Made by a program: the position numbers and the translations under genes. From positions 1 through 64,000 of the forward strand of contig JAHFCO010000002.1 of assembly GCA_023249475.1 (NCBI GenBank): a DNA stretch of 64,000 nucleotides, in the 5' to 3' direction. The stretch's first letter is position 1. Each line of letters opens with the position of its first letter. This DNA comes from Bacillota bacterium. Lineage in GTDB: Bacteria > Bacillota_I > Bacilli_A > Erysipelotrichales > Erysipelotrichaceae. A model generated the notes under the pieces. That model made no database searches and was not told where the DNA came from. It saw only the letters and a program-made list of their open reading frames with translations. Shown here piece by piece: positions 1-64,000 of this stretch.

Positions 1-516
1 ATCCGGGCATTTCGGGAAGAAGACGCCGAAGATCTTTTCGATTACCTTAGGTTACCCGAAACCTATGTGTTTGAACCCGGTGAACCGATCACGATGGAAC
101 AGGCGAGGGAGATGGCCGTTGAGCGAAGTAAGAGCGATGTGTTCCTAGCAATAGAATCCAAAGCAAGCCACCGATTGGTCGGACACCTCTATTTCGAGAA
201 GGACGGGTTCGACGACATCGAGACCTGGCATCTCGGTTACATCCTCAACCCGAAGCATCAGAATCAAGGGTATTGTACGGAAGCCTGTCGAAGCGTGATC
301 GACCATGCCTTCCGCCACAGAAAAGCCCATCGGATCGTCGCGGAATGCAACGTCCTCAACGAAGCTTCCATCCATGTCTTGAAGAAGCTTGGTTTCCGAA
401 TCGAGGGGAAGATGATCCAGAACGTCTTTTTCCATCGCAACGAGGATGGTTCCCCGAAATGGAACGACTCTTACCTTTTTGCACTCTTGAAGAGTGATTG
501 GTTGAATAGTATTTAA
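1..516 (+). CDS. GNAT-family N-acetyltransferase, RimJ-like, 5' end cut by window
   Basis: The reading frame is open from base 1, so the start lies outside the window; the first visible residues (IRAFREEDAEDLFDYL) are typical of the beginning of the RimJ/RimL acetyltransferase fold (Acetyltransf_3). The acetyl-CoA loop is seen as GYILNPKHQNQGYCTEA, and the end carries the usual N-x-x-S-x-x-x-L-x-K-L-G-F motif (NEASIHVLKKLGF). Members acetylate protein N-termini, small amines or antibiotics; the substrate cannot be told from sequence. The frame stops at TAA 514-516. Confidence 0.85.
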   Translation: MRAFREEDAEDLFDYLRLPETYVFEPGEPITMEQAREMAVERSKSDVFLAIESKASHRLVGHLYFEKDGFDDIETWHLGYILNPKHQNQGYCTEACRSVIDHAFRHRKAHRIVAECNVLNEASIHVLKKLGFRIEGKMIQNVFFHRNEDGSPKWNDSYLFALLKSDWLNSI

Positions 517-602
517 ATGTGTTCAATCGGGCGAAAGATAATCGAAGTTAAGTGTTGTTCAAAGATATTGGCCAGGTTCGATTTCAACTTTTTCTAAAGC
601 GC

Positions 603-633
603 TTGTGTTTTTTTTTACATACGATACTATAAA
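603..633 (+). promoter_or_regulatory. putative sigma-A promoter of the lipoprotein gene
   Basis: TTGTGT (603-608) and TATAAA (628-633) are 19 bases apart, a long spacer. They lie 43 bases before the lipoprotein start, in an otherwise AT-rich stretch. Confidence 0.35.
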
Positions 634-675
634 ATAAGAAGCGAAGAAAACTCGCGAAATCAGGGGGGTAAACCG

Positions 676-1671
676 ATGAGAATCTTGAGATTAGCCATAA
701 TTTTCAGTATCATCACAATGTTGGGGGCATGTGCCCAAACCGGGGTGAAGGATGAAGTTTTACTAGCTGACGCAACGTCGAATTCAACAGTGAAAACCGT
801 GTTGGGATTTGTCGGTGAGTACAAGATCGAAGAGAAGAACCTGGAAGAAGATCAATTCAATGCGAGAGTTAGTGTTATCTTTCGTAATGCCGAACGTGAA
901 GCAATCGCAGACGTCACCCTGAAATATTCCAAAATCGACGGGAAATGGGTCTTGAAATCCAATCTGCTCGCCATTCGAAATGTTAAAGTGTTCAACGAGC
1001 CGGATCTGGTTCAATCGAAAATGCATGTGGCGGACCATCGCGAGTACTTTGGATTTCTCTTTTGCGACACGGAATGTCCGAAAGACGAACTATCGACTTT
1101 TTCAGCGACAGATGTCGAACTTGTCTCGACGGCGCATGATCTTGACATCGGGAAGTTGAACTACACGTTGAAGGAAGTTCATGAAGATGACTATTTGAGC
1201 GAGAATGTCGTTCATGAGGTCGAAGGTAACTATTCATTCTTTGACGGGTGGGCTTATACGACAAAGGAATGGACCGCGGTCACGAGTTGGAAACTAAATG
1301 GAACGTATCGGATCGAGTGGATGAAAAACGGAGTCGATAATCCTCAGGAGACGCTATACGAACCCAACGAAGTCATCGATAACATAAGAATCACAGGTGA
1401 ACTTGCGTATACTCGAAAGTCTGACAAGACCACGGATGTTCAAAATTCGCTAACGATCAATTTTATCCGTGGCGATGAGGCATATACACTTCAACCAGTC
1501 TTCGTCGACAGAGGTACCGAAGGGTATGATCTGGTGGTGAAATACGGAATGCTTGAAAACGAGGCTTTCCTGATACACTATGAATTTTGCGGATGGCCTG
1601 AAAAAGACGCTGAAATGTACGTGATTAGCGTCGACAACTCATACGGTGAGTTTACCAAAACCGGCCAATAG
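676..1671 (+). CDS. predicted lipoprotein of unknown function
   Basis: A 331-residue protein with a clear lipoprotein signal: MRILRLAIIFSIITML followed by the lipobox LGAC, so the mature protein should be lipid-anchored at Cys19 outside the cell. The rest is hydrophilic and rich in beta-type segments, with two short Cys-containing motifs (FLFCDTECP near residue 130 and FCGWPEKD near 310). I do not recognise a family. A G-rich ribosome site (GGGGGG) sits about 8 bases before the ATG. It is a single-gene unit: promoter-like sequence precedes it and a terminator follows. Confidence 0.75.
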   Translation: MRILRLAIIFSIITMLGACAQTGVKDEVLLADATSNSTVKTVLGFVGEYKIEEKNLEEDQFNARVSVIFRNAEREAIADVTLKYSKIDGKWVLKSNLLAIRNVKVFNEPDLVQSKMHVADHREYFGFLFCDTECPKDELSTFSATDVELVSTAHDLDIGKLNYTLKEVHEDDYLSENVVHEVEGNYSFFDGWAYTTKEWTAVTSWKLNGTYRIEWMKNGVDNPQETLYEPNEVIDNIRITGELAYTRKSDKTTDVQNSLTINFIRGDEAYTLQPVFVDRGTEGYDLVVKYGMLENEAFLIHYEFCGWPEKDAEMYVISVDNSYGEFTKTGQ

Positions 1672-1680
1672 TTTTTGTCC

Positions 1681-1710
1681 AAACCCGTCCTATGCGACGG
1701 GTTTTATTTT
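1681..1710 (+). terminator. Rho-independent terminator after the lipoprotein gene
   Basis: The inverted repeat AAACCCGTC / GACGGGTTT with a short TATGC-type loop is followed by TTATTTTG, ten bases after the stop codon. Confidence 0.75.
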
Positions 1711-1782
1711 GTTATGATGGAGACCCTTCTTCATGGAAGTATAGGCTATGATATAATAGAAAGGCTAAGAATGAGGAAAACC

Positions 1783-3075
1783 ATGGAACTAACACGTAAA
1801 ACCGATCCACGAACCTTCGATGCCTTCGCCACGAAACAAAACTCGATCCATTATTCGAAACTTTCGTTTTGGGGTGAATTCGAAACGACGAACGGCTACG
1901 ATGCGGAATATTGGAGTTTTAAGGAAGAACAAGACGTCGTCGCGACGCTTGTCCTGTTGAAGAAAAAGACGATCTTCGGTACGTTCTGGTATATCCCCAA
2001 CGGACCGGCGATGGATGTGTTCGACCAAGATTTGACCGACAAGGTGTTGACGTTGGTCAAGGATGAAGCGCTGAAGGACGGCGCGATGTTCGTCCGGATC
2101 GATTCAAACATCCCGCGTCGGCAACACGACAATAAAGGCGATGTGGTCGAAGGCGGCTTCAATCATGAATTCGTTACCGGATTTTACGAGAAAGCCGGAT
2201 TCAAACATACCGGATACAATTACGGATATTCGGGATATCTGTTCTCCCGTTTCACCTATGTGCTCGACCTTGAGAAGGAGTTCGATCAACTGCTCGAACA
2301 GATCGCCATGAACGTGCGCAATCTCTATAAGAAGAACCTGCGTCGGGGCGTGAGCGTCCAGGATGCGGGAAGGGATGACCTGCATTATTTAGTGAAATAT
2401 GGGAAGGAGCTGTCGGATAAACTGGAGTTCAAACCCAAGTCCCTTTCGTATTTCCAACGCTTGTACGACCTTGCGAAAGAACATGCGGTGTATCGTTTGT
2501 GCGTCGCGGATTTAAGCGTGGCGAAAGAGAACCTTCAAAGCGAACGTACCGCCTTGTACGCCAGCATCGCGAAAGTCGAAGCCAACCCCAGGAAATCCGG
2601 ATTCGTGAAAGAAGTCCGACGGCAGATCGAGGATTTGGATAAGGAAGAGAAGGATTTGGAAGTGTTGATCCAAAAGAACGGAAACAAGATCGTACTCGGT
2701 GCGGCGTTCTATCTGCTTGCGGGGGATCGCTCCTACAATATCTATACCTACACCAACAAGGATTTCCCGAGTTTCCATGCGACGATTTCGTTCCATGTGG
2801 AAACGATCAAAGCGTTTAGGGAAAAGGGAATCCGCCATTATGACTTTGTCGGGGTCTCCGGGAGTCTCGACCCCAAAGACCCGTATTTCGGTCTGCAGGA
2901 TTTCAAACGCAAATTCGGCGGAGATTTCGTCGAGAACCTTGGCGAATTCTATTTCAAGCCTAAACCGAAGCAAGCCTACCTCTATGACAGGACCATGGTT
3001 TATCGCCGAAAGGTCGAGCGGAAATCCTATTCCATTTTCGTGAAGTTGAAGAGAAAACTTCGCGCGGAGAAATAG
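1783..3075 (+). CDS. FemAB/MurM-like aminoacyltransferase (peptidoglycan bridge type)
   Basis: A 430-residue protein of the FemAB family, which adds amino acids from aminoacyl-tRNA to lipid-linked peptidoglycan precursors at the inner membrane face. Visible features are the two GNAT-like halves (FYEKAGFKHTGYNYGYSGY near 140-160; HYDFVGVSGSLDP and LQDFKRKFGG near 360-390) and, between them, a charged helical arm of about 60 residues (LQSERTALYASIAKVEANP onward) like the tRNA-binding coiled coil of FemA/FemX. The ATG at 1783 was chosen because GAGG lies 6 bases upstream and the sequence before it does not look like this family. A TATAAT at 1752-1757 may be its -10 box. It is followed by the ATP-grasp and racemase genes, which suits a cell-wall role. 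Lipid or protein aminoacylation is the alternative. Confidence 0.75.
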   Translation: MELTRKTDPRTFDAFATKQNSIHYSKLSFWGEFETTNGYDAEYWSFKEEQDVVATLVLLKKKTIFGTFWYIPNGPAMDVFDQDLTDKVLTLVKDEALKDGAMFVRIDSNIPRRQHDNKGDVVEGGFNHEFVTGFYEKAGFKHTGYNYGYSGYLFSRFTYVLDLEKEFDQLLEQIAMNVRNLYKKNLRRGVSVQDAGRDDLHYLVKYGKELSDKLEFKPKSLSYFQRLYDLAKEHAVYRLCVADLSVAKENLQSERTALYASIAKVEANPRKSGFVKEVRRQIEDLDKEEKDLEVLIQKNGNKIVLGAAFYLLAGDRSYNIYTYTNKDFPSFHATISFHVETIKAFREKGIRHYDFVGVSGSLDPKDPYFGLQDFKRKFGGDFVENLGEFYFKPKPKQAYLYDRTMVYRRKVERKSYSIFVKLKRKLRAEK

Positions 3076-3113
3076 GAAGATATGTTAAAATATCCTAAGG
3101 TTGGAGGAAGAAC

Positions 3114-4304
3114 ATGAAAAACAAAGCCGTCGTCCTAGGCGCGAACTACTATATCGGATTAAGCATCGCCCGCGGATTGGGGAAAGAGGGGATTCCCGTC
3201 GCCTTGGTCGATTACAAGCGCGAGGGGTCGTATGCGTTTGACTCCAAATACTGCAGCGAAATCCTGATCGCCCCTCACTATAAGAACGAGGAACAGGCGT
3301 TCTGCGATTTTTTGGTCGACTATGCGAAGAAACAAGAAGCCAAGCCGGTGCTTTTTCCTTGCGCCGACCCGTACGTCGAATTCATCGACAAGCATTTCCA
3401 TGAACTGAAGGAAGTGTACTTGTTCAACCAGGAGACCGAACACTTGACCGTGGATGCGATGGATAAATCGAAACTCACCGAGATGGCATTGAAACACGGG
3501 GTGAAACTCCCTCGCTCCATCGCGATCGAGGATCCGGACTTGCTGAAGAAGGTCGATGAAATCGGGTATCCGGTCATCGTGAAACCGGCGGACTCGTCCG
3601 CCTTCGTCTCGACTTTCCGCATCAAGATGTTTAAGGTCGAAAACGAAAAAGAACTGCTTGAAAAAATCGCAGCCTGTAAAGCGAAGAACCTGGTGGTTTT
3701 CGTCCAACAGATCATCCCGGGCTTCGACGACCATATGTACACCTACGACATGTATATCGACCAAAAAGGGCAAGTCACCCACTGGACGACGTGTCAGAAA
3801 CAACGTCAATACCCCATCAATTTCGGGGCGTCCGTCTTCACGAAACAACGCTGGATCCCCGAATTGCATGCAATCGGCGCACCGTTCTTCCAAGCGATTC
3901 AGTGGCGCGGGTTCGCCGAGATCGAATTCAAGAAACATGCGGTCACCGGGGAGTATTACCTCATCGAAATCAACGTACGGACCACCAACTTCAATGCGAT
4001 GCTGGATCACATCGGACTGAATTTCCCGCTGATCGCCTATCGCGAACTGACCGGAAATCCGATGCCGCCCAAAGCGATCGAAACCGATACGAACGTTCAC
4101 TTCTGGTATGCTTACGAGGACTTACTGGCCATACGCAACTACATTCAGACCAAACAGCTTCGACTCGGGGATGTGGTCGCTTCGTTTCGCGTACCGAAAG
4201 TCGAAGCGGTTTACCAAAGAGGGGACACGAAACCTTTCCATAGCTTCATGAAAATGATCGTCAGGAAAATGTGGGCTTCCGTGAAAAGGAAGTGGAAACG
4301 ATGA
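3114..4304 (+). CDS. ATP-grasp ligase, D-aspartate ligase-like
   Basis: A 396-residue ATP-grasp carboxylate-amine ligase. The N-terminal Rossmann-like part (AVVLGANYYIGLSIARGL) precedes the ATP-grasp core (GYPVIVKPADSS near 157-167; IIPGFDDHMYTYDMYID near 200-216; EIEFKKHAVTG with EINVRT near 270-290 supplying metal ligands). The arrangement, including PGxDxxM and the VKPADS motif, resembles the Enterococcus D-aspartate ligase that puts D-Asp on the peptidoglycan lysine. The next gene is an aspartate-type racemase overlapping it by four bases (ATGA), as expected if that enzyme supplies D-Asp. The start has GGAGG eight bases upstream. A generic carbamoyl-phosphate-synthase-like ligase with another substrate remains possible. 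Confidence 0.7.
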   Translation: MKNKAVVLGANYYIGLSIARGLGKEGIPVALVDYKREGSYAFDSKYCSEILIAPHYKNEEQAFCDFLVDYAKKQEAKPVLFPCADPYVEFIDKHFHELKEVYLFNQETEHLTVDAMDKSKLTEMALKHGVKLPRSIAIEDPDLLKKVDEIGYPVIVKPADSSAFVSTFRIKMFKVENEKELLEKIAACKAKNLVVFVQQIIPGFDDHMYTYDMYIDQKGQVTHWTTCQKQRQYPINFGASVFTKQRWIPELHAIGAPFFQAIQWRGFAEIEFKKHAVTGEYYLIEINVRTTNFNAMLDHIGLNFPLIAYRELTGNPMPPKAIETDTNVHFWYAYEDLLAIRNYIQTKQLRLGDVVASFRVPKVEAVYQRGDTKPFHSFMKMIVRKMWASVKRKWKR

Positions 4305-4996
4305 ACGACAAGAAAATCGGCATCATCGGGGGGATGGGACCGGAAGCCACGGCCTACTACTATACCCAGATGATCAAACTCACCGGTGCACACAAAGACC
4401 AGGATCATTTTCGCGTCTACATCGACAGTAATGCGAAAGTCCCCGACCGCACCGCCGCGATTTTAGGGAAAGGACCCAGTCCCGTCCCCTATATCCTGGA
4501 ATCGATCGCATGGATGAATCGCGAAGGCATCGACGAGGCGTTCATCCCTTGCTTCACTTCGCACTACTTCTTCCAGGAATACGTCGACCATGCGGAATTC
4601 ACGCTGCATAACGCCTTCACGGTATGCAACACCTATCTTAGGGAGCATTTGCCCGAAGTGAAGAAAGTCGGGGTGCTCGCGACCACGGGGACGCGAAGCA
4701 CCCGGATCTTCGACCGGTATCTGAGCGAAGTGGAAGTAATCTATCCAAGTGTCGAAGATCAAGAAGACAAAGTCATGAAGGCCATCTACGATCCAGAAAT
4801 CGGGATCAAGGGCGGACGAACCGAAGGGGAATGCATCGACCTTCTGATCGAAGCCGCCAACGGATTGATCGCGCAAGGCGCCACATGCATTATCGCGGGA
4901 TGCACGGAAATCGGATTGGTTTTGCGGCCTCACCATTGCGCCGTCCCCTTGATCGACCCCATGCTTCTCACCGTCCAAGAAATCATCAAGCCATGA
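4301..4996 (+). CDS. aspartate/glutamate racemase family protein (probable aspartate racemase)
   Basis: A 231-residue PLP-independent amino acid racemase. The N-terminus KIGIIGGMGPEAT is the signature of the aspartate racemase branch rather than MurI. Both catalytic cysteines are present: the first in FIPCFTSHYF (usually PCNTAH), the second in IIAGCTEIGL. It would interconvert L- and D-aspartate in the cytoplasm. The ATG at 4301 overlaps the stop of the ATP-grasp gene (ATGA), with AAAGGA upstream, so translation is probably coupled. The pairing suggests D-Asp delivery for peptidoglycan bridges. The FTSH variant around Cys1 leaves substrate choice open. Confidence 0.82.
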   Translation: MNDKKIGIIGGMGPEATAYYYTQMIKLTGAHKDQDHFRVYIDSNAKVPDRTAAILGKGPSPVPYILESIAWMNREGIDEAFIPCFTSHYFFQEYVDHAEFTLHNAFTVCNTYLREHLPEVKKVGVLATTGTRSTRIFDRYLSEVEVIYPSVEDQEDKVMKAIYDPEIGIKGGRTEGECIDLLIEAANGLIAQGATCIIAGCTEIGLVLRPHHCAVPLIDPMLLTVQEIIKP

Positions 4997-5020
4997 TCCA
5001 CGTTTTAGCGTGGATTTTTT
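4996..5020 (+). terminator. Rho-independent terminator after the racemase
   Basis: ATCCACG / CGTGGAT stem with a TTTTAG loop and a six-T tail, directly after the stop. Confidence 0.8.
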
Positions 5021-5034
5021 AATGGAGGTTTACC

Positions 5035-5862
5035 ATGAACGAAGTACTCTTTCACTATCTGAAGACCAAACCCGAACCCTATGAAAGCGGGGAGAAGCTC
5101 TTTTGGGATGACGACCACATCTCGCAAGGGATGCTGGAGGCGCACCTGGATCAGGAGTTCGAAGGCGCGACACGGAATTTCGTGTTTGTTTTCCGCTCCG
5201 TCAAATGGATCGCAAGTCTCCAACACCAAACGGAACCGAAACTGATCGATTTGGGATGCGGACCTGGGATCTACGCCCAACAATTCCATCTCAACGGATT
5301 CAAGGTGACGGGGATCGACTTCTCGCGAAGATCGATCCAGTACGCCAAGGACGAAGCGCAGCGATTGGGGTTTCAGATCGAATACCGATACATGAACTAC
5401 CTGTCCTTGGATTATGAAGAGGAGTTCGACGTGGCGACCCTGATTTATTGCGACTACGGCGTGTTACCGCCGAATGACCGAAGAGAGTTATTGAAGCGGA
5501 TCAGAAAAGCACTCAAACCCGGCGGGATGTTCATCTTCGATGCGTTCACCCCGGTCAATTACGCGAACTTCAAAGAAGAGAGAAAAACCGCCTATCGCGA
5601 CGAAGGGTTCTGGACCGCCAGCCCGCATGTGTTGATCCAGTCGAATGTCCGCTATGAAAGCGATACGTTCCTGGAACAATACCTTGTCCTCACCGAACAT
5701 GACATCAAACGCTACAACATCTGGAACCAGGCGTTTACCCAAGAAAGCCTCGCCCAAGAACTGATCGATGCGGGGTTTAGGGAGTTGGACGTGTATGCGA
5801 ACGTCGCGGGGGATGACTTCACACCCCAAAGCGATACGATCTGTTTTGTAGCCCATAAATAA
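5035..5862 (+). CDS. class I SAM-dependent methyltransferase
   Basis: A 275-residue methyltransferase of the Methyltransf_11/25 type. The SAM-binding motif I is LIDLGCGPGIYA (near 72-83), followed by an acidic motif II (VTGIDFSRRSI) and the post-motif LKPGGMFIFDAF near 160. An N-terminal stretch of about 60 residues precedes the Rossmann core. GGAGG lies 8 bases before the ATG. It stands alone between two terminators. The methyl acceptor cannot be inferred. Confidence 0.85.
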   Translation: MNEVLFHYLKTKPEPYESGEKLFWDDDHISQGMLEAHLDQEFEGATRNFVFVFRSVKWIASLQHQTEPKLIDLGCGPGIYAQQFHLNGFKVTGIDFSRRSIQYAKDEAQRLGFQIEYRYMNYLSLDYEEEFDVATLIYCDYGVLPPNDRRELLKRIRKALKPGGMFIFDAFTPVNYANFKEERKTAYRDEGFWTASPHVLIQSNVRYESDTFLEQYLVLTEHDIKRYNIWNQAFTQESLAQELIDAGFRELDVYANVAGDDFTPQSDTICFVAHK

Positions 5863-5864
5863 AA

Positions 5865-5894
5865 ACAAGCGCCGATTCGTCGGCGCTTGTCTGT
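5865..5894. terminator. bidirectional terminator between convergent genes
   Basis: ACAAGCGCCGA / TCGGCGCTTGT is a perfect 11-bp stem with a short loop, lying between the methyltransferase (plus) and nrdJ (minus) stops. Confidence 0.8.
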
Positions 5895-5903
5895 TTCTTG
5901 ATC

Positions 5904-8420
5904 TTATAATCCGCATTTCAACTGCGCGTTGCAGTTGGTGCAGGTGTTGCATCCGCCGATTTCTTCGACCACGCCCTCAAGGCAGATCGGACAGATATCG
6001 CCGACTTCGACACCGATGTTGCGGTCGATGCGATCGGCACGCATGTCGGTCTTCTTTTCTTCCGCCTGAGTTTCCTTCACGTTGACCCCGAAATCCCTGA
6101 CCAGGTCCATCTGGGCCCAGTTGGTATCGTCGTCGTTGGTCAGCGAGAGCACTTGGCTATCGCGGCTTCCATCCACATAGACCGTTCCACCTTTGGCTCC
6201 GCCATGGTAGAGACGTTCGTAGATTTTCTGAACCTGACGGACGCTGAATCCGCGCGGTGCGTTGACGGTCTTGGAGATCGAGGAATCGATCCACCGTTGG
6301 ATCGCACATTGTGTATCCGCATGTTCTTCCGGCGCCAATTCCATCGCACTGACGAAATAGTCGGGAAGGCTTTGACGGGTGGCTTCCGGATGGTAGGCCA
6401 ACCAATCTTCGACGATCTGCGCGTTGACTTCGATGAACTTGCCCAACCGTCCGCTGCGGAAGTAGGAGAAGGAGAAATACGGTTCAAGACCGGTGGAAAC
6501 GCCGACCATGGTTCCGGTGGAGCCGGTGGGGGCGATAGTCAACAAGTGCGAGTTACGGATCCCGTGCTTCAGGACTTCCTGACGGACATCCTCGCTCATC
6601 GTCTTCATGTATCCGCTGTTGATGAACGCTTCGCGTGAACTGAGGAAGGGGAAGGATCCCTTCTCTTTCGCCAATTCGACGGATGCGCCATACGCGCTCT
6701 CGGCGATCGTCTTAAAGACTTGGTCGATCGCCTGGATGGAATCTTTGGAACCGTAACGCTTCCCTGCCCAGATCAGCAGGTCGTGCAGACCCATGACGCC
6801 CAATCCGACACGACGTTCACCCAAGGCTTGGTGACGGTTCGCCTCAAGGAAATAGGGGGTATCGTCGATGACGTTGTCCTGCATGCGCACGGTCAGCTTC
6901 ACGGATTCGGCCAATTCATCAAACAGGATTTCACCCGTCTTGCGATTTACGAAGTTCGCCAGGTTGATGGCGGCCAGGTTGCAGACCGAATACGGGGCCA
7001 AGGGTTGTTCGCCGCAAGGATTGGTGGCGACCACCTTCTGGCCATACGCTTTCGCATTGGTCATGTCGTTGGCGTTATCGATGAAGAAGATGCCCGGTTC
7101 CGCGGAATAGGTCGCACAGAAGCAAACCAAATCCCACAATTCCCGTGCCTGGATCGTACGGTACGTCTTCACTGGATAACCCAGTTCTTCCCATTCGCGA
7201 ACATCGCCGACTTCATGCCAGCGTTGGTCGTAGGCTTCTTTTTGTTGGGGGGTATAATGTTCAAGATCCGGGAAACGAAGCGCGAAGGGCAGATCTTTCT
7301 CCACCGCATCCATGAATTCCTTCGTCAAGGTGACGGAAATGTTCGCCCCCGACAGGAACTCGGGGGATTGGACTTCAAGCGTCCCGCCGTTCAGCAACAT
7401 CTCCCTTGCGTATTCCGCGATATGCGCCGGCGTCGACTTGTTCTCCACCAACGCTTCATACATTTCTTTCTCGACGCGGTTGAGAGGATTGAACCTCAAC
7501 TTCTTCGCCGCCTCGTCTTTGATCTGTTGATCTTTCGAATTCTCGGTCAACCACTTCAATACCCGCGGGTTCTGCATCTTCGAGATGATGAACTCGATGA
7601 TGTCCGGATGCCAGTCCGCCAACATGATCATCTGCGCACCACGACGGCTTCCGCCCTGTTCGACCAGATGCGTCAGATTCGCGATGTCGTTGAGCCAACT
7701 GACCGCCCCGGAGGATTTCCCGCCGACACCTTTGGCCGGCGCCGATTTCGGACGCAAGGTCGAACCGTTGGTCCCGACACCGCCGCCTCTGGACATGATC
7801 TCCATGACCTCTTTGCGATGGTTCGCAATCCCGCCGCGCGAATCATGGACGAACGGCATGACGAAACAATTGAAGTACGTGACTTCCGTTCCGCTCCCCG
7901 CGCCATACAAGACACGCCCCGCAGGGATGACATTCATCTTCGATAATTGACGGTAGAACAGCTCACCGTATTTTTCCTTCAGTTCATCGTCTTTTTCCGT
8001 ATTCGCCAACGCTTTGCCGACCCGCTTCGCGATCTGTTCATAGAAGATCTCCATCGGCTTATCCACGTTTTTGAAACTCCGCGTAATCAATCCGGTCGCG
8101 GCTTCGGTCTCGTCTTCAAGCGACGCACGCCATTCTTCTTCCAATTCGATCCGTACGGTTTCCTTCTGACGGTCGATCTCCACGACGACCCCGATGCCTC
8201 TGGCAGGAAACTTCGGATCATCCTTCACGATCGTAACGACGACATCCCCCACACCCAAGGTCTTTAGACCGCGGTCCTTCTGCGCATACCGATCCAACAT
8301 GACCAGACGCGAAACACCGCTATGGATGAGTTGAAAATCCGCTTCGATCGGAACCAAGTGGGGGAAATGACGGGTTATGTCAGCGTTCAGTTTTTCGATG
8401 GTGACTTTTGTATAACTCAT
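5904..8420 (-). CDS. nrdJ: class II (adenosylcobalamin-dependent) ribonucleotide reductase
   Basis: An 838-residue NrdJ that reduces ribonucleotides to deoxyribonucleotides using a radical from adenosylcobalamin, with no oxygen needed. Visible landmarks: CFVMPF with the first redox Cys, NPCGEQPL (active-site Cys and Glu), the glycine-rich RGGGVGTNGS loop, and a C-terminal Cys cluster CPICLEGV...CNTCTNCNAQ, the usual redox/zinc tail. The ATG at 8420 was preferred because AGAGGAA lies about 9 bases before it; an upstream ATG six bases earlier is too close. It is last in the cobalamin operon, 76 bases after the adenosyltransferase gene, and a weak promoter may sit in that gap. No class I or III reductase is in the window. 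Confidence 0.95.
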   Translation of the reverse strand: MSYTKVTIEKLNADITRHFPHLVPIEADFQLIHSGVSRLVMLDRYAQKDRGLKTLGVGDVVVTIVKDDPKFPARGIGVVVEIDRQKETVRIELEEEWRASLEDETEAATGLITRSFKNVDKPMEIFYEQIAKRVGKALANTEKDDELKEKYGELFYRQLSKMNVIPAGRVLYGAGSGTEVTYFNCFVMPFVHDSRGGIANHRKEVMEIMSRGGGVGTNGSTLRPKSAPAKGVGGKSSGAVSWLNDIANLTHLVEQGGSRRGAQMIMLADWHPDIIEFIISKMQNPRVLKWLTENSKDQQIKDEAAKKLRFNPLNRVEKEMYEALVENKSTPAHIAEYAREMLLNGGTLEVQSPEFLSGANISVTLTKEFMDAVEKDLPFALRFPDLEHYTPQQKEAYDQRWHEVGDVREWEELGYPVKTYRTIQARELWDLVCFCATYSAEPGIFFIDNANDMTNAKAYGQKVVATNPCGEQPLAPYSVCNLAAINLANFVNRKTGEILFDELAESVKLTVRMQDNVIDDTPYFLEANRHQALGERRVGLGVMGLHDLLIWAGKRYGSKDSIQAIDQVFKTIAESAYGASVELAKEKGSFPFLSSREAFINSGYMKTMSEDVRQEVLKHGIRNSHLLTIAPTGSTGTMVGVSTGLEPYFSFSYFRSGRLGKFIEVNAQIVEDWLAYHPEATRQSLPDYFVSAMELAPEEHADTQCAIQRWIDSSISKTVNAPRGFSVRQVQKIYERLYHGGAKGGTVYVDGSRDSQVLSLTNDDDTNWAQMDLVRDFGVNVKETQAEEKKTDMRADRIDRNIGVEVGDICPICLEGVVEEIGGCNTCTNCNAQLKCGL

Positions 8421-8455
8421 GGTCATTTTCCTCTTCTCTCTTCGGGTTACTTCTA

Positions 8456-8482
8456 ATTCTAACATAAGAAAGTGGAATACAA
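8456..8482 (-). promoter_or_regulatory. weak candidate internal promoter before nrdJ
   Basis: On the minus strand TTGTAT (8482-8477) and TAGAAT (8461-8456) are separated by 15 bases, shorter than ideal. It would let nrdJ be transcribed independently of the riboswitch. Confidence 0.25.
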
Positions 8483-8496
8483 TTCTGAAAATGCAT

Positions 8497-8973
8497 TCAT
8501 TTCATCGGGAATTCCATCCGCGTAAACACATAGTCTGAGAGGCGATTCAAGTAAACGCTTAACCCGACCGGCAGTTCCTGCGTCTTGCCCAAGCGTACGA
8601 CCTGGCGTTCCGCCCGGCGTACGATCGCGCGCAGCCAATGCAGGCGGGCGTTCCTGACATCGTCGAACGGATACACGAAACCTTTGAAAACGTCCTGGCA
8701 TCGCGCGATTTCGCTTTCAAGATATTCGATCCGTTTCAAGCCGTCGAAGCCCTTGATTTCAAATCCCGCAAGCAGAGAACAAAAACGGACCAAATCGAAC
8801 GTGAGGGTTTCCCACGTCGAACGATCCAGTTGATTTTCAGATTGCACAAGGATGATCGAACTTTGAAGTTCGTCCAATACACCCAAGGTTTCAATGAGTA
8901 AACTATCCTTTTCCACCCGCTTACCGGATACCCCCGTTGTCCCGTGGTCCCCGGTTTTCGTCATGACGCCCAT
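8497..8973 (-). CDS. ATP:cob(I)alamin adenosyltransferase, PduO type
   Basis: A 158-residue PduO-family enzyme that adenosylates cob(I)alamin to adenosylcobalamin, the cofactor of the NrdJ encoded next. The signature TKTGDHGTTG at residues 5-14 binds ATP, and RRAERQVV and LNRLSDYVFTR near the end are the conserved helices of the family. Length is a little below the usual 180 or so. GGGAGGG lies 5-6 bases before the ATG at 8973; the gene start overlaps the 3' end of the ECF S-component gene by 53 bases in another frame. Confidence 0.9.
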   Translation of the reverse strand: MGVMTKTGDHGTTGVSGKRVEKDSLLIETLGVLDELQSSIILVQSENQLDRSTWETLTFDLVRFCSLLAGFEIKGFDGLKRIEYLESEIARCQDVFKGFVYPFDDVRNARLHWLRAIVRRAERQVVRLGKTQELPVGLSVYLNRLSDYVFTRMEFPMK

Positions 8974-9481
8974 TTTTACCCTCCCATCGCCGCATCAAGG
9001 TCGTGAACGCCCGATGCATCGGTACCAAGCAAATCAATATGAGTATATAATTCGAGATTCCGTGGACGATGTCAAACGAGATGCCCCGAATCCAATACGC
9101 GATACCCATGGTGACGCCGTAGAGCACGGCGTGCTGGAGGGAAAACAGGAAACCGAAGATCAGTCCGAACAAGCCGCCAAGCAGCGCCCAGCGGTCGGGA
9201 TTGACCCCGTTGATCTTTTTAAAGAGGACACAGATGCTCATCCAAAGCGGCCAGATCCACAAATAGCCGATCACCCAATCCCCCAGTCCCCAGACCAAGG
9301 CTTCCAACACGGCGAACACGACACTCACCAGGAAGGCGTCCACCGGTTTCAAATGGAGGGCGACCAAGAGGAAAAGAAGGGTGACGAGTTCGACGTTGGG
9401 GATGAAGGCCAACCCGACCTGGGCGGCGAAAATCGTCGCCGCCAGAGCCGAGATCAGTACGATCCGTTTAACCGGTTTCAT
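8921..9481 (-). CDS. ECF transporter S component, probably for cobalamin
   Basis: A 186-residue integral membrane protein with about six hydrophobic segments and a basic, hydrophilic C-tail, as in substrate-binding S components of energy-coupling-factor importers. Start MKPVKRIVLISALAATIFAA resembles other S components. The cobalamin riboswitch upstream, the DUF4430 protein before it and the adenosyltransferase after it make B12 or a precursor the likely substrate. Its ATG shares one base with the preceding stop (TAATG), implying coupled translation. The energising EcfAT module is not in the window. The tail overlapping the next gene by 53 bases may not be functionally important. Confidence 0.78.
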   Translation of the reverse strand: MKPVKRIVLISALAATIFAAQVGLAFIPNVELVTLLFLLVALHLKPVDAFLVSVVFAVLEALVWGLGDWVIGYLWIWPLWMSICVLFKKINGVNPDRWALLGGLFGLIFGFLFSLQHAVLYGVTMGIAYWIRGISFDIVHGISNYILILICLVPMHRAFTTLMRRWEGKNGRHDENRGPRDNGGIR

Positions 9482-9930
9482 TATTCAAAGCTCGAGGTAA
9501 AGGTAAAGGTAAACAAATCCTTATCGTAGATCGGAGCTTGGTCGATACCTGAGCAATAGCCTGCGCTCTTACAATCGGGGTTGGTTTCGGAATCATACAG
9601 CCACCAGGGACCGGCGGCCGAATCTTCCGTGACATAGTCGTCGACACCGACGATGAACCGGCCGAACGCATCCGTTTTTTCTCCGGAAAGTTCAAGATCC
9701 ACCCACTTCTTCGCTTCCATCTCATCCAACAATTCACCCAGCGTTTCCGCATCCGTACGGATGGTTTTATCCAGGATGGTCACATCGCCCGCTTCTGCAT
9801 CGACGATCATGACGATCCGGATCGCTTTGGATCCAGCCTGCAACTTGCTTTGGTTGTACCACGCTACGGCTCCCAGGAGCACGGCACCGATGCCAAGCAC
9901 GATCAGGACTTTGACTAGACTCTTCTTCAT
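9481..9930 (-). CDS. membrane-anchored DUF4430 (transcobalamin-like) protein
   Basis: A 149-residue protein with one N-terminal membrane segment (LVKVLIVLGIGAVLLGAVAW) and an extracytoplasmic DUF4430 domain, which has the fold of the C-terminal domain of transcobalamin. Typical marks are TLGELLDEM, FGRFIVGVDD and GPWWLYDSETN, with a Cys pair (CKSAGYC). It is first after the cobalamin riboswitch, so it likely captures cobalamin outside the membrane for the ECF S component. GGGAGG lies about 7 bases before the ATG at 9930. Direct B12 binding is inferred from the fold and context. Confidence 0.8.
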   Translation of the reverse strand: MKKSLVKVLIVLGIGAVLLGAVAWYNQSKLQAGSKAIRIVMIVDAEAGDVTILDKTIRTDAETLGELLDEMEAKKWVDLELSGEKTDAFGRFIVGVDDYVTEDSAAGPWWLYDSETNPDCKSAGYCSGIDQAPIYDKDLFTFTFTSSFE

Positions 9931-9946
9931 GGAAATCCTCCCTTAC

Positions 9947-9976
9947 AAAAAAACACACAACCTGGTGGGATGTGTG
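9947..9976 (-). terminator. terminator hairpin, riboswitch expression platform (distal)
   Basis: On the minus strand CACACA / TGTGTG closes an 11-base loop and is followed by seven Ts, just before the ribosome site of the DUF4430 gene. Confidence 0.6.
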
Positions 9977-10021
9977 AAAAAAGACCGGAAGTCTTTTTAT
10001 CTTGTTCCCAGAAGATAAAAA
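9977..10021 (-). promoter_or_regulatory. alternative hairpins of the riboswitch expression platform
   Basis: Two stems share bases. One is TTTTTATCTT / AAGATAAAAA (10-bp arms at 9994-10003 and 10012-10021). The other is AAAGAC / GTCTTT (9980-9985 with 9991-9996) followed on the minus strand by a T run. Bases 9994-9996 belong to both, so they cannot fully form together, the arrangement expected for a terminator/antiterminator switch. Confidence 0.5.
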
Positions 10022-10027
10022 CGTTGC

Positions 10028-10178
10028 AGCGGAAGGCAGGTCTACTGGCTGACAGATCATCCTCGGGGAGCCTTCCCGCCATGCGGCAGTGGCTTATTTC
10101 CCTTCGTCCTTGTCTACAGTTGCTGGGACAGCTTCGTTTATGGCGAATTCCCTATTGAGCCCGACGGGCACCATTCCT
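10028..10178 (-). promoter_or_regulatory. cobalamin riboswitch
   Basis: Read on the minus strand, the region holds the B12 box (GTCAGCCAGTAGACCTGCC, 10053-10035) plus the upstream landmarks GGTGCCCGTCGGGCT, GGGAA, and GCCACTGC with the GGCGGGAAGG-type stem. This is the standard cobalamin aptamer order. It precedes the DUF4430, ECF-S, adenosyltransferase and nrdJ genes, so it should reduce their expression when cobalamin is plentiful. An apparent 71-codon frame over the aptamer is not credible. Confidence 0.92.
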
Positions 10179-10187
10179 TGCATACTT

Positions 10188-10217
10188 ATTATAGTTCGCA
10201 CCTTGTCTTGGACGCAA
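10188..10217 (-). promoter_or_regulatory. promoter of the cobalamin operon
   Basis: Minus-strand TTGCGT (10217-10212) and TATAAT (10193-10188) are 18 bases apart and place the transcript start just before the aptamer. Confidence 0.65.
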
Positions 10218-10307
10218 CAAGATTCGAAAACAAAACCCGAATAAACATTCTCCTTTAATTCAATCTCACCATCTGATAAAATAGACGAAACAAACCGAGG
10301 TGGATTC

Positions 10308-10955
10308 ATGGATTATTCCGTATTGATCGTCGCGGCAGGTCGCGGAGAGCGCATGGGGCTTGGCTACAACAAGGTCTTTTATCTGTTGAAAGAAGGGACG
10401 ACGATCCTGGATACGACGATGGAAATCTTTTTGAAAGACGACCGGTGCCGTCAGATCGTCATCGTGACCAACCAGAACGAAATGACGATGGCGATGAAGA
10501 AGCGCGAAATCGGACGGATCGTCCACGTGGCCGGCGGGGAGACGCGTCAAGCGAGCGTCCGCAACGGATTGATGGCGGTCACCCAAGACGTCGTGTTGAT
10601 CCATGACGGAGCCCGTCCGTGGTGTCCGATGAAATGCGTCGACGATTTGTTGGTCGCGATGGAAACGGAAGACGCGGCGGTGTTGGCGGTCGCCGTGAAG
10701 GATACGATCAAGGAAGTGGAAGACGGATACATCGTACGGACGATCGAGCGTTCACGCCTGGTGCAGGCGCAAACGCCCCAAGCATTTAAGACGAAGCTGA
10801 TCATGGAAGCGTGTAAGATCGCGGACGAAACCAATGCGAAAGTCACGGACGACGCCCAGATGGTCGAGATGTTCACGAAAACGCGGGTCAAAATCATCGA
10901 AGGATCTTATACCAACATCAAGATCACAACCAAGGAAGACCTGAAACGAAACTAG
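10308..10955 (+). CDS. ispD: 2-C-methyl-D-erythritol 4-phosphate cytidylyltransferase
   Basis: A 215-residue IspD, making CDP-methylerythritol in the MEP isoprenoid pathway in the cytoplasm. The CTP-binding start is LIVAAGRGERMGLGYNK, followed by HDGARP, VKDTIK, QAQTPQAF and TDDAQ, and ends NIKITTKEDL, all as in IspD. The close relative TarI (ribitol-phosphate cytidylyltransferase) is the alternative, but no teichoic acid genes are nearby. The gene stands alone, with GAGG about 8 bases before the ATG and a terminator after. Confidence 0.85.
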   Translation: MDYSVLIVAAGRGERMGLGYNKVFYLLKEGTTILDTTMEIFLKDDRCRQIVIVTNQNEMTMAMKKREIGRIVHVAGGETRQASVRNGLMAVTQDVVLIHDGARPWCPMKCVDDLLVAMETEDAAVLAVAVKDTIKEVEDGYIVRTIERSRLVQAQTPQAFKTKLIMEACKIADETNAKVTDDAQMVEMFTKTRVKIIEGSYTNIKITTKEDLKRN

Positions 10956-10979
10956 AGAGGAAAATCTTCCTCTTTTTTA
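10956..10979 (+). terminator. Rho-independent terminator after ispD
   Basis: AGAGGAA / TTCCTCT stem with an AATC-type loop and a six-T run, starting right at the stop codon. Confidence 0.85.
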
Positions 10980-10986
10980 TTTCCCC

Positions 10987-11017
10987 TTTACTTTGACGTT
11001 GCGTCAACGTCTATAAT
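10987..11017 (+). promoter_or_regulatory. MerR-type promoter with palindromic operator
   Basis: TTTACT (10987-10992) and TATAAT (11012-11017) are 19 bases apart, the long spacer typical of MerR-controlled promoters. The spacer holds the perfect inverted repeat GACGTTG-CGT-CAACGTC (10995-11011). The regulator gene starts 30 bases later, so this is a likely autoregulatory site. Confidence 0.7.
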
Positions 11018-11047
11018 GGGATTATCCACTTCGAAGGGATAGTAACC

Positions 11048-12028
11048 ATGAATCCATACACCATGATCCGCGACGTCTCGAAGCAGTTCGACATCTCGAC
11101 CCGAACCCTGCGCTATTATGAAGAAATCGGTCTCTTGAAAAGTACACGCCTGGATGAATCGGCGTACCGATACTACGACCAAGAAGCCTTGCGCAGGCTC
11201 GACCAAATCGTCATCTTGAAAAAACTACGGTTTTCACTGCGCGATATCCACCGCCTGTTGAGCGTGAAAGAAACACAGGTCGCCATCGAAGTCGTTAGCG
11301 ACCATCTGAAAACCCTGGATGATGAAACCCAGGCCTTAGTCTCGCTGCGCAATCTGGTCGAACACTTCCTGAACGAAATGAAGCGATCAGGGTGGACGAG
11401 AACGCTTGAGGGAAGCCAAGACGGGATGCGGCTTGAAACGCTGCGAGAACCTGCGGATCCGAAAGAAACGGAGAATCGATCGCCCATGGCACATCTCGAT
11501 GAAATCAGCAGAAAAACACAAAAACACGGTCCGGTGAGGATCGTCAAACTCCCCCCGATGCGGATGGCGGCCTATCGCGCCCCGGTCGGACCATCGCCAG
11601 AGCAAGAAGGATGGAACCAGGTCAACCGCCTGTTGCTTGATCCAAGACTACGTGCGTATCCGAACCTGAGGATTTTCGGGTTCAACAACCCTTCAGGTCG
11701 CGACGAACACGGCTATGAATTCTGGGTCAGCGTCCCGGAGGATGTTGAAATCGTCCGACCCTTCAAAGAAATACGGTTCGACGGCGGCTTATATGCGGCG
11801 CATGTCACGGCACTCCACAGCATCTTTGAAACCTGGATGTATCTGGTCGCCGAAATCAAGAAACACCCGAACTATCGACTCGACCCTTCGTACATCGGAC
11901 AACTCGACGACATCGTCCACCCGCACCTTGAAGAAAGCATCGGGGAGGACATCCTGCAAACCGATATGACAGGCGAAGAAGACATGGATCGCCAACTCGA
12001 CTTGTTTCTACCGATCATGCCAAGATAA
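11048..12028 (+). CDS. MerR-family regulator with GyrI-like effector-binding domain
   Basis: A 326-residue regulator. Residues 1-75 form the MerR winged helix (DVSKQFDISTRTLRYYEEIG, then AYRYYDQEALRRL), followed by a helical dimerisation region to about 120. Residues 160-326 look like an AraC/GyrI-type effector-binding domain (KLPPMRMAAYRAP and YEFWVSVPED), the multidrug or small-molecule sensor fold. It probably responds to an amphipathic compound and acts at the palindrome in its own promoter. No transporter or obvious target lies beside it. A terminator follows. Confidence 0.85.
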   Translation: MNPYTMIRDVSKQFDISTRTLRYYEEIGLLKSTRLDESAYRYYDQEALRRLDQIVILKKLRFSLRDIHRLLSVKETQVAIEVVSDHLKTLDDETQALVSLRNLVEHFLNEMKRSGWTRTLEGSQDGMRLETLREPADPKETENRSPMAHLDEISRKTQKHGPVRIVKLPPMRMAAYRAPVGPSPEQEGWNQVNRLLLDPRLRAYPNLRIFGFNNPSGRDEHGYEFWVSVPEDVEIVRPFKEIRFDGGLYAAHVTALHSIFETWMYLVAEIKKHPNYRLDPSYIGQLDDIVHPHLEESIGEDILQTDMTGEEDMDRQLDLFLPIMPR

Positions 12029-12051
12029 GAAGACGCCGCGGCGTCTTCTTT
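12028..12051 (+). terminator. Rho-independent terminator after the MerR gene
   Basis: AGAAGACGCC / GGCGTCTTCT stem with TTT after it; begins at the last base of the stop codon. Confidence 0.75.
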
Positions 12052-12140
12052 CATTACAAAGGATTCATCAGACAATGAACCCATGGTAAAATGGAATCGT
12101 TGAATCGATGCGTAGAAGAAAGAGAAAAGAGGGAAACGTC

Positions 12141-12581
12141 ATGGGTAAACTTAAAACCATCTGTATCAGTGCTAAACGAGGGGTCTTGAAAAACGAAGTC
12201 GAGGAATGCACTGTCATCGCCGGGTTTGGCATCGAACAGGACGGGCACGGCGGGGAGTGGGGAAGACAGATCACCGTCCTGAACTACCAAAGCTATCTGA
12301 AAGCCAGACAAGCCCATCCCGACCTGGATCTGCATCCCGGCAGTTTCGCCGAGAACCTGATGGTCGACGGCATCGACTTTTCGTTGATCAAACCGTTGTC
12401 GCGTATCCGACTCGGGGATTCCGTCCTTCTTGAAGTCAGCCAGATCGGTAAGGAAGACCACCCCAGCGTCGTGACGCGCACCTACGGAATCAGTCTCTTG
12501 CCATATGAAGGTTTGTTTTGCCGGGTCGTCGAAGGCGGAAGGCTGAAAAAAGAGGACGGGGCCAAGCTGGTTTCGCAATAA
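12141..12581 (+). CDS. MOSC-domain protein
   Basis: A 146-residue single MOSC domain (the C-terminal domain of molybdenum cofactor sulfurase), found alone in many bacteria. Typical elements are the start ICISAKRGVLKN, GIEQDGHGG, the metal- or sulfur-related RQITVLN, FAENLMVDG, and LGDSVLLEVSQIGK. Members carry sulfur or handle N-hydroxylated and molybdenum-linked substrates; the precise role is unknown. The ATG at 12141 has GAGGG 8 bases upstream. The family's usual conserved Cys near the end is seen here only as LFCRV. Confidence 0.8.
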   Translation: MGKLKTICISAKRGVLKNEVEECTVIAGFGIEQDGHGGEWGRQITVLNYQSYLKARQAHPDLDLHPGSFAENLMVDGIDFSLIKPLSRIRLGDSVLLEVSQIGKEDHPSVVTRTYGISLLPYEGLFCRVVEGGRLKKEDGAKLVSQ

Positions 12582-12588
12582 TAAAGAG

Positions 12589-12624
12589 CGCTGAAGACGG
12601 GGTTTTCAACCGTCGAAAACAGCG
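12589..12624 (+). other. hairpin without T run between the MOSC gene and the rpsF promoter
   Basis: CGCTG / CAGCG outer stem and GACGG / CCGTC inner stem. It may be a weak terminator or mRNA end structure. Confidence 0.35.
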
Positions 12625-12635
12625 AAATGAAGTGA

Positions 12636-12664
12636 TTTACAAGCACCCCCTCTTCTGCTATAAT
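12636..12664 (+). promoter_or_regulatory. promoter of the rpsF operon
   Basis: TTTACA (12636-12641) and TATAAT (12659-12664) with a 17-base spacer, near-consensus sigma-A. Confidence 0.85.
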
Positions 12665-12736
12665 GAACAAACGGGTAGATATGTCCCATATTTACTCCTT
12701 GCCCGAGAGGGCCACAGACCATAAGGAGGTGTACAA
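12665..12736 (+). promoter_or_regulatory. rpsF leader, possible S6:S18 autoregulatory RNA
   Basis: This roughly 70-base untranslated leader contains GCCC-GAGA-GGGC (12701-12712), a short stem closed by a GNRA tetraloop, 10 bases before the AAGGAGG. rpsF leaders in many bacteria bind the S6:S18 complex. I see a compact hairpin at the right place but have not matched the full consensus. Confidence 0.35.
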
Positions 12737-13027
12737 ATGAGAAAGTATGAAGTCATGTACATTGTGAACGCATCGTTAGACGATGCCGCTCGCCAAGATG
12801 TCATCAACGGATTGCACGCGATTATCACCAATAACGGCGGCAGCATCGTTAAAGTTGACGAATGGGGAACAAGAGAGTTCGCGTACCGCATCGAAGACAT
12901 GACCAAAGGTTACTACGTCGTTTTGAACATCGAAGCCGAGCCGGCAGCGGTAAAGGAATTCGATCGTTTAGCACGAATCAACAGTAACGTCGTCAGACAT
13001 TTGATCTTAAATTTGGAAGACGAATAG
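12737..13027 (+). CDS. rpsF: 30S ribosomal protein bS6
   Basis: A 96-residue bS6. MRKYEVMYIVNASLD, GGSIVKVDEWGTREFAYRI and KGYYVVLNIEA are diagnostic. It binds the 30S platform together with bS18, encoded two genes later. A strong AAGGAGG lies 8 bases before the ATG. It is first of the classic rpsF-ssb-rpsR operon. Confidence 0.97.
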   Translation: MRKYEVMYIVNASLDDAARQDVINGLHAIITNNGGSIVKVDEWGTREFAYRIEDMTKGYYVVLNIEAEPAAVKEFDRLARINSNVVRHLILNLEDE

Positions 13028-13039
13028 AGGGGGAACCAC

Positions 13040-13498
13040 ATGATCAATCGCGTCGTTTTAGTCGGCCGGATTACAAAAGATCCGGAGTTGCGTAAGACAC
13101 AGACTGGGAAATCCGTCGCGTCCTTCACCGTTGCGTGCAATCGCCGCACGACCGCAGGGCAACAAGAACAAGCAGACTTCATCCGATGCACCACATGGGA
13201 ACGTACGGCGGAATTCGTCGGTCAATACGTCCGCAAAGGGAATTTGATCGGAGTCGAAGGTCGGATTACCACGGGTAGTTACGACGGTCAAGACGGAAAG
13301 AAAGTCTACACGACGGAAGTCACGTGTGATTCGGTCCAACTCTTAGAATCCAAAGGTGCTAGCGAGAATCGTTCGCAAACCTTCACCGCACCGTCGCAAG
13401 GTCAGCCGCAAGGCTACTATCCCGACAACAATACCGCGGATGAAGACTTCAATACCGGTCCTTTGCTGGATATATCCAGCGACGACCTTCCATTTTAA
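13040..13498 (+). CDS. ssb: single-stranded DNA-binding protein
   Basis: A 152-residue SSB. The OB fold spans residues 1-105 (MINRVVLVGRITKDPELR, then FIRCTTWERTAEF). A Gln/Pro-rich linker follows and the C-terminus ends ISSDDLPF, the acidic tip that recruits replication and repair partners. Located 12 bases after rpsF, with AGGGGG as ribosome site, in the usual operon position. Confidence 0.97.
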   Translation: MINRVVLVGRITKDPELRKTQTGKSVASFTVACNRRTTAGQQEQADFIRCTTWERTAEFVGQYVRKGNLIGVEGRITTGSYDGQDGKKVYTTEVTCDSVQLLESKGASENRSQTFTAPSQGQPQGYYPDNNTADEDFNTGPLLDISSDDLPF

Positions 13499-13516
13499 CA
13501 AGAAAGGAGATCTACC

Positions 13517-13747
13517 ATGGCATTTAAAAAGCAAAGAATGGGCCGCAAAAAGGTTTGTTACTTTACAAAAAACAATGTAACCACGATCGACTATAAGGAT
13601 ATCGAACTGTTGAAGAGATTCATCTCCGCAAACGGCAAGATCATTCCCAGACGTGTTACCGGCACTCGTGCAAAATACCAACGCTTGCTGGCGACCGCGA
13701 TCAAACGTGCTCGTCAAATGGCTCTGCTACCTTACGTAGCCGACTAA
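13517..13747 (+). CDS. rpsR: 30S ribosomal protein bS18
   Basis: A 76-residue bS18, with the typical RRKK-like start (GRKKVCYF) and [19 protein letters not shown] followed by [14 protein letters not shown]. One Cys remains of the zinc set seen in other branches. AGAAAGGAG precedes the ATG. It is last in the rpsF operon and followed by a terminator. Confidence 0.97.
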
Positions 13748-13756
13748 GTTCAAACA

Positions 13757-13785
13757 AACCTCCATCGGTCTCGATGGAGGTTTTA
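13757..13785 (+). terminator. Rho-independent terminator of the rpsF-ssb-rpsR operon
   Basis: AACCTCCATCG / CGATGGAGGTT with a GTCT loop and T run. Confidence 0.85.
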
Positions 13786-13804
13786 TGCATTGAAAGGAGT
13801 TTCC

Positions 13805-14713
13805 ATGCGTAAATCCGTGCGTCAGATTACAGACGGCGCGATGATGATCGCCATCATCGGCCTCTTTGTCATCATCAACCGACAATTCCTGTTCATCCTT
13901 GAAACCTATGCGGCCTTCCTGATGCCGCTGCCGATCTTGTTCTATACCGTGAAACACGGATTGAGAAACGCCTGGGTCGTCGCCTTCGGGATGACGATCA
14001 TCAGTTTCATCCTCGGTACGCCGCAATCCTTGTTCTTCATGGCGAGCGCATTGGCCAACGGACTCGCCTACGGGTATGGCGTCAGTAAGAAGAAAGCCAA
14101 CGAATGGTTGCTTGGAATCACGATTCTGATCACGGCCGCCACGATGTTTTTGACAACCTATGCATTCGCCGCCTTTTTTGGGTATAATGTGATGGAAGAA
14201 GTGGGCTTGATCATCGACTATCTCAAAACCTTGGATACCATCACGGTCGATGCGACCTTGACGGCGACCTTGTACGCGATGTATCCGATGGTGGTTCTGC
14301 TGACCGCCGTCCTCCAGTCGATCTTGACCCACATCTCCGCGATCCTCTTGATGAAGCGGTTGAAGATCGCGGTCTTGCCGATGCGCCCCTTGAATACGAT
14401 GCGCGTCCCCAAACCGTTGGGTTGGATCGCGTTGGCCTTATTGTTTTCGCCGTTTCTCGCCAAAGCGATGACGGACAACATCGACCTGCAGGTCACGGCC
14501 AACCTCGTCTACCTGATCGCATTGATGGTCTTCCTCTTCGATACGTTCATCTTCCTTAGCCTGGCGGCCCCGGTCGTCAAGATGAAACGGTTGCCAACCA
14601 TCGGGCTTCTCCTTTATCTCATCCTTCCCGCGCCGATGACCTATGTCTGCATCATCATCGGGGCGCTCGATATCCTAACTGATTTCAGAAACCGGGTCCT
14701 ATATCGGAGGTAA
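13805..14713 (+). CDS. YybS-like membrane protein (DUF2232)
   Basis: A 302-residue integral membrane protein with roughly eight hydrophobic segments, matching the DUF2232/YybS family by its place between rpsR and gdpP, where B. subtilis has yybS. The fold is related to S components, but no substrate is known. The ATG at 13805 is preferred over an in-frame TTG because AAAGGAG ends 5 bases upstream. It runs directly into gdpP. Confidence 0.75.
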   Translation: MRKSVRQITDGAMMIAIIGLFVIINRQFLFILETYAAFLMPLPILFYTVKHGLRNAWVVAFGMTIISFILGTPQSLFFMASALANGLAYGYGVSKKKANEWLLGITILITAATMFLTTYAFAAFFGYNVMEEVGLIIDYLKTLDTITVDATLTATLYAMYPMVVLLTAVLQSILTHISAILLMKRLKIAVLPMRPLNTMRVPKPLGWIALALLFSPFLAKAMTDNIDLQVTANLVYLIALMVFLFDTFIFLSLAAPVVKMKRLPTIGLLLYLILPAPMTYVCIIIGALDILTDFRNRVLYRR

Positions 14714-14717
14714 TGTC

Positions 14718-16700
14718 GTGTTCGAACAATTCGCGAAGTTAAGAATCAAGATCATCGCCATCCTCGCGGCCGAAGTCGTGGTTTTTTCCTTGGTCCATTT
14801 CGTATACCAAGTCGGATTCAACGGATTCGACACCGTCATCATCCTGGTCAACATCGCACTGATCTGGATCTTGGTCGATACGTACCAGGAAGACCAGAAG
14901 AAACGCGTATTGACGATCTCCAGGGTCCTGGGCAGCGATGCGAAGGAAGCGTTCCTCTTCGGGGAAGTCGGGTTCTTGACGTATGATGAGAACTACATCA
15001 TCACGTGGATCAGCGAACTGTTGGAAGACCGGGGCTACGACGTCATCGGGAAGAAGGTCACCAGTTGGTTACCGAAAACGAAAACCTTGTTCACCGGGGA
15101 TGATGAAACCGTCATCGAAGACGTCGATGAAACGGTATATCAGATCATCCGCAAAGAAGACGGGCAAACCTTGTTTCTGAAGGACGTGACGATGAGCTAT
15201 CGTCTGAGCGACCTTTATGAAAAAGAACAAGTCGTGTTGGGTTTGATCCATCTGGATAACTACGAAGAGACGATCCAATACGAAGAAGAACAAAAAACCT
15301 CCATCATCGAAAGCAAGCTTCGCCAACCGGTCGTCGATTGGGCGAAAAGCAAAGGGATGTTCGTAAAGAGGATCAAGAACGATCGCTATCTTTTGGTGCT
15401 CAACGAGAAGATTTTCCAAGAGATCATGAACGAACGTTTCTCCATCCTGAACTATATCCGTTCCACGGCGCAACAGATGGATGTGGCGATCACCCTGTCG
15501 ATGGCGTTTGCGCGCGGGACCGCCGACTTCCAGCAACTCGAGGAAATGGTCAACAACCTGCTCGAACTCGCCCAAAGCCGCGGCGGCGACCAGATCGCCA
15601 TCAAGCGTTTCTCCGAAGACGTGAAGTACTTCGGCGGAAGCAGCGAGGCGCAGGAAAAACGCAGTAAGGTCCGTGTCCGCGTCATCGCCCAGACCTTGCG
15701 CGACTTGATCCAACAATCCTCCGACGTGCTCGTCGTGGGGCATAAGGAGATGGATTTCGATTGTTTCGGCGCCGCCTTGGGCATCAGCCGGATCGTCCAA
15801 TCCTATGGGAAAACCGTACGCGTGGTCACCCGTTCCGGCGGGATCGAAGCGAAGCTGAGCGGCGCGATCCTGAAACACAAGGAAATCCTGGAAACCAACC
15901 ATCACTTCATCAATGAGACGGAAGCGTTGGAAGACTTGAAGAAAGACACGTTGGTCGTCATGGTGGATCATCACATCGCCAACCAGTCGAACGCCCAAAG
16001 CGTCATCGAGAAAGCGAAGAAAGTGGTGGTCGTCGACCACCATCGCCGATCCGGCGATTTCAGTTTCAATCCGGTGTTGGTCTATGTGGAAACCGCGGCG
16101 TCGTCGACGTCCGAACTCGTGACCGAACTGGTACCCTATCAAACCAACCTCGTCTCCTTCGAAAGCGCGGAAGCGACCATCATTCTTACCGGGATTTTGA
16201 TCGACACCAACCGGTTCCGCAACCGGACCGGTTCGAGAACGTTCGAAGCCGCATCGCTCTTGAAGAAATACGGGGCGGATACGTATGAAGCCGACGATCT
16301 GTTGAAAGATGATTTCAACGATTTCGAAATGAAGACGAAGTTACTGAAGAACTGTGAAAAGAAACCCGGCGGGATCTTGATTTCCGCTTTGAACGACGGA
16401 AGCGTGGCGCCGCGCGCCATTTTGTCCCAGGTCGCCGACAGTATGTTGTCGATCAAGGATGTGGAAGCCGCGTTCGTCATCGCCAACATCGACGAAAAGA
16501 CGGTCGCGTTGTCGGCCCGGTCCAAAGGGAAAGTCAACGTCCATACGATCGTCGAAAAAATGAGCGGCGGGGGCCATTTCTCCGCGGCCGCATTGCAGCG
16601 CGAGAATACGACCGTGGTCAAATTAAAAGAAGAACTTGAAGAAGCACTGAAAAAATACATGGAAGAAGAGGAACATAAACATGAAAGTCATCTTGCTTGA
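14718..16700 (+). CDS. gdpP: cyclic-di-AMP phosphodiesterase GdpP
   Basis: A 660-residue membrane-bound phosphodiesterase that hydrolyses c-di-AMP and so affects potassium balance and envelope stress. Two N-terminal membrane helices (residues 10-55) are followed by a PAS-like region, a degenerate GGDEF domain without the catalytic motif, and the DHH/DHHA1 catalytic part: VGHKEMDFDCFGAALG, VVMVDHH, VVVVDHHRR and the DHHA1 GGGHFSAAA near the end. The start is GTG at 14718 with GGAGG 7 bases before; a nearby ATG is out of frame. It overlaps rplI by 20 bases. Confidence 0.95.
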   Translation: MFEQFAKLRIKIIAILAAEVVVFSLVHFVYQVGFNGFDTVIILVNIALIWILVDTYQEDQKKRVLTISRVLGSDAKEAFLFGEVGFLTYDENYIITWISELLEDRGYDVIGKKVTSWLPKTKTLFTGDDETVIEDVDETVYQIIRKEDGQTLFLKDVTMSYRLSDLYEKEQVVLGLIHLDNYEETIQYEEEQKTSIIESKLRQPVVDWAKSKGMFVKRIKNDRYLLVLNEKIFQEIMNERFSILNYIRSTAQQMDVAITLSMAFARGTADFQQLEEMVNNLLELAQSRGGDQIAIKRFSEDVKYFGGSSEAQEKRSKVRVRVIAQTLRDLIQQSSDVLVVGHKEMDFDCFGAALGISRIVQSYGKTVRVVTRSGGIEAKLSGAILKHKEILETNHHFINETEALEDLKKDTLVVMVDHHIANQSNAQSVIEKAKKVVVVDHHRRSGDFSFNPVLVYVETAASSTSELVTELVPYQTNLVSFESAEATIILTGILIDTNRFRNRTGSRTFEAASLLKKYGADTYEADDLLKDDFNDFEMKTKLLKNCEKKPGGILISALNDGSVAPRAILSQVADSMLSIKDVEAAFVIANIDEKTVALSARSKGKVNVHTIVEKMSGGGHFSAAALQRENTTVVKLKEELEEALKKYMEEEEHKHESHLA

Positions 16701-17130
16701 AGACGTTAAGAACGTCGGGAAGAAGGATCAGATCGTCGACGTCGCGGACGGATACGCGCGCAACTTCCTGATCCGCAATAAACATGCGGTCGAAGTCACC
16801 AAGACCAGCCTGGGGATTCTGGATAACCAGAAACTGCAGGAAGAACTGAAAGAAAAACAGAAAATCGCGGACGCCGAGGCGCTTAAGGCGAAACTCGCCA
16901 CCGTGAAACTGGTTTTCGACGTGAAGGTCGGAGAAGGCGGCAAGGTTTTCGGATCGATCAGCACCAAGCAAATCGCGGAGACCTTACAGAAGGCCCACGG
17001 GATTTCGATCGATAAGCGGAAAATAGTGGACAACGGTCCGATCCATACCTTAGGATTAAATCAGGTAAAAATCGAGCTGCATAAGAATGTCGTCGGAGAA
17101 ATCGCCGTTCATCTCAAGGCCACGAAGTAA
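16681..17130 (+). CDS. rplI: 50S ribosomal protein bL9
   Basis: A 149-residue bL9 with the N-terminal rRNA-binding domain (MKVILLEDVKNVGKKDQIVD, then VADGYARNFLIRNK), a long connecting helix (residues 50-80) and the C-terminal domain (GKVFGSISTKQIAETL). The ATG overlaps the 3' end of gdpP, as in other Firmicutes, with GAAGAGGAA as ribosome site. Confidence 0.97.
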   Translation: MKVILLEDVKNVGKKDQIVDVADGYARNFLIRNKHAVEVTKTSLGILDNQKLQEELKEKQKIADAEALKAKLATVKLVFDVKVGEGGKVFGSISTKQIAETLQKAHGISIDKRKIVDNGPIHTLGLNQVKIELHKNVVGEIAVHLKATK

Positions 17131-17142
17131 ACGAGGTACCCC

Positions 17143-18489
17143 ATGAGTCGTCAACTCCCCAACAGCATCGAAGCCGAACAAGCGCTTTTATCAAGCATGC
17201 TTGTCTATCCCAGCGCCGTCAACATCGCCCTTGAACAGGGGATGCATGCGGACGAATTCTACGTGGAGGCGCATAAGCGTCTTTTCACCGTGATGATGGG
17301 GATGCAGGAAGAAGGGAAACCGATCGATGCGCCGGGTCTGATCAGCCGATGCAACGACCTCAACGTGTTGAGTTCGATCGGGGGCGTCGACTTCATCATG
17401 GAACTCTCCGATACGTCGGTCTCTTCCGCCAACACCAAATACTACATCGAACTGATTCAAAATAAAGCCTATCTGCGCAATCTCATCCTGACCGCGCAAA
17501 CCATCGCCGACGAAGGGTTCAATTCAGGACCGGATATCGACGAAGTCATGGACCGCGCCGAGAAGCAACTGCTCAACGTCACGCGGACGCGCCGTACGGG
17601 GGATTTCAGGGCATCGAAAGAAGTCGTAACCACCGTCGTCGACAATATCCAGAAGATGAGCACCAACCGTTCCGCGATCACCGGGACGGCGACCGGGTAT
17701 CGGGATTTGGACCGTTGCACCAACGGATTCCAAAAAGGGGACCTCATCATCCTCGCCGCCCGTCCTTCCATGGGGAAAACCGCGTTCGCCTTGAACCTGA
17801 CCATGAACGCCGCCCAGATCAACAACGAAGCGGTCGCGTTGTTTTCGCTTGAAATGCCGGCCGAACAACTCATTTCGCGTATGTTGTCGGCGAAATCGCG
17901 GATCCCGGGGCAAAAACTGCGCACCGGATACCTCGTCAACAACGAATGGAACCAACTCAACGAAGCGGCGACCGAACTCCGCATGGCGAAGATCTTCATC
18001 GACGACAGCCCGGGCGTACGGGTCGCGGAAATCTTTTCGAAGTGCCGCAAACTCCAAGCCGAACACGGCTTATGCATGATCGTCATCGACTATATCCAGT
18101 TGATCTCGGGTAGCGGAAGAAACTCCGAAAACCGTCAGCAAGAGGTTTCCGAGATTTCGCGCAGCCTGAAGTCGTTGGCGCGTGAACTCAAAGTCCCGGT
18201 CATCGCCCTTTCACAGTTATCCCGTACCGTCGAACACCGTACGGACAAACATCCGATGTTGAGCGACCTGCGTGAATCGGGCGCCTTGGAACAAGACGCC
18301 GACTTGGTCGTCTTCCTGTATCGCGATGCGTACTATAACCGTGCCGAGGATGTCCCTGAAACCGAAGAAGTCGACATCGACATCGCGAAACACCGTAACG
18401 GACCGACGCAAGTGGTCAAACTTGCATTCGAACGGTCCATCAACAGCTTCTATAACTACGCCGAAGGCGCAGGACCAAAAGGAGGGTAG
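17143..18489 (+). CDS. dnaB: replicative DNA helicase DnaB
   Basis: A 448-residue DnaB/DnaC-type hexameric helicase. The N-terminal domain (PNSIEAEQALLSSML) is followed by a linker and the RecA-like ATPase: Walker A ARPSMGKTAFAL near 207-218, Walker B MIVIDYIQL near 310, and SQLSRTVEHR containing the conserved SQLSR. No intein interrupts it. Close to rplI, with a modest ribosome site (GAGG). Confidence 0.96.
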   Translation: MSRQLPNSIEAEQALLSSMLVYPSAVNIALEQGMHADEFYVEAHKRLFTVMMGMQEEGKPIDAPGLISRCNDLNVLSSIGGVDFIMELSDTSVSSANTKYYIELIQNKAYLRNLILTAQTIADEGFNSGPDIDEVMDRAEKQLLNVTRTRRTGDFRASKEVVTTVVDNIQKMSTNRSAITGTATGYRDLDRCTNGFQKGDLIILAARPSMGKTAFALNLTMNAAQINNEAVALFSLEMPAEQLISRMLSAKSRIPGQKLRTGYLVNNEWNQLNEAATELRMAKIFIDDSPGVRVAEIFSKCRKLQAEHGLCMIVIDYIQLISGSGRNSENRQQEVSEISRSLKSLARELKVPVIALSQLSRTVEHRTDKHPMLSDLRESGALEQDADLVVFLYRDAYYNRAEDVPETEEVDIDIAKHRNGPTQVVKLAFERSINSFYNYAEGAGPKGG

Positions 18490-18491
18490 AC

Positions 18492-19979
18492 ATGAAGAAA
18501 ATACTTCCCGTTCTTTTGGCACTCGCGTTGAGCCTGGCGGTCGTCTCGTTATCCAAAAACTTTGAAACCCCCGCCTTGGATCCCGATGTCAACGCGTTCA
18601 CGGAAACGTCGATCATTCCCCAAGCGGTCGATACGGTTGTGGGAAGCCCGACGACCATTTCGAAAGTATACGTGAAGAACGAGTTGATCGGCGTCATCAC
18701 CGATGCGACGAAACTGGAAAGCCTGCTAAAGGAAGTTTACAAAGAAAGCTATGAAGCCTATTTCCCCAACACGAACATCGGATTGGGCGAGGACGTGGTC
18801 ATCACCACCGAGCAAAGCTACGTCCAATACGAAAACAAGGACGCGGAGATTCTAGCGTACCTGAAAGAGAAAGATTTGTTTTCCGTCGAAGTCAACAAGA
18901 TCGAGTTCTCCAACGGGGCGATCATCTATGTGAAAAACCTGGAGGACTTCGAAGCCGCCAAGGAACAATACCTGTTGAACTTCATTTCCAAAGAAGCGTT
19001 GGACCTCATCAAAAACAAGAAACTGCCGGCGGAACTCAAAACCTACGGATACCGTGAAACCGGGATTTCGGTCGTTGAAACGACGACGGCGACCAAAGGG
19101 TTGGCGCCGAAATCCGACATCCTCATGGATAAGAACGCCATCGTCTACTTCCTGAGTTATGGATACGGGGTGGAAAAGAAATACTATACAGTCCAACCCT
19201 ACGATACGATCGAAGGGGTGGGATCACTGAACGGACTGAGCGCCCAGCAAGTCGTGACGATCAACGCCGAAGTGTTGAAATCGACCGAACAAATCCTGCA
19301 AGCCGGGATGAAACTGAACGTCACCTATTTCCAATCGCCGATCAACGTCATCGTCAATCACGAACGTCTGGTGCGTGAAACCGTCTATCCGAAACCCACG
19401 AAATACGTTACGGACAACACCCTGCGCGAAGGCCTGCGCGTCGTGCAGACCAACGATCAAAACGGCTACGCCAACGTCAAATACAAGGAAGTCTATGTGA
19501 ACGGCGAGTTGGCCGGATATGAAAAGATCTCTTCCGTCATCATCAAACAGCCCGTGCAGGAAGTCATCCGGGTCGGGACCAAAGTCATCCCGGGCATCGG
19601 GAGCGGCAAGTTCAGATGGCCCGTCGACAATCCCCGCATATCCTGCCGTTGGCTATGTTATACGGGGCATTACGCAATCGACATCGTCAACGTCTATAAC
19701 CGCTACGGGTACATCTATGCCGCCGACCGCGGGGTCGTCAAGGATCGCGGCTGGCATTACCTGGCAGGCTACTTCATCATCATCAACCATAACAACGGAT
19801 ACTGGACGAAATACAACCATTTATCCAGCCCGGCCTATTTCCCGGTCGGCGTCGCCGTTGAAAAAGGGGAAGTCATCGGTCGAATCGGTACCACGGGAAA
19901 GACAACAGGTCCGCACGTCCACTTTGAAATCTGGGTCGATGGAACGCGGAAGAATCCGTGCAAATGGCTCGGGTGCTAA
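18492..19979 (+). CDS. M23 peptidase with LysM-like and G5 regions
   Basis: A 495-residue exported murein-type endopeptidase. An N-terminal signal or anchor (ILPVLLALALSLAVVSL) is followed by a helical region, a LysM-like segment near 235-275 (YYTVQPYDTIEGV), a G5-like domain near 290-365 (ERLVRETVYPKPT) and the M23/LytM domain. The zinc set is complete: H393 and D397 (GHYAIDIV), and H475-x-H477 (HVHFE). It should cleave peptidoglycan cross-links, or act on related substrates, at the cell surface. It starts two bases after dnaB, probably in the same transcript as walJ. Confidence 0.88.
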   Translation: MKKILPVLLALALSLAVVSLSKNFETPALDPDVNAFTETSIIPQAVDTVVGSPTTISKVYVKNELIGVITDATKLESLLKEVYKESYEAYFPNTNIGLGEDVVITTEQSYVQYENKDAEILAYLKEKDLFSVEVNKIEFSNGAIIYVKNLEDFEAAKEQYLLNFISKEALDLIKNKKLPAELKTYGYRETGISVVETTTATKGLAPKSDILMDKNAIVYFLSYGYGVEKKYYTVQPYDTIEGVGSLNGLSAQQVVTINAEVLKSTEQILQAGMKLNVTYFQSPINVIVNHERLVRETVYPKPTKYVTDNTLREGLRVVQTNDQNGYANVKYKEVYVNGELAGYEKISSVIIKQPVQEVIRVGTKVIPGIGSGKFRWPVDNPRISCRWLCYTGHYAIDIVNVYNRYGYIYAADRGVVKDRGWHYLAGYFIIINHNNGYWTKYNHLSSPAYFPVGVAVEKGEVIGRIGTTGKTTGPHVHFEIWVDGTRKNPCKWLGC

Positions 19980-19980
19980 G

Positions 19981-20727
19981 ATGAGATATCATTTGTTGGC
20001 AAGCGGATCCAGAGGAAACTGTTGCATCATTCAAGCCGGGGACACCCGGCTTGTTATTGATTGCGGAACGACCCAAAAGCATCTGACACACAGTTTTCAC
20101 AATCTAGGGATAGACTATAACAAGGTCGATGCCGTGTTGATCACACACAGCCACAGCGACCATGTCAGCGCATTGAAAATGTTCAGTAAACACCCGGTGT
20201 ATACGCCCTTCGTCATCGATGCGCGACCGGATGCGATCCGAATCACCCCCTACGAACCCTTTATCGTGGGAGAGGTTTCGATCCTTCCCGTCCCCCTTTC
20301 CCATGACTCGGGATTGACCTTGGGCTACGTCCTGCGCCATGACGGGGAAACCCTGGTGTATGTCACCGACACGGGCTATGTGCGCGAGCATGATTTCACA
20401 CACTTCGAGAATGCGGATTATTATATCTTCGAAAGCAACCACGATCCGGAGATGCTGATGAAAACCAGCCGTCCGATCTTCACCAAGAAACGCATCCTTT
20501 CGGACAGCGGCCATCTCTGCAACGAAGACAGCGCCAACGTCCTCAGTAAACTGATCGGCCCTTCCACCACGGAAATCGTGTTGGCCCACCTCAGTCAGGA
20601 AGCCAACGACGAGTTCCTCGCGTATTCCACCCACGCCAGGATTTTGGCACAGAACCACCCTTCACGCATTCAAACCTTGACGCTACGTTGCGCCAGACAA
20701 TATGAAACCTTATCAGGAGGAAAATAA
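19981..20727 (+). CDS. walJ: metallo-beta-lactamase-fold protein WalJ (YycJ)
   Basis: A 248-residue MBL-fold hydrolase. The start MRYHLLASGSRGNCCIIQ and the metal motif THSHSDHVSAL match WalJ/YycJ, which in Bacilli sits with htrA and rlmH at the end of the walRK operon and affects DNA repair and cell-wall regulation. The ATG at 19981 follows the previous stop by one base; a longer in-frame reading upstream only overlaps the peptidase gene and is rejected. The walRK two-component genes are not in this window. Confidence 0.9.
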   Translation: MRYHLLASGSRGNCCIIQAGDTRLVIDCGTTQKHLTHSFHNLGIDYNKVDAVLITHSHSDHVSALKMFSKHPVYTPFVIDARPDAIRITPYEPFIVGEVSILPVPLSHDSGLTLGYVLRHDGETLVYVTDTGYVREHDFTHFENADYYIFESNHDPEMLMKTSRPIFTKKRILSDSGHLCNEDSANVLSKLIGPSTTEIVLAHLSQEANDEFLAYSTHARILAQNHPSRIQTLTLRCARQYETLSGGK

Positions 20728-21807
20728 ATGAAAAAATGGGTAGGCGTCCTCATCGCTGCGTTGGTCGTCTGGAACAGTATCCTCACGATCCAACTCTCTC
20801 AGTTTCAAACACAATTAGAAGAAAAAACCACGGAGACGAAAATCATCAACAAGGTCGTCACCGATTTCACGACGGACGTTACGAAGGTCGTCGAGAAATC
20901 CCTCGACAAAGTCGTCGGTGTTTCCGCGCTCTACAACGGGGAAGTGTTTTCCACGGGAAGCGGAGCCATCTACGATGTCGAAGGGTCCAAAGCCTACATC
21001 ATCACCAACAACCATGTCATCGAAGACGCGACCAGCCTGACGGTCACGTTCGCCAACGGGGAGAAACTGGACGCGAAAGCCTTGGGTTCGGACCTCTACA
21101 CCGATCTCGCGTTGCTTGAAGTCGACATCGACTTCACGATCACCCCCTTCAGTCTTGGCGATTCCGCCTTGATCAAGGTCGGGGAAAATGTGTTGGCGAT
21201 CGGCAGCCCCCTGGGGTTGGATTTCCAAGGCTCGGTCACCATGGGGATCATTTCCGGCGTGGACCGGATCGTTCCGGTCGACCTCAACAGCGACGGATTC
21301 GACGATTGGGACAGTCTCGTCCTGCAAACCGACGCCGCGATCAACCCGGGGAACTCCGGCGGACCGCTCATCAACATGGCGGGCGAGCTGGTCGGGATCA
21401 CCTCGATGAAGATCGTCTATGAAGAAGTCGAAGGCATGGGGTTCGCGATTCCGATTAACGAAATCATCCCCATCATCGAGCAGCTTAGGGCGAACGGCAA
21501 GGTCATCCGACCCGTCCTCGGAATCTCAGCCGTCGGTATCGACGAGCTCAGCAACTATCAGAAGAGTTTTTACGGGATCCAACTCGACCTCGACAAAGGT
21601 CTCTATATCACGTCGATCACGTTCAGCGGGCCGGCCGGTTCCGCAGGCATCAAGAAAGGCGACATCATCCTTGCGTTCGACGGTGTCGAAATCACCACGT
21701 TCAAGCAATTCAGAAAACTGCTTTACGCCAAGAAGGTCGGGGACCCGGTCGTCATCCGCTACCTGCGCGACGAGAAGGAAACCGAAGTCACCGTGACGTT
21801 GAAATGA
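20728..21807 (+). CDS. htrA: HtrA/DegP-like serine protease
   Basis: A 359-residue membrane-anchored protease. One N-terminal helix (VGVLIAALVVWNSILTI), then a trypsin-like domain with an intact triad H96 (TNNHVIED), D126 (TDLALLEVD) and S210 (NPGNSGGPL), and one PDZ domain from about 265 (GISAVGIDE, later AGIKKGDIILAFDG). It degrades or refolds damaged exported proteins. AGGAGG lies 8 bases before the ATG, directly after walJ; its end overlaps rlmH (ATGA). Confidence 0.95.
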   Translation: MKKWVGVLIAALVVWNSILTIQLSQFQTQLEEKTTETKIINKVVTDFTTDVTKVVEKSLDKVVGVSALYNGEVFSTGSGAIYDVEGSKAYIITNNHVIEDATSLTVTFANGEKLDAKALGSDLYTDLALLEVDIDFTITPFSLGDSALIKVGENVLAIGSPLGLDFQGSVTMGIISGVDRIVPVDLNSDGFDDWDSLVLQTDAAINPGNSGGPLINMAGELVGITSMKIVYEEVEGMGFAIPINEIIPIIEQLRANGKVIRPVLGISAVGIDELSNYQKSFYGIQLDLDKGLYITSITFSGPAGSAGIKKGDIILAFDGVEITTFKQFRKLLYAKKVGDPVVIRYLRDEKETEVTVTLK

Positions 21808-22274
21808 TCAAACTCATCGCCGTCGGCAAGATCAAGGAAAAAGCGCTGGCGGAGCTGATCCAGGACTATCAAAAACGGATTCAGCCTTACCATAAGATCC
21901 TGATCGAGGAAATCGCCGACGAACCGACCTCCGACGACCTTGCCTCCCAAAAGGCCGGGATGGTCAAGGAAGGGGAAAGGATCTTGGAGAGGATCAAACC
22001 GGAAGACCAGGTCATCCTCTTGGACCTGCATGGCGACATTTACGATTCGCTTTCCTTCGCAAAACAAATGGAAGAACACTTCACTTATTCCCCGAAACCG
22101 CTGGTCTTTGTGATCGGTGGATCGATGGGGGTGTGCGATGCGGTGCGACAGCGCGCCAACAAGCGATGGAAACTCTCCGATTGCACGTTCCCGCATCAGA
22201 TCGTCCGGCTTCTCGTCTTGGAACAACTCTTCCGATCCTTTAAAATCAACCGCAATCAAACCTACCACAAATGA
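21804..22274 (+). CDS. rlmH: 23S rRNA (pseudouridine1915-N3)-methyltransferase
   Basis: A 156-residue SPOUT methyltransferase that modifies helix 69 of 23S rRNA. Features: MIKLIAVGKIKEKAL start, LDLHGDIYDSL, FVIGGSMGVCDAV (SAM-binding knot) and the C-terminal PHQIVRLLVLEQLFRSFKI with NRNQTYHK. Translationally coupled to htrA. Confidence 0.97.
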   Translation: MIKLIAVGKIKEKALAELIQDYQKRIQPYHKILIEEIADEPTSDDLASQKAGMVKEGERILERIKPEDQVILLDLHGDIYDSLSFAKQMEEHFTYSPKPLVFVIGGSMGVCDAVRQRANKRWKLSDCTFPHQIVRLLVLEQLFRSFKINRNQTYHK

Positions 22275-22302
22275 CGATGAGCAATTCATCATCATTTGTT
22301 TT
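22268..22302 (+). terminator. Rho-independent terminator after rlmH
   Basis: CAAATGA-c-GATGA / TCATC-a-TCATTTG with a five-base loop and TTTT; the stem overlaps the rlmH stop codon. Confidence 0.75.
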
Positions 22303-22325
22303 ATAATATGGGAAAGAGGTGACCC

Positions 22326-22889
22326 ATGAAATTCCACATACAAGCAAACACCGCGGATACGATGGATGACTTTTTGGAATTCTTCGAGCATCGCGCCTTC
22401 CGCGACAATCCCCAATGGGCGGGATGTTACTGCCTTTATCCGCATTACAACGACAAAGAATGGGAAGCGGCGAATCCGAAAGACAATAAGATGCAAGCCA
22501 TGGTGATGCTGGCGGACGGACATCTACCGGGATATCTCGGCTATCTCAACGGATCGGTCATCGCCTGGATGGCGGTCGGGAAGCGCAAGCAGTTCAAGCG
22601 TTTCGCCGAACCTCTCGCCAACGACGAAGACGAGACGAAGAAACTCTACTCGATCACATGCATCACCATCGATCCGGACTATCGCAACCAAGGCATCGCG
22701 ACCGCGATGCTTGAGCGGGTCTTGGCCGATTTGACGATGCAAGGCGTCGACTTGGTCGAAGCCTATCCCATGGACCAGGAAGGATCCAACGCCCATCAAC
22801 ACCGAGGTCCGTTGAGCCTCTACCTCCATGCCGGATTCACAATCGTCGAGAAAGTCGGTGCCTTCTGCCGGGTCAGGAAAACCCTGTGA
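22326..22889 (+). CDS. GNAT-family N-acetyltransferase
   Basis: A 187-residue protein with a C-terminal GNAT core: ITCITIDPDYRNQGIATAMLE holds the acetyl-CoA pyrophosphate loop (RNQGIA), and LYLHAGFTIVEKVG the last strands. The N-terminal half contains WAGCYCLYPHYN, typical of a GNAT subfamily in Firmicutes whose substrate is unknown. AAAGAGGTG precedes the ATG. It overlaps the next gene by four bases. Confidence 0.82.
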   Translation: MKFHIQANTADTMDDFLEFFEHRAFRDNPQWAGCYCLYPHYNDKEWEAANPKDNKMQAMVMLADGHLPGYLGYLNGSVIAWMAVGKRKQFKRFAEPLANDEDETKKLYSITCITIDPDYRNQGIATAMLERVLADLTMQGVDLVEAYPMDQEGSNAHQHRGPLSLYLHAGFTIVEKVGAFCRVRKTL

Positions 22890-23542
22890 TTACGAAACTC
22901 TCCGAAGGGATCTACGCGCGCAAGATCATCGTATCCGGTGAACCTTGGCCGCTGACCACCTACCTTTGGATCACGAAACACCACAATCTCTATCTGGATG
23001 CCGGGTTGGGTGAAAACGCCCTCCTCGAGCTTTCCGAATATGCCGATCCTTCGAAGAAAAATACATTGATTTATTCGCATTATCATTTCGACCATGTTTG
23101 GGGAGGAAACGCGCTGAAAGACGCAGACATCCTTGCGCACCGCCGTTTCCTCGACCATCAGACCCATCTTGAAAAAGACAGAGTCGATCTCATCCGCTTC
23201 GCCGAAGGGAAGAACGGGATCGCACTGCCGACGCGATACATCGACGAGGATGTGGACTTCGACGACGACCTGCGCATTCTCTATGCCCCGGGTCATACCG
23301 ACGACGGGTTGATGGTCTATCACAAAACCCTGCACATCCTCTTCATGGGGGATGTGGCCGCGGACGAAGGAAGGGACTTGCCCGAATTGGCCGGGTCCGT
23401 CGATACGTACCTCGCCACGCTGAAAAAACTGGAAGGATTGCAGATCAGGCAAATCCTCTGTTCCCACCGCGACCCCGAAGACGCGAACTATCTGAACATT
23501 CTGAAGGAAAACGCTTACATTCTGCGAAAAAATTGTCAATAA
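22886..23542 (+). CDS. metallo-beta-lactamase-fold hydrolase
   Basis: A 218-residue MBL-fold protein with the zinc motif SHYHFDHVWGG (HxHxDH), the second-site GHTDDGLMV and the aspartate strand LFMGDVAADEG. It could be a thioesterase- or glyoxalase-like hydrolase; the substrate is not evident. Translation starts at a GTG overlapping the preceding stop (GTGA), so it is coupled to the acetyltransferase. Confidence 0.82.
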   Translation: MITKLSEGIYARKIIVSGEPWPLTTYLWITKHHNLYLDAGLGENALLELSEYADPSKKNTLIYSHYHFDHVWGGNALKDADILAHRRFLDHQTHLEKDRVDLIRFAEGKNGIALPTRYIDEDVDFDDDLRILYAPGHTDDGLMVYHKTLHILFMGDVAADEGRDLPELAGSVDTYLATLKKLEGLQIRQILCSHRDPEDANYLNILKENAYILRKNCQ

Positions 23543-23568
23543 GACGCCTTGAAATGCCGATAGACTTG

Positions 23569-23597
23569 TTGTAATTGCGAAAAAAATGGGTTAGAAT
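23569..23597 (+). promoter_or_regulatory. promoter of ptsH
   Basis: TTGTAA (23569-23574) and TAGAAT (23592-23597) with a 17-base spacer, 28 bases before the ptsH start. Confidence 0.55.
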
Positions 23598-23624
23598 GAT
23601 AACAGAAAGCAGGAGGGTAAATCG

Positions 23625-23891
23625 ATGAAACAAATTACCGTATTAATCGTTGATCCGGTCGGTCTGCATGCCCGTCCGGCGACCGTAGCCGTCAACGCAG
23701 CCAGCAAGTTCAAATGTGAAGTGAAAGTATCCTTCAAAGGACGCTCGGTCAATATGAAATCGATTATGGGTGTCATGTCTTTGGGTATTCCGACGCAATC
23801 CGAAGTTACGATTTCGTGCGAAGGCGACGACGAAGAAGTGGCGATCACGACCATCGAAGAAGTATTGCGTACGCAAAAGGTTATCGCGTAA
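23625..23891 (+). CDS. ptsH: phosphocarrier protein HPr
   Basis: An 88-residue HPr. The phosphorylated histidine is in GLHARPATVA, and the regulatory serine region is VNMKSIMGVMSLGI, as in Gram-positive HPr targeted by HPr kinase. It passes phosphate in the PTS and, as HPr-Ser-P, acts as CcpA corepressor; several cre-like sites later in the window fit this. GGAGGG lies 8 bases upstream. ptsI is not adjacent: the gene is monocistronic with its own terminator. Confidence 0.95.
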   Translation: MKQITVLIVDPVGLHARPATVAVNAASKFKCEVKVSFKGRSVNMKSIMGVMSLGIPTQSEVTISCEGDDEEVAITTIEEVLRTQKVIA

Positions 23892-23906
23892 CAGAATCAC
23901 ATAAAT

Positions 23907-23930
23907 AGAAGATGGTCTCATCTTCTTTTT
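23907..23930 (+). terminator. Rho-independent terminator after ptsH
   Basis: AGAAGATG / CATCTTCT with a GTCT loop and TTTT. Confidence 0.85.
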
Positions 23931-23950
23931 ATTATACGGAGGAAGAAATC

Positions 23951-25639
23951 ATGATCGAACAACGTATCGCACATTGGAAATCTTTTGAGCGCCTTGATCC
24001 TTTACTGCGCAGTGAACTCGAAGGATACACCCCCACCCAACTACAGGATGCTTTCTACACCAGCCTCGAATTCGGTACGGCCGGGATGCGCGGATTACTC
24101 GGCGCAGGCCCCAACCGGATGAATCTCTATACGATCCGCAAGGCGAACGTCGCATTCGCCAAGTATCTTCTTCAATATCCCGATGCCAAGGAACGTGGCG
24201 TCGCCATCGCCTATGACAACCGCTGGATGTCCAAGGAATTCTCCGTGGAATCCGCCCGCGTGTTGGCGATGTTCGGCATCCCCTCGTTCGTCTTCACATC
24301 GTTGCGTCCGACCCCGGAACTTTCGTTCGCCGTCCGTCACCTTCATTGCATCGGCGGGATCGTCGTCACCGCGTCCCACAACCCCAAAGAATACAACGGA
24401 TACAAGGTCTACGATGAGAAGGGATGTCAATTGATCCCTTACCAAATCGACCAGGTCATCGCCGAAATCAACAAGATCGAAGACGAGTTGTCGATCGAGG
24501 TTTCACTCACCCCCAAACAAGAGAAATTGATCCGTTGGATCGACGACGAGGTCGACAAACCCTATGAAAAACGGGTTCTGGCGATCCAGAACCGTCCCGA
24601 ACAAGATAAGTCCTCCACCAAGATCATCTTTACGCCGCAACATGGCACGGCCTATCATCCGGTCATGAACGTCCTGACCAAAGCCGGGTATCATGTCATC
24701 CCCGTCTTGGAACAGTGCACCCCCGACCCTGAATTCCCCAACACGAAAACGCCCAATCCCGAAGAGAAGGCGGCCTATGACAGAGCCATCGACGTCATGA
24801 AGGAACATCTGGCGGACGCGGCGTTGTCCACCGACCCGGACGCGGACCGCGTGGGCGTCGTCGTCGTGCATCACGGCGAGTACCGCTTGTTGACGGGCAA
24901 CCAAACCGGTTCGATCCTGTTGGACTATGTTTTCTCCACCAAGAATGAAAAGGGCACCATGCCTTCAAACCCGGTCATCTTCAATACCGTCGTCACGTCC
25001 GACCTTGGCGAAAAGGTCGCGACTTCCTATGGCGTCGAAACCGAAAAGACACTGACCGGATTCAAGTTCATCGGCGAGAAGATCGCGAAATATGAAGTGA
25101 CGCATGAAAAGAACTTCGTCTTCGGCTATGAGGAAAGCTACGGTTATCTGGTCGAACCCTTCGTCCGTGATAAGGATGCCATCCAAAGCTGTCTTTTGTT
25201 GAGTGAAGCCATCACCTATTACAAGAACCAGGGCAAGACCCTTGTCGATGTGTTGGAAGACCTCTATCGCAAGTTCGGATGGTATCTTGAAGACCAGGTT
25301 TCCCTCTCCCTCAAAGGGGAAGAAGGGTCCAAACGCATCAAACAGATCATGACGCATTTCCAAACCACGGAAATCCCTTCGTTCGCCGGCATCAGGATCG
25401 TCGCAAAGGAAGACTACCGCAGACTGGAACGCATCGACAACGGCGTCGTCAGTACGCTTGATTATCCCCCGAGCGACGTCATCAAGTATTTCCTGGAAGA
25501 CGGAAGCTGGATCGCGATCCGTCCTTCCGGAACCGAACCCAAATGCAAGTTCTACTATTGCGTGACGGATGTTTCCAAAGAAGCTTCCCTTGCGAAATTC
25601 GAACGGCTGAAACAAGCGGTCGCCAAAGAAATCGAATGA
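23951..25639 (+). CDS. pgcA: phosphoglucomutase/phosphomannomutase (alpha-PGM family)
   Basis: A 562-residue alpha-D-phosphohexomutase that interconverts glucose-1-P and glucose-6-P, linking glycogen phosphorylase (encoded downstream) to glycolysis. The active serine is in VVTASHNPKEYNGYK, the metal loop is STDPDADRVGVV, the sugar loop FGYEESYGYL, and the phosphate-binding loop IRPSGTEPK. An N-terminal stretch FGTAGMRG is typical of the PgcA branch. The ATG at 23951 has GGAGGAAG 7-8 bases upstream; extra in-frame codons before it lie in the ptsH terminator and are rejected. Confidence 0.93.
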   Translation: MIEQRIAHWKSFERLDPLLRSELEGYTPTQLQDAFYTSLEFGTAGMRGLLGAGPNRMNLYTIRKANVAFAKYLLQYPDAKERGVAIAYDNRWMSKEFSVESARVLAMFGIPSFVFTSLRPTPELSFAVRHLHCIGGIVVTASHNPKEYNGYKVYDEKGCQLIPYQIDQVIAEINKIEDELSIEVSLTPKQEKLIRWIDDEVDKPYEKRVLAIQNRPEQDKSSTKIIFTPQHGTAYHPVMNVLTKAGYHVIPVLEQCTPDPEFPNTKTPNPEEKAAYDRAIDVMKEHLADAALSTDPDADRVGVVVVHHGEYRLLTGNQTGSILLDYVFSTKNEKGTMPSNPVIFNTVVTSDLGEKVATSYGVETEKTLTGFKFIGEKIAKYEVTHEKNFVFGYEESYGYLVEPFVRDKDAIQSCLLLSEAITYYKNQGKTLVDVLEDLYRKFGWYLEDQVSLSLKGEEGSKRIKQIMTHFQTTEIPSFAGIRIVAKEDYRRLERIDNGVVSTLDYPPSDVIKYFLEDGSWIAIRPSGTEPKCKFYYCVTDVSKEASLAKFERLKQAVAKEIE

Positions 25640-25644
25640 ACGAG

Positions 25645-25668
25645 ACTCCCGAAAGGGGGTTTTGTTTC
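25645..25668 (+). terminator. probable terminator after pgcA
   Basis: ACTCCC / GGGGGT stem (one wobble pair) with a GAAA loop followed by TTTGTTT. Confidence 0.6.
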
Positions 25669-25708
25669 AATAAAATTCATTGGAATGACGACTCGTCGCG
25701 CATCATCG

Positions 25709-25717
25709 TGGTATAAT
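25709..25717 (+). promoter_or_regulatory. extended -10 promoter of the diguanylate cyclase gene
   Basis: TGGTATAAT (TGn plus consensus -10) 25 bases before the GTG start; no good -35 box is seen. Confidence 0.45.
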
Positions 25718-25741
25718 CAAACCTGAAAGGTGGGTGTACCG

Positions 25742-26881
25742 GTGAATCCACTCAATCCGACAATCAACTTCTATTCGGTCCTCATCCTGGTCATCCTCTG
25801 GTTGCATTCGGACAAGCAGGAAGAGAAACGCTCCCTCCAGTATCGATTGTATATGCTGATGTTGGATTCGACGATCGTTCTATTGGTTTTCGACGTTTTC
25901 AGTCGCATGGACGGGAACGCCGACTCGATCTTCCCGGTGCTTAACCAAGTCGGCAACTTCGTCGTGTTCGGGCTCAGCCCCGTCCTTCCATCGTTGTGGT
26001 TGGTCTATGTCGTCAACCAGGTTTTCCAGGATGAAGAGAAATCGCTGAAACTGACGAAGCCTTTGATCCTCTTCTGGTTCATGAATCTTATGACCGTCGT
26101 GTTGTCCTTGAACTATGGGTGGTACTACTCGATCGACGCGCAAAACATGTATCACAGGGGATCGTACTTCCTCGTCCCCGTCATCTATAATTTCGCATTG
26201 TTGCTGATCTCTTTTATTTATGTGATGAAGAATACGAAATCCATCCACAAGAACCATCGGTTCACCCTTATGTTCTTCCCGCTTTTCTTCCTCTTCAGCG
26301 TCGTTCTTCAAGTCTTTTTATACGGCTTCCCGATCCTTCTGAATTCGGTGGTGCTCTCTTTATTGTTTGTCAGTCTGAACATCCAAAACCATGGCATGAA
26401 CACGGACTATCTCACCGGTATCAGCAATCGCAAGAAACTCGAATCCTACTTAAAGGAAAAGGTTCGCTACAGTTCCGAAAAGAAGAGTTTCTCGGCCATC
26501 ATGGTCGATATCGATAACTTCAAATCCATCAACGACACCTTCGGACACGACATGGGGGATTCGGCGCTGCAATCGGCCGTCAGTCTTCTCAACGGGTGCA
26601 TCCGGAATTCCGATTTTCTTGCCCGTTACGGCGGGGATGAGTTCTTCATGATTCTGTCAATCGACGACCATGGAAAACTCGAGGAAGTCGTAGAACGTAT
26701 CCGGACCCAACTAGCGAAGTTCAATGCCTCGAAAGGACAGCCCTACACCCTTGAATTCAGCATGGGGTACGGGGTTTATGACGTAAGCAAACGGCAAACG
26801 ACACAGGAGTTCGAGAACCTGCTCGACCAACGGCTTTATGAAGAAAAGCAGAAAAGATCCGGTGTCCGATCCGATCAGTAA
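25742..26881 (+). CDS. membrane-bound diguanylate cyclase (GGDEF)
   Basis: A 379-residue protein with about six or seven N-terminal membrane helices (residues 8-215) and a C-terminal GGDEF domain (DYLTGISNRKKLESYL onward). The catalytic GGDEF motif is intact (residues 297-301, ARYGGDEFF), and an RxxD inhibitory site (RNSD) lies five residues before it, so it should make c-di-GMP with product inhibition. The start chosen is the GTG at 25742, with GGTGGG 9 bases upstream; another GTG 12 bases earlier overlaps that ribosome site. It lies alone between terminators. Confidence 0.87.
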   Translation: MNPLNPTINFYSVLILVILWLHSDKQEEKRSLQYRLYMLMLDSTIVLLVFDVFSRMDGNADSIFPVLNQVGNFVVFGLSPVLPSLWLVYVVNQVFQDEEKSLKLTKPLILFWFMNLMTVVLSLNYGWYYSIDAQNMYHRGSYFLVPVIYNFALLLISFIYVMKNTKSIHKNHRFTLMFFPLFFLFSVVLQVFLYGFPILLNSVVLSLLFVSLNIQNHGMNTDYLTGISNRKKLESYLKEKVRYSSEKKSFSAIMVDIDNFKSINDTFGHDMGDSALQSAVSLLNGCIRNSDFLARYGGDEFFMILSIDDHGKLEEVVERIRTQLAKFNASKGQPYTLEFSMGYGVYDVSKRQTTQEFENLLDQRLYEEKQKRSGVRSDQ

Positions 26882-26883
26882 TC

Positions 26884-26913
26884 ACGGTTCCCTAGCGCGG
26901 GAACCGTTTTATT
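26884..26913 (+). terminator. Rho-independent terminator after the diguanylate cyclase
   Basis: ACGGTTCCC / GGGAACCGT with a six-base loop and TTT ATTT. Confidence 0.85.
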
Positions 26914-26974
26914 TGACATCGAGGAGGGGGTTTGAACTCGGAAAACCATCAATATTCCCAGGAATTCATGGTGA

Positions 26975-26988
26975 TGTAAACGATTTCT
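26975..26988 (+). promoter_or_regulatory. cre-like site upstream of glgB
   Basis: TGTAAACGATTTCT matches the cre consensus TGWNANCGNTNWCA except at the last base, and lies 17 bases before the -35 box. Confidence 0.35.
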
Positions 26989-27004
26989 TCAGAATTTTCC
27001 GCTT

Positions 27005-27033
27005 TTGACAGTACTACCCGAATCAAGTACAAT
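27005..27033 (+). promoter_or_regulatory. promoter of glgB
   Basis: TTGACA (27005-27010) and TACAAT (27028-27033) with a 17-base spacer, 24 bases before the start codon. Confidence 0.8.
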
Positions 27034-27056
27034 GAAACTAACCACAAGGGGGTCAC

Positions 27057-28892
27057 ATGATCATGCTGCAACACGCACTCGTCGAGCAGTTCCATTCAGG
27101 CCATAGCCTGGATGCGCACCATTTATTCGGAGCGCACTTTTCCTATGAAGGGGTCAACGGTGTCCGCTTCACGGTATATGCCCCGCATGCCCATCGGGTA
27201 CAGGTCGTCGGATCGTTCAACGACTGGGGCTATCCGATCGAGATGCACCGTGCGACGACCGGAGGGATCTGGAGCGTTTTCGTAAGCAATGTCTCGGAAT
27301 GGGCGATGTATAAATACGTCATCCAAAAGGCGGACGGACATTGGATCGAAAAAGCCGATCCTTATGCGATCTCCAGTGAAATGCGACCCAAGCACGCTTC
27401 GCTCGTCGTCAATCTGAAAGGCTACTCCTGGCATGATGCGATCTGGCTGAACCGCCGATCCAAAGGCTTTCAGGAAGCCATCAACATCTACGAACTGCAT
27501 CTGGGGAGTTGGAAGAAAAAAGACGGTACGACATGGTTGAACTATGTGGAAATCGCCAGGGAACTGGTCCCGTACCTGAAAGAAATGGGATACACCCACA
27601 TCGAAATCATGCCGGTGACGGAACATCCCTTCGATGGTTCCTGGGGGTATCAATCGCACGGGTACTTCTCGGTCACCAGCCGCTACGGAACCCCGAAGCA
27701 ACTGATGGAATTCGTCGACCTTCTGCATCAGGCGGAGATCGGCGTCATCTTCGATTTCGTCCCGGTCCACTTCGTCCGCGACGCCTTCGGTCTGGCGCAT
27801 TTCGACGGATCGCCGGTGTATGAGTATCCCAACGACCACGACGCCAATAGCCAATGGGGAACCTTGAACTTCGATTTATGGCGCGAGGAAGTCCGTTCGT
27901 TCCTCATGTCCAGCGCCAATTACTGGCTTGAAACCTATCATATGGATGGATTACGCGTCGATGCGGTCAGCAACATCATTTTCTGGCATGGCAACAAGCA
28001 ACGCGGCGTCAACGACGGGGCGCTGGCATTCATCCGCCGCATGAACTATTACCTGAACCAACGCCATCCCAACGTCTTGTTGTTTGCGGAGGATTCCTCC
28101 GATTTCCCGAAAGTCACCCATTCCACCTATGAAATGGGCTTGGGCTTCGACTATAAATGGGATTTAGGGTGGATGAACGATACCTTGAAATACTACGCCT
28201 TGGACCCGATCTACAGAGCCTTCCACCACCATTCCTTGACCTTCTCGATGGCGTATTTCTACTCCGAGAAGTTCGTCCTTCCCTTAAGCCACGACGAAGT
28301 CGTCCATGGCAAAGGGGCCATCATCAATAAGATGTGGGGGGACTACAACCAAAAATTCTCCCAAGTGAAGAATCTGTACTTGTACATGTTCGCCCATCCG
28401 GGTAAGAAACTGAACTTCATGGGCAACGAACTGGCGCATTTCCGCGAGTGGGACGAAAACCGCGAACTGGATTGGTTCCTCCTCGAATATGCGAAACACG
28501 CGGCATTCAAACGCTTCATGCAGGATCTGAACCAGATCTACCGCTATCACCCTTGCCTGAGCCGCTATGACTACACGCAGAACGGGTTCCGCTGGATCGA
28601 CGCGGACAACGCATCGCAATCCATCTATTCTTTCTATCGCGAAGACGAGAAGAGCGTCATCCTGGTCCTGCTCAACATGACTCCGATCGCCTATGAAGGA
28701 TTCAGGATCGGCGTTCCGTACGAGGGCAACTATGTGGAGATCATCAACTCCGAAAAAGCGATCTACGACGGGTGCGACATGTGCAACTTCCAACCGGTCC
28801 ATTCCGACGCCATCCACAACCATGGCTATCATCACTCCATCAACGTACGGATCGCCCCGTTTGCGGCGGTTTACTTCGAATTTACCAAGTAA
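27057..28892 (+). CDS. glgB: 1,4-alpha-glucan branching enzyme
   Basis: A 611-residue GH13 branching enzyme that makes alpha-1,6 branches in glycogen. An N-terminal CBM48 (VRFTVYAPHAHRVQVVGSFN) precedes the TIM barrel: ELHLGSW, EHPFDGSWGYQ, the nucleophile Asp in MDGLRVDAVSN, the acid/base Glu in LFAEDSSDFP and the third Asp in LSHDEVVHGKG. AAGGGGG lies before the ATG at 27057; a second ATG six bases on is also possible. Followed by glgP. No glgA or glgC is in the window, so synthesis genes must lie elsewhere. Confidence 0.95.
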   Translation: MIMLQHALVEQFHSGHSLDAHHLFGAHFSYEGVNGVRFTVYAPHAHRVQVVGSFNDWGYPIEMHRATTGGIWSVFVSNVSEWAMYKYVIQKADGHWIEKADPYAISSEMRPKHASLVVNLKGYSWHDAIWLNRRSKGFQEAINIYELHLGSWKKKDGTTWLNYVEIARELVPYLKEMGYTHIEIMPVTEHPFDGSWGYQSHGYFSVTSRYGTPKQLMEFVDLLHQAEIGVIFDFVPVHFVRDAFGLAHFDGSPVYEYPNDHDANSQWGTLNFDLWREEVRSFLMSSANYWLETYHMDGLRVDAVSNIIFWHGNKQRGVNDGALAFIRRMNYYLNQRHPNVLLFAEDSSDFPKVTHSTYEMGLGFDYKWDLGWMNDTLKYYALDPIYRAFHHHSLTFSMAYFYSEKFVLPLSHDEVVHGKGAIINKMWGDYNQKFSQVKNLYLYMFAHPGKKLNFMGNELAHFREWDENRELDWFLLEYAKHAAFKRFMQDLNQIYRYHPCLSRYDYTQNGFRWIDADNASQSIYSFYREDEKSVILVLLNMTPIAYEGFRIGVPYEGNYVEIINSEKAIYDGCDMCNFQPVHSDAIHNHGYHHSINVRIAPFAAVYFEFTK

Positions 28893-28901
28893 AATTAGCG
28901 T

Positions 28902-28930
28902 TTGATATTTGTTGTGATATCTGATATTAT
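28902..28930 (+). promoter_or_regulatory. promoter of glgP
   Basis: TTGATA (28902-28907) and TATTAT (28925-28930), 17-base spacer. Confidence 0.6.
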
Positions 28931-28955
28931 CATTTCGCATCCTTAGGAGGACGTC

Positions 28956-31358
28956 ATGTTTCAAAACAAATTTCAATTTAAGCGGGACTTCACCCAACGC
29001 GTCGTAGAAACTTACGGCCGTTCGGTTGAACAATCCCACCGTACTGAACGATATATGGTATTGGGCGGGATGGTGCGTGACTACGCATCCATCCACTGGA
29101 AAGAAAGCAAGGAGATCGCCGCGACGCTGGGTGCGAAGCAGATGGTCTATTTCTCCATGGAATTCTTGATCGGCCGCTTGTTGACAAGCAACCTGATGAA
29201 CCTGGGCATCTACGATGTCGTCAAGGACGGTTTGTCCGACCTTGGCATCGACATCAACGAGATCGAAAACATGGAAAGCGACGCGGGGTTGGGCAACGGC
29301 GGGTTAGGCCGTTTGGCCGCCTGCTTCCTGGATTCCTTAGCTTCGTTATCCTTACCCGGTCACGGGAACTGCCTGCGCTATGAATACGGGCTGTTTCGTC
29401 AGAAGATCCAGAACGGTTATCAGATCGAAGTCCCCGACCAATGGCTTCGATTAGGCAACGTCTGGGAAGTACGTAAACCCAAACACGCCGTGGAAGTCAA
29501 ATTCTGGGGTCGTGTGGAAATGCGCAAGGACGAAGAAGGGAAGGTCCGTTTCGAACATGTCGATGCGGAACACATCCTCGCCGTACCCTATGATATGCCG
29601 GTCGTCGGGAAATCGACCGACATGACCAACACCTTGCGGCTGTGGAGCGCGGAAGCTTCCGACATCCTCCCCGCCAACAAGGATTTCCGTCAATACATCA
29701 CCGAACTCCGTGAAATCTGTCAGAACGTCTATCCGGACGATTCGACGGAACACGGTCGTTTCCTGCGCTTGAAACAACAGTATTTCTTCGTATCCGCCGG
29801 CTTGGCCGCCTTCATCAAGGGCCATCTGCGCATCCATCCCGACCTCACCAACCTTCCCGAAAAAGTCGTCTTCCAACTCAACGACACCCATCCCGTCCTA
29901 TCGATCCCTGAGCTGATGCGGATTTTGATGGACGACCATGGGTTCGACTGGGATCAGGCTTGGGGTATCGTTTCGAAGGTCATGGCCTACACCAACCATA
30001 CCGTCATGGCCGAAGCGCTGGAAAAATGGCCGGTCCATTTCGTACAGCAGCTTCTTCCGCGCATCTACATGATCATCGAAGAGATCAACAAGCGCTTCCT
30101 GGACGATGTCCGTGCGAAGTTCCCGGGCGACGAAGCCTTGGTCCACCGCGTTTCGATCATCAAGGACGGGCAGATCCACATGGCGAACCTCGCCATCGTC
30201 GGTGCGTTCTCGGTCAACGGGGTCGCCAAACTGCATACCGAAATCCTGATCAACGATGTCATGAAGGACTTCTACCTTCTCTTCCCCGACAAATTCAACA
30301 ACAAGACCAACGGGATCACGCATCGCCGCTGGTTGCTTTACTCCAACCCGCAACTCAAAGCGTTGCTGGATGAAACGATCGGCGAAGATTATGCCTATCG
30401 TCCGGAAGAACTCGAGAAACTGATGGACCATGTGGACGATAAGGCGCTACAGGCGAAGTTCATGGCGGTCAAACGCCAACGCAAGGAAATCCTTGCCGCC
30501 TACATCAAGAAAACCTTGAACATCACTGTGGATGTGGACTCGATCTTCGATGTCCAGGCGAAACGCCTCCACGCGTACAAACGTCAATTATTGAACGTGT
30601 TGCACATCATTTCGTTGATCAAGGAAATCGAAACCAACCCTGAATTCACGATGACGCCGCGTACCTTCATCTTCGCCGCGAAAGCCGCGCCGGCCTACTA
30701 CTTCGCGAAGAAAGTCATCAAACTCATCCACAGCGTCGCCGCGAAAGTCAACGACGACCCCGTATACAACCGCTTCCTTAAAGTCGTCTTCATCCCCAAC
30801 TACAACGTTTCGATCGCCGAGATCCTGATGAACGCCGCCGATGTCTCCGAACAGATTTCGACCGCGGGCAAGGAAGCTTCCGGTACCGGGAACATGAAGT
30901 TCATGATGAACGGTGCGATCACCCTCGGTACATTGGATGGCGCCAACGTCGAAATCGACGAATGCGTCGGACGCGACTACGATGTCATCTTCGGGATGAC
31001 CGTGGAAGAAATCGACGAATTGAAGAAAAAGGGCTATGACGCCTGGAAGTACTATAACGCCAACCCGAGACTCAAGTCGGTCGTCGATAGTCTGATCGAC
31101 GGGACCTTCGAAGCTAACCGCGAGGAATTCAAAGCGATCTTCGACGAACTGATGTATCGCAACGACGAATACTATCTCTTGGCCGATTTCGATGCCTACG
31201 CCGCCGCCCAGCTTGAAGTCCAACGTCGTTACCTCGACAAAGACTACTGGCCGAAAATGTGTCTGGTGAACATCGCCAAGTCCGGTTTCTTCTCTTCGGA
31301 CCGTACGATCCGTCAATATGCGGATGAAATCTGGCACATCCGATCCTTAGACCAATAG
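28956..31358 (+). CDS. glgP: glycogen/maltodextrin phosphorylase
   Basis: An 800-residue PLP-dependent GT35 phosphorylase releasing glucose-1-phosphate from alpha-1,4 glucans. The glycine-rich loop ESDAGLGNGGLGRLAACFLD is near residue 110, and the PLP lysine lies in EASGTGNMKFMMNGA with TLDGANVE near 655-675. Regulatory N-terminal extensions of eukaryotic forms are missing. GGAGG lies 8 bases upstream. Its product feeds the mutase encoded 5 kb upstream. Confidence 0.96.
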   Translation: MFQNKFQFKRDFTQRVVETYGRSVEQSHRTERYMVLGGMVRDYASIHWKESKEIAATLGAKQMVYFSMEFLIGRLLTSNLMNLGIYDVVKDGLSDLGIDINEIENMESDAGLGNGGLGRLAACFLDSLASLSLPGHGNCLRYEYGLFRQKIQNGYQIEVPDQWLRLGNVWEVRKPKHAVEVKFWGRVEMRKDEEGKVRFEHVDAEHILAVPYDMPVVGKSTDMTNTLRLWSAEASDILPANKDFRQYITELREICQNVYPDDSTEHGRFLRLKQQYFFVSAGLAAFIKGHLRIHPDLTNLPEKVVFQLNDTHPVLSIPELMRILMDDHGFDWDQAWGIVSKVMAYTNHTVMAEALEKWPVHFVQQLLPRIYMIIEEINKRFLDDVRAKFPGDEALVHRVSIIKDGQIHMANLAIVGAFSVNGVAKLHTEILINDVMKDFYLLFPDKFNNKTNGITHRRWLLYSNPQLKALLDETIGEDYAYRPEELEKLMDHVDDKALQAKFMAVKRQRKEILAAYIKKTLNITVDVDSIFDVQAKRLHAYKRQLLNVLHIISLIKEIETNPEFTMTPRTFIFAAKAAPAYYFAKKVIKLIHSVAAKVNDDPVYNRFLKVVFIPNYNVSIAEILMNAADVSEQISTAGKEASGTGNMKFMMNGAITLGTLDGANVEIDECVGRDYDVIFGMTVEEIDELKKKGYDAWKYYNANPRLKSVVDSLIDGTFEANREEFKAIFDELMYRNDEYYLLADFDAYAAAQLEVQRRYLDKDYWPKMCLVNIAKSGFFSSDRTIRQYADEIWHIRSLDQ

Positions 31359-31380
31359 AGCGGGAAATCCCGCTCTTTTT
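31357..31380 (+). terminator. Rho-independent terminator after glgP
   Basis: AGAGCGGGA / TCCCGCTCT with an AA loop and five Ts. Confidence 0.85.
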
Positions 31381-31405
31381 CTTCTCTACACAAATCGCGA
31401 TTTAT

Positions 31406-31414
31406 TGGTATAAT
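31406..31414 (+). promoter_or_regulatory. extended -10 promoter of pulA
   Basis: TGGTATAAT, a TGn-extended consensus -10, 24 bases before the start; the -35 region is poor. Confidence 0.5.
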
Positions 31415-31438
31415 AGAAACGACAAAAAAGGTAAGCCG

Positions 31439-33577
31439 ATGCGAAAAGTCGAAAAGTTCGAAGCCCATCTCGATGACTACAAGGTCATCACGATTTATCT
31501 CTCCCGCCAGTTCTACCAAGGACGCAGCGAGAGTTTTTTCCTGCGTGACAGCGCCGGGAAGTTATCGAAACTCCCCATCCACGGATTCGAACTGACTTCC
31601 GGGGATTATACGAAATATGTCCTGGGGGCGCCGGATTCGATCGTCATCGGCGATGCCTACGACGTGGTCGAGGAACATTCCCTCTCCACACCCCTACAAT
31701 TCGCCCTGATCACCAAGACGGCGCGTTTCGATGAAGAATTCTACTACGAAGGCGACGACCTCGGGGTCCATCCCGTCGGCAGCCATACGGATTTCGCCCT
31801 ATGGGCACCGACCGCCAACCGCGTCATGGTCGAAGTCTATGTGGACGATGTCAAGGAACTCAGGGAAATGAAACGTACGGAGAAAGGGGTTTTCCGCCAT
31901 CGTTTCAGCCGCAATCTCCATGGCAGCGGCTATCTTTACCATATCCTGGTCAACGGGAAATGGAACCAGACCACCGACCCCATCGCCCGTTCTTCCTTCG
32001 CCAACAACAAAATGTCCGCCGTCATCGACTATACGAAGATCGACGTCGAAAACTTCTCGAAAAACCTCCCTCCCTTCAAAAACCAAACCGATGCGATCCT
32101 CTATGAACTCAGCGTACGCGACTTCTCCATGATGAGTGAGGGAAACATTCCCGAACGGGGCAAGTTCATGGCGTTCACCCACGAGAACACGAAGACCGAC
32201 GCCGGCTATTCCACCGGCATTTCCTATATCAAAGAACTCGGGGTCACCCACGTCCAGATCATGCCGATGTATGATTTCGCGACCGTCGACGAACTCAACG
32301 TCAGCGCCTTTTACAACTGGGGATACGACCCGCTTCAATACAATGTCCCGGAAGGCAGTTACACCACCGATCCGGATCAACCGATCCTGCGTGTCAAAGA
32401 AGCCAAGATGATGGTCCAGGCGTTCCATAAACAAGGATTACGCGTCAACATGGACGTCGTCTACAACCATGTCTATGACATGGACACCAGTCCTTTCGAG
32501 AAAGTCGTACCGTATTACTATTTCCGCCGTTCGGCGACAGGCGCCCTGTCCAACGGTTCGTTCTGCAACAACGATTTGGATTCCAACCGCCGCATGGTCC
32601 GCAAGTTCATCCTGGATTCCTGTAAATGCTGGATGGAAGCCTACGATGTCGACGGATTCCGCTTCGACCTCATGGGTGTGTTGGACGTCGTGACGATGAA
32701 CGAAGTCGTCGCCCAATCCCGCGCCCTCAAAGCCGATGCGATGATCTACGGCGAAGGGTGGAACATGCCGACGATCTTGGACGAGAACCTGAAGGCGAAC
32801 ATGGGCAACCAGGCGCAAATGCCCGAAATCGGCCATTTCAACGACTTCTTCCGCGAGCATGTCAAAGGGCGGACCAACCCCAACGAAATCACCGTACGCG
32901 GTTATTGTGCGGGGGATACCAACTACCTGCCGGCCATGTATTCGGCGATGATCGGGAACTGCCTCAACGACGACCGGGTCAAAATCTTCGAACAACCCCA
33001 CCAATCCATCAATTACGTGGAATGCCACGATAACAGTACGTCCTGGGACAAACTCAAGGAATGTTGCAGGGAAGACCAACGCGAGGTTAGAATCCGAAAA
33101 CAAAAACTGATGATCGGGGCGATCCTGGTCGCCCAAGGCATCCCCTTCATCCATAGCGGCCAAGAGTTTTGCCGTACCAAGAGCGGACACCACAACAGTT
33201 ATCGCAGTACCGACCCGGTCAACCAACTCGATTGGCTGCGCAGGGAACGATATGACGAAGTCGTACGCTATACCCGCGATCTGATCCAGTTGCGCAAGCG
33301 GATCAGCGCTTTCCGCATGACGTCCGCCAAATGCATCCAAAAAAACGTGATGTTCTCCTCGATCGAAGAGAAAGTCTTGGTCTATCATCTCCATCATCTG
33401 AAGAACTGCGAGTTCACATCCATTTTCGTCTACATCAATCCGACCCCCCAGGTCTTCTATCAGTCATTCCCGGATTATGTGGAACTTCTCGCCAACGAAG
33501 CAGGGGCCATTACCGATTACAAAGTCCAAAGCGTCGCGATCAACCCGTATACCATGGTGATTGTGGGATCCAAGTGA
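31439..33577 (+). CDS. pulA: type I pullulanase (glycogen debranching)
   Basis: A 712-residue GH13_14 pullulanase cutting alpha-1,6 links. An N-terminal domain is followed by CBM48 (HTDFALWAPTANRVMVEVY) and the catalytic barrel with the type I signature YNWGYDPLQYNVPEGSY. Catalytic residues are seen in DGFRFDLMGVLD (nucleophile), MIYGEGWNMP (acid/base) and VECHDNSTSWD. No signal peptide is present, so it works in the cytoplasm with GlgP on glycogen or imported branched dextrins. It ends at TGA, just before the leader of the sulfoquinovose island. Confidence 0.95.
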   Translation: MRKVEKFEAHLDDYKVITIYLSRQFYQGRSESFFLRDSAGKLSKLPIHGFELTSGDYTKYVLGAPDSIVIGDAYDVVEEHSLSTPLQFALITKTARFDEEFYYEGDDLGVHPVGSHTDFALWAPTANRVMVEVYVDDVKELREMKRTEKGVFRHRFSRNLHGSGYLYHILVNGKWNQTTDPIARSSFANNKMSAVIDYTKIDVENFSKNLPPFKNQTDAILYELSVRDFSMMSEGNIPERGKFMAFTHENTKTDAGYSTGISYIKELGVTHVQIMPMYDFATVDELNVSAFYNWGYDPLQYNVPEGSYTTDPDQPILRVKEAKMMVQAFHKQGLRVNMDVVYNHVYDMDTSPFEKVVPYYYFRRSATGALSNGSFCNNDLDSNRRMVRKFILDSCKCWMEAYDVDGFRFDLMGVLDVVTMNEVVAQSRALKADAMIYGEGWNMPTILDENLKANMGNQAQMPEIGHFNDFFREHVKGRTNPNEITVRGYCAGDTNYLPAMYSAMIGNCLNDDRVKIFEQPHQSINYVECHDNSTSWDKLKECCREDQREVRIRKQKLMIGAILVAQGIPFIHSGQEFCRTKSGHHNSYRSTDPVNQLDWLRRERYDEVVRYTRDLIQLRKRISAFRMTSAKCIQKNVMFSSIEEKVLVYHLHHLKNCEFTSIFVYINPTPQVFYQSFPDYVELLANEAGAITDYKVQSVAINPYTMVIVGSK

Positions 33578-33627
33578 TCTAAGAAGTGTGCAAGATTTCA
33601 TAAATCGTAATGCTTTTTCTATTTCCG

Positions 33628-33640
33628 TTTCCGTTTCATT
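33628..33640 (-). repeat. inverted copy of the TGAAACGGAAA motif
   Basis: GTTTCCGTTTCATT read on the plus strand contains the reverse complement of TGAAACGGAAA, the core of the direct copies at 33719-33733 and 33886-33900. Confidence 0.5.
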
Positions 33641-33710
33641 GATGGACCCTCCGACGAGTGGTTTTATTGCTGATCACGGTGTCTTGGTTGCTCCGATGAG
33701 ATGATAGGAT

Positions 33711-33740
33711 TTGACTAAGGTGAAACGGAAAATCATATCT
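33711..33740 (+). promoter_or_regulatory. promoter-like copy P1 with GGTGAAACGGAAAAT
   Basis: TTGACT (33711-33716), then AA and the motif GGTGAAACGGAAAAT (33719-33733), then CATATCT as a weak -10. The layout repeats P2 168 bases downstream. Confidence 0.4.
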
Positions 33741-33759
33741 TGAGTTGACTTGACATGCA

Positions 33760-33812
33760 AGAGATCGCTTTGCCAAATGTCTCAACACGACGATGGCAGG
33801 TCTCTTTTTTTT
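33760..33812 (+). terminator. terminator-like hairpin between P1 and P2
   Basis: AGAGATC (33760-33766) pairs with GGTCTCT (33799-33805), and TGCCA (33771-33775) with TGGCA (33794-33798), followed by seven Ts. It could end pulA read-through or attenuate P1 transcripts. Confidence 0.55.
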
Positions 33813-33878
33813 GTTTCATCTAGTGTGTTGCATCAATGGCAAACCGACACTTAGGAAAATTTTTCGTTTAGTATCTCA

Positions 33879-33907
33879 TTGACTCGGTGAAACGGAAAAT
33901 ATATAAT
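33879..33907 (+). promoter_or_regulatory. main promoter P2 of the sulfoquinovose operon
   Basis: TTGACT (33879-33884) and TATAAT (33902-33907) with a 17-base spacer, near-consensus. The spacer is almost filled by GGTGAAACGGAAAAT (33886-33900), making it a candidate operator for a regulator encoded outside the window. Confidence 0.75.
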
Positions 33908-34006
33908 ATAGTTAATCAAGTTAATTTATAGGCAATTAACTCCTTAATGTAATAATTTATCGGTACCTTTGCCCAACAATCGACCGAAAAAATTTTTCAG
34001 AAAGAA

Positions 34007-34020
34007 TGTAAGCGCTAACA
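34007..34020 (+). promoter_or_regulatory. cre/LacI-type operator, copy 1
   Basis: TGTAAGCGCTAACA is palindromic and a full match to the cre consensus TGWNANCGNTNWCA; it lies about 100 bases downstream of the P2 -10 box. Confidence 0.65.
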
Positions 34021-34077
34021 TGTGAGTGAACTAGGTGAGATTTGTCGGGTCAAGAACCCAAAATTTTTTTGAAAGGA

Positions 34078-34091
34078 TGTAAGCGCTAACA
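34078..34091 (+). promoter_or_regulatory. cre/LacI-type operator, copy 2, at the start codon
   Basis: The same TGTAAGCGCTAACA ends one base before the ATG of the first gene and separates it from the ribosome site AAAGGA. CcpA or another LacI-family protein bound here would act as a roadblock. Confidence 0.65.
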
Positions 34092-34092
34092 A

Positions 34093-34770
34093 ATGAATGA
34101 AGTACTAGAGAACCTTCGGGTTAAGAACCCCCACATCCAAATCCATTCCGTACACGATCCTGAGTTTAGTCGATTTGGGGAAGTGTTGGACGTCAGTGAA
34201 TTTGGTGATTTGATCAGATATTTAGAGTTACACACAACGGTGCCTCGTGTGGGCAATGAGTATGTACCGCATCGGCCAGAATTGGGGGATATCATTTCCG
34301 GCATCTCCGTCATACACAACACCTTCGGGATGGTGCCGTTGGAATACGGCTACGTCAACGGGAACAACTCCAAACTCAATGCCCTTGAGTTCCACAAAAG
34401 TTCCGAAATCAATGTGTGTGTCACACCGCTTGTGTTACTGCTTGCGCATATAGAGGACATTGATGATTCGACAGTTCACTCCTCTAAAGTGACCGCGTTC
34501 TATATTCCCAAGAATACAGCAATCGAAGTGTATTCAACGACGTTGCACTTCTCTCCTTGTAAAGTAACCGATTCAGGGTTCAAATGCGCGGTCATTCTCC
34601 CTTATGGTACCAACATGGAATTTGTCAGTGCCAAAGGTAATCAAGGGAAATATAGTAAGTTTCTATTTAAGACAAACAAATGGCTGCTAAATCACCCGGA
34701 AAACACTCGAATGGTTGAACTCAATGCAATCAGCGCGATACATGGTGAAAACATTGAGATCTACTATTAA
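34093..34770 (+). CDS. DUF4867 family protein, first gene of the sulfoquinovose operon
   Basis: A 225-residue cytoplasmic protein. The middle part (FGMVPLEYGYVNGNNSKLNA, EFHKSSEINVCVTPLVLLL, FYIPKNTAIEVYSTTLHFSP, VILPYGTNMEFV) matches what I know of DUF4867, a cupin-like family of unknown function found near sugar genes in Firmicutes. Conserved His, Glu and a second His (EFHKSSE, TLHFSP) could bind a metal. Sulfoglycolysis clusters often include a mutarotase for sulfoquinovose, and none is otherwise present here, so a mutarotase or sugar-handling role is possible but speculative. The ATG at 34093 is an unusually long 15 bases from AAAGGA because an operator palindrome intervenes. Ten bases separate it from the next gene. 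Confidence 0.75.
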   Translation: MNEVLENLRVKNPHIQIHSVHDPEFSRFGEVLDVSEFGDLIRYLELHTTVPRVGNEYVPHRPELGDIISGISVIHNTFGMVPLEYGYVNGNNSKLNALEFHKSSEINVCVTPLVLLLAHIEDIDDSTVHSSKVTAFYIPKNTAIEVYSTTLHFSPCKVTDSGFKCAVILPYGTNMEFVSAKGNQGKYSKFLFKTNKWLLNHPENTRMVELNAISAIHGENIEIYY

Positions 34771-34780
34771 CGGAGGAAAT

Positions 34781-36802
34781 ATGTTAACACTTGAAAAGAA
34801 TAAAGATCGGTTGAGAGTGATGTTCAAAGATGAGTGCATCCTTGAACATTCAAGTGATCAACCGTTCGTTTTTGTTGGGCGAGGAAATGAAACCATTGAA
34901 AGCTATCGTGGCAACTATCAAATCGAAGACCGATTAGAGAGTCGGATTCCACTGACTGAAACACAGGTCATTGAAAACAGTTGCGTATTCTCAAGTCATG
35001 GCGTGTCTGTGACCGTTGAATTTCTCATTGTGAGTCAACGATTGACCATGAAATTCTCATGCAACAAAACCGACGTCAATCGCTTCTGGATTCGAATGAA
35101 AGCAGATGCAGGTGAAAAAGTATACGGGTGTGGAGAACAAGCCTCCTACTTCAACTTAAGAAACAGAAAATACCCGCTCTGGACCTCTGAGCCCGGCGTC
35201 GGGCGCGATAAATCATCATTGACTACATTCTATGCGGATAAAGTGGATAAGGCCGGTGGGGACTACTACACGACCTATTATCCGGAACCAACCTTCGTAT
35301 CCACCCGGAAATACTGGTTGCATGTGGAATCGACAGCCTATGCTGAGTTTGATTTTCGATCACCGAATTTTCATGAGCTGATGTTTTGGGAAGTTCCCTG
35401 TGAATTGACACTGAATTTTAGTGATAGTTACCTTGAGCTCTTGACTGACCTGACCGAGTTTACGGGACGACCGCCGATGCTGCCTGACTTCTTGCACGAT
35501 GGGATTATCCTGGGTGTTCAGGGCGGCATGGAAACCGTACGCAAATACAAAGACCTTGCGCTTGAAAATGGCATTAAAGTCAACGGCCTTTGGGTGCAAG
35601 ACTGGGTCGGACACCGCTTTACCACGTTTGGAAAGCGGTTGTACTGGAACTGGGTGCTCAATGAGAAACTATACCCCAATTTAAAGGACGAGATCGCTAA
35701 GCTCGATAAGGAAAACATCGCCTTTCTGACCTATATCTGCCCGTTTTTACTGGAAAACGAAACGCTGTTCAATGAGGCTAAATCGTTGGGATATCTTGCC
35801 CTTAATATTGAGGGGAATCCCTATCTCGAAGATTTTGGTGAATTCTATTGCGGTATTGTCGATCTGACAAATCCACAGGGATTCGAGTGGTATAAAAATG
35901 TGATTAAAAAGAATATTCTGTCCTTGGGGATCAAAGGTTGGATGGCGGACTTTGGGGAATATTTACCCATCGACTGTGTCTTGCATAACGGTGTCAGTGC
36001 GAAGATCATGCACAACGCCTGGCCGGTATTGTGGGCGAAGTGTAATTACGAAGCCGTTAAGGAAACCGGGAATTTGGGGAAAGTCTTCTACTTTATGCGA
36101 GCCGGTGGCTTTGGTTCGCAGAAGTACTGCACATCGATGTGGGCGGGAGATCAAAGCGTCAATTGGGAAACCCACGACGGCATTGCCTCCGTCATTCCAT
36201 CCGCACTATCCACCGGCATCATCGGAAACCCCTATACACATAGCGATATCGGCGGATATACCAGTTTGCACGGGAACATCCGAACCAAAGAGTTGTTCGA
36301 CCGCTGGTGTGAAATGAACATATTCTCCTCTTACATGAGAAGCCATGAAGGAAATCGCCCGAGTCAGAACTTCCAATTCTACAATGATGTGGATACCATG
36401 AAACACATGGCTCGATGCTCGAATATCAAAGTCGACCTGAAACCGTATTTTTTAAGTTTGGTTGAAGAGGCGACACGACATGGCTATCCGATGCAACGAC
36501 CATTGTTCTTGCATTATCCAGAAGACGAAAAAGTGTTTGATCTACAGTACGAATACCTTTTCGGACAGGATTTATTTGTCAAACCGATCGTCAGAGAGTC
36601 TCAGCTTTCTCAGACATGTTATCTACCATCCGATGCCTGGGTTCACTTATGGACAGGAGTAGAATTTGATGGTGGAGAGATCACGGTTGATGCGCCCATC
36701 GGATATCCGCCGGTGTTTTACCGAAAACGATCACCCTTCCGGACTTTATTTGAAGATATATATAAGAAGTATGGGAAAGGGGATAATCGATGGCAAAAGT
36801 GA
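34781..36802 (+). CDS. GH31 sulfoquinovosidase
   Basis: A 673-residue family 31 glycosidase, closely similar to E. coli YihQ, which frees sulfoquinovose (SQ) from glycosides such as sulfoquinovosyl glycerol. The nucleophile is D390 (GWMADFGEY) and the acid/base D457 (WAGDQ). The sulfonate-recognition residues known in YihQ (Q288, R301, W304, Y508) correspond at identical spacing to Q273 (VQDW), R286 and W289 (GKRLYWNW) and Y493 (SDIGGY). No signal peptide is seen, so it acts on imported glycosides. The ATG at 34781 follows GGAGG by 4-5 bases; an in-frame extension upstream overlaps the DUF4867 gene and is rejected. It overlaps the next gene by 13 bases. Confidence 0.93.
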   Translation: MLTLEKNKDRLRVMFKDECILEHSSDQPFVFVGRGNETIESYRGNYQIEDRLESRIPLTETQVIENSCVFSSHGVSVTVEFLIVSQRLTMKFSCNKTDVNRFWIRMKADAGEKVYGCGEQASYFNLRNRKYPLWTSEPGVGRDKSSLTTFYADKVDKAGGDYYTTYYPEPTFVSTRKYWLHVESTAYAEFDFRSPNFHELMFWEVPCELTLNFSDSYLELLTDLTEFTGRPPMLPDFLHDGIILGVQGGMETVRKYKDLALENGIKVNGLWVQDWVGHRFTTFGKRLYWNWVLNEKLYPNLKDEIAKLDKENIAFLTYICPFLLENETLFNEAKSLGYLALNIEGNPYLEDFGEFYCGIVDLTNPQGFEWYKNVIKKNILSLGIKGWMADFGEYLPIDCVLHNGVSAKIMHNAWPVLWAKCNYEAVKETGNLGKVFYFMRAGGFGSQKYCTSMWAGDQSVNWETHDGIASVIPSALSTGIIGNPYTHSDIGGYTSLHGNIRTKELFDRWCEMNIFSSYMRSHEGNRPSQNFQFYNDVDTMKHMARCSNIKVDLKPYFLSLVEEATRHGYPMQRPLFLHYPEDEKVFDLQYEYLFGQDLFVKPIVRESQLSQTCYLPSDAWVHLWTGVEFDGGEITVDAPIGYPPVFYRKRSPFRTLFEDIYKKYGKGDNRWQK

Positions 36803-37692
36803 AGAAGAAATTGCGTGGAGTGGAATTTAAACAAAAAATCGTTCCCTATATGTTCCTCGCGCCCAATTTGATCATATTTTCGATTTTCATCATTGTGCCG
36901 GCGCTCATCGGACTGTATTACTCATTCACAGACGTTACCCTGTTTACCTTCGACGGCTTCGATTTCATCGGATTGGAAAATTACATCAAACTGATCGACA
37001 ACGAGTACTTTGTCAAAGCCTTCGTGAATACGATAAAGCTTGTCATCGTCGTGGTTCCGATCATGTACGTGGCTTCCTTGACAATGGCCGTACTCATCGT
37101 GCAGCCGCTCAAAGCCAAAGGACTGTTTCGCGCCGTCTATTATTGGCCTGTCATGATATCCGCCATCGTCATCGGTATTATGTGGAATTGGATCTTGGCC
37201 GGGAACTTCAGTATTTTCAATGCAATCGCAAAGTCTCTTGGCATTCAGACGCTAAAGACACTCACAGACCCGACGTTTGCCTGGTGGTCCGTCGTCTTCG
37301 CACTCGTATGGTCAAGAGCGGGTTACTACATGATTATCTTTATGGCCGCCCTGCTGAGCATTCCAGTGCCTCTCTACGAAGCCGCCGATATCGACGGAGC
37401 TAGCAAGTTACAAAAATTCATGTACATCACCTATCCGTCCATTCGGCCGGCACGTCTGATGGTATTTATCTTGACGACCATGGAAATCTTCAAAGTATAT
37501 CCATTGGTCGTAACCTTGACCGGAGGCGGGCCGCACCGTGCTACCTATTTCACCGTTCAATACGTTTATGAAGTGGCATTTAAAGAATATCAAGTCGGAT
37601 CTGCCAGTGCGATGTCCATGGTCATGTTAATGATCGTCACCATCTTCACGGCAGTAAACTTCTTTTTGTCGAAAAGAGGTGAGAACGTATGA
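36790..37692 (+). CDS. ABC sugar importer permease (MsmF/UgpA-like), probable SQ or SQ-glycoside uptake
   Basis: A 300-residue binding-protein-dependent permease with about six membrane helices (first FLAPNLIIFSIFIIVPALIG). The EAA loop that contacts the ATPase is YEAADIDGASKLQKFMYITYPSI near 200. Together with the following permease and lipoprotein it forms a CUT1-type importer. It sits between the sulfoquinovosidase and the SQ isomerase, so SQ or its glycosides are the likely cargo. No ATPase gene accompanies it; the MsmX-like ATPase at 58.8 kb is the obvious partner. AAAGGGG precedes the ATG. Confidence 0.88.
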   Translation: MAKVKKKLRGVEFKQKIVPYMFLAPNLIIFSIFIIVPALIGLYYSFTDVTLFTFDGFDFIGLENYIKLIDNEYFVKAFVNTIKLVIVVVPIMYVASLTMAVLIVQPLKAKGLFRAVYYWPVMISAIVIGIMWNWILAGNFSIFNAIAKSLGIQTLKTLTDPTFAWWSVVFALVWSRAGYYMIIFMAALLSIPVPLYEAADIDGASKLQKFMYITYPSIRPARLMVFILTTMEIFKVYPLVVTLTGGGPHRATYFTVQYVYEVAFKEYQVGSASAMSMVMLMIVTIFTAVNFFLSKRGENV

Positions 37693-38504
37693 AAAAGGCC
37701 AGCCTCTCAACCTATATCCTTTCGATCGTGGTTTTTCTAATCTTCATACTCCCGGTCCTCTACATCATCTTCTCCGCCTTTAAACCATCATCCGAGCTGT
37801 TCTCCGCCAATCCGACGTTTATTCCCAAAGATTGGACTCTGGACAACTTCACCATCGCACTAAGCAAAGGCAACTTCTCGCTATATATCTTCAATACCTT
37901 CTTAGTGGCGATATCCAGCACGATCATCGCGGTCATCATTAACACCATGGCCGGATACGCATTATCCAAATTCCGCTTCAAAGGCGAGAATGTCATCATG
38001 TTATTGATACTGTCGACCATCATGTTGCCACTTGAAGTCATCATGGTCCCTATCTTCTCGGTTTTGCGGTTTTTCGGGCTGTACAACTCTTTATTGGCCT
38101 TGATCATACCCCCGGCCGCAACACCGACCGGTATATTCTTGATGAGACAATACTTATTGACCATTCCGGACGAAGTCATTCAAGCTGCCCGCATCGACGG
38201 TGCATCGGAATGGCGGATCTTCTGGAACATCATCTTACCCAACGCCAAACCAGCCATCGCCACCCTCGCCATCTTCTCATTTATGTGGCGTTGGAACGAC
38301 TACGTCTGGCCATTGATCGCAATCAACTCGCCAAAAAAATATACCCTTCAATTGGCGATCGCAAATTTCTCGGGTGAATTCGGGATCGACTACAACTCCG
38401 TCATCGCGATGAGTGCATTAGCCATGATTCCGATGCTCATCGTCTTCTTGATCTTCCAGCGTCAATTCGTTCAAGGAACGGTTGATAGCGGGATGAAGGG
38501 TTAA
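37689..38504 (+). CDS. ABC sugar importer permease (MsmG/UgpE-like), probable SQ or SQ-glycoside uptake
   Basis: A 271-residue permease, partner of the preceding one and overlapping it by four bases (ATGA). Six helices; the EAA loop is IQAARIDGASEWRIFWNIIL near 162-181. The N-terminal helix and PSSELFSANPTFIP are typical of MalG/MsmG-type subunits. Confidence 0.88.
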   Translation: MKKASLSTYILSIVVFLIFILPVLYIIFSAFKPSSELFSANPTFIPKDWTLDNFTIALSKGNFSLYIFNTFLVAISSTIIAVIINTMAGYALSKFRFKGENVIMLLILSTIMLPLEVIMVPIFSVLRFFGLYNSLLALIIPPAATPTGIFLMRQYLLTIPDEVIQAARIDGASEWRIFWNIILPNAKPAIATLAIFSFMWRWNDYVWPLIAINSPKKYTLQLAIANFSGEFGIDYNSVIAMSALAMIPMLIVFLIFQRQFVQGTVDSGMKG

Positions 38505-38552
38505 CAACACAGGTATTAATTAACATTAATATAAAAAGAAAGGGAGGATTTT

Positions 38553-39761
38553 ATGAAAAGAATACTTAGTCTACTCTTAGTCTTGTTCGTTATCTCCGGC
38601 TTTAGTGCTTGCGCTAAGCAAGAACCTAAAGAACTGCAAATGCTGTGGTGGAGCGACGGCACCGAAGGTGCGGTCATGCAAACATTGCTTACGGAATACG
38701 AAACGAAAACAGGCGTAAAAATTGAATTAGTCGTCATTCCTTACGCTGATTATGAAGCACGTTTGGCAACCATGATCAGTGGAGGAGAAGCTCCTGCACT
38801 CGCACGCGTCACAGAAGGACATCTGAATAACTTCAAAGGAAAAATCCAGAGTTTAAAAGGTGTCTATGACAGCACGGGATTCACCAACTTATTCTATAAT
38901 GATGCAAACGAAGTCATTTCACTGCCCATGGACATTACGGCCAACGGACTATTCATCAATGTCGATTTGATGGAAAAATACGGGGTGGACTATCCGAAAC
39001 CGGGCGAAGCCGTCTGGACATGGGACCAATTCGAAACCGAAGTAAATAAACTTCGTGCCGGTGTCGGTACCGATGTTAACTTCCCGGGCGTCTTTGATCC
39101 TCAAGCACACCGTTTTTTCCCGATGGTTTATCAACATGGAACAAAAATCTGGAAAACACCGTACACTGAAAGTAATTTGACTGGAACCGCAGCTGTCGAT
39201 GCATTGACGAAACTCGTCGGTTTCTATGAAAGTGGATTAATTGACGATGCCGTTTATGCCGGCACAACCGCCGCCTCTCTGTTTAGAACGGGAGCATACG
39301 GCTTCCATATGTCAGGCAACTGGAATGTCAGCAGCTATCAAGATTTGACATTTGACTGGACGGTCGTCCCGATGCCGAAAGAAACAAACCGCGCTACCAT
39401 TCTTGGTGGTAAGTCCATCGCAGCGTTTATGGACTCCAACGCCCCGAAAGAAGCCAAGAAATTCATTGCTTGGTTAGCTAAAGGCGAAAACCACGACAGA
39501 TATACCGGAGGAGTTCCTTACTTGACACCGCGTTTAGGCGCAGAAGTCGACTATGGAAACTTCAAAGATGAATATGCCGTATTCCTTGATGAAATCGCCG
39601 CCACCGATGCATCCTATGTTCAAGACTGGTTAACCCAAGTCATGGTTCCGGGAATGTATCCGATGATCAACGAAGCCATCCGTAAAGCTGTCGCTAAAGA
39701 AGCAACGCCGTTGGAAGCATTACAAGAACTAGAAACCAAACTCAAAGACGCCAAGAAATAA
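38553..39761 (+). CDS. solute-binding lipoprotein of the SQ importer
   Basis: A 402-residue extracellular binding lipoprotein. The signal MKRILSLLLVLFVISGF ends in the lipobox FSAC (Cys20). The family 1 sugar-binding fold is visible (LQMLWWSDGTEGAVMQTLL, YADYEARLATMISGGEAP, GKSIAAFMDSNAPKEAKKF). Specificity cannot be read from motifs I know; context points to SQ or sulfoquinovosyl glycerol. AGGGAGG lies 8 bases before the ATG, in a 48-base AT-rich gap after the permease. A stable hairpin follows the stop, probably to raise its mRNA level relative to the permeases. Confidence 0.85.
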   Translation: MKRILSLLLVLFVISGFSACAKQEPKELQMLWWSDGTEGAVMQTLLTEYETKTGVKIELVVIPYADYEARLATMISGGEAPALARVTEGHLNNFKGKIQSLKGVYDSTGFTNLFYNDANEVISLPMDITANGLFINVDLMEKYGVDYPKPGEAVWTWDQFETEVNKLRAGVGTDVNFPGVFDPQAHRFFPMVYQHGTKIWKTPYTESNLTGTAAVDALTKLVGFYESGLIDDAVYAGTTAASLFRTGAYGFHMSGNWNVSSYQDLTFDWTVVPMPKETNRATILGGKSIAAFMDSNAPKEAKKFIAWLAKGENHDRYTGGVPYLTPRLGAEVDYGNFKDEYAVFLDEIAATDASYVQDWLTQVMVPGMYPMINEAIRKAVAKEATPLEALQELETKLKDAKK

Positions 39762-39768
39762 TGCAACA

Positions 39769-39798
39769 CAGGGTGCTATACAAGTGTGTAGCACCCTG
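39769..39798 (+). other. intercistronic stability hairpin after the binding-protein gene
   Basis: CAGGGTGCTA / TAGCACCCTG with a 10-base loop and no T run. Such hairpins after binding-protein genes protect the upstream mRNA from 3' decay; partial termination is the alternative. Confidence 0.6.
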
Positions 39799-39821
39799 AT
39801 TCTTAAGAAAGCAGGACACAT

Positions 39822-41195
39822 ATGAAACCGTTTGAATGTCTATATGTACCGTTTGGTGTTCCGACATTTCACTTAGAATCCGCGCAAAAAGCATATGAGG
39901 ATTCAATCAGTTTGCTCAAGAGCGTTGACGAAACGATTACCGTCAGCAATGAAATGTTATTGTCCATTGAAACGCTACTTAAATATATCGATGGGAAAAA
40001 TCCCGATTTGGTGATCTTACAGAATGTAACCTTTGCCAACTCTGCTTATGCGACAGAAGTTTTGAAACGTATATCTGCACCCGTCTTGTTGTGGACGTTA
40101 CGTGAACCTGTCATTGATGGCGGAAGACTCAGACTTAACTCATTAACCGGAGCGTTCTCGGCAGGGTATGCCTACAAAGCGATGAGAAAAGATAAAATTT
40201 TCTACATTTATGGCTCACCAAGCGATGATAGCGTTCAAAACAGACTGAAAAAGATCATTCATGCTGCGAAGTTGAAACACGAAATGAAAAACGCTAATCT
40301 TCTGATGGTTGGACACACCCCGCAGGGATTCGGCTTTGGCCGTGCTTTGGATCTCGAAATGGCCTCGACCTTCGGCGTCAATCTTCTCGCCATTGAATCA
40401 CGAGAACTGACCAAGATTGCCCAGGAAATGAAGATCGAAGATGCAAAAAATGAAGAAAATGAAATTGGTCGGCGAATGGTCGGACTAGAAAATACCGCAA
40501 CCAAAAACCGTGTCGACTTTGTCAAACTATACAAAGCATATCAAGACTATATCGATAAAAATCAAATCAAAGCCATAGCTTCGCGCTGCTGGCCGGACTT
40601 CTTTACGGATTACGGAACCCCGGTATGCAGTGTGCTCGCCATGCTCAACGATCAAAACGTTGCGGCTGCCTGTGAAGCCGACGCTTATGGCGCATTGAGT
40701 ATGTATATCGGACAACAACTCTCAAAATCGCCAACCTATCTGGGTGATCCCGTCTCGATCGATGAAAAAGAAAACACCATTACGTTCTGGCATTGTGGAA
40801 CCGCTGCCTGCGGTTTGGCTAGAAAAGATACCGGTGCAGCCGTAGGTGTTCATCCCAATCGCAAAATCGGACCGACCATGGAGTTTGGGCTAAAGGAATG
40901 TAAAGAAGCCACGATTTTCCGAATCGGCCGTAAACCGGATGGGACCTTCAGATTTTTAATCCTCGATGGAAGAGTATTGGACAAGCCCCAACAATTCTTA
41001 GGAACCAGTGTCGTCGTCGAAGTGGAACCGAAAGTGAATCCGCTGATCACGAACATGGTGCAAGATGGATGGGAACCTCACTTTGTCGTTGTCTATGGGG
41101 ATATCAAGGAAGAACTGGAGATATTGGCTCAATTATTCGCATGTGAAGTAGTAAAATACGAAGGAGAAGAAAGATGGAAAAAAGAGCGTATCTAG
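39822..41195 (+). CDS. L-fucose/L-arabinose isomerase-like protein, predicted sulfoquinovose isomerase
   Basis: A 457-residue protein of the FucI/AraA isomerase superfamily: an N-terminal Rossmann-like part (NPDLVILQNVTFANSAYATE), then VGHTPQGFGFGRALDLEMAS, with C-terminal sugar isomerase features (CEADAYGALSMYIGQQL, FWHCGTAACGLA, MEFGLKECKEATIFRIG). Metal-ligand-type Glu and His are present (CEAD, FWHCG). In the sulfo-transaldolase pathway of Bacillus an isomerase of this superfamily converts SQ to 6-deoxy-6-sulfofructose; here it would feed the transketolase. It overlaps the next gene by 22 bases. L-sugar isomerase activity is the alternative, but no pentose or fucose genes are nearby. Confidence 0.8.
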   Translation: MKPFECLYVPFGVPTFHLESAQKAYEDSISLLKSVDETITVSNEMLLSIETLLKYIDGKNPDLVILQNVTFANSAYATEVLKRISAPVLLWTLREPVIDGGRLRLNSLTGAFSAGYAYKAMRKDKIFYIYGSPSDDSVQNRLKKIIHAAKLKHEMKNANLLMVGHTPQGFGFGRALDLEMASTFGVNLLAIESRELTKIAQEMKIEDAKNEENEIGRRMVGLENTATKNRVDFVKLYKAYQDYIDKNQIKAIASRCWPDFFTDYGTPVCSVLAMLNDQNVAAACEADAYGALSMYIGQQLSKSPTYLGDPVSIDEKENTITFWHCGTAACGLARKDTGAAVGVHPNRKIGPTMEFGLKECKEATIFRIGRKPDGTFRFLILDGRVLDKPQQFLGTSVVVEVEPKVNPLITNMVQDGWEPHFVVVYGDIKEELEILAQLFACEVVKYEGEERWKKERI

Positions 41196-41992
41196 AAGAA
41201 AAGGCGAAGGAAATCCGCCAAGAGACCTTGCGGTGCATCGGTACATTGGGCGTCGGTCATATCGGCGGAAGCCTGTCGATCGCCGATGTTTTGGCTGTAC
41301 TCTATTTTGAAAAAATGAACATCGACCCAAAGAATCCGGGCTTATTGAGCCGTGATCGTTTTGTTTTATCTAAAGGCCATGGTGGACCGGCTGTATATGC
41401 AACATTGGCCATCAAGGGGTACTTTGACAAGTCACTGCTATTGACACTCAATCAGTCAAACACCAACTTACCGAGTCATACCGATAAAAACAAGACCATC
41501 GGCGTCGATATGACCACCGGATCCTTGGGACAAGGATTCTCCGCTGCGGTAGGCATGGCCACTGCGGCTCAGTTGGATGGATCCCAATTAACGGTTTACG
41601 CAATCATCGGTGATGGCGAAAGCCAAGAAGGACAGATTTGGGAATCCGCCATGTTCGCCGGAAGCCGCGGACTGGACACATTGATCGCCTTCACCGACTA
41701 CAACAAATTACAAATCGACGGTGCCGTCAGCGATATCAACGATGTCGCCCCGCTCGACAAGAAATGGGAAGCATTCAACTGGCACGTACAAGTCATTGAC
41801 GGGCATGATGTGTTGGCCATTTCAGAAGCGATCGATCATGCTAAAGAAGTCAAAGGGAAACCTTCGATGATCATACTGAACACCATAAAAGGAAAAGGCG
41901 CTTTCTTCTGTGAAGGCCAAGCCGGCTCACACAATATGCCTGTAACCATGGAACAAGCGAACGAAGCGATTGCGAGGTTGGAAACAAAATGA
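41174..41992 (+). CDS. sqwG: transketolase, N-terminal (TPP-binding) subunit, predicted sulfoglycolytic
   Basis: A 272-residue split transketolase subunit. The TPP motif is GDGESQEGQIWESAMFAG with YNKLQIDG closing it; the conserved start LGVGHIGGSLSIADVLAVLYF and FVLSKGHGGPA are seen. With the next subunit it would move a two-carbon unit from 6-deoxy-6-sulfofructose to glyceraldehyde-3-P, giving xylulose-5-P and 4-deoxy-4-sulfoerythrose, and, after isomerisation, a second two-carbon unit leaving sulfoacetaldehyde. Split transketolases also serve ordinary pentose metabolism; the context decides here. The symbol follows the sulfo-TK nomenclature as I recall it. Confidence 0.85.
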   Translation: MEKRAYLEEKAKEIRQETLRCIGTLGVGHIGGSLSIADVLAVLYFEKMNIDPKNPGLLSRDRFVLSKGHGGPAVYATLAIKGYFDKSLLLTLNQSNTNLPSHTDKNKTIGVDMTTGSLGQGFSAAVGMATAAQLDGSQLTVYAIIGDGESQEGQIWESAMFAGSRGLDTLIAFTDYNKLQIDGAVSDINDVAPLDKKWEAFNWHVQVIDGHDVLAISEAIDHAKEVKGKPSMIILNTIKGKGAFFCEGQAGSHNMPVTMEQANEAIARLETK

Positions 41993-42936
41993 AATTACAC
42001 GATCGTCAATTAAGAGACATTTACGTAGATTTACTGATTGAAGCCGCAAAGAAGCATCCGAATCTGGTCATCGTTGAAGCTGACTTGATGAAAGCGGCGA
42101 AAACCACCGGTTTTGCGGAAGTGTTCCCTGAAAGAACCATCAATGTCGGTGTTGCCGAAGCCAATATGATCGGCGTCGCCGCCGGGTTAAGCAACATGGG
42201 AAAACTACCCTTCACGCACACCTTCACACCGTTTGCGACACGCCGCTGTTTTGACCAAGTCATGTTATCGGTCGCCTATGCCCAACTCAATGTCAAGATG
42301 GTGGGATCGGATCCGGGAATCATGGCTACATTAAATGGTGGCACGCACATGTCGTTGGAAGACGTCGGGATCATGAGAACCATTCCGACCATGACCATCT
42401 TTGAACCGGTCGATGGCGTACAGCTCGCCGGCATGTTTGATCAGATCATCGACCACTACGGTCCGGTATATATCCGACTTCTTCGTCAGGAATTTCCGTC
42501 AGTCTTCGCAGATGGAACACAATTCACCTTAGGCAAAGCGATCAAACTTGAAGAAGGAACCGACGTCAGCATCTTTGCGACGGGGATCATGGTGGTGGAA
42601 GCACTGGAAGCACGCAAGATCTTGGCCGAAGAAGGCATATCCGCGAGCGTCGTCAATATTCACACCGTGAAACCGATCGATCGAGAAGCGATTATTTCCG
42701 AGGCGAAGAAGACCCGGGCAATCGTCACCGCCGAAAACCATAACATCATCAATGGGTTGGGCAGTGCGGTCGCTGAAGTTTTGGTTGAAGAATATCCGGT
42801 CGTTATGGAACGCGTCGGAACCAAAGATCATTTCGGCGAAGTCGGTAAGAAAGACTTCTTGATGGAGAAATTCGGGCTCAAAGCACATAACATCGTCGAC
42901 GCCGTGCATCGTGTACTAGAAAGAAAAGGGAAGTAA
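41989..42936 (+). CDS. sqwH: transketolase, C-terminal (pyrimidine-binding) subunit, predicted sulfoglycolytic
   Basis: A 315-residue partner of the preceding subunit, overlapping it by four bases (ATGA). The catalytic Glu that activates TPP lies in NVGVAEANMIGVAAGL near residue 56; FTHTFTPFATRR and the transketolase C domain (VSIFATGIMVVEAL) follow. It completes a heterotetrameric transketolase. Confidence 0.85.
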   Translation: MKLHDRQLRDIYVDLLIEAAKKHPNLVIVEADLMKAAKTTGFAEVFPERTINVGVAEANMIGVAAGLSNMGKLPFTHTFTPFATRRCFDQVMLSVAYAQLNVKMVGSDPGIMATLNGGTHMSLEDVGIMRTIPTMTIFEPVDGVQLAGMFDQIIDHYGPVYIRLLRQEFPSVFADGTQFTLGKAIKLEEGTDVSIFATGIMVVEALEARKILAEEGISASVVNIHTVKPIDREAIISEAKKTRAIVTAENHNIINGLGSAVAEVLVEEYPVVMERVGTKDHFGEVGKKDFLMEKFGLKAHNIVDAVHRVLERKGK

Positions 42937-42937
42937 T

Positions 42938-43420
42938 ATGAAAAAAATCTTTATCGGCTCTGACAAATCCGGGTTTGCATTGAAAGAAGCCATTAAACAA
43001 TATTTACTTGGCGAAGCTTATGAAGTCGAGGACATCGGCACCACCGATGAAGAGAAACCTGCGCCTTTCTTCGAAGTTGCGCTTAAAGGCGCACTGAAAA
43101 TCCAATCCAAAGAATACACAAGAGGTATCTTGATTTGCGGAACCGGCATGGGCATGTCCATCGTCGCCAACAAACATGAAGGTGTCTTCGGGGCAGCCTG
43201 CGAATCCGTATATGCAGCCGAGAAATGCCGTGCCATCAATGACGCCAACATTCTATGTATGGGTGGATGGATCATTGCGCCGATCATGGGTGTCGAAATG
43301 ACCAAGACCTTCTTAAATACCGAATTTACCCAGAATCTTGAAGAATGGAGGGCCAAAAACTTAGTTAAGGCCAAGGAAGCCGTAGCCAAAATTGAAAAAG
43401 AAAGCTTTCATCGTCAGTAA
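42938..43420 (+). CDS. sqwI: RpiB/LacAB-family isomerase, predicted 4-deoxy-4-sulfoerythrose isomerase
   Basis: A 160-residue RpiB-fold aldose-ketose isomerase. The catalytic loop is intact: C67 in GILICGTGMGMSIVANK. Residues that ordinary RpiB enzymes use for ring opening and phosphate or sugar binding differ: His10 of the DH motif is K10 (GSDKSGFALK), the His of the HND motif is I100 (RAINDAN), and the Arg of GSRVVG is W111 (GGWIIA). A four-carbon sulfonated substrate has no hydroxyl with which to form a furanose ring, so loss of the ring-opening His fits the predicted role of converting 4-deoxy-4-sulfoerythrose to its ketose. It starts one base after the transketolase stop. Confidence 0.82.
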   Translation: MKKIFIGSDKSGFALKEAIKQYLLGEAYEVEDIGTTDEEKPAPFFEVALKGALKIQSKEYTRGILICGTGMGMSIVANKHEGVFGAACESVYAAEKCRAINDANILCMGGWIIAPIMGVEMTKTFLNTEFTQNLEEWRAKNLVKAKEAVAKIEKESFHRQ

Positions 43421-43432
43421 GAAGAAATATGT

Positions 43433-44674
43433 ATGATTGAAACAGTATCGCTACTGTCAATTTTAGTCGCAATTATCATTGGCATAGCCACGAGTATTAA
43501 CGTAGGGTTTATTGCACTGGTTTTTGCTTTCTTCCTAGGAACGACGCTAGGTGGATTAAGTCCCAACACGATCATTGGATTTTGGCCGCTAAACCTATTC
43601 TTCACCACGGTAGGAGTCACATTGTTTTTCAGTATCGCGAAAATCAACGGAACCCTTGAAAACCTGTCAACCATGATCATCTATCGTAGCAAGGGCAGTA
43701 AAGTCAAGATCCAGATTATTTTCTTTGTGCTATCATTGGGACTTGCTTCCATCGGACCTGGGAACATTTCTGCAGCGGCCCTGCTTTTACCCATTGGGCT
43801 AGCCATCGCCTATCAATCCAATATGTCCTTACTGTTGATGAGCGTCCTGATCATTCAGGGATCCATCGCCGGCGGATTGTCTCCCATTGCCCCCAATGGG
43901 ATCGTCGCCTTGGAACTGGCTCGACTAAACAATGTGGGAGAACTTGGAATCTCAATATACCTGTTAAATATGATCAGCATCATCATCTTCTCAACACTCT
44001 TTTTCCTAGCGATGAAAGGCTATCGGATGAATGGTCAGAAAACGGAAGTCACACCACCTTTACCCTTCACCTATGAACAAAAATTAACATTGCTTAGTAT
44101 TCTGATCTTGATTCTCTGGGTCGTCTTCGGGAAAGTCCACGTCGGTTTCGCTGGATTTACCCTCGCTGTCGGACTCTTCTTTCTCAAAGCCGGCAATCAA
44201 CAACAAGCCGTTCAAAACGTTCCGTGGACAACCATCCTACAAATTTGCGGAGCGGCCGTTTTGATCAGTGTTGTCGGTGAACTCGGCGGCATTCAATTGA
44301 TGACCGATTTTCTAGCAAAAATAACGAATGGCCAGACCGCGGTTTTCATCATATCGATTCTTTCCGGAACCATGGCGACCTTCGCTTCGGCGGTCGGCGT
44401 GGTCATGCCGACGCTGATACCTACGACCGTCGCCTTATCGGAAAGCTTGAACTTTGCGGTGAGCCCGGCAGTCCTGACGATGACCATCGCGGTCGCCTCG
44501 CATATGACCACCATGAGTCCGCTATCCGTCATGGGAGCCTTGGCTTTAGGCAGCTTACCCGCAGGAGTCGATGAGAAGAAGCTTTTCAAAAAAATGTATA
44601 TCGTAGCATTTATCGCCTTAGCCTTCGTGTCCACGTTCTTAGGACTGCTTCACCTGCTAGGCATCATAAAATAA
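43433..44674 (+). CDS. MatC/SLC13-like permease, predicted sulfoacetate exporter
   Basis: A 413-residue membrane protein with about eleven hydrophobic segments. The N-terminus (SLLSILVAIIIGIATSINVG, then LNLFFTTVGVTLFFSIAKI and IGPGNISAAALLLPIG) matches the MatC dicarboxylate carrier N-terminal family. Two GPGN/SPIAPNG-like re-entrant motifs and VGVVMPTLIPTTV in the second half are typical of ion-transporter folds. Placed between the isomerase and the sulfoacetaldehyde dehydrogenase, it most likely exports the end product sulfoacetate, which this operon cannot break down further. Import of an organosulfonate is the alternative. A weak GAAGAAA ribosome site precedes the ATG. Confidence 0.75.
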   Translation: MIETVSLLSILVAIIIGIATSINVGFIALVFAFFLGTTLGGLSPNTIIGFWPLNLFFTTVGVTLFFSIAKINGTLENLSTMIIYRSKGSKVKIQIIFFVLSLGLASIGPGNISAAALLLPIGLAIAYQSNMSLLLMSVLIIQGSIAGGLSPIAPNGIVALELARLNNVGELGISIYLLNMISIIIFSTLFFLAMKGYRMNGQKTEVTPPLPFTYEQKLTLLSILILILWVVFGKVHVGFAGFTLAVGLFFLKAGNQQQAVQNVPWTTILQICGAAVLISVVGELGGIQLMTDFLAKITNGQTAVFIISILSGTMATFASAVGVVMPTLIPTTVALSESLNFAVSPAVLTMTIAVASHMTTMSPLSVMGALALGSLPAGVDEKKLFKKMYIVAFIALAFVSTFLGLLHLLGIIK

Positions 44675-44684
44675 AGGAGAAAAT

Positions 44685-46094
44685 ATGAGTTCGAAAGAGT
44701 ATGTGTCGTCCTACGTAAAGAGGGCGAAAGCTGCGCAGAAACAAATCCAGTTTTACACCCAGGAACAAATCGATGAAGTTTGTGTAGCGATCGGTTGGGA
44801 AGTATACAATGATCAAAACATTGAAATACTGGCTAAACTTGCCGTCGAAGAAACGAAGATGGGAAATGTCCAGGACAAAATCACGAAACACAAAAACAAA
44901 GTGCTCGGTGTTTTAAAAGATGTCCAACATGCCAAGTCCGTGGGTTGCATTGAAGTGGATGAAGTAAAGAAAATCAGAAAATTCGCCAAACCGGTTGGCG
45001 TTGTCGGTGCATTGACTCCGGTAACCAATCCGACGGCGACCCCTGCCAGCAATGGGATCACGATACTAAAAGGCAGAAACGCCGTTATCTTTGCGCCGCA
45101 TCCGAGATCCAAAAAAGCGACGGCCATGGCCGTGCAGTTTATGAGAGACGGACTTCGCAAGGTCAACGCGCCGGAAGATCTCATCCAAGTCATCGATGAA
45201 CCCTCCATCGAAGTCACGGAAGAACTCATGAAACAAGTCGACGTCGTACTTGCGACCGGAGGCGGGGCGATGGTGAAAGCGGCATACTCATCCGGTAAAC
45301 CGGCCTATGGTGTCGGACCCGGCAATTCGGTATCCATCGTCGCCGAAGACGCCAATGTGAAAGACGCTGCCACGAAAATCATGGGCAGTAAAGCATTTGA
45401 TCATGCGACATCGTGTTCAAGTGAGAATTCCATCATCATTCATGAGTCGATTTATGACCAAATGATCGAGCAGTTGATTTCTCTGGGTGCCCACCTTGTT
45501 ACCGAAGACATGCGCGAACAGCTGTCGATGTACATGTGGCCCCTGAACGACAAAGGATATCGCTCGATCAACCCCAAAATCATCGCTCAGTCCGCACAGT
45601 CCATTGCTCAAGGAGCCATGTTGACGGTGAACGATTCTGTGAAAGTCTTGCTCGTTGAAGGGAGAGAAGATATCGAATCCGATTTTTTCTCTCAAGAAAA
45701 ACTGTCCCCCGTGTTGACGATCTTCAAGTATGCAACCTTTGAAGAAGGGTATCGCATTCTCGAAAGACTAACCGATAATTACGGGACAGGACATTCCTGT
45801 GGAATACACACCTTCAACGATGAGTATGTTAAGTATATCGGATCAAGAATCCGTAGTAGCCGGGTCCTTGTCAATCAGGCGCAAGCCGCAGGGAACGGGG
45901 GCGCATTCTTTAACGGCATGCCGTCGACCGTATCCTTGGGATGTGGCAGTTGGGGTGGAAACATCACCTCTGAAAATATCACGTACAAACATTTCATCAA
46001 TACGACCTGGGTTTCCGAATTCTTTCCGCCAGTCCGTCCGAGTGATGAAGAAATATTCGGAGCGTATTTCGCCAGCGGGAAGAAGGATCGCTGA
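44685..46094 (+). CDS. sqwD: CoA-acylating aldehyde dehydrogenase, predicted sulfoacetaldehyde dehydrogenase
   Basis: A 469-residue acylating aldehyde dehydrogenase of the EutE/PduP/AdhE-N/SauS group. The NAD-binding strand is VLATGGGAMVKAAYSSG, the catalytic residue C244 (DHATSCSSEN), and the C-terminus has LGCGSWGGNITSENITYKHF, also found in sulfoacetaldehyde dehydrogenases and AdhE. It would oxidise sulfoacetaldehyde to sulfoacetyl-CoA with NADH formation. Microcompartment shell genes and targeting peptides of EutE/PduP systems are absent. GGAG lies 7 bases before the ATG; the stop overlaps the next start (TGATG). Confidence 0.87.
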   Translation: MSSKEYVSSYVKRAKAAQKQIQFYTQEQIDEVCVAIGWEVYNDQNIEILAKLAVEETKMGNVQDKITKHKNKVLGVLKDVQHAKSVGCIEVDEVKKIRKFAKPVGVVGALTPVTNPTATPASNGITILKGRNAVIFAPHPRSKKATAMAVQFMRDGLRKVNAPEDLIQVIDEPSIEVTEELMKQVDVVLATGGGAMVKAAYSSGKPAYGVGPGNSVSIVAEDANVKDAATKIMGSKAFDHATSCSSENSIIIHESIYDQMIEQLISLGAHLVTEDMREQLSMYMWPLNDKGYRSINPKIIAQSAQSIAQGAMLTVNDSVKVLLVEGREDIESDFFSQEKLSPVLTIFKYATFEEGYRILERLTDNYGTGHSCGIHTFNDEYVKYIGSRIRSSRVLVNQAQAAGNGGAFFNGMPSTVSLGCGSWGGNITSENITYKHFINTTWVSEFFPPVRPSDEEIFGAYFASGKKDR

Positions 46095-47218
46095 TGAAAC
46101 TCTTTGAATATCAAGTAAAGGACTTGTTTAAAAACGCGGGGATCGCTGTTCCGAAAAGCCAATTGATTCATCGTGTCGATCAGGCGGCTGAAGCGTTTGC
46201 TTTAATCGGGTTCCCCTGTGTTATCAAGTCACAGGTGTTGAGTGGCGGCCGTGGCAAAGCCGGATTGATTCAGTTTGTAAAAAACGAGGGGAAAGGGATG
46301 GAAGAAGTCACCCGTCTCTTTGCCCTGCCTCTAAAAATATCATCCCTACTCATCGAAGAAGCCGTGGATATTGCCCATGAAGTCTATGCTTCATTTACGA
46401 TTGATCCACTCAGTGGTTCAGCCCTATCCATCGTCAGCGCTACGGGCGGGGTCGATATTGAAACGTTGGCCATTGAACAACCACACAAGATCCTTCAGAC
46501 AAAAATCGATATGAACCTCGGGTTACAAGCGTATCAAGCCAACCACATCGCTTATGAATGTGGATTTGATCCTGAAATAGCTAAGAAATTCACGCAGTTA
46601 CTGCTTAAACTGTATCGTCTGTTTGTTCAATATGATTGTGAGTTATTGGAAATCAACCCGCTTTTTATCACCAACTCAAACGAGTTGGTTGCCGGGGATG
46701 GGAAGTGTTCGATCGATGACAACTCCATGTTTCGACACGAAGACATTTCCGTGCCGCTGGGGGACATTGAAAACGAAGCGGAGCGCTTGGCGGCGGAAGA
46801 AGGCATACCGTTTATTCAGTTTGATGGCGACATCAGTTTGATGTGCGCAGGCGCCGGACTGACCACGACCGTTTACGACTTGGTTCACTATGAAGGTGGA
46901 ACGATTGCGAATTATCTGGAATTTGGCGGACCTCACTATAAAAAAGCGATGAAAGCCATGGAAATCTGTTTGAAAGTTCCGTCGAAAGTCATCTTGATCG
47001 TGACCTTTGGAACGATCGCCCGTGCCGATGTCATGGCACAAGGCATCGTTGAAGCCATCGGTAAATTAAAACCGGATCGTCCGATCGTGACGTGTATCCG
47101 TGGAACCAATGAAGTTGAAGCTGTCGAAATTCTGCGAAAAGCCGGATTGAATCCGCTTTTTGATACGGAAGAAGCGGTTCGCTTGGCGGTTGCCTTAGCG
47201 AAGGAGACGAAGATATGA
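46094..47218 (+). CDS. sqwL: ADP-forming CoA ligase, beta (SucC-like) subunit, predicted sulfoacetate-CoA ligase
   Basis: A 374-residue SucC-type subunit: the ATP-grasp domain (FEYQVKDLFKNAGIAVP, IKSQVLSGGRGKAGLI, ELLEINPLFI) and the ligase/CoA domain (ANYLEFGGPHY, IVTFGTIARADVMAQGI). With the alpha subunit it would turn sulfoacetyl-CoA, ADP and phosphate into sulfoacetate, CoA and ATP. A housekeeping succinyl-CoA synthetase is less likely, since no TCA genes adjoin and the four preceding steps match. Codon use is more AT-rich than the rest of the window. Which letter (K or L) belongs to which subunit is from memory. Confidence 0.82.
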   Translation: MKLFEYQVKDLFKNAGIAVPKSQLIHRVDQAAEAFALIGFPCVIKSQVLSGGRGKAGLIQFVKNEGKGMEEVTRLFALPLKISSLLIEEAVDIAHEVYASFTIDPLSGSALSIVSATGGVDIETLAIEQPHKILQTKIDMNLGLQAYQANHIAYECGFDPEIAKKFTQLLLKLYRLFVQYDCELLEINPLFITNSNELVAGDGKCSIDDNSMFRHEDISVPLGDIENEAERLAAEEGIPFIQFDGDISLMCAGAGLTTTVYDLVHYEGGTIANYLEFGGPHYKKAMKAMEICLKVPSKVILIVTFGTIARADVMAQGIVEAIGKLKPDRPIVTCIRGTNEVEAVEILRKAGLNPLFDTEEAVRLAVALAKETKI

Positions 47219-48111
47219 GTATTTTCATCGATCGAAGCACACGCGTTTTGGTTCAGGGAATCACCGGCTCAGAGGGTAGCTTTTGGACAAAGCACATGAT
47301 CGATTTGGGGACCCAGGTCATCTGTGGCGTTACTCCCGCAAAAGAGGGTCAAACCATCCATGATATACCGGTTTATCATTCGGTCGAAAGGGCATTAAGA
47401 AATCATGAAGTCGATGCCTCCATGATCTTCGTCCCCCCGAAACTCACGAAAGACGCCGTATTCGAAGCGCTTGCCAACGGAATCAAGAAGATCGTTACGA
47501 TGGCTGACGGCATACCGCTTTTCGATATGGTTGCCATACGCCATGCGGCACTCGAGCATAATGCACTGGTCATCGGCGGAAACACCTCCGGAGTCATATC
47601 GCCGGAAGAAGCGATGATGGGCAGTTTCCCCTACTGGATCCAACGCGTATATAAACGCGGGAATATCGGAGTCATGACACGCAGCGGTTCATTGACCAAC
47701 GAAGTGACCGGGATGATCGTAAAACAAGGATACGGTGTTTCGACGCTTATCGGTGTCGGTGGAGATCCGGTTCCCGCAACCAGATTTGCGGAAATGCTAC
47801 CCTATTACCAGCAGGATGAACAAACCGAAGCCGTGGTCATCATCGGCGAGCTCGGCGGGACGATGGAAGAAGAGGTAGCGGAGGCGATGGAAAAAGGGAT
47901 TTTCACCAAACCCTTGGTCGCATTTCTCGGGGGTAGAACGGCTCCCAAAGGACAGAAGATGGGCCATGCCGGCGCGATCATCACAGGTGGTAAAGGCGCT
48001 GTGGAAGATAAAATCGAAGCGTTGACGAAGGCCGGAGCCTTGGTTGCGGATCGTCCAAGCAATGTCGGGATATTGTTGGAACAGTTAAACGTACCTAAAA
48101 AATTGTCGTAG
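47215..48111 (+). CDS. sqwK: ADP-forming CoA ligase, alpha (SucD-like) subunit, predicted sulfoacetate-CoA ligase
   Basis: A 298-residue SucD-type subunit, overlapping the beta gene by four bases. CoA-binding domain VLVQGITGSEGSFWTKHM near residue 12, ligase domain VGGDPVPATRF and IGELGGTMEEE, and the phosphorylated histidine H251 in KMGHAGAIITGGKGA. It is the last gene of the thirteen-gene operon. Confidence 0.85.
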   Translation: MSIFIDRSTRVLVQGITGSEGSFWTKHMIDLGTQVICGVTPAKEGQTIHDIPVYHSVERALRNHEVDASMIFVPPKLTKDAVFEALANGIKKIVTMADGIPLFDMVAIRHAALEHNALVIGGNTSGVISPEEAMMGSFPYWIQRVYKRGNIGVMTRSGSLTNEVTGMIVKQGYGVSTLIGVGGDPVPATRFAEMLPYYQQDEQTEAVVIIGELGGTMEEEVAEAMEKGIFTKPLVAFLGGRTAPKGQKMGHAGAIITGGKGAVEDKIEALTKAGALVADRPSNVGILLEQLNVPKKLS

Positions 48112-48222
48112 TTTCATACCTAAAAATGTTCAACACACATCATGATGAACTCAACGAACGACTCATGAAGTGATTAGAACAGTACTTGTCAATGAAACAC
48201 AATAACGAATCTTTGCATGTCA
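48112..48222. other. island right boundary, no gene seen
   Basis: An AT-rich 111-base gap between convergent genes. GTTCA and TGAAC arms (about 48128-48150) could form a weak hairpin, but no clear terminator is present. Confidence 0.4.
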
Positions 48223-49908
48223 TTACATTTCTTTGATTAGTTGTATTTGTCCAGGCTCAAGAATCGTGGAGGCGGATCCATAGAGGGATTCGCCTTTTAT
48301 TTGTCCAATCGAAACCGGTTGGGTTGTCGGATTGTAATAGAAAGAAAGGGATTCATCATTGTTTGATCGGGTAAAGGCGATGATGTTCTTTGAAGTCTCG
48401 ATCCACTTCCAATCGCCATCGTTTGACAATACCGGATGATCTTTACGAAGTTGGATGAACGTTTGGATCAGGGTAAACATTTCGTGATCCTTGGGGTTCG
48501 GATTCCATTGCATCAATCTCCGGCAATCCGGGTCGTTTCCGCCTTCCATCGCGATTTCCGTACCGTAATAAATACATGGGGAACCGGGGGAGACCAAGAG
48601 AAAAGCGAGCGCCCCTTTGACTTTGGTAAGGTCATTCTTGCAGAGGGTGGTCAGCCGTGCGGTGTCATGACTGTCGAAGAGGTTGAATTGGTTGGCTTGG
48701 ACGATCGAGGGGTAATGGTTGCGGATTTCATCGATCCCGGCTCTGAAATCATTGAGGTCGATGCGTCCATGGGCGATCAGGTCAAGCAGGATTTTCGTGT
48801 AGGGATAATTCATGACGGCGTCGAACTGGTCGCCTTGCAGCCACGGCATCGCATCGTGCCAGACTTCGCCCAGGATATAGACATCGGGTTTGACGGAGCG
48901 GACTTCGTGTCTGAATGCGCGCCAGAACGTATGGCTGATTTCGTTGGCGACATCCAACCGCCAACCGTCGATGTCGGCGGTCTCGATCCAGTATTTACCG
49001 ACGGTGCAGAAGTAATCGATGACTTCCTGGTTTTCGGTGTTCAGTTTGGGCATGTTTTTCGCAAACGCGAAGGTTTCATAATGATCCTTCTCATCAAGGA
49101 AGAACCAGTCGCGATAGTTCGAGTCCGGATTGCTTTTCACATCCATCCATTTTTCGAATCGGTCGCCGGCATGGTTGAACACCGCGTCCAACATGACGTT
49201 GATCCCTCTTTGATGCGCTTGTTTTACCAGTTCGATCAAGTCTTCTTTCGTACCGAAGTCCGGGTCGATCGTGAAATAGTCCTGGGTGTCGTATTTGTGG
49301 GTGGTGGGGGAGGCGAAAACCGGGGTGAGATAGATCCCGCTGATCCCTAAGTCCTTCAGGTAATCCAAGTGCTCGAGAATGCCTTTCAGGTTGCCTCCGT
49401 AATGGTCGGAATTCTTCACGGGACCGTTATGCCAGGCTTTGAACCCTTTGTTTCCTTGATTGGCGAAACGATCGGGGAAAATCTGGTACCAAACGGTATC
49501 CTTGACCCAGGCCGGGGCGTGATAGCGCTCTTTGCGATGGAAGTACGGGAAAAAGAAATAGTTGAAGTTATCGGGTTCTTCATTGGGCAAAAGGACGCTG
49601 GTTTCGCCGAAAACGAGGGTTTCGTGATCGTCGGAAAGGATGAAGTGATACTTCATGCGTCGATTCGAAGGGGTGACGATGCATGTCCAATAGATATGAT
49701 GGGCGGTTTGACCGCTACGTTTCATTTCGACTGTATGCGATTTCCATTTCCACTTCGAAAAGAGGACCGTGCCTTCGTGCTGGTCGCCATACTCGCAGAC
49801 GACTTTCGTCACTTCCAAGCCGGTGCGGATCCGAAGCTCCACGGAATGGTCGTCATAGGGGAAACACCAGTTGTCTTGCGACCGGTGGTAAATTGCGTTG
49901 ATGTTCAT
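48223..49908 (-). CDS. neopullulanase/cyclomaltodextrinase-like glucosidase (GH13_20)
   Basis: A 561-residue GH13 enzyme. An N-terminal domain of about 120 residues (typical of maltogenic amylases) precedes the barrel: TVWYQIFPDRFANQ, the nucleophile in IDGWRLDVANEI, acid/base in VYILGEVWHDA, and third Asp in NLFDSHDTARL. No signal peptide, so it hydrolyses imported cyclodextrins, maltodextrins or pullulan fragments in the cytoplasm. AGGTGA precedes the ATG at 49908. Divergent from malF, with which it shares a regulatory region holding a cre-type site. Confidence 0.9.
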   Translation of the reverse strand: MNINAIYHRSQDNWCFPYDDHSVELRIRTGLEVTKVVCEYGDQHEGTVLFSKWKWKSHTVEMKRSGQTAHHIYWTCIVTPSNRRMKYHFILSDDHETLVFGETSVLLPNEEPDNFNYFFFPYFHRKERYHAPAWVKDTVWYQIFPDRFANQGNKGFKAWHNGPVKNSDHYGGNLKGILEHLDYLKDLGISGIYLTPVFASPTTHKYDTQDYFTIDPDFGTKEDLIELVKQAHQRGINVMLDAVFNHAGDRFEKWMDVKSNPDSNYRDWFFLDEKDHYETFAFAKNMPKLNTENQEVIDYFCTVGKYWIETADIDGWRLDVANEISHTFWRAFRHEVRSVKPDVYILGEVWHDAMPWLQGDQFDAVMNYPYTKILLDLIAHGRIDLNDFRAGIDEIRNHYPSIVQANQFNLFDSHDTARLTTLCKNDLTKVKGALAFLLVSPGSPCIYYGTEIAMEGGNDPDCRRLMQWNPNPKDHEMFTLIQTFIQLRKDHPVLSNDGDWKWIETSKNIIAFTRSNNDESLSFYYNPTTQPVSIGQIKGESLYGSASTILEPGQIQLIKEM

Positions 49909-49924
49909 GGGTCACCTCGCCGAT

Positions 49925-49953
49925 ATTTTGAACCACCTTGAAGGAAATGTCAA
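49925..49953 (-). promoter_or_regulatory. promoter of the neopullulanase gene
   Basis: Minus-strand TTGACA (49953-49948) and CAAAAT (49930-49925), 17-base spacer. Confidence 0.65.
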
Positions 49954-49992
49954 CCGACTTCCCTGCGAAAAGGGTTTCTGAGGGAATCATGA

Positions 49993-50006
49993 TGTAAACG
50001 CTTACC
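49993..50006 (+). promoter_or_regulatory. cre/LacI-type operator between divergent maltodextrin genes
   Basis: TGTAAACGCTTACC matches the cre consensus except at the last base. It lies 7 bases before the malF -35 box and can influence both directions; a MalR-like LacI regulator is equally possible. Confidence 0.6.
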
Positions 50007-50013
50007 ATAACCC

Positions 50014-50042
50014 TTGAAGAATGACAAGAATCATGGCACAAT
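50014..50042 (+). promoter_or_regulatory. promoter of malF
   Basis: TTGAAG (50014-50019) and CACAAT (50037-50042), 17-base spacer, 19 bases before the ATG. Confidence 0.5.
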
Positions 50043-50061
50043 AGCAACAGGAGGGTATATT

Positions 50062-51624
50062 ATGAAGAAGAAAAAATTCGGCCAACGGTGGAATGAACTC
50101 CTGAAAGACATCAAGGACAACCCGGATGCATTGAAATCCGCTGTCATGTCTTTTTTTGTGATGGGCTTAGGCCAGTTCCGCAACAAGCAGAAAGCGAAGG
50201 GATTTACGTTTCTTGGATTCGGGGCAGTCGCTTTCCTGACGGAGTTGTTTACCGGAGGATACTTCTACATTTTTTCCGACCTGGCGCAATATCCGGCGGA
50301 TCCCGGCGGTCAGATCTACTTTATCCGTGACTATGGCGGAATCTTCAGTAAGGGGTTATGGGGGTTGGCGACCTTGGGGAAAGTCGTACGCGGCGCGCTT
50401 TATCGCGGTCAAGCGGTCGAAACCTTCAACAAGATCATCCCTTGGCTATCCGCGGACAACTCGGTCACTTTGCTCGGCACGGGCTTGATCGCCTTGGTGT
50501 TGACGTCGATCGTCCTATCGGTATGGATCTATAATATCCGCGACGCCTATGTTTCACGAAAACTCATTTTGAAACACGGGACGATCGAAACGGGTAAGGA
50601 ATATGTGAAACGGCTATGGTCGGACATGTTCCCGTACCTCGTTTTGATTCCGACCTTGATCATGGTGTTGTTTTTCACCTTGATCCCGTTCATGTTCTCG
50701 TTCTTGTTGGCGTTTACAAACTATACATATCGGATTCCGGTTCCTTCACGTTTGATCGAATGGGTCGGGTTCAAGAACTTCGCCATGATCGCGGGCGACC
50801 CGGGATGGTTCTCGGTGTTCTCGCAGATTTTAAGCTGGACGTTCTTCTATGCCATCATGGCGAGTGCGACCTGCTATATCATGGGCTTGATCCAAGCGGT
50901 CATCATCGAATCGAAATACGTCAAAGTCAAGAAGTTCTGGCGCACCATCATGATCGTCCCTTGGGCAGTCCCGGCGATGATTTCGTTGATGGTGTTTCGT
51001 AACGTCTTCGAAAACACCGGCTTAGCCAATCAGTTGTTATTGAAGACGGGCTTGATGCCCGCGGTTTCCAATTTCCTCTTCCAGATCGGCCTGCAGGGCA
51101 GACCCGACACGGTCATTTCCTGGTTGACGGTCAACTACAACGGGAATCTGGCGAAAGCGGTCGTCATCCTGGTCAATCTATGGTTGGGCGCACCGTATTT
51201 CATGATGTTGATCACGGGGGTCTTGACGACCTTGCCGAAGGATCTCTATGAGGCCGCGGCGATCGACGGGGCCAGCAAATGGCAGGCCTTCCGCAACATC
51301 ACCTTACCGTTGATCCTACGGGCGACCTTGCCTGCGATCATCATGACCTTCACCTACAACTTCAACAACTTCGGTGCGATCTACTTTCTGACCGGAGGCG
51401 GACCCGCCTACAATCTGGAACAAATCCCCCTCAGCATGCAGGTCATGGGCGGCATCCCCGGCCAGACCGACATCCTGATTTCCTGGATTTATAAACTTTC
51501 ATTCTCGAACAACGCCCAGCTCTTCAACATCGCGGCGGTTTATTCCATCTTGATCTTCATCTTCATCGGATCGATTTCGGTGGTCAACCTTGCACGTTCC
51601 AAGGGCATCTGGGAGGAGGAATAA
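50062..51624 (+). CDS. malF: maltodextrin ABC permease MalF
   Basis: A 520-residue permease. The C-terminal 310 residues are the canonical CUT1 permease (FPYLVLIPTLIMVLFFTLIP, later EAA loop YEAAAIDGASKWQAFRNITL). The N-terminal part of about 200 residues adds a basic region and two or three extra membrane segments, longer than most Gram-positive MalF proteins. The ATG at 50062 has CAGGAGGG 7 bases upstream. malG follows after three bases. Confidence 0.9.
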   Translation: MKKKKFGQRWNELLKDIKDNPDALKSAVMSFFVMGLGQFRNKQKAKGFTFLGFGAVAFLTELFTGGYFYIFSDLAQYPADPGGQIYFIRDYGGIFSKGLWGLATLGKVVRGALYRGQAVETFNKIIPWLSADNSVTLLGTGLIALVLTSIVLSVWIYNIRDAYVSRKLILKHGTIETGKEYVKRLWSDMFPYLVLIPTLIMVLFFTLIPFMFSFLLAFTNYTYRIPVPSRLIEWVGFKNFAMIAGDPGWFSVFSQILSWTFFYAIMASATCYIMGLIQAVIIESKYVKVKKFWRTIMIVPWAVPAMISLMVFRNVFENTGLANQLLLKTGLMPAVSNFLFQIGLQGRPDTVISWLTVNYNGNLAKAVVILVNLWLGAPYFMMLITGVLTTLPKDLYEAAAIDGASKWQAFRNITLPLILRATLPAIIMTFTYNFNNFGAIYFLTGGGPAYNLEQIPLSMQVMGGIPGQTDILISWIYKLSFSNNAQLFNIAAVYSILIFIFIGSISVVNLARSKGIWEEE

Positions 51625-51627
51625 GCC

Positions 51628-52500
51628 ATGAAAAAATACAGCGTTTCGGATATCATCCTAAAAATCGTTGCCCATATCTGGCTCATCCTCGGTTCGATCG
51701 TCGTACTCGTGCCGTTGTTGTGGATGGTGTCGGCGGCATTCACCCCCGGAAAACTCTTGTCCGGCGTCCCGCTGATCCCGGATTTCTCCAACCTCTCGTT
51801 GGAACACTACACCTACATCTTCTCATATAAATCCAACCCGGCTTCATTGTTGGCCGACTATCCCGGTGCGTTCGTACGTACCTTGCAGATCGCCGTCCTC
51901 AACACGATCGGCGTCGTCTTCTTCGCCGTCATCACCGGCTTCGCCTTCGCCCGTCTACGTTTCAAGGGCAAGAAGCAGATGTTGCTGACGATGATGATTC
52001 TGCAAATGTTCCCGTCGTTCATGGGGATGATCGCCTTGTTCTTGTTGTTCAGAACCTTCGGCTTCCTCAACAAACCCAATTACCTCGCTTTGATCTATAC
52101 CGCCGGTTCCATCCCGTACAACACGTTCTTGGTCCGCGGGTTCATGCGCAACATCCCGAAATCCTTGGATGAAGCCGCCGCGATCGACGGGGCGAGCCCG
52201 CTTCAAATCCTGCGACTCATCTTGTTCCCCTTGATCGTTCCGATCGTCGGTTTCCTGGCCGTCGGCGCCTTCATGGGCCCTTGGCTCGACTACATCCTTC
52301 AATCGGTCTTCCTGCAGCCTGAACAGATGACGGTAGCCGTCTGGTTGTACCGTACGACCGACCCCTTGCTGACCTTGGTCTATAATCCTTTGAACTTCAT
52401 GGCCGGCGCCTTGCTGATCGCCATCCCGATCATGGTCGTTCAATTCTTCATGCAGAAGTATATGGTTTACGGTTTGACATCCGGAGCAGAAAAAGGATAA
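51628..52500 (+). CDS. malG: maltodextrin ABC permease MalG
   Basis: A 290-residue permease with six helices; the EAA loop is DEAAAIDGASPLQILRLILF near 186-205, and the N-terminal PLLWMVSAAFTPGKLL is typical of MalG. Partner of MalF; GAGGAGG precedes the ATG. Confidence 0.9.
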   Translation: MKKYSVSDIILKIVAHIWLILGSIVVLVPLLWMVSAAFTPGKLLSGVPLIPDFSNLSLEHYTYIFSYKSNPASLLADYPGAFVRTLQIAVLNTIGVVFFAVITGFAFARLRFKGKKQMLLTMMILQMFPSFMGMIALFLLFRTFGFLNKPNYLALIYTAGSIPYNTFLVRGFMRNIPKSLDEAAAIDGASPLQILRLILFPLIVPIVGFLAVGAFMGPWLDYILQSVFLQPEQMTVAVWLYRTTDPLLTLVYNPLNFMAGALLIAIPIMVVQFFMQKYMVYGLTSGAEKG

Positions 52501-52520
52501 GCGCGAAGATTCGCGCTTAT
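52497..52520 (+). other. perfect hairpin spanning the malG stop codon
   Basis: ATAAGCGCGAA / TTCGCGCTTAT, 11-bp arms with a two-base spacer, no T run. It may modulate the mRNA between malG and the DUF1189 gene. Confidence 0.55.
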
Positions 52521-52536
52521 CTTACGAGGAGGACCT

Positions 52537-53355
52537 ATGCTACAGTGGATCAAAGTATTTTACAGTAATCAAGCGGTATTGGACACACGTACGATGAAAG
52601 TGCGTTATCCCATCCTACTCTATTTCGTACTCATCCTTTTCATCAGCGTACCGGCGTTCTATAGCCTGTACATGCAGAAAGCTTCGACCTATTTGCCGCG
52701 GATGGAGAACTTCTCGGCCGATTTGGCGGAAATGCTGAAAGAAAACGACTGTGTGATCGATGGAAAACTGACCTGCGTCGTCAAAGGGGATCGCAAATGG
52801 GAAGGATCGAAAACCACCTTCCACTTCGTGAGTGTCCTACCTGAAACGACCGGTAAGAACGAAGTGTATTTCACCGAAGAAATCGGCGTCGTCATCGACA
52901 AGGACGGGAAATCGTTGGCCATCGGGTACTACGACAATTTCGGGAAATACGATTTCCAGGATCTGTCGGCGCAACTCGAGGCGAACCAGATCCAGCCCGA
53001 TGATTTGGCGACAATGTTTATCCGAAACCTGAACTTAAGCTCGTTGCTTGCGAAGTTCACCTTCAGTTTTTTCATGCAGTTCATCCAGTACACCGTCTAC
53101 GTTTTGGTCGTCGCTTTTCTGTTCAAATTCATGGGTGGACGCAAGGAAGAAAACAAAATCAAGTTCTCCCACGGGTTCACCATGATGATCAACCTGATGC
53201 TTGCCCCGGCGATGGGCTGTGCGGCGATCGGGATGTTCAACCCTGCGGCGGCTGCCATGATTCTACCCTTTGCCTTCGTCATCCGCATCATCGTCCTCTA
53301 CTTCGGGGTGATGCGCGGTAAGTTGAAATTGAGCCACCCGGAGGTGGTTTCGTGA
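52537..53355 (+). CDS. DUF1189 membrane protein (MalA-like)
   Basis: A 272-residue protein with one N-terminal helix (PILLYFVLILFISVPAFYSL), an extracytoplasmic domain of about 150 residues, then four C-terminal helices. This layout fits DUF1189, whose pneumococcal member is the maltodextrin-utilisation protein MalA; location inside a maltodextrin operon is also shared. Its mechanism is unknown. GAGGAGG precedes the ATG. Confidence 0.78.
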   Translation: MLQWIKVFYSNQAVLDTRTMKVRYPILLYFVLILFISVPAFYSLYMQKASTYLPRMENFSADLAEMLKENDCVIDGKLTCVVKGDRKWEGSKTTFHFVSVLPETTGKNEVYFTEEIGVVIDKDGKSLAIGYYDNFGKYDFQDLSAQLEANQIQPDDLATMFIRNLNLSSLLAKFTFSFFMQFIQYTVYVLVVAFLFKFMGGRKEENKIKFSHGFTMMINLMLAPAMGCAAIGMFNPAAAAMILPFAFVIRIIVLYFGVMRGKLKLSHPEVVS

Positions 53356-53368
53356 AAGTTTCGTGAAG

Positions 53369-53405
53369 TGTAACCGTTTACAAACAATTTACCAAGTGCT
53401 ATACT
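53369..53405 (+). promoter_or_regulatory. malE promoter with overlapping cre site
   Basis: TTTACA (53377-53382) and TATACT (53400-53405), 17-base spacer. The palindrome TGTAACCGTTTACA (53369-53382) is a full cre match and contains the -35 box, so a bound repressor would block RNA polymerase. Confidence 0.75.
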
Positions 53406-53449
53406 TAAGACGACTTCTGAAAAGAAGAACACAGGAGGAATGTTTCAAA

Positions 53450-54847
53450 ATGAAGAAACTGCTTACTCTCGCTGCAGTCCTCGTGCTGGTCGTAGGATCA
53501 TTGACCGCATGCGGACGCACACTCAAGACCTGCAAGGCCGAAGATCTCGACGGCACGGTCGTCTGTTATGATGAAAAACTTGAAGCCTATGCGATCGAAG
53601 AAGGGGCTACCCTACGTTTCGGCGCTGACAACGATGTTGTCGGTAATGCCATCGTCGCCCTCTGGGATGCTACGTATCCTGAACTCAAAGGCGCAGTCGA
53701 ATTCGTAAATTCCGGTGCCGCCGGTTCCACCGATGCTTTGGCTACCCAACAAGGCGAATATGCCGACGTCTTCATGGCCATCGACGGTGAAGTTTCCCGT
53801 AACGAAAGCCACCTGTTGGCAATCGACTCCGTTCTCGCGAACTTGATCAAGGCGAACTCGCTTGAATCCTTCTACAAAGCCGGAAACGCGACCGCAACGA
53901 CGGTTTATGCTCCGATGGCGTATGACGGCATGGCCTTCGTTTGGAATAAGACGATGCTTGAAACCTTAGGCAAAGACGTCACCGATGCAAACGGCGACAA
54001 CCTGCCTGACGCGTTTGATACCTGGGAAGAAATCTTCGCTCTGTCCACGTCTTGGATCGGCGCTCGTCCGGTTTACAAAGGCGTGAACGTCGACATCGTG
54101 TTCCCGCTTTCCTTGGGCGAACCGTGGTCCGCTTATCATCAATTCACCGCCGGCGGATTCAAACTGTTCGGTGAAGGCGATGCGACGAAACCTGGCTACA
54201 ACACTCCTGAATTCAAAGAAGGCTTGAACTTCCTGCTTGCCGCTAAAGAAGCTCAGATCTCCGTCGACGCTGCCGGTGTCTTGACCAAAGCCGGCGACAT
54301 GGGCTGGAGATGGGACGGCGTCATCAACAATGAAACCGCTCCGTTTGGCTTAGTCGGTACCTGGATGGATGTTAAGGGTGCTTCGACGGCGACAGGCTCG
54401 ACCTATATCATTTCCGCTCTCCCGACCTTCGGCGGCGAACACCAATCCCCGTTTGTTAAGACGAAAGGTTTCGTCATCAACGGCTATACCGAATATCGTT
54501 CCGCTGCGACCGAACTCCTGCGTTTGATCTACTCCAAAGGTGGATTCGATGCGTTGGTTACCGGCACCAGCTATGCCCCGTCTTTGAAGGAAGGCTCTGA
54601 TTTGACCCCGACCCTCGAAGCAGGCGGATACCAAGAACAAATGATGGCTGCGTTCATGTACAACTATCCGGAACCGGCATTGACCCTTCCGAAGAACCCT
54701 GCGCGCAAAGCCATGGATGTCGCTTACTATGATGGCACCTTGGTTGCGATGATCCAAGCAATCTGGGATGGCACCAAGACCGTCGACGAAGCGATCGCGG
54801 AACTCATTTCCACGACCGACGCGAAGATCGCATCCGAAAATCAATAA
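53450..54847 (+). CDS. malE: maltodextrin-binding lipoprotein
   Basis: A 465-residue binding lipoprotein. Signal MKKLLTLAAVLVLVVGS and lipobox LTAC. The mature protein has an extracellular solute-binding fold (ALWDATYPELKGAVEFVNSG, APMAYDGMAFVWNKTML, YWxP-like ends) and sits between MalFG and alpha-glucosidases. The ATG at 53450 was chosen as the start of the signal peptide; GGAGG lies 11 bases before. Its own cre-controlled promoter separates it from malFG. Confidence 0.85.
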   Translation: MKKLLTLAAVLVLVVGSLTACGRTLKTCKAEDLDGTVVCYDEKLEAYAIEEGATLRFGADNDVVGNAIVALWDATYPELKGAVEFVNSGAAGSTDALATQQGEYADVFMAIDGEVSRNESHLLAIDSVLANLIKANSLESFYKAGNATATTVYAPMAYDGMAFVWNKTMLETLGKDVTDANGDNLPDAFDTWEEIFALSTSWIGARPVYKGVNVDIVFPLSLGEPWSAYHQFTAGGFKLFGEGDATKPGYNTPEFKEGLNFLLAAKEAQISVDAAGVLTKAGDMGWRWDGVINNETAPFGLVGTWMDVKGASTATGSTYIISALPTFGGEHQSPFVKTKGFVINGYTEYRSAATELLRLIYSKGGFDALVTGTSYAPSLKEGSDLTPTLEAGGYQEQMMAAFMYNYPEPALTLPKNPARKAMDVAYYDGTLVAMIQAIWDGTKTVDEAIAELISTTDAKIASENQ

Positions 54848-54872
54848 TCCGTAGAGACAACTGAAACACCGT

Positions 54873-54904
54873 AAGATGAGCATCGCAAGGTGCTCATCTT
54901 TCTT
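54873..54904 (+). terminator. terminator-like hairpin after malE
   Basis: AAGATGAGCA / TGCTCATCTT with an 8-base loop, then TCTT. The short T run suggests partial termination, letting the downstream glucosidase be read through. Confidence 0.6.
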
Positions 54905-54921
54905 CAAGGGAGAAACGACAC

Positions 54922-56616
54922 ATGAAAACACAATGGTGGAAAAACGCGGTAGGTTATCAAATCTACCCAAGATCCTTCAAAGACACCAACGCCGACGGAA
55001 TCGGAGATTTGCGCGGCATCATCGAAAAACTCGACTACATCCAGGATTTAGGTGTCGATTGCGTTTGGATCTGTCCTTTTTACCGCTCGCCGATGGATGA
55101 TAACGGATACGATGTCAGCGACTTCTACGATGTCGATCCCTTGTTCGGGACCCTTGACGACGCGAAGGAACTGATTGAAAAAGCCCATCAAAAGGGAATC
55201 CGGATCATTCTGGACCTTGTTTTAAACCACACCTCCGATGAACATCCTTGGTTTATGGAATCCCGTTCTTCCTTGGATAATCCGAAGCGGGATTGGTACA
55301 TCTGGCAGAAACCCCGTCATGATGAAAAAGGGAAACGGATCCCACCGACCAATTGGGCGAGTTTCTTCGAAGGGTCGTGCTGGAACTACGACGAAACCTC
55401 CGGTGAATATTACCTGAAGATCTTTTCGGATAAAATGCCCGACTTGAACTGGGCCAATCCGGACTTACGCAAGGAAATGTATGCGATGTCGCGCTGGTGG
55501 CTGGATTTGGGCGTGGACGGGTTCCGCGTCGATGCGGTCGCCCACCTCAGTAAAGACACGTCGTTCACCGACAGCGAGATGAAACTCAACCACGACGGGG
55601 TCGCCCCGGATTGGTCGAAATTCTCCAACCGTCCTGAACTGTTCGACTACCTCCATGAATTCCACGATGAAGTGTTGAAGCATTACGATTGCCTGTCGGT
55701 CGGCGAAGTCGGCGGCGGGGCGAACGTGGAAGCCGCGACCCACTATGCGGGCTATCATGCCAAAGCCTTCAACATGGTGTTCAACTTCGACCATTGTTGG
55801 AAAAACGGGGCGTTCGGGTCGGAAGACAAGACCGACGATGAACTGACGGTCAACGTCCTCGATCTGAAAGAAACCATGGATCGCTGGATCCAGGGAATGA
55901 AAGGGAAAGGTTGGATTCCGCATTATTGGCTCAATCATGACCACCCGCGGGTCATGAGTCAGTATGGCAATCCCAGAAAGTTCCACCGTGAATCCGGATG
56001 CATGTTGGGGACGGTACTGCTGACCCTGCCCGGAACACCCTTCATCTACAACGGCGAGGAAATCGGGATGACCAACGTCGACTACACCGACATCAACGAC
56101 TTCAACGATGTCTGGGTGAAGAACTACTATGAAAAGGCGATCAAACGCCAGAGTCCGGAACAGATCCTGACCCATTTGCGCCGTACCTCGCGCGATAACG
56201 CACGGACGCCGATGCAATGGGACGATAGCGCCAACGCAGGGTTTACGACGGGGAAACCGCATCAGAAACCGGTCGGCAACTATCAAGAGATCAACGTCAA
56301 GCAACAAAGCGAGGACCCTTCATCGATCCTCAACGCCTACAAACATTTAATCAGATTACGCAAACACGGGCATCTTCATTCCGTCCTGGTTCACGGGGAC
56401 TTCAAATTGATTTCGCCGAAAAACAAAGACCTCTTCGTCTTTGAACGGACGAAGGACGAAGTGACCGTCTTGGTGGTCGCGAACTTCCGCGACCATGAGA
56501 TCCGCTATAAACTCCCCTATCTACCCAAAGCGGTCCATTATGACAACTACGGGCTCGCCGAAGTATCGAAAGAAATCGTAGTGCTACCCTATCAAGCGTT
56601 GGTGCTTGAGAAATAG
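54922..56616 (+). CDS. alpha-glucosidase, oligo-1,6-glucosidase type (GH13_31)
   Basis: A 564-residue cytoplasmic enzyme: start WWKNAVGYQIYPRSFKDTN, nucleophile in LGVDGFRVDAVAH, acid/base Glu in CLSVGEVGG, and third Asp in WLNHDHPRVMSQYG. DVSDFYDVDPLFGTLDDA is typical of oligo-1,6-glucosidase and alpha-glucosidase. It would release glucose from isomaltose- or maltose-type ends of imported dextrins. AGGGAG precedes the ATG. Confidence 0.92.
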   Translation: MKTQWWKNAVGYQIYPRSFKDTNADGIGDLRGIIEKLDYIQDLGVDCVWICPFYRSPMDDNGYDVSDFYDVDPLFGTLDDAKELIEKAHQKGIRIILDLVLNHTSDEHPWFMESRSSLDNPKRDWYIWQKPRHDEKGKRIPPTNWASFFEGSCWNYDETSGEYYLKIFSDKMPDLNWANPDLRKEMYAMSRWWLDLGVDGFRVDAVAHLSKDTSFTDSEMKLNHDGVAPDWSKFSNRPELFDYLHEFHDEVLKHYDCLSVGEVGGGANVEAATHYAGYHAKAFNMVFNFDHCWKNGAFGSEDKTDDELTVNVLDLKETMDRWIQGMKGKGWIPHYWLNHDHPRVMSQYGNPRKFHRESGCMLGTVLLTLPGTPFIYNGEEIGMTNVDYTDINDFNDVWVKNYYEKAIKRQSPEQILTHLRRTSRDNARTPMQWDDSANAGFTTGKPHQKPVGNYQEINVKQQSEDPSSILNAYKHLIRLRKHGHLHSVLVHGDFKLISPKNKDLFVFERTKDEVTVLVVANFRDHEIRYKLPYLPKAVHYDNYGLAEVSKEIVVLPYQALVLEK

Positions 56617-56622
56617 GTGAAC

Positions 56623-58194
56623 ATGAAAAAACTACTCTTGGTTCTATTGCTTGTCCTAAGCGCCTGCGTCCAGAAAGAACCGACGATCCAACGTAAGACC
56701 GTCGATGAACTGGCGGCGCTGCTTGAAGGATCGAATGCGGACAAGTTCGCATCCGAAGTCTCGGTCGCCTACAACATCTTCCCGATCTCCTATGCGGACT
56801 CGGACGGGGACGGTACGGGCGATCTGCGCGGGATCATCGACCACCTCGATGTTCTCAACGACGGCGACCCCTCGACCGACACGGACCTCGGCATCACGGC
56901 CATCTGGCTCAATCCGATCCACCCGTCGAAAACCTACCACAAATACGACGTCATCGACTACTATGCGATCGACCCGGAATTCGGAACCTTGGATGATTTC
57001 CAAGACCTTTCGGATGCCTGTGAAGAACGCGGGATCAAACTGATCATCGACATCGTCTTCAACCACACGGCCGACGACAACCCCTGGTTCATCAAAGCCT
57101 TGTCGGGGGATAAAGTCTATCGTGACTACTATCGCATCGAAGAGAAACTGACCAATGCGGAATACCCCAATAAAACGGGGTGGAGTTTCCGCAATAGCCT
57201 GGCCTACTATGCTTCGTTCTGGGACCAGATGCCCGAACTCAACGCGGAAAGCGAAGCGGTCCGCGTTGAGATGAAGAAGATCCTTTCGTTCTGGATGGAT
57301 CTGGGCGTCGACGGGTTCCGTTACGACGCCGCACCGCGGATGTATGACGCCAACGAATATCCGGTCGGAACCGGGACGATGGAGTTAAACAAACAGTTCT
57401 GGATGGAAATGAAGGAATACGTGAAGTCCGAAGACCCCGATATCCTGCTTCTGGCGGAGGTCTGGCTGCCGGCGGCGCAAGCCGCCCCGTATGCGGTCGG
57501 GTTCGACTCGATGTTCAACTTCGATCTGGCCACCGGGATCGTGAATACCGTCATGCAGGGATACCAAACCAATTTCGTCGCGACCTACCTCAACGGGAAA
57601 AAGTATTTCACCGGACGCAACGAGAACTATCTGGATTCGACCTTTCTCACCAACCATGACCAGAACCGGGTTATGAGCGTTTTAGGCGGCAACGTCGACC
57701 AAGCCAAGCTCGCCGCGAACATCCTCTTCACCCTGCCCGGGATCCCCTTCATCTACTATGGGGAAGAATTGGGCATGTTGGGGTCGAAACCGGACGAGAG
57801 AATCCGTGAACCCTATCGTTGGACCAGTCAGAACGACGCCCCCAATGCGTTGTGGGAAAACTGGGAACTCAATCTGAACACCACCCCCTATGAACAACAG
57901 ACCACCGATGAAGATTCGATGTTCAGCCTCTATCGCAGGCTCGTCCATTTCCGGGATGCTTCCGACGTCTTGCGTTTCGGCGACATCCAGAGCCTGACCT
58001 TGTCGAACAAAGTGCTGGGCTTCACCCGCACCTTCGAAGGAAAGACCCTGACCGTCGTCCATAACCTGGACCGCTTCGCGCAGACGGTCGACCTCGATGA
58101 TTCAGGCACGATCCTCTATCAACACGGGGAAGTCCAACTGATCTCCAACGTCTTGACGCTGCAACCCTTTGCGAGCGTCGTGATCGGTGACTAA
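56623..58194 (+). CDS. lipoprotein alpha-amylase (GH13)
   Basis: A 523-residue extracellular amylase. The signal MKKLLLVLLLVLSAC ends in a lipobox (LSAC, Cys15), so it is tethered outside the membrane. Catalytic residues are in VDGFRYDAAPRM, LLLAEVWLP and FLTNHDQNRVMS; a small C-terminal beta domain follows. It probably trims starch or dextrins for the MalE importer. The ATG at 56623 starts the signal peptide; a GTG six bases earlier is less likely. AGGTG from the preceding stop region serves as ribosome site. Confidence 0.9.
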   Translation: MKKLLLVLLLVLSACVQKEPTIQRKTVDELAALLEGSNADKFASEVSVAYNIFPISYADSDGDGTGDLRGIIDHLDVLNDGDPSTDTDLGITAIWLNPIHPSKTYHKYDVIDYYAIDPEFGTLDDFQDLSDACEERGIKLIIDIVFNHTADDNPWFIKALSGDKVYRDYYRIEEKLTNAEYPNKTGWSFRNSLAYYASFWDQMPELNAESEAVRVEMKKILSFWMDLGVDGFRYDAAPRMYDANEYPVGTGTMELNKQFWMEMKEYVKSEDPDILLLAEVWLPAAQAAPYAVGFDSMFNFDLATGIVNTVMQGYQTNFVATYLNGKKYFTGRNENYLDSTFLTNHDQNRVMSVLGGNVDQAKLAANILFTLPGIPFIYYGEELGMLGSKPDERIREPYRWTSQNDAPNALWENWELNLNTTPYEQQTTDEDSMFSLYRRLVHFRDASDVLRFGDIQSLTLSNKVLGFTRTFEGKTLTVVHNLDRFAQTVDLDDSGTILYQHGEVQLISNVLTLQPFASVVIGD

Positions 58195-58197
58195 GCG

Positions 58198-58761
58198 ATG
58201 AGCCACGCCTTGTATCTGCGGGTCCATACCGACAATTTCAAACCCAACGAAATCGAAAACAGCATCGAGTCGTTCGTGACGGAGGTGCGCTGGATCGATC
58301 CGCGCACCTTGAAAGCCGAACTCAGCGAATTCGGCAGGGTGCAGCTCAAACTGATGTTTTCGAGTTTCCAACACGACCTGGGCATCACCCTTAGCGGGGT
58401 CAGCGGCTTCGATGCGGATGACATCATGGTTCTCTTCCTCGATTTCCTGGCGGAAAACCGACCCGGCAAACTGATCGGCGCCGCCGAAGCCCTGATCCTT
58501 GCGAAGCTATTAGGCAAGATCGGGCTTGTCCGCAGGCTCGACCGTCACTTCGAAACGATCGGACGCGATGAAATGGAGACGGCGCGCATGTATCTGGAGA
58601 CCGGTCGCAACGTCAACGCCAGCGCGGCGCATCTCTACCTGCACCGTAACACCTTCCGCTACCGTCTCAACAAGTTCATCACCCAGACCGGAGTGGACAT
58701 CCGGGAGATCGACCAAGGGAAACTCATGGAGATGTGGTTCCTGTTGACCAATCTCGATTAG
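58198..58761 (+). CDS. short PucR-type helix-turn-helix regulator
   Basis: A 187-residue protein whose last 60 residues form a PucR/CdaR-type HTH_30 domain (ARMYLETGRNVNASAAHLYL, then HRNTFRYRLNKF). The N-terminal 120 residues have no recognisable sensor, and PucR/CdaR proteins are normally two to three times longer. It starts three bases after the amylase stop without a strong ribosome site, suggesting coupling. It is the only regulator in the maltodextrin region; the perfect palindrome just after its stop is a candidate target. Confidence 0.78.
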   Translation: MSHALYLRVHTDNFKPNEIENSIESFVTEVRWIDPRTLKAELSEFGRVQLKLMFSSFQHDLGITLSGVSGFDADDIMVLFLDFLAENRPGKLIGAAEALILAKLLGKIGLVRRLDRHFETIGRDEMETARMYLETGRNVNASAAHLYLHRNTFRYRLNKFITQTGVDIREIDQGKLMEMWFLLTNLD

Positions 58762-58763
58762 AT

Positions 58764-58780
58764 TTGTGCACAATGCACAA
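58764..58780 (+). promoter_or_regulatory. palindromic operator candidate
   Basis: TTGTGCA-CAA-TGCACAA, perfect 7-bp arms, between the HTH gene and the ATPase gene, 21 bases before the -10 box. Confidence 0.5.
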
Positions 58781-58785
58781 CACAC

Positions 58786-58807
58786 AGAGAGCGCTTTCAT
58801 GTATAAT
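58786..58807 (+). promoter_or_regulatory. msmX promoter with cre-like element
   Basis: The consensus -10 TATAAT is at 58802-58807. AGAGAGCGCTTTCA (58786-58799) is, in reverse, TGAAAGCGCTCTCT, one base off the cre consensus. The -35 region is poor. Confidence 0.5.
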
Positions 58808-58824
58808 AAACACGAGGTGATACC

Positions 58825-59916
58825 ATGGCAAACCTAAAGCTAAAAGATATCAATAAAATCTACGACAACAATGTCCAAGCCGTTTTCGATTTCAATCTCG
58901 ACATCAAAGATCGTGAATTCATCGTATTGGTCGGTCCGTCGGGTTGTGGGAAGTCCACGACGCTGCGTATGATCGCCGGTTTGGAAGACATTACTTCCGG
59001 TGAACTGTACATCGACGAAAAACTCGTCAATACGGTCGCTCCGAAAGACCGCGACATCGCGATGGTTTTCCAATCCTATGCCTTGTATCCGCATATGAGC
59101 GTCTATGAAAACATGGCGTTCGGTTTAAAACTGAAGAAGATGCCGAAAGATGAAATCGATACCCGCGTCAAAGAAGCCGCGCGTATCCTTGAAATCGAAA
59201 AATACCTGGATCGTAAACCCAAGGCGCTGTCCGGCGGTCAACGTCAACGTGTCGCTTTAGGCCGTGCCATCGTCCGTAACGCGAAAGTATTCTTGATGGA
59301 CGAACCTCTGTCGAACCTGGATGCGAAACTGCGTGTGCAGATGCGTTCCGAAATCATCAAATTGCATGAACGTCTCAATGCGACGACCATCTACGTCACC
59401 CATGACCAGACCGAAGCGATGACCATGGCGTCCCGCATCGTCGTCATGAAAGACGGCTACATCCAACAGATCGGTACGCCGAAAGACATCTACAACCACC
59501 CCAACAATATGTTCGTCGCGAACTTCATCGGCGCCCCCGCCATGAACTTCATCAACGGCGTCTATCGCGACGGTCGTTTCGAAGTCAACAACAAGTCCTT
59601 CAAAGTCCCGGGCATGTTCCATGATCGCCTGAAGAACTACAACGGCAAGGATCTGGTCCTTGGGATCCGTCCTGAAGACATCCACTACGAAGGCATCGTC
59701 GCCGAAGCCTTCCCGGAAACCCCCTTCGATTTCAACGTCGATGTTTGCGAATTGCTCGGTCATGAATTCATCCTTCACGGAGAATTCGGCGGACAGAAGA
59801 TCTTGGCGAAGGTTTCCTCCCGTGTCGACGTCCATGCCCATGAAACGATCCAACTTTCGATGGACGTGGCGAAACTCCACTTCTTCGATAAAGAAACGAC
59901 CCAATCCATTTATTAA
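58825..59916 (+). CDS. ABC transporter ATPase, MsmX/MalK type
   Basis: A 363-residue sugar-importer ATPase: Walker [19 protein letters not shown]-loop [11 protein letters not shown], signature [14 protein letters not shown], Walker [13 protein letters not shown], switch His in [11 protein letters not shown], then a regulatory TOBE/OB domain. In Gram-positive bacteria one such ATPase often serves several CUT1 importers. Both sugar importers in this window lack an ATPase, so it likely energises the maltodextrin and the sulfoquinovose systems. GAGGTGA precedes the ATG. Confidence 0.93.
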
Positions 59917-59919
59917 ACC

Positions 59920-59943
59920 AAACCCGAAGCAATTCGGGTTTTT
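59920..59943 (+). terminator. Rho-independent terminator after the ATPase
   Basis: AACCCGAA / TTCGGGTT with a GCAA loop and five Ts. Confidence 0.85.
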
Positions 59944-59957
59944 ACTCGGAGGTAAAC

Positions 59958-61244
59958 ATGAGTTACAGAAACCAGTTCATCTATCAAGTGTTCGTCCGCA
60001 ATTACAGCCCAGAAGGCACGTTCAAGGCGGTTGAGAAAGATTTGGAGCGCATCCAAGCCTTGGGTGCGGATATCGTCTACCTGATGCCGGTCCAACCGAT
60101 CGGGGTCAAAGCCCGCAAAGGCACCTACGGAAGCCCCTATGCCATCCAGAACTATACCGGGATCTCGGAAGATCTGGGAACCTTGGCCGATCTCAAAGAT
60201 CTGATCGACGCCACCCACAAGCATGGGATGAAGATCATCCTGGACATCGTCTTCCATCACACCGCCCGCGATCATCACTGGGTGGCCGAACATCCCGAAT
60301 TCTACTATTTCGACGAAAACGGACGCTTGAAAAACAAAGTCGGGGATTGGTGGGACATCGCCGACCTGAACTTCGACGTACCGCTTGTCCATGAGAAACT
60401 CATCGATGTCCTGCTTTACTGGTTGGATCTTGGGATGGACGGGTTCCGTTTCGACGTCCCCAGTCTGATCCCTTTGGATTTCCTGCGTGAAGCCAAGGAA
60501 GCGATGCGTCAAAAGAACCCCGATGTCTTCCTCTTGGGGGAAAGCGTCGATTCCAACTACATCGACTATCTCCGCTACCATGGCTACGGATGCCTCAGCG
60601 ATTCCGAATGTTTCCAGGTGTTCGACGCCCTCTATGAATACGACACGAAAATCCCGTTCGCAGGCTACCTGCGTCACGAGAACGACCTCGAAACCTTCCG
60701 TCAAGCCCTCAGGGCGCAGGAGCGGATCTATCCGGTCGACTACGTCAAAGCGCGCAACGTTGAAAACCACGACAACCACCGGATCCGCTACTATACCCAG
60801 GATTTCGCGAAATCACTCCAATGGATCGCCTACTGTTTCTTCAGTAAAGGCATCGCCTTCATCCAATACGGGATGGAGACGGGAACCGACCATCTGCCCG
60901 ATCTTTTCGAAAAAGACCCGGTCGATTGGTCGAAACTCGATCCTGTAATCGTAGGGTGGATCCAAGGACTGGCCAAGATGAAGAAAGACCCGATCTTCGC
61001 CCAAAACAAAGGGTACAAGATCGTCAGCCACGTCGAAGACGTCCTGCATTTCGAATATGAAAACGAGGAGAGGATCGTCGTCGGGATTCTGAATGTCGGG
61101 AATGAAACCGGCGTGATGAACGTTTCCCTCCCCGACGGCACCTACCCTCACCTCATCACCTCCAACCCCATCCACATCAACCACGGATCCATCGCCCTGA
61201 GCGACCGTCCGATCCTCTTCCAAGTCCCCAAAGAAAGAAAGTGA
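59958..61244 (+). CDS. small GH13 alpha-amylase-family enzyme
   Basis: A 428-residue compact GH13 protein: FIYQVFVRNYSPEGTF start, VFHHTARDH, nucleophile in MDGFRFDVPSL, acid/base in VFLLGESVD and third Asp in NVENHDNHRIRYY. It lacks a signal peptide and the long B and C domains. The exact activity (alpha-amylase or a maltodextrin glucosidase) is uncertain. GGAGG lies 7-8 bases upstream. Confidence 0.87.
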   Translation: MSYRNQFIYQVFVRNYSPEGTFKAVEKDLERIQALGADIVYLMPVQPIGVKARKGTYGSPYAIQNYTGISEDLGTLADLKDLIDATHKHGMKIILDIVFHHTARDHHWVAEHPEFYYFDENGRLKNKVGDWWDIADLNFDVPLVHEKLIDVLLYWLDLGMDGFRFDVPSLIPLDFLREAKEAMRQKNPDVFLLGESVDSNYIDYLRYHGYGCLSDSECFQVFDALYEYDTKIPFAGYLRHENDLETFRQALRAQERIYPVDYVKARNVENHDNHRIRYYTQDFAKSLQWIAYCFFSKGIAFIQYGMETGTDHLPDLFEKDPVDWSKLDPVIVGWIQGLAKMKKDPIFAQNKGYKIVSHVEDVLHFEYENEERIVVGILNVGNETGVMNVSLPDGTYPHLITSNPIHINHGSIALSDRPILFQVPKERK

Positions 61245-61248
61245 ACCT

Positions 61249-61710
61249 ATGCCAACCGTCATCTCTCTCCGACAGGATGCCAGTATTCTTCGTGAAGCGA
61301 TCCAGTACATCGCCTCGAAATGGGCGAACCCCCAGAACCGCCAAGTCTACGTGGATTGCCTGAGCCACACGTCCAATGCGAAAAACCCGCTCCCCCAATG
61401 GTATCTTCTTATGGAAGAAGAGCGCATCATCGGATGCGCCGGCCTCATCACCAACGACTTCATCAGCCGGATGGATCTTTATCCCTGGATCTGCGCGATG
61501 TACATCGAAGAAGACCGCCGCGGAAACAACTTCGGGGAGATCCTGATCAAGAAGGCGGTCGAAGACGCACGGAACGCCGGCTTCAACGAAGTGTATCTCT
61601 GTACCGACCATGTGGGGTATTATGAACACTTCGGATTCAATTTCGTCGGGATCGGCTATCATCCCTGGGGCGAAAGTTCACGGATCTATTCGCTGAAAAT
61701 CAAAGACTGA
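61249..61710 (+). CDS. GNAT-family N-acetyltransferase
   Basis: A 153-residue GNAT protein: AMYIEEDRRGNNFGEILIKKA holds the acetyl-CoA loop and YYEHFGFNFVGIGYHPWGE the C-terminal strands. Four bases after the amylase stop, so probably co-transcribed. Substrate unknown. Confidence 0.85.
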   Translation: MPTVISLRQDASILREAIQYIASKWANPQNRQVYVDCLSHTSNAKNPLPQWYLLMEEERIIGCAGLITNDFISRMDLYPWICAMYIEEDRRGNNFGEILIKKAVEDARNAGFNEVYLCTDHVGYYEHFGFNFVGIGYHPWGESSRIYSLKIKD

Positions 61711-61714
61711 GAGA

Positions 61715-61742
61715 AAGAGCGCATCGTACGGTGCGCTCTTTT
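61715..61742 (+). terminator. Rho-independent terminator
   Basis: AAGAGCGCA / TGCGCTCTT with an eight-base loop, then TT. Confidence 0.7.
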
Positions 61743-61814
61743 AGTCATCCTGTTTGGAATCGACCTTTGGATATGGTATAGATGGTGTAGGAAGAATTTT
61801 AAAAGGAGACCAAC

Positions 61815-62234
61815 ATGGAAAAGATCACGATCGAAACGCTCGTCCTGCTACCCGTTGAAAAAGTATGGGATGCCTGGACACAACCGAAGCATATTACCCA
61901 GTGGAACGCCGCATCCGAGGATTGGTGGTCGCCTTGGTCGAAGAACGATGTAACCGTCGGCGGGAAGTTCTCCAGCCGCATGGAAGCCCGCGACGGGAGT
62001 GCCGGATTCGACTTCAGCGGGACCTATACAAAAGTCGAACCTCACAGCGTCCTGGCCTATACGCTTGACGATGACCGCACGGTCGAAGTGGTGTTCAATC
62101 CGCAAGGGGATAAGACGCATGTCGTCGAGACCTTCGAAGCGGAAACGGAGAATTCCATCGAACTTCAACGCTTCGGTTGGCAGTCGATCCTGGACAACTT
62201 TAAGAAGTATTGCGAATCGGCGAACTTCGAATGA
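61815..62234 (+). CDS. SRPBCC/AHSA1-domain protein
   Basis: A 139-residue START-like ligand-binding domain protein of the AHSA1 type: LLPVEKVWDAWTQPKHITQW, GTYTKVEPHSVLAYTLDD, and GWQSILDNFKKY at the end. These bind hydrophobic ligands or help proteins fold; the role is unknown. AAAAGGAG precedes the ATG. Confidence 0.87.
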   Translation: MEKITIETLVLLPVEKVWDAWTQPKHITQWNAASEDWWSPWSKNDVTVGGKFSSRMEARDGSAGFDFSGTYTKVEPHSVLAYTLDDDRTVEVVFNPQGDKTHVVETFEAETENSIELQRFGWQSILDNFKKYCESANFE

Positions 62235-62241
62235 ATGAATG

Positions 62242-62266
62242 AGGCGGATCCCTGGATCTGCCTTTA
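62242..62266 (+). terminator. probable terminator after the SRPBCC gene
   Basis: AGGCGGATCC / GGATCTGCCT, ten pairs with one wobble, followed by TTATC. Confidence 0.5.
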
Positions 62267-62291
62267 TCGTTGTCTATTCGTTAACTCATTC

Positions 62292-62321
62292 TTTACGCCA
62301 CTCACCCGACGATGATAGAAT
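62292..62321 (+). promoter_or_regulatory. promoter of the small membrane protein gene
   Basis: TTTACG (62292-62297) and TAGAAT (62316-62321), 18-base spacer. Confidence 0.5.
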
Positions 62322-62344
62322 GGAGTCATCCAGGGGGAAACGAA

Positions 62345-62839
62345 ATGGAAAGAAAAACGTTGCCTAGAGTCGTATCGGCCGGTCGGAGTTCGTTGTTGTT
62401 CATGCTGGTGTTGACCGTGTTGAACCTTGCCTTCGCCTTCATGAATTCGAATGTCAGCTTCCCGTATTCATCCTATTTTTCGATGTTCACGATTTATGTC
62501 GGTTTCCTGTCCATCACCGTCTATGACAGTCTGGCGGTCGGATTGATCTATGTGTTGATCGGTGTTTGCGTCCTGTCGGTCTTCTTGATCTCATGGTTCT
62601 TCAGTAAGAAGAAAGTCCATTGGTTTCTGATCGCCTTCATCCTCTATCTATTGGATACCGGGTTCTTGGTCTGGATTTCCTTAAGCGAAGGCTTCGACCC
62701 CGCCTACATGATCGACTATGCGATGCATGCCTGGCTGTTGTACTCGCTCGGGGCGGCCTGGATCCAGGGACGCAAGCTCAGGTATTGGGTCGAAGAAGAG
62801 GAGTTCGCCGTCATCGAAGAAGCGGATACATTACAGTAA
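62345..62839 (+). CDS. small membrane protein of unknown function
   Basis: A 164-residue protein with four predicted membrane helices (near 15-32, 45-65, 70-95 and 100-120), a further hydrophobic stretch near 130-140 and an acidic tail. I do not recognise a family. AGGGGGAAA precedes the ATG at 62345; longer in-frame readings start inside the promoter. Monocistronic. Confidence 0.75.
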   Translation: MERKTLPRVVSAGRSSLLFMLVLTVLNLAFAFMNSNVSFPYSSYFSMFTIYVGFLSITVYDSLAVGLIYVLIGVCVLSVFLISWFFSKKKVHWFLIAFILYLLDTGFLVWISLSEGFDPAYMIDYAMHAWLLYSLGAAWIQGRKLRYWVEEEEFAVIEEADTLQ

Positions 62840-62868
62840 AAGAGACATCGCGTTCGCGATGTCTCTTT
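62839..62868. terminator. bidirectional terminator between convergent genes
   Basis: AAAGAGACATCGC / GCGATGTCTCTTT with a GTTC loop; T runs on both sides. Confidence 0.8.
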
Positions 62869-62870
62869 CT

Positions 62871-64000
62871 TTATTCGATTTCCAGAATTTTGACTTCGCC
62901 TTTTTGGAAGTACAGGTTGATGTTTTGGTAGGAATCGATCTCGATGGTCGGCCAGACGCTGTTCTTGTCGCTGGAGAAGATCTGGCGGATCGAACGATTC
63001 GATCCAAGATACTTCGCCGGGAGGTTGTCCAGACGGACGAGATGGTGCTTGTCGTTGAAGACGTCGGTGTTGGCGATGACCAAGATCATCTTCTTCTCCG
63101 TACGATAGCCGAATCCGGCCGCCATGTCCCACGGGGCGCTGAAGCCTAAGGGATACGTGGCTTCTTTATCCAAAAGCGCGGGGAGGATGTGTTGACGGAT
63201 CGCATTGGCGTCCTGGATCAGGTTCATGAACTCCCAACGGTCGGGATGGAGATAATGGAAGGCGAAGCGGTCGAAGAGGGCGAGTTTCCCGAAGAACGGA
63301 TCTTTGGGATCCAACATCTCCGCCTCGTTGGGACGGCAGTCCAAACCGGTATTCATCGGTTGACGCTCGAACACTTCCTGACCCGAATTCAAGAACGGGA
63401 TGGCGTTGGGGACGAAGAGGTTGAAGATCGTAAGCATCTTCGCCAAGGTTTCCCCGCCGTTACGCGCCGCCAAACGGGGCGTGTCGTGGGTTTCCCCGCA
63501 GGCGAACAAGGGGGATTCAAGATTCATGGCGCCATAGACGAAACTATTGAACAATCCGTCATAGACGCGCGGTTCACGCATGAACCCGTCGCCGATGATC
63601 ATGTTGTAGCCTTTTGATTTGGAATCGGCGGCGTTGACGACGTCCAACTCTTCGGCGATGAAGGTGAATTCCGGATTGATCTCACGGGCTTTACGGATGA
63701 TTTCGCTGACCAGTTCCAACGGCAAGGCATGACCCATGTCGATGCGCGCCCCGTCGATCCCGAATTGTTTCTGATAGAAGGGGATGATCCCGCTCAACAT
63801 CTCCCACAACGGGGTGTTGGGTTGGGTGCCGGGATTGAAACTGCTCTTGGCGACATCGAACAGGATGTAGGGTTCGAAGTGCCCCAGTTTATCCAGGAAA
63901 GGCTGGCTGCTTTCCGGATGGTCGAGATACATGCGGAAGTAGGTGACGTCGCTCCATGCGGGCTGCGGGTCGTTGATGCAATCAGAGAACGCCGGGGCGA
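62871..64000 (-). CDS. GH13 alpha-amylase-family enzyme, 5' end outside the window
   Basis: The frame stays open to the window edge (visible part 376 residues, C-terminal portion). Catalytic elements: nucleophile in GIDGARIDMGHALP, acid/base in FTFIAEELD and third Asp in CGETHDTPRLAA. The unusual GARIDMGHA around the nucleophile and ACGETHDTPR differ from the other GH13 enzymes here, and place it in a less common subfamily I cannot name. A C-terminal beta domain ends in KGEVKILEIE. Confidence 0.82.
   Translation of the reverse strand, partial: APAFSDCINDPQPAWSDVTYFRMYLDHPESSQPFLDKLGHFEPYILFDVAKSSFNPGTQPNTPLWEMLSGIIPFYQKQFGIDGARIDMGHALPLELVSEIIRKAREINPEFTFIAEELDVVNAADSKSKGYNMIIGDGFMREPRVYDGLFNSFVYGAMNLESPLFACGETHDTPRLAARNGGETLAKMLTIFNLFVPNAIPFLNSGQEVFERQPMNTGLDCRPNEAEMLDPKDPFFGKLALFDRFAFHYLHPDRWEFMNLIQDANAIRQHILPALLDKEATYPLGFSAPWDMAAGFGYRTEKKMILVIANTDVFNDKHHLVRLDNLPAKYLGSNRSIRQIFSSDKNSVWPTIEIDSYQNINLYFQKGEVKILEIE

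Follow-up and report, generated by a model that had tools for sequence, protein, structure and literature searches.

The window, a stretch of 64,000 nucleotides taken from a 2.09 Mb draft genome in 60 contigs, carries thirteen tightly packed genes on its forward strand between positions 34093 and 48111. All thirteen reading frames are open, the spacing between neighbours ranges from -22 to +60 bases, and most start codons are preceded by a purine-rich, ribosome-site-like sequence, as judged by eye. The contiguous run of thirteen genes given in the original prediction is thus borne out. In order, these genes encode a DUF4867 protein, a family 31 glycoside hydrolase (GH31), two ABC permeases, a binding protein, an isomerase, SqwG, SqwH, SqwI, a MatC-type carrier, SqwD, SqwK, and SqwL. 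Searches with Pfam (all thirteen proteins) and NCBIfam (the ten proteins other than the two permeases and the MatC-type carrier) agree with the gene calls made earlier, and a matching gene is present for every step to which an enzyme had been assigned. Several of the best NCBIfam matches (SftI, SauS, and the beta and alpha subunits of succinate-CoA ligase) fall under their curated cut-offs, so these names rest on the best match together with operon context. The surroundings of the operon within the window are rich in alpha-amylase-family genes.

The first gene (34093-34770, +) encodes a DUF4867 cupin metalloprotein (SqvB/SftX), which matches PF16161 at 7.9e-65 and the solved B. megaterium structure 9GYY at 1.3e-53. 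In addition to the family profile, the protein has the Glu-x-His-x3-Glu motif and the further His ligand. By motif and constant spacing rather than residue alignment, its Glu99, His101, Glu105, and His152 fit Glu97, His99, Glu103, and His150, the metal ligands listed in the available text of PMC11968277. DUF4867 proteins are proposed to be helpers in ring opening or mutarotation. A ring-opening role was put forward in PMC9594981, as far as its accessible portion goes; in that of PMC11968277, no acceleration of sulfoquinovose (SQ) or SF mutarotation was seen, nickel could not be included in the test, and pathways without DUF4867 are noted. The same two sources, in the portions available, describe DUF4867 as common in sulfo-EMP2, sulfo-TAL, and sulfo-transketolase (sulfo-TK) clusters, and an excerpt of PMC13219744 places it, as SftX, in isethionate-making sulfo-TK clusters of the rumen. 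Among related loci, the tail of a DUF4867 gene stands before the sulfoquinovosidase (SQase) gene in L003, L004, L006, and L007. Each of the six genomes searched has a single DUF4867 match, whose coordinates are consistent with a position directly ahead of the SQase gene; in the genome of locus L010, the only match (G060:C20:2971-3633) precedes the match to SQase by roughly 50 bases, if the contig is that of L010. The DUF4867-first order, which the original prediction had singled out for comparison, was therefore rejected as a novelty.

The second gene (34781-36802, +) encodes a GH31 sulfoquinovosidase of the YihQ/SftG type. Its start was set at the ATG at 34781, which follows GGAGGAAAT, in preference to the TTG at 34715 in a mechanical list of reading frames. 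The protein scores 691-844 bits against its six best solved chains, among them 6PNR, 5OHY, and a YihQ chain, compared with only 151 bits for the next GH31; one entry, 8R56, is listed merely as family 31. Alignment to 5AED pairs Q273, R286, W289, Y493, D390, and D457 with Q288, R301, W304, Y508, D405, and D472 of YihQ, so that all six residues of the E. coli enzyme that make up its two catalytic Asp and its sulfonate pocket are identical here. Here, we take Q288, R301, W304, and Y508 with D472 to account for the pocket and a catalytic Asp. In the accessible part of PMC11968277, Asp405 of YihQ is called catalytic, and 6PNR, 5OHT, and 5OHY are named sulfoquinovosidases.

Three components of an ABC importer follow: two permeases (36790-37692 and 37689-38504, both + and PF00528) and an extracellular solute-binding protein (38553-39761, +; PF13416, PF01547). 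Import had been described as contained in the operon. The permeases and binding protein are indeed there, but an ABC ATPase is absent from the thirteen proteins, leaving import incomplete within the operon itself. A genome search for OB_MalK gave a single match, at window positions 59530-59682, within a gene (58825-59916, +; PF00005, PF17912, PF08402) for a MalK-like ABC ATPase. This protein is a candidate shared motor that may serve both importers. Its gene sits among alpha-amylase-family genes.

The central carbon steps are assigned to the next four genes. The isomerase (39822-41195, +), which would convert SQ to sulfofructose, has SftI (NF048012, 2.6e-120) as its best and only NCBIfam match, though its 402 bits fall short of the cut-off of 700, and the FucI-type family PF02952 (9.2e-06) matches at 25.8 against a cut-off of 29.3. 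A sequence search at E 0.001 returned no relative of solved structure; operon context supports the SqvD/SftI-type identity. SqwG (41174-41992, +; PF00456, 1.2e-54) is the N-terminal, ThDP-binding half of a transketolase with a GDG motif at residue 146, and SqwH (41989-42936, +; PF02779, PF02780) is the C-terminal half. SqwI (42938-43420, +; PF02502, 6.7e-42) is an RpiB-like protein predicted to isomerise sulfoerythrose. A split transketolase and an RpiB-like SqwI are among the marks of a sulfo-TK cluster, and both occur here in consecutive genes, as had been predicted.

The last three genes are assigned to the sulfoacetate end of the route. SqwD (44685-46094, +; PF00171), a CoA-acylating sulfoacetaldehyde dehydrogenase by its closest model, matches SauS (NF047625, 1.2e-154) best in NCBIfam, at 516 bits against a cut-off of 600. 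SqwK (46094-47218, +; PF08442, PF00549) and SqwL (47215-48111, +; PF02629, PF00549, PF13607) are the beta-type and alpha-type subunits of an ADP-forming acyl-CoA ligase; they resemble the corresponding succinate-CoA ligase subunits at 312 bits (cut-off 370) and 326 bits (cut-off 336), respectively. A GHAG motif begins at residue 250 of SqwL, and its His 251 is presumably the phosphorylated histidine. The sulfoacetate variant is marked by SqwD and SqwKL in a cluster from which SqwF is absent. In this operon, a SauS-like SqwD, below cut-off, stands with SqwKL, and no match to PF00465, the iron-containing alcohol dehydrogenase family of SqwF-type reductases, was found among the thirteen genes, in line with the predicted lack of an isethionate-forming reductase. 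Pfam likewise showed none of the SF kinase, aldolase, transaldolase, dehydratase, or monooxygenase of other SQ pathways among the thirteen genes, and that part of the original prediction also holds.

Sulfoquinovose is a plant sulfosugar, and C2 sulfonates derived from it feed sulfide-releasing bacteria. The available text of PMC12890257 ranks sulfoquinovose with nature's most abundant organosulfur compounds. We are highly confident that the operon is a complete sulfo-TK operon of the oxidative, sulfoacetate-producing variant. Gene content, gene order, conservation, and the SQase residues were observed directly, with all substrates and directions taken over from the published pathway. In this scheme, SQ or an SQ glycoside would be imported by the ABC system, SQase would release SQ from the glycoside, and DUF4867 would probably assist ring opening of SQ. 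After isomerisation to sulfofructose by the SqvD-type enzyme, SqwGH would transfer two C2 units, one after the other, to glyceraldehyde-3-phosphate; SqwI would isomerise sulfoerythrose after the first transfer and before the second. The predicted net yield is two xylulose-5-phosphate and sulfoacetaldehyde. SqwD would then oxidise sulfoacetaldehyde to sulfoacetyl-CoA, SqwKL would convert the latter to sulfoacetate with formation of ATP, and sulfoacetate would leave the cell through the MatC-type carrier.

Because the enzymes of the operon come from broad families and several score under the curated cut-offs of sulfonate-specific models, an operon for ordinary sugars deserves consideration, in which GH31 would be an alpha-glucosidase, the transketolase and RpiB proteins would belong to the pentose phosphate pathway, and SqwD and SqwKL would handle acetyl- or succinyl-CoA. 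The abundance of alpha-amylase-family genes around the operon counts in favour of such a role. Yet the gap between 691-844 and 151 bits in the GH31 comparison, the conserved sulfonate-pocket residues, and an SQ isomerase as the sole NCBIfam match of the isomerase all speak against it; on the SQase scores and pocket residues, an ordinary glucosidase operon was rejected, and we regard this reading as scarcely credible. The direction of the final steps raises a different alternative. SqwD and SqwKL could run in reverse, turning imported sulfoacetate into sulfoacetaldehyde in the manner of SauCD and SauS from Bilophila, where the same chemistry proceeds backwards (PMC12890257, in its accessible part); SauS is, moreover, the best NCBIfam match of SqwD. 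Against this, the genes share a compact operon with those for SQase, isomerase, and transketolase, relatives retain their order, and none of the thirteen genes gave a match to sulfolyase or glycyl radical enzyme families. These points make the reverse direction very improbable.

The oxidative sulfo-TK operon favoured here is another example of a pathway that has already been published and reviewed, and it leaves that pathway unchanged. The portions available of PMC12890257 and PMC11659671 describe the route from SqvD through SqwGH, SqwI, SqwD, and SqwKL to sulfoacetate in an Acholeplasma (Chu et al., 2023, Appl Environ Microbiol 89:e0061723), together with work on recombinant enzymes of the same set, so the original prediction was correct in ascribing such a variant to that genus. 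As far as those texts go, the Acholeplasma sp. system has the same enzymes and the same products, sulfoacetate and ATP; it differs in the organism, the window being of Erysipelotrichaceae type. The accessible text of PMC12890257 reports the sulfoacetate variant in Spirochaetes, Firmicutes, and Tenericutes, and an oxidative variant had earlier been suggested from gene clusters (PMC9594981, available part). The sulfo-TK pathway of Clostridium sp. MSTE9 (Liu et al., 2021), as described in the accessible parts of PMC12890257 and PMC11659671, shares the isomerase, SqwGH, and SqwI with the window but reduces sulfoacetaldehyde to isethionate, whereas the window is predicted to oxidise it and has no SqwF-type reductase among its thirteen genes. 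Bilophila wadsworthia pairs an acylating sulfoacetaldehyde dehydrogenase with an ADP-forming ligase (SauS-SauCD), as does the window; unlike the direction proposed here, that pair runs toward sulfoacetate breakdown, according to the part of PMC12890257 available. To this body of work, the operon adds an operon-complete, conserved example for Erysipelotrichaceae-type bacteria, along with three small additions: a split in carriers, a difference in regulators, and a conserved operator-like site.

Conservation was assessed in 28 SqwD-type loci found in a genome collection that possibly omits the record of the window itself. SqwK lies beside SqwD in 16 of them (L003-L018) and not in the other 12 (L019-L030), several of which are short. 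Within the stretch examined, SqwG and SqwH accompany 13 of the 16 SqwD-SqwK loci and SqwI accompanies 12; an SqvD match is present in eight, one at 26% (L015), several of the rest being cut short. The closest SqwD relatives belong to Erysipelotrichaceae bacterium metagenome-assembled genomes (MAGs; L003, 99%; L004, 97%), and a 99% identical SqwD is carried by the same-genus genome G001, judged to be the assembly of L003. In the Acholeplasmataceae MAG UBA6190 (L010), the 12 genes from SQase to SqwL follow the order of the window, at 56-79% identity from SQase to SqwL and 47% for DUF4867. With gene order retained across relatives in this way, chance is not a tenable explanation of the arrangement. 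The spirochaete and clostridial loci L011-L017 share SqwD (62-65%), SqwK (50-60%), and SqwL (67-74%) with the window. Two loci, L012 and L014, have SqwDKL and, across the 21 kb examined, none of SqwG, SqwH, and SqwI, which suggests that SqwDKL may not always accompany the transketolase route.

The loci differ in the carrier associated with SqwDKL. In the window, the MatC-type carrier (43433-44674, +; PF07158 1.9e-30, PF03600 2.2e-17) lies before SqwD, a placement found in nine of the 16 SqwD-SqwK loci (L003-L010, L018). The remaining seven (L011-L017) gave no MatC match at E 1e-8; in each of these, a sodium:sulfate-symporter-type protein of 482-487 residues directly follows SqwL. One pair of the two carrier kinds was compared and had no significant similarity, although CitMHS, a broad family, is matched by each kind. 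The MatC-like exporter had been flagged as deserving comparison with known clusters, and comparison places a MatC-type carrier at the same position in L010. An anion carrier directly after SqwL in seven loci suggests that the SqwDKL module includes a carrier, and from this analysis only, we infer that the MatC-type protein is the probable sulfoacetate exporter; a search of the open-licence PMC literature for sulfoquinovose linked with MatC found nothing. Two different carrier families are thereby indicated for export, the last and least studied step of the pathway.

The regulatory setting also varies. The thirteen-gene operon contains no regulator gene, in contrast to L010, where two GntR/UTRA genes follow SqwL, and to the spirochaete and clostridial loci, of which six of seven carry a gene for a ROK-family regulator (the short L016 being the exception); L018 has a weaker ROK-family match. 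Upstream of the operon lies a probable sigma-70-type promoter, TTGACT-17-TATAAT (33879-33907, +), which agrees with the consensus at 11 of 12 positions and, by eye, is kept in all three related upstream regions (L052, L053, and L054), although the scan for promoters and terminators, over all its sites, showed no excess: 18 sites were found, fewer than the shuffle mean of 23.7. Two copies of the operator-like sequence TGTAAGCGCTAACA follow. The first (34007-34020, +) occurs in two of four regions (window and L052, not L053 and L054); the second (34078-34091, +), directly before the first start codon, recurs unchanged at one position in all four. With at most one mismatch, TGTAAGCGCTAACA has three sites in the 2.09 Mb genome, one beyond the operon pair, against none for a reversed-pattern control. 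With at most two, the window holds five matches against 0.13 expected (two places on both strands, plus 50705). Compared with what we take to be the catabolite-response element consensus, the sequence fits such an element, or else an operator for a LacI-family protein encoded away from the operon. LacI matches number four in the genome, all outside the window. We propose, from this analysis only, that the operon may be regulated through this site.

Combining these observations, the MatC-type protein may be a dedicated sulfoacetate exporter that, in the group of Erysipelotrichaceae and Acholeplasmataceae, replaces the sodium:sulfate-symporter-type carrier kept beside SqwDKL in spirochaetes and Clostridia, while the regulator-less operon is switched via TGTAAGCGCTAACA by a LacI-family protein encoded elsewhere; for this joint proposal, we consider the chances evenly balanced. 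Since the families of the MatC-type carrier are named after organic-anion carriers and sequence does not give direction, the protein might instead import SQ or another anion, with sulfoacetate exported by a different protein. The presence of an ABC importer in the operon argues against this alternative, as does the other anion carrier directly after SqwL in the seven spirochaete and clostridial loci, and it appears unlikely.

No convincing phosphoketolase was found in the genome. Two XFP_N matches were obtained, one on SqwG with its neighbours (24.5 bits; cut-off, 23.7) and one, under cut-off, on a second transketolase N-terminal half at C8; both fall on transketolase N-halves, and phosphoketolase was rejected as an outlet for xylulose-5-phosphate. 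Elsewhere, the genome has reading frames for a transketolase (685 residues) and a transaldolase-family protein (215 residues); the non-oxidative pentose phosphate pathway is therefore the likeliest destination of xylulose-5-phosphate. A possible sink for the NADH formed by SqwD is an aldehyde-alcohol-dehydrogenase-like frame at C52:10150, named from its length (910 residues) and match.

Two of the spirochaete and clostridial loci (L012 and L014) bring together, in one locus, genes for the acylating sulfoacetaldehyde dehydrogenase SqwD, for the ADP-forming acyl-CoA ligase subunits SqwK and SqwL, for a carrier and for an SQase-like protein. Across the 21 kb of each locus compared, no matches were found to the transketolase halves SqwG and SqwH or to the RpiB-like isomerase SqwI. 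Either these three proteins are encoded elsewhere, or sulfoacetaldehyde is reached by another route. In the window's own genome, a further N-half of the split-transketolase type lies outside the operon (G000:C8:71021-71758, a 284-residue frame).

Five Bacillota or Clostridia MAGs (L019-L023), three with the rumen or omasum named in their record titles, encode SqwD-like dehydrogenases (44-45%), and a SqwK or SqwL match is absent at E 1e-8 from the locus stretch compared. A SqwDKL-like set occurs in a genome of the same family as the window (L035), where a SqwD-like dehydrogenase gene (41%; G013:C19:15443-16738) is followed by SqwK-like (31%) and SqwL-like (40%) genes; the substrate of this set is perhaps a different acyl-CoA.

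Four relatives carry an extra GH31-type gene a few kb past SqwL (L006:14951, L007:14950, L008:7840 and L018:14913-16859), with 38% identity to SQase, the operon's sulfoquinovosidase. In L018, this gene is preceded by an MFS_2-type sugar transporter and followed by a weak ROK-type regulator. In the window, by contrast, the corresponding position is occupied by an alpha-amylase gene. Starch and glycogen genes lie on both sides of the operon: glycogen-phosphorylase-like and pullulanase-like frames, named by eye, upstream (window 28956-33577), and, downstream (window 48223-61244), four genes of the alpha-amylase family together with genes for an ABC permease and for a MalK-like ATPase.

Follow-up and report, generated by a model that had tools for sequence, protein, structure and literature searches.

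A proposed SqwI sulfotetrose isomerase of the RpiB fold with a replaced ring-opening histidine and a changed phosphate site

The gene sqwI found in the 64,000-nucleotide stretch of DNA analyzed here (the window, from contig JAHFCO010000002.1) probably encodes the SqwI of an oxidative sulfo-transketolase (sulfo-TK) pathway, that is, an aldose-ketose isomerase of the RpiB fold for a sulfotetrose that is always open, in which the ring-opening histidine is replaced and the anion pocket rebuilt; we infer its chemistry, its substrate and its contacts with the sulfonate, whereas its residues, its clade, its gene context and the parallel loss in tetrose-4-phosphate isomerases are directly observed. 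Taken by itself, this SqwI is an ordinary one, and its interest lies in a residue rule for the family. It is placed in a sulfoquinovose operon, between the gene of SqwH and that of a MatC/CitMHS-type carrier, and is encoded together with SqwGH and a sulfoquinovose isomerase (39822-43420 in the window). The cluster is a complete oxidative sulfo-TK pathway, leading from sulfoquinovose to sulfoacetate in the degradation of plant sulfolipid, of an Erysipelotrichaceae-related bacterium, with the following genes.

34093..34770, + strand: DUF4867 protein (SftX-like), from a profile search
34715..36802, + strand: GH31 alpha-glucosidase, YihQ-like sulfoquinovosidase (PRK10426, 929 bits; the true start may be further downstream)
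36790..39761, + strand: ABC sugar importer, two permease-like proteins and a substrate-binding protein (ORFs, profiles)
39822..41195, + strand: SqvD/SftI-like sulfoquinovose isomerase (NF048012, 402 bits, below the cut-off of 700)
41174..41992, + strand: SqwG, N-terminal half of transketolase (profiles)
41989..42936, + strand: SqwH, C-terminal half of transketolase (profiles)
42938..43420, + strand: sqwI, RpiB/LacAB family (PF02502), proposed 4-deoxy-4-sulfoerythrose/sulfoerythrulose isomerase (ORF, profiles, fold)
43433..44674, + strand: MatC/CitMHS-type carrier (profile), likely the sulfoacetate exporter judging by its position
44685..46094, + strand: SqwD-like CoA-acylating sulfoacetaldehyde dehydrogenase (NF047625, 516 bits, cut-off 600)
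46094..48111, + strand: SqwKL-like ADP-forming CoA ligase, beta and alpha subunits (profiles)

In later literature, the oxidative sulfo-TK variant is credited to Chu et al. 2023. According to a 2022 review, SqwI activity had escaped direct measurement because sulfoerythrose isomerizes spontaneously, and its function is a proposed one (PMC9594981); the assignment is repeated in later papers (PMC11659671, PMC12890257, PMC13219744). A literature search that covered reviews and later papers found no active-site analysis of SqwI. Contigs related to the window come from MAGs of Erysipelotrichaceae and Firmicutes (88-99%) and from Acholeplasmataceae (mostly 72-81%).

The ORF spans exactly 42938-43420, and its product of 160 amino acids belongs to the RpiB/LacAB family, with a PF02502 match of 143.2 bits against a cut-off of 24.7. 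The cut-off of the RpiB/LacA/LacB subfamily (TIGR00689) is exceeded and that of PRK05571 narrowly missed, and SqwI stays below those of both the rpiB equivalog (TIGR01120, 111.5 bits against 138.65) and the D-erythrulose-4-phosphate isomerase EryI/DerI (NF051858, 89.7 bits against 240). The AlphaFold model has a pLDDT of 97.3, and its best Foldseek matches are solved RpiB structures, 3he8 (E 9e-18) and 2vvr, the latter being the H99N mutant of the E. coli enzyme. Moreover, the genome encodes two other RpiB, both with H10, H100 and R111, so ribose-5-phosphate isomerization need not fall to SqwI. A blastn search of the genome's own RpiB region against plasmids recovered, among the matches listed, only the neighboring glyA.

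The original prediction described a conserved C67 and three substitutions, H10 to K, the His of the HND motif to I100 and the Arg of GSRVVG to W111, and all of them are read in the ORF as stated, alongside D9, T69, N101-D102, G110 and R138. The alignment with E. coli RpiB is gap-free from I100 to R138 and pairs I100 with H99, W111 with R110 (R113 in Mtb), L134 with R133, E135 with H134 and R138 with R137. Thus, the RpiB-type residues H99/H134, H10, R110 and R133 (E. coli numbers) are all absent, their places being taken by I100, E135, K10, W111 and L134. The changes at E135, L134 and P43 had been missed.

42965..42967, + strand: codon 10, Lys replacing the phosphate-contacting His; K, L, G or V in the clade (alignment)
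43064..43066, + strand: codon 43, Pro replacing the Asp of the RpiB DYP motif (alignment)
43136..43138, + strand: codon 67, catalytic base Cys, kept in 76/76 and followed by Gly68-Thr69 (alignment)
43235..43237, + strand: codon 100, Ile replacing the ring-opening His, E. coli H99 and Mtb H102 (alignment; PMC3755991)
43268..43270, + strand: codon 111, Trp replacing the phosphate-binding Arg of GSRVVG, Mtb R113 (alignment; PMC3755991)
43337..43342, + strand: codons 134-135, Leu-Glu replacing Arg-His, E. coli R133-H134, the phosphate Arg and the second proposed ring-opening His (alignment; PMC4783025)
43349..43351, + strand: codon 138, Arg kept in 76/76 (E. coli R137, anion-binding), with W137 just before it (alignment)

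In the characterized enzymes, furanose opening is the role of E. coli H99 and Mtb H102, and the H99N substitution lowers the kcat 26-fold; Mtb H138 (E. coli H134) is the proposed base for O1H, and H10 and Mtb R113 contact the phosphate (PMC3755991, PMC4783025). E. coli R133 and R137 are assigned as anion ligands because they align with R130/R134 of LacA and R137/R141 of the L. donovani enzyme (PMC3755991, PMC4783025). Replacing the Asp at position 43 by Asn inactivates the L. donovani enzyme, in which this residue is placed outside the active site proper (PMC4783025).

According to these equivalences, SqwI would most likely interconvert 4-deoxy-4-sulfoerythrose and 4-deoxy-4-sulfoerythrulose through a cis-enediolate generated by C67 with the Gly68-Thr69 loop, D9 and N101. 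The histidines H99 and H134 would have given way to I100 and E135 because a C4-substituted tetrose, having no C4 hydroxyl, is always open. From the phosphate pocket only R138 would stay, with H10 turned into a variable residue, R111 into an invariant Trp and R133 into Leu or Val; the sulfonate would be held by R138, with W111 probably near and perhaps W137. The Trp/Arg sulfonate pocket of sulfoquinovosidase would provide an analogy, for which a literature search gave no usable match.

The comparison set was built from 80 relatives with their flanks, obtained from a search of genome contigs, and from background members taken from Bacilli genomes, the full genomes to which 28 of the loci belong and plasmid records. 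After removal of identical domains, 221 sequences were aligned, mostly from Bacilli and Clostridia. In the SqwI class, defined as I/V100 with W111 (n = 76, identity down to about 51%), C67, T69, D9, N101, E135 and R138 are each present in 76/76, L or V134 in 76 and P43 in 72, whereas the H100/C67 RpiB (n = 99) carry H10 in 97, R111 in 92, H135 in 92 (4 gapped) and D or N43 in 94. With the set thinned to 80% identity, only six columns distinguish SqwI from RpiB by different residues that are each fixed to at least 85% (43, 100, 111, 118, 134 and 135), and five of these are active-site positions, corresponding to both proposed ring-opening His (100/135), both phosphate Arg (111/134) and the conserved Asp (43). 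A class of 76 members with uniform E135 and R138 indicates that the substitutions of SqwI are not due to chance. Also, with its catalytic residues invariant across 76 sequences, the enzyme is probably needed even though sulfoerythrose isomerizes spontaneously.

If the histidine is dispensable when the substrate cannot close, isomerases of erythrose-4-phosphate should have lost it too. In this sugar the C4 hydroxyl is esterified, none is free and no furanose can form; a search for a literature source on its open-chain state found none. Five plasmid proteins above the NF051858 cut-off carry S10, S100, R111 and S135. In the whole S100 group (n = 22), position 10 is never His (E, N, S, P or D), S135 is present in 20 and position 138 is Lys or Asn. 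Ten of the 22 have a TPI-like gene, as in EryH-EryI pairs, no more than 2.5 kb away, and another 6 adjoin a DhaK/DhaL-like (dihydroxyacetone-kinase-like) gene, so that 16/22 have one or the other neighbor versus 0/107 H100 proteins and 0/82 I/V100 proteins. For TPI alone the Fisher p is 3e-9, a value calculated on related sequences that is not a phylogenetic test and in which many background loci span only ~3 kb. This control agrees with the earlier proposal that the His loss fits a substrate without a furanose. The proposal that the phosphate site had to change is likewise sustained, given that R111, the phosphate Arg, is kept in 19/22 S100 proteins and is Trp in 65/65 I/V100 proteins within 6 kb of SqwGH. 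These comparisons suggest that the His loss would mark an open-chain tetrose, and W111, L134 and E135 its sulfonate version. In consequence, I100 by itself does not serve as a sulfosugar signature, the His loss being a trait of tetroses and not of sulfonates.

A further member of the S100 pattern may be the C. immitis 'RpiB' 3SDW, whose phosphate-recognition residues include Asp17, Ser109, Ser145 and Lys148 and for which another substrate is suspected; at the residues that its authors list, the fungal protein resembles the S100 group (PMC3212906). Counted from the catalytic Cys76, Ser109 would occupy the position of the ring-opening His. Separately, the gene of a protein annotated as RpiB, with E10, S100, R111 and S135, lies together with those of a DhaK-type kinase and a Zn polyol-type dehydrogenase (L231:5847-9433). 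This protein, beside the dihydroxyacetone-kinase-type gene, is likely an erythrulose-4-phosphate isomerase, although it scores 160.1 bits, above the rpiB equivalog cut-off of 138.65.

How the histidine was lost was approached with a tree built without columns 10, 100 and 111, whose branches near the base are weak. The I/V100 proteins form one clade (support 100/99) with the window SqwI inside, in which the I/V100 and W111 class groups with its I100 sisters, and the S100 proteins form another (93/92). One account of these data is a single His loss in a tetrose-4-phosphate isomerase ancestor, from which SqwI was recruited with a site already fit only for open chains, leaving just the anion pocket to be rebuilt for the sulfonate. 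It is compatible with the function proposed here and differs on why the His is gone. A tree uniting the I100 and S100 groups loses only 1.17 log units (AU p 0.427), and both groups are largely without H10, D43, H100 and H135; against it, the unconstrained tree places the I100 clade beside H100 proteins (L093/L094) and outside S100, with a weak support of 87/73, and the replacement residues of the two groups differ at every position. We consider this account a tentative one, somewhat short of an even chance. Two independent origins of the His loss are not demonstrable in the tree test (AU p 0.427), and either a single loss with later divergence or two separate losses would fit, so that I100 may be inherited rather than adapted.

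Other readings concern the present function. SqwI could be mainly a tetrose-4-phosphate or ribose-5-phosphate isomerase with sulfoerythrose as a side reaction, in line with the retention of R138 and the catalytic loop and with the spontaneous isomerization of sulfoerythrose (PMC9594981); nevertheless, none of the 76 members keeps the phosphate His or the Arg at either of two phosphate-binding positions, the genome has its two H10/H100/R111 RpiB, and sqwI sits in a dedicated sulfoquinovose operon, which makes this reading improbable. Slightly less probable still is that the His loss reflects a relaxed constraint of little catalytic meaning. The modest effects of mutating the ring-opening His, 10- to 26-fold in the T. 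cruzi and E. coli enzymes (PMC3755991, PMC4783025), would be in its favor, but L. donovani H102N is inactive (PMC4783025) and the replacements are uniform, with I/V100, W111 and E135 together in 76/76 SqwI and S135 in 20/22 of the S100 proteins. An SqwI acting on the always-open sulfotetrose is the preferred reading, and a probable one.

The three substitutions had also been put forward as a diagnostic signature, and this idea survives in an amended form. Among the 221 sequences, the combination of I/V100, W111 and E135 is confined to the SqwI clade, and SqwG/H is found within 6 kb in 65/79 I/V100 loci. Position 10, by contrast, is variable (K in 65 of the 76 SqwI, L in 6, G in 4, V in 1), and the 11 proteins without K10 all have SqwGH no further than 6 kb away. 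The occurrence of L, G or V in complete clusters rules out K10 as a general sulfonate ligand; no basic residue compensating for its loss was found in the alignment, except for a weak excess at position 49. In the H100/C67 RpiB, H10 is kept in 97/99 and R111 in 92/99, but W111 alone is not unique, as L094 combines it with H10 and H100. Overall, the original interpretation is partly supported, being right on the His and the phosphate site, wrong on K10 and on the sulfonate specificity of I100, and incomplete on E135, L134 and P43.

The signature is also present outside sulfo-TK clusters. Three rumen Eubacterium MAGs (L070, L080, L083) carry it in full, away from any sulfonate cluster, in genomes without a close SqwH (best 43-44%). 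At another place, these genomes have a cluster containing SqvD and DUF4867 (L233, L234, L235), which in L233 and L235 also includes a YihQ-like protein, a transaldolase and an SLA-reductase-like dehydrogenase, a sulfo-TAL-type set; the L234 contig starts at the DUF4867 end. A SqvD-like isomerase was not found in the genomes of L047 and L056. The triple signature would then point to sulfoquinovose-using genomes and not strictly to sulfo-TK clusters.

Several observations were made along these loci. In two of the Eubacterium MAGs (L083:9950-11021, L080:4055-5200) the SqwI-like gene has as its neighbor, on the other strand, an ordinary RpiB gene, and in L083 the pair sits among housekeeping-like genes, with the SqvD sulfo-TAL-type cluster elsewhere in the genome. 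A single ORF in L233 (7251-8681) joins a transaldolase (TAL_FSA) domain and a 6-phosphogluconate-dehydrogenase-like reductase domain, encoded by separate genes in L235; it may be a fusion of SF transaldolase with sulfolactaldehyde reductase, or result from an error of assembly. The genome of L047 (Agathobaculum massiliense, G068) has SqwI and SqwGH, and neither a SqvD-like isomerase nor another PF02502 protein was found in it. Two Clostridia genomes encode RpiB-family proteins with F10, G100, F111 and E135 (L194 and L211; L230:8081-8650, L229:8985-9608), each beside an ORF resembling a LacI-type regulator, a further divergent subfamily.

The sister I100 subfamily, with F, Y or N111, has neighbors unlike those of SqwI. 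Its I100/F111 proteins occur in a gene set that differs from known sulfoglycolysis (L072:702-12982, L077:2-10468, L079:303-12293), with a split transketolase like SqwGH (48-54%), a transaldolase-like protein, a TauE/SafE exporter, an ABC importer with an NMT1/THI5-type binding protein and a LarA-like NPN isomerase, to which L072 adds a Zn alcohol dehydrogenase and a TIM-family protein. No close SqvD was found in the genomes of L072, L074 and L079. This set may represent a sulfonate or sulfosugar pathway not yet described.

For the RpiB/LacAB family as a whole, a residue rule could be formulated in which positions 100 and 135 report on ring closure (His/His) or an always-open substrate (Ser/Ser for tetrose phosphates, Ile/Glu for a sulfonated tetrose), and position 111 on the anion (Arg for phosphate, Trp for sulfonate); we regard the chances of this rule as evenly balanced. 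These positions separate the ribose-phosphate from the tetrose-phosphate isomerases that automatic annotation has merged, and if the rule is true many 'ribose-5-phosphate isomerase B' entries would be re-annotated as tetrose isomerases, possibly including C. immitis 3SDW/3QD5 and Brucella 5IFZ. The sequence also lends independent support to the SqwI reaction, its loss resembling that in isomerases of another always-open tetrose and being accompanied by a rebuilt anion pocket.

Finally, the closest known system is the SqwI of the sulfo-TK pathway of Clostridium sp. MSTE9 and of the Acholeplasma sp. variant, with which the window shares the gene order beside SqwGH and, for the Acholeplasma variant, the oxidative tail of SqwD and SqwKL, the Acholeplasmataceae relatives being ~72-81% identical; no essential difference separates the known SqwI from that of the window. 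EryI/DerI (NF051858) has in common with SqwI the RpiB fold, an open-chain tetrose substrate and the loss of both proposed ring-opening His and of H10, but its residues are S100, R111, S135 and N138 or K138, whereas those of SqwI are I100, W111, E135 and R138. RpiB/AlsI shares the fold, the catalytic D9, the Cys, the Gly-Thr loop, N101 and R138, while its H10, the D of DYP, H99, R110, R133 and H134 (E. coli numbers) are all replaced in SqwI. The galactose-6-phosphate isomerase LacA/LacB belongs to the same family and also lacks the equivalent of R111; however, LacA keeps the ring-opening His and is without the Cys, LacB is without the His but pairs with LacA, and neither has the I100/W111/E135 combination of SqwI.
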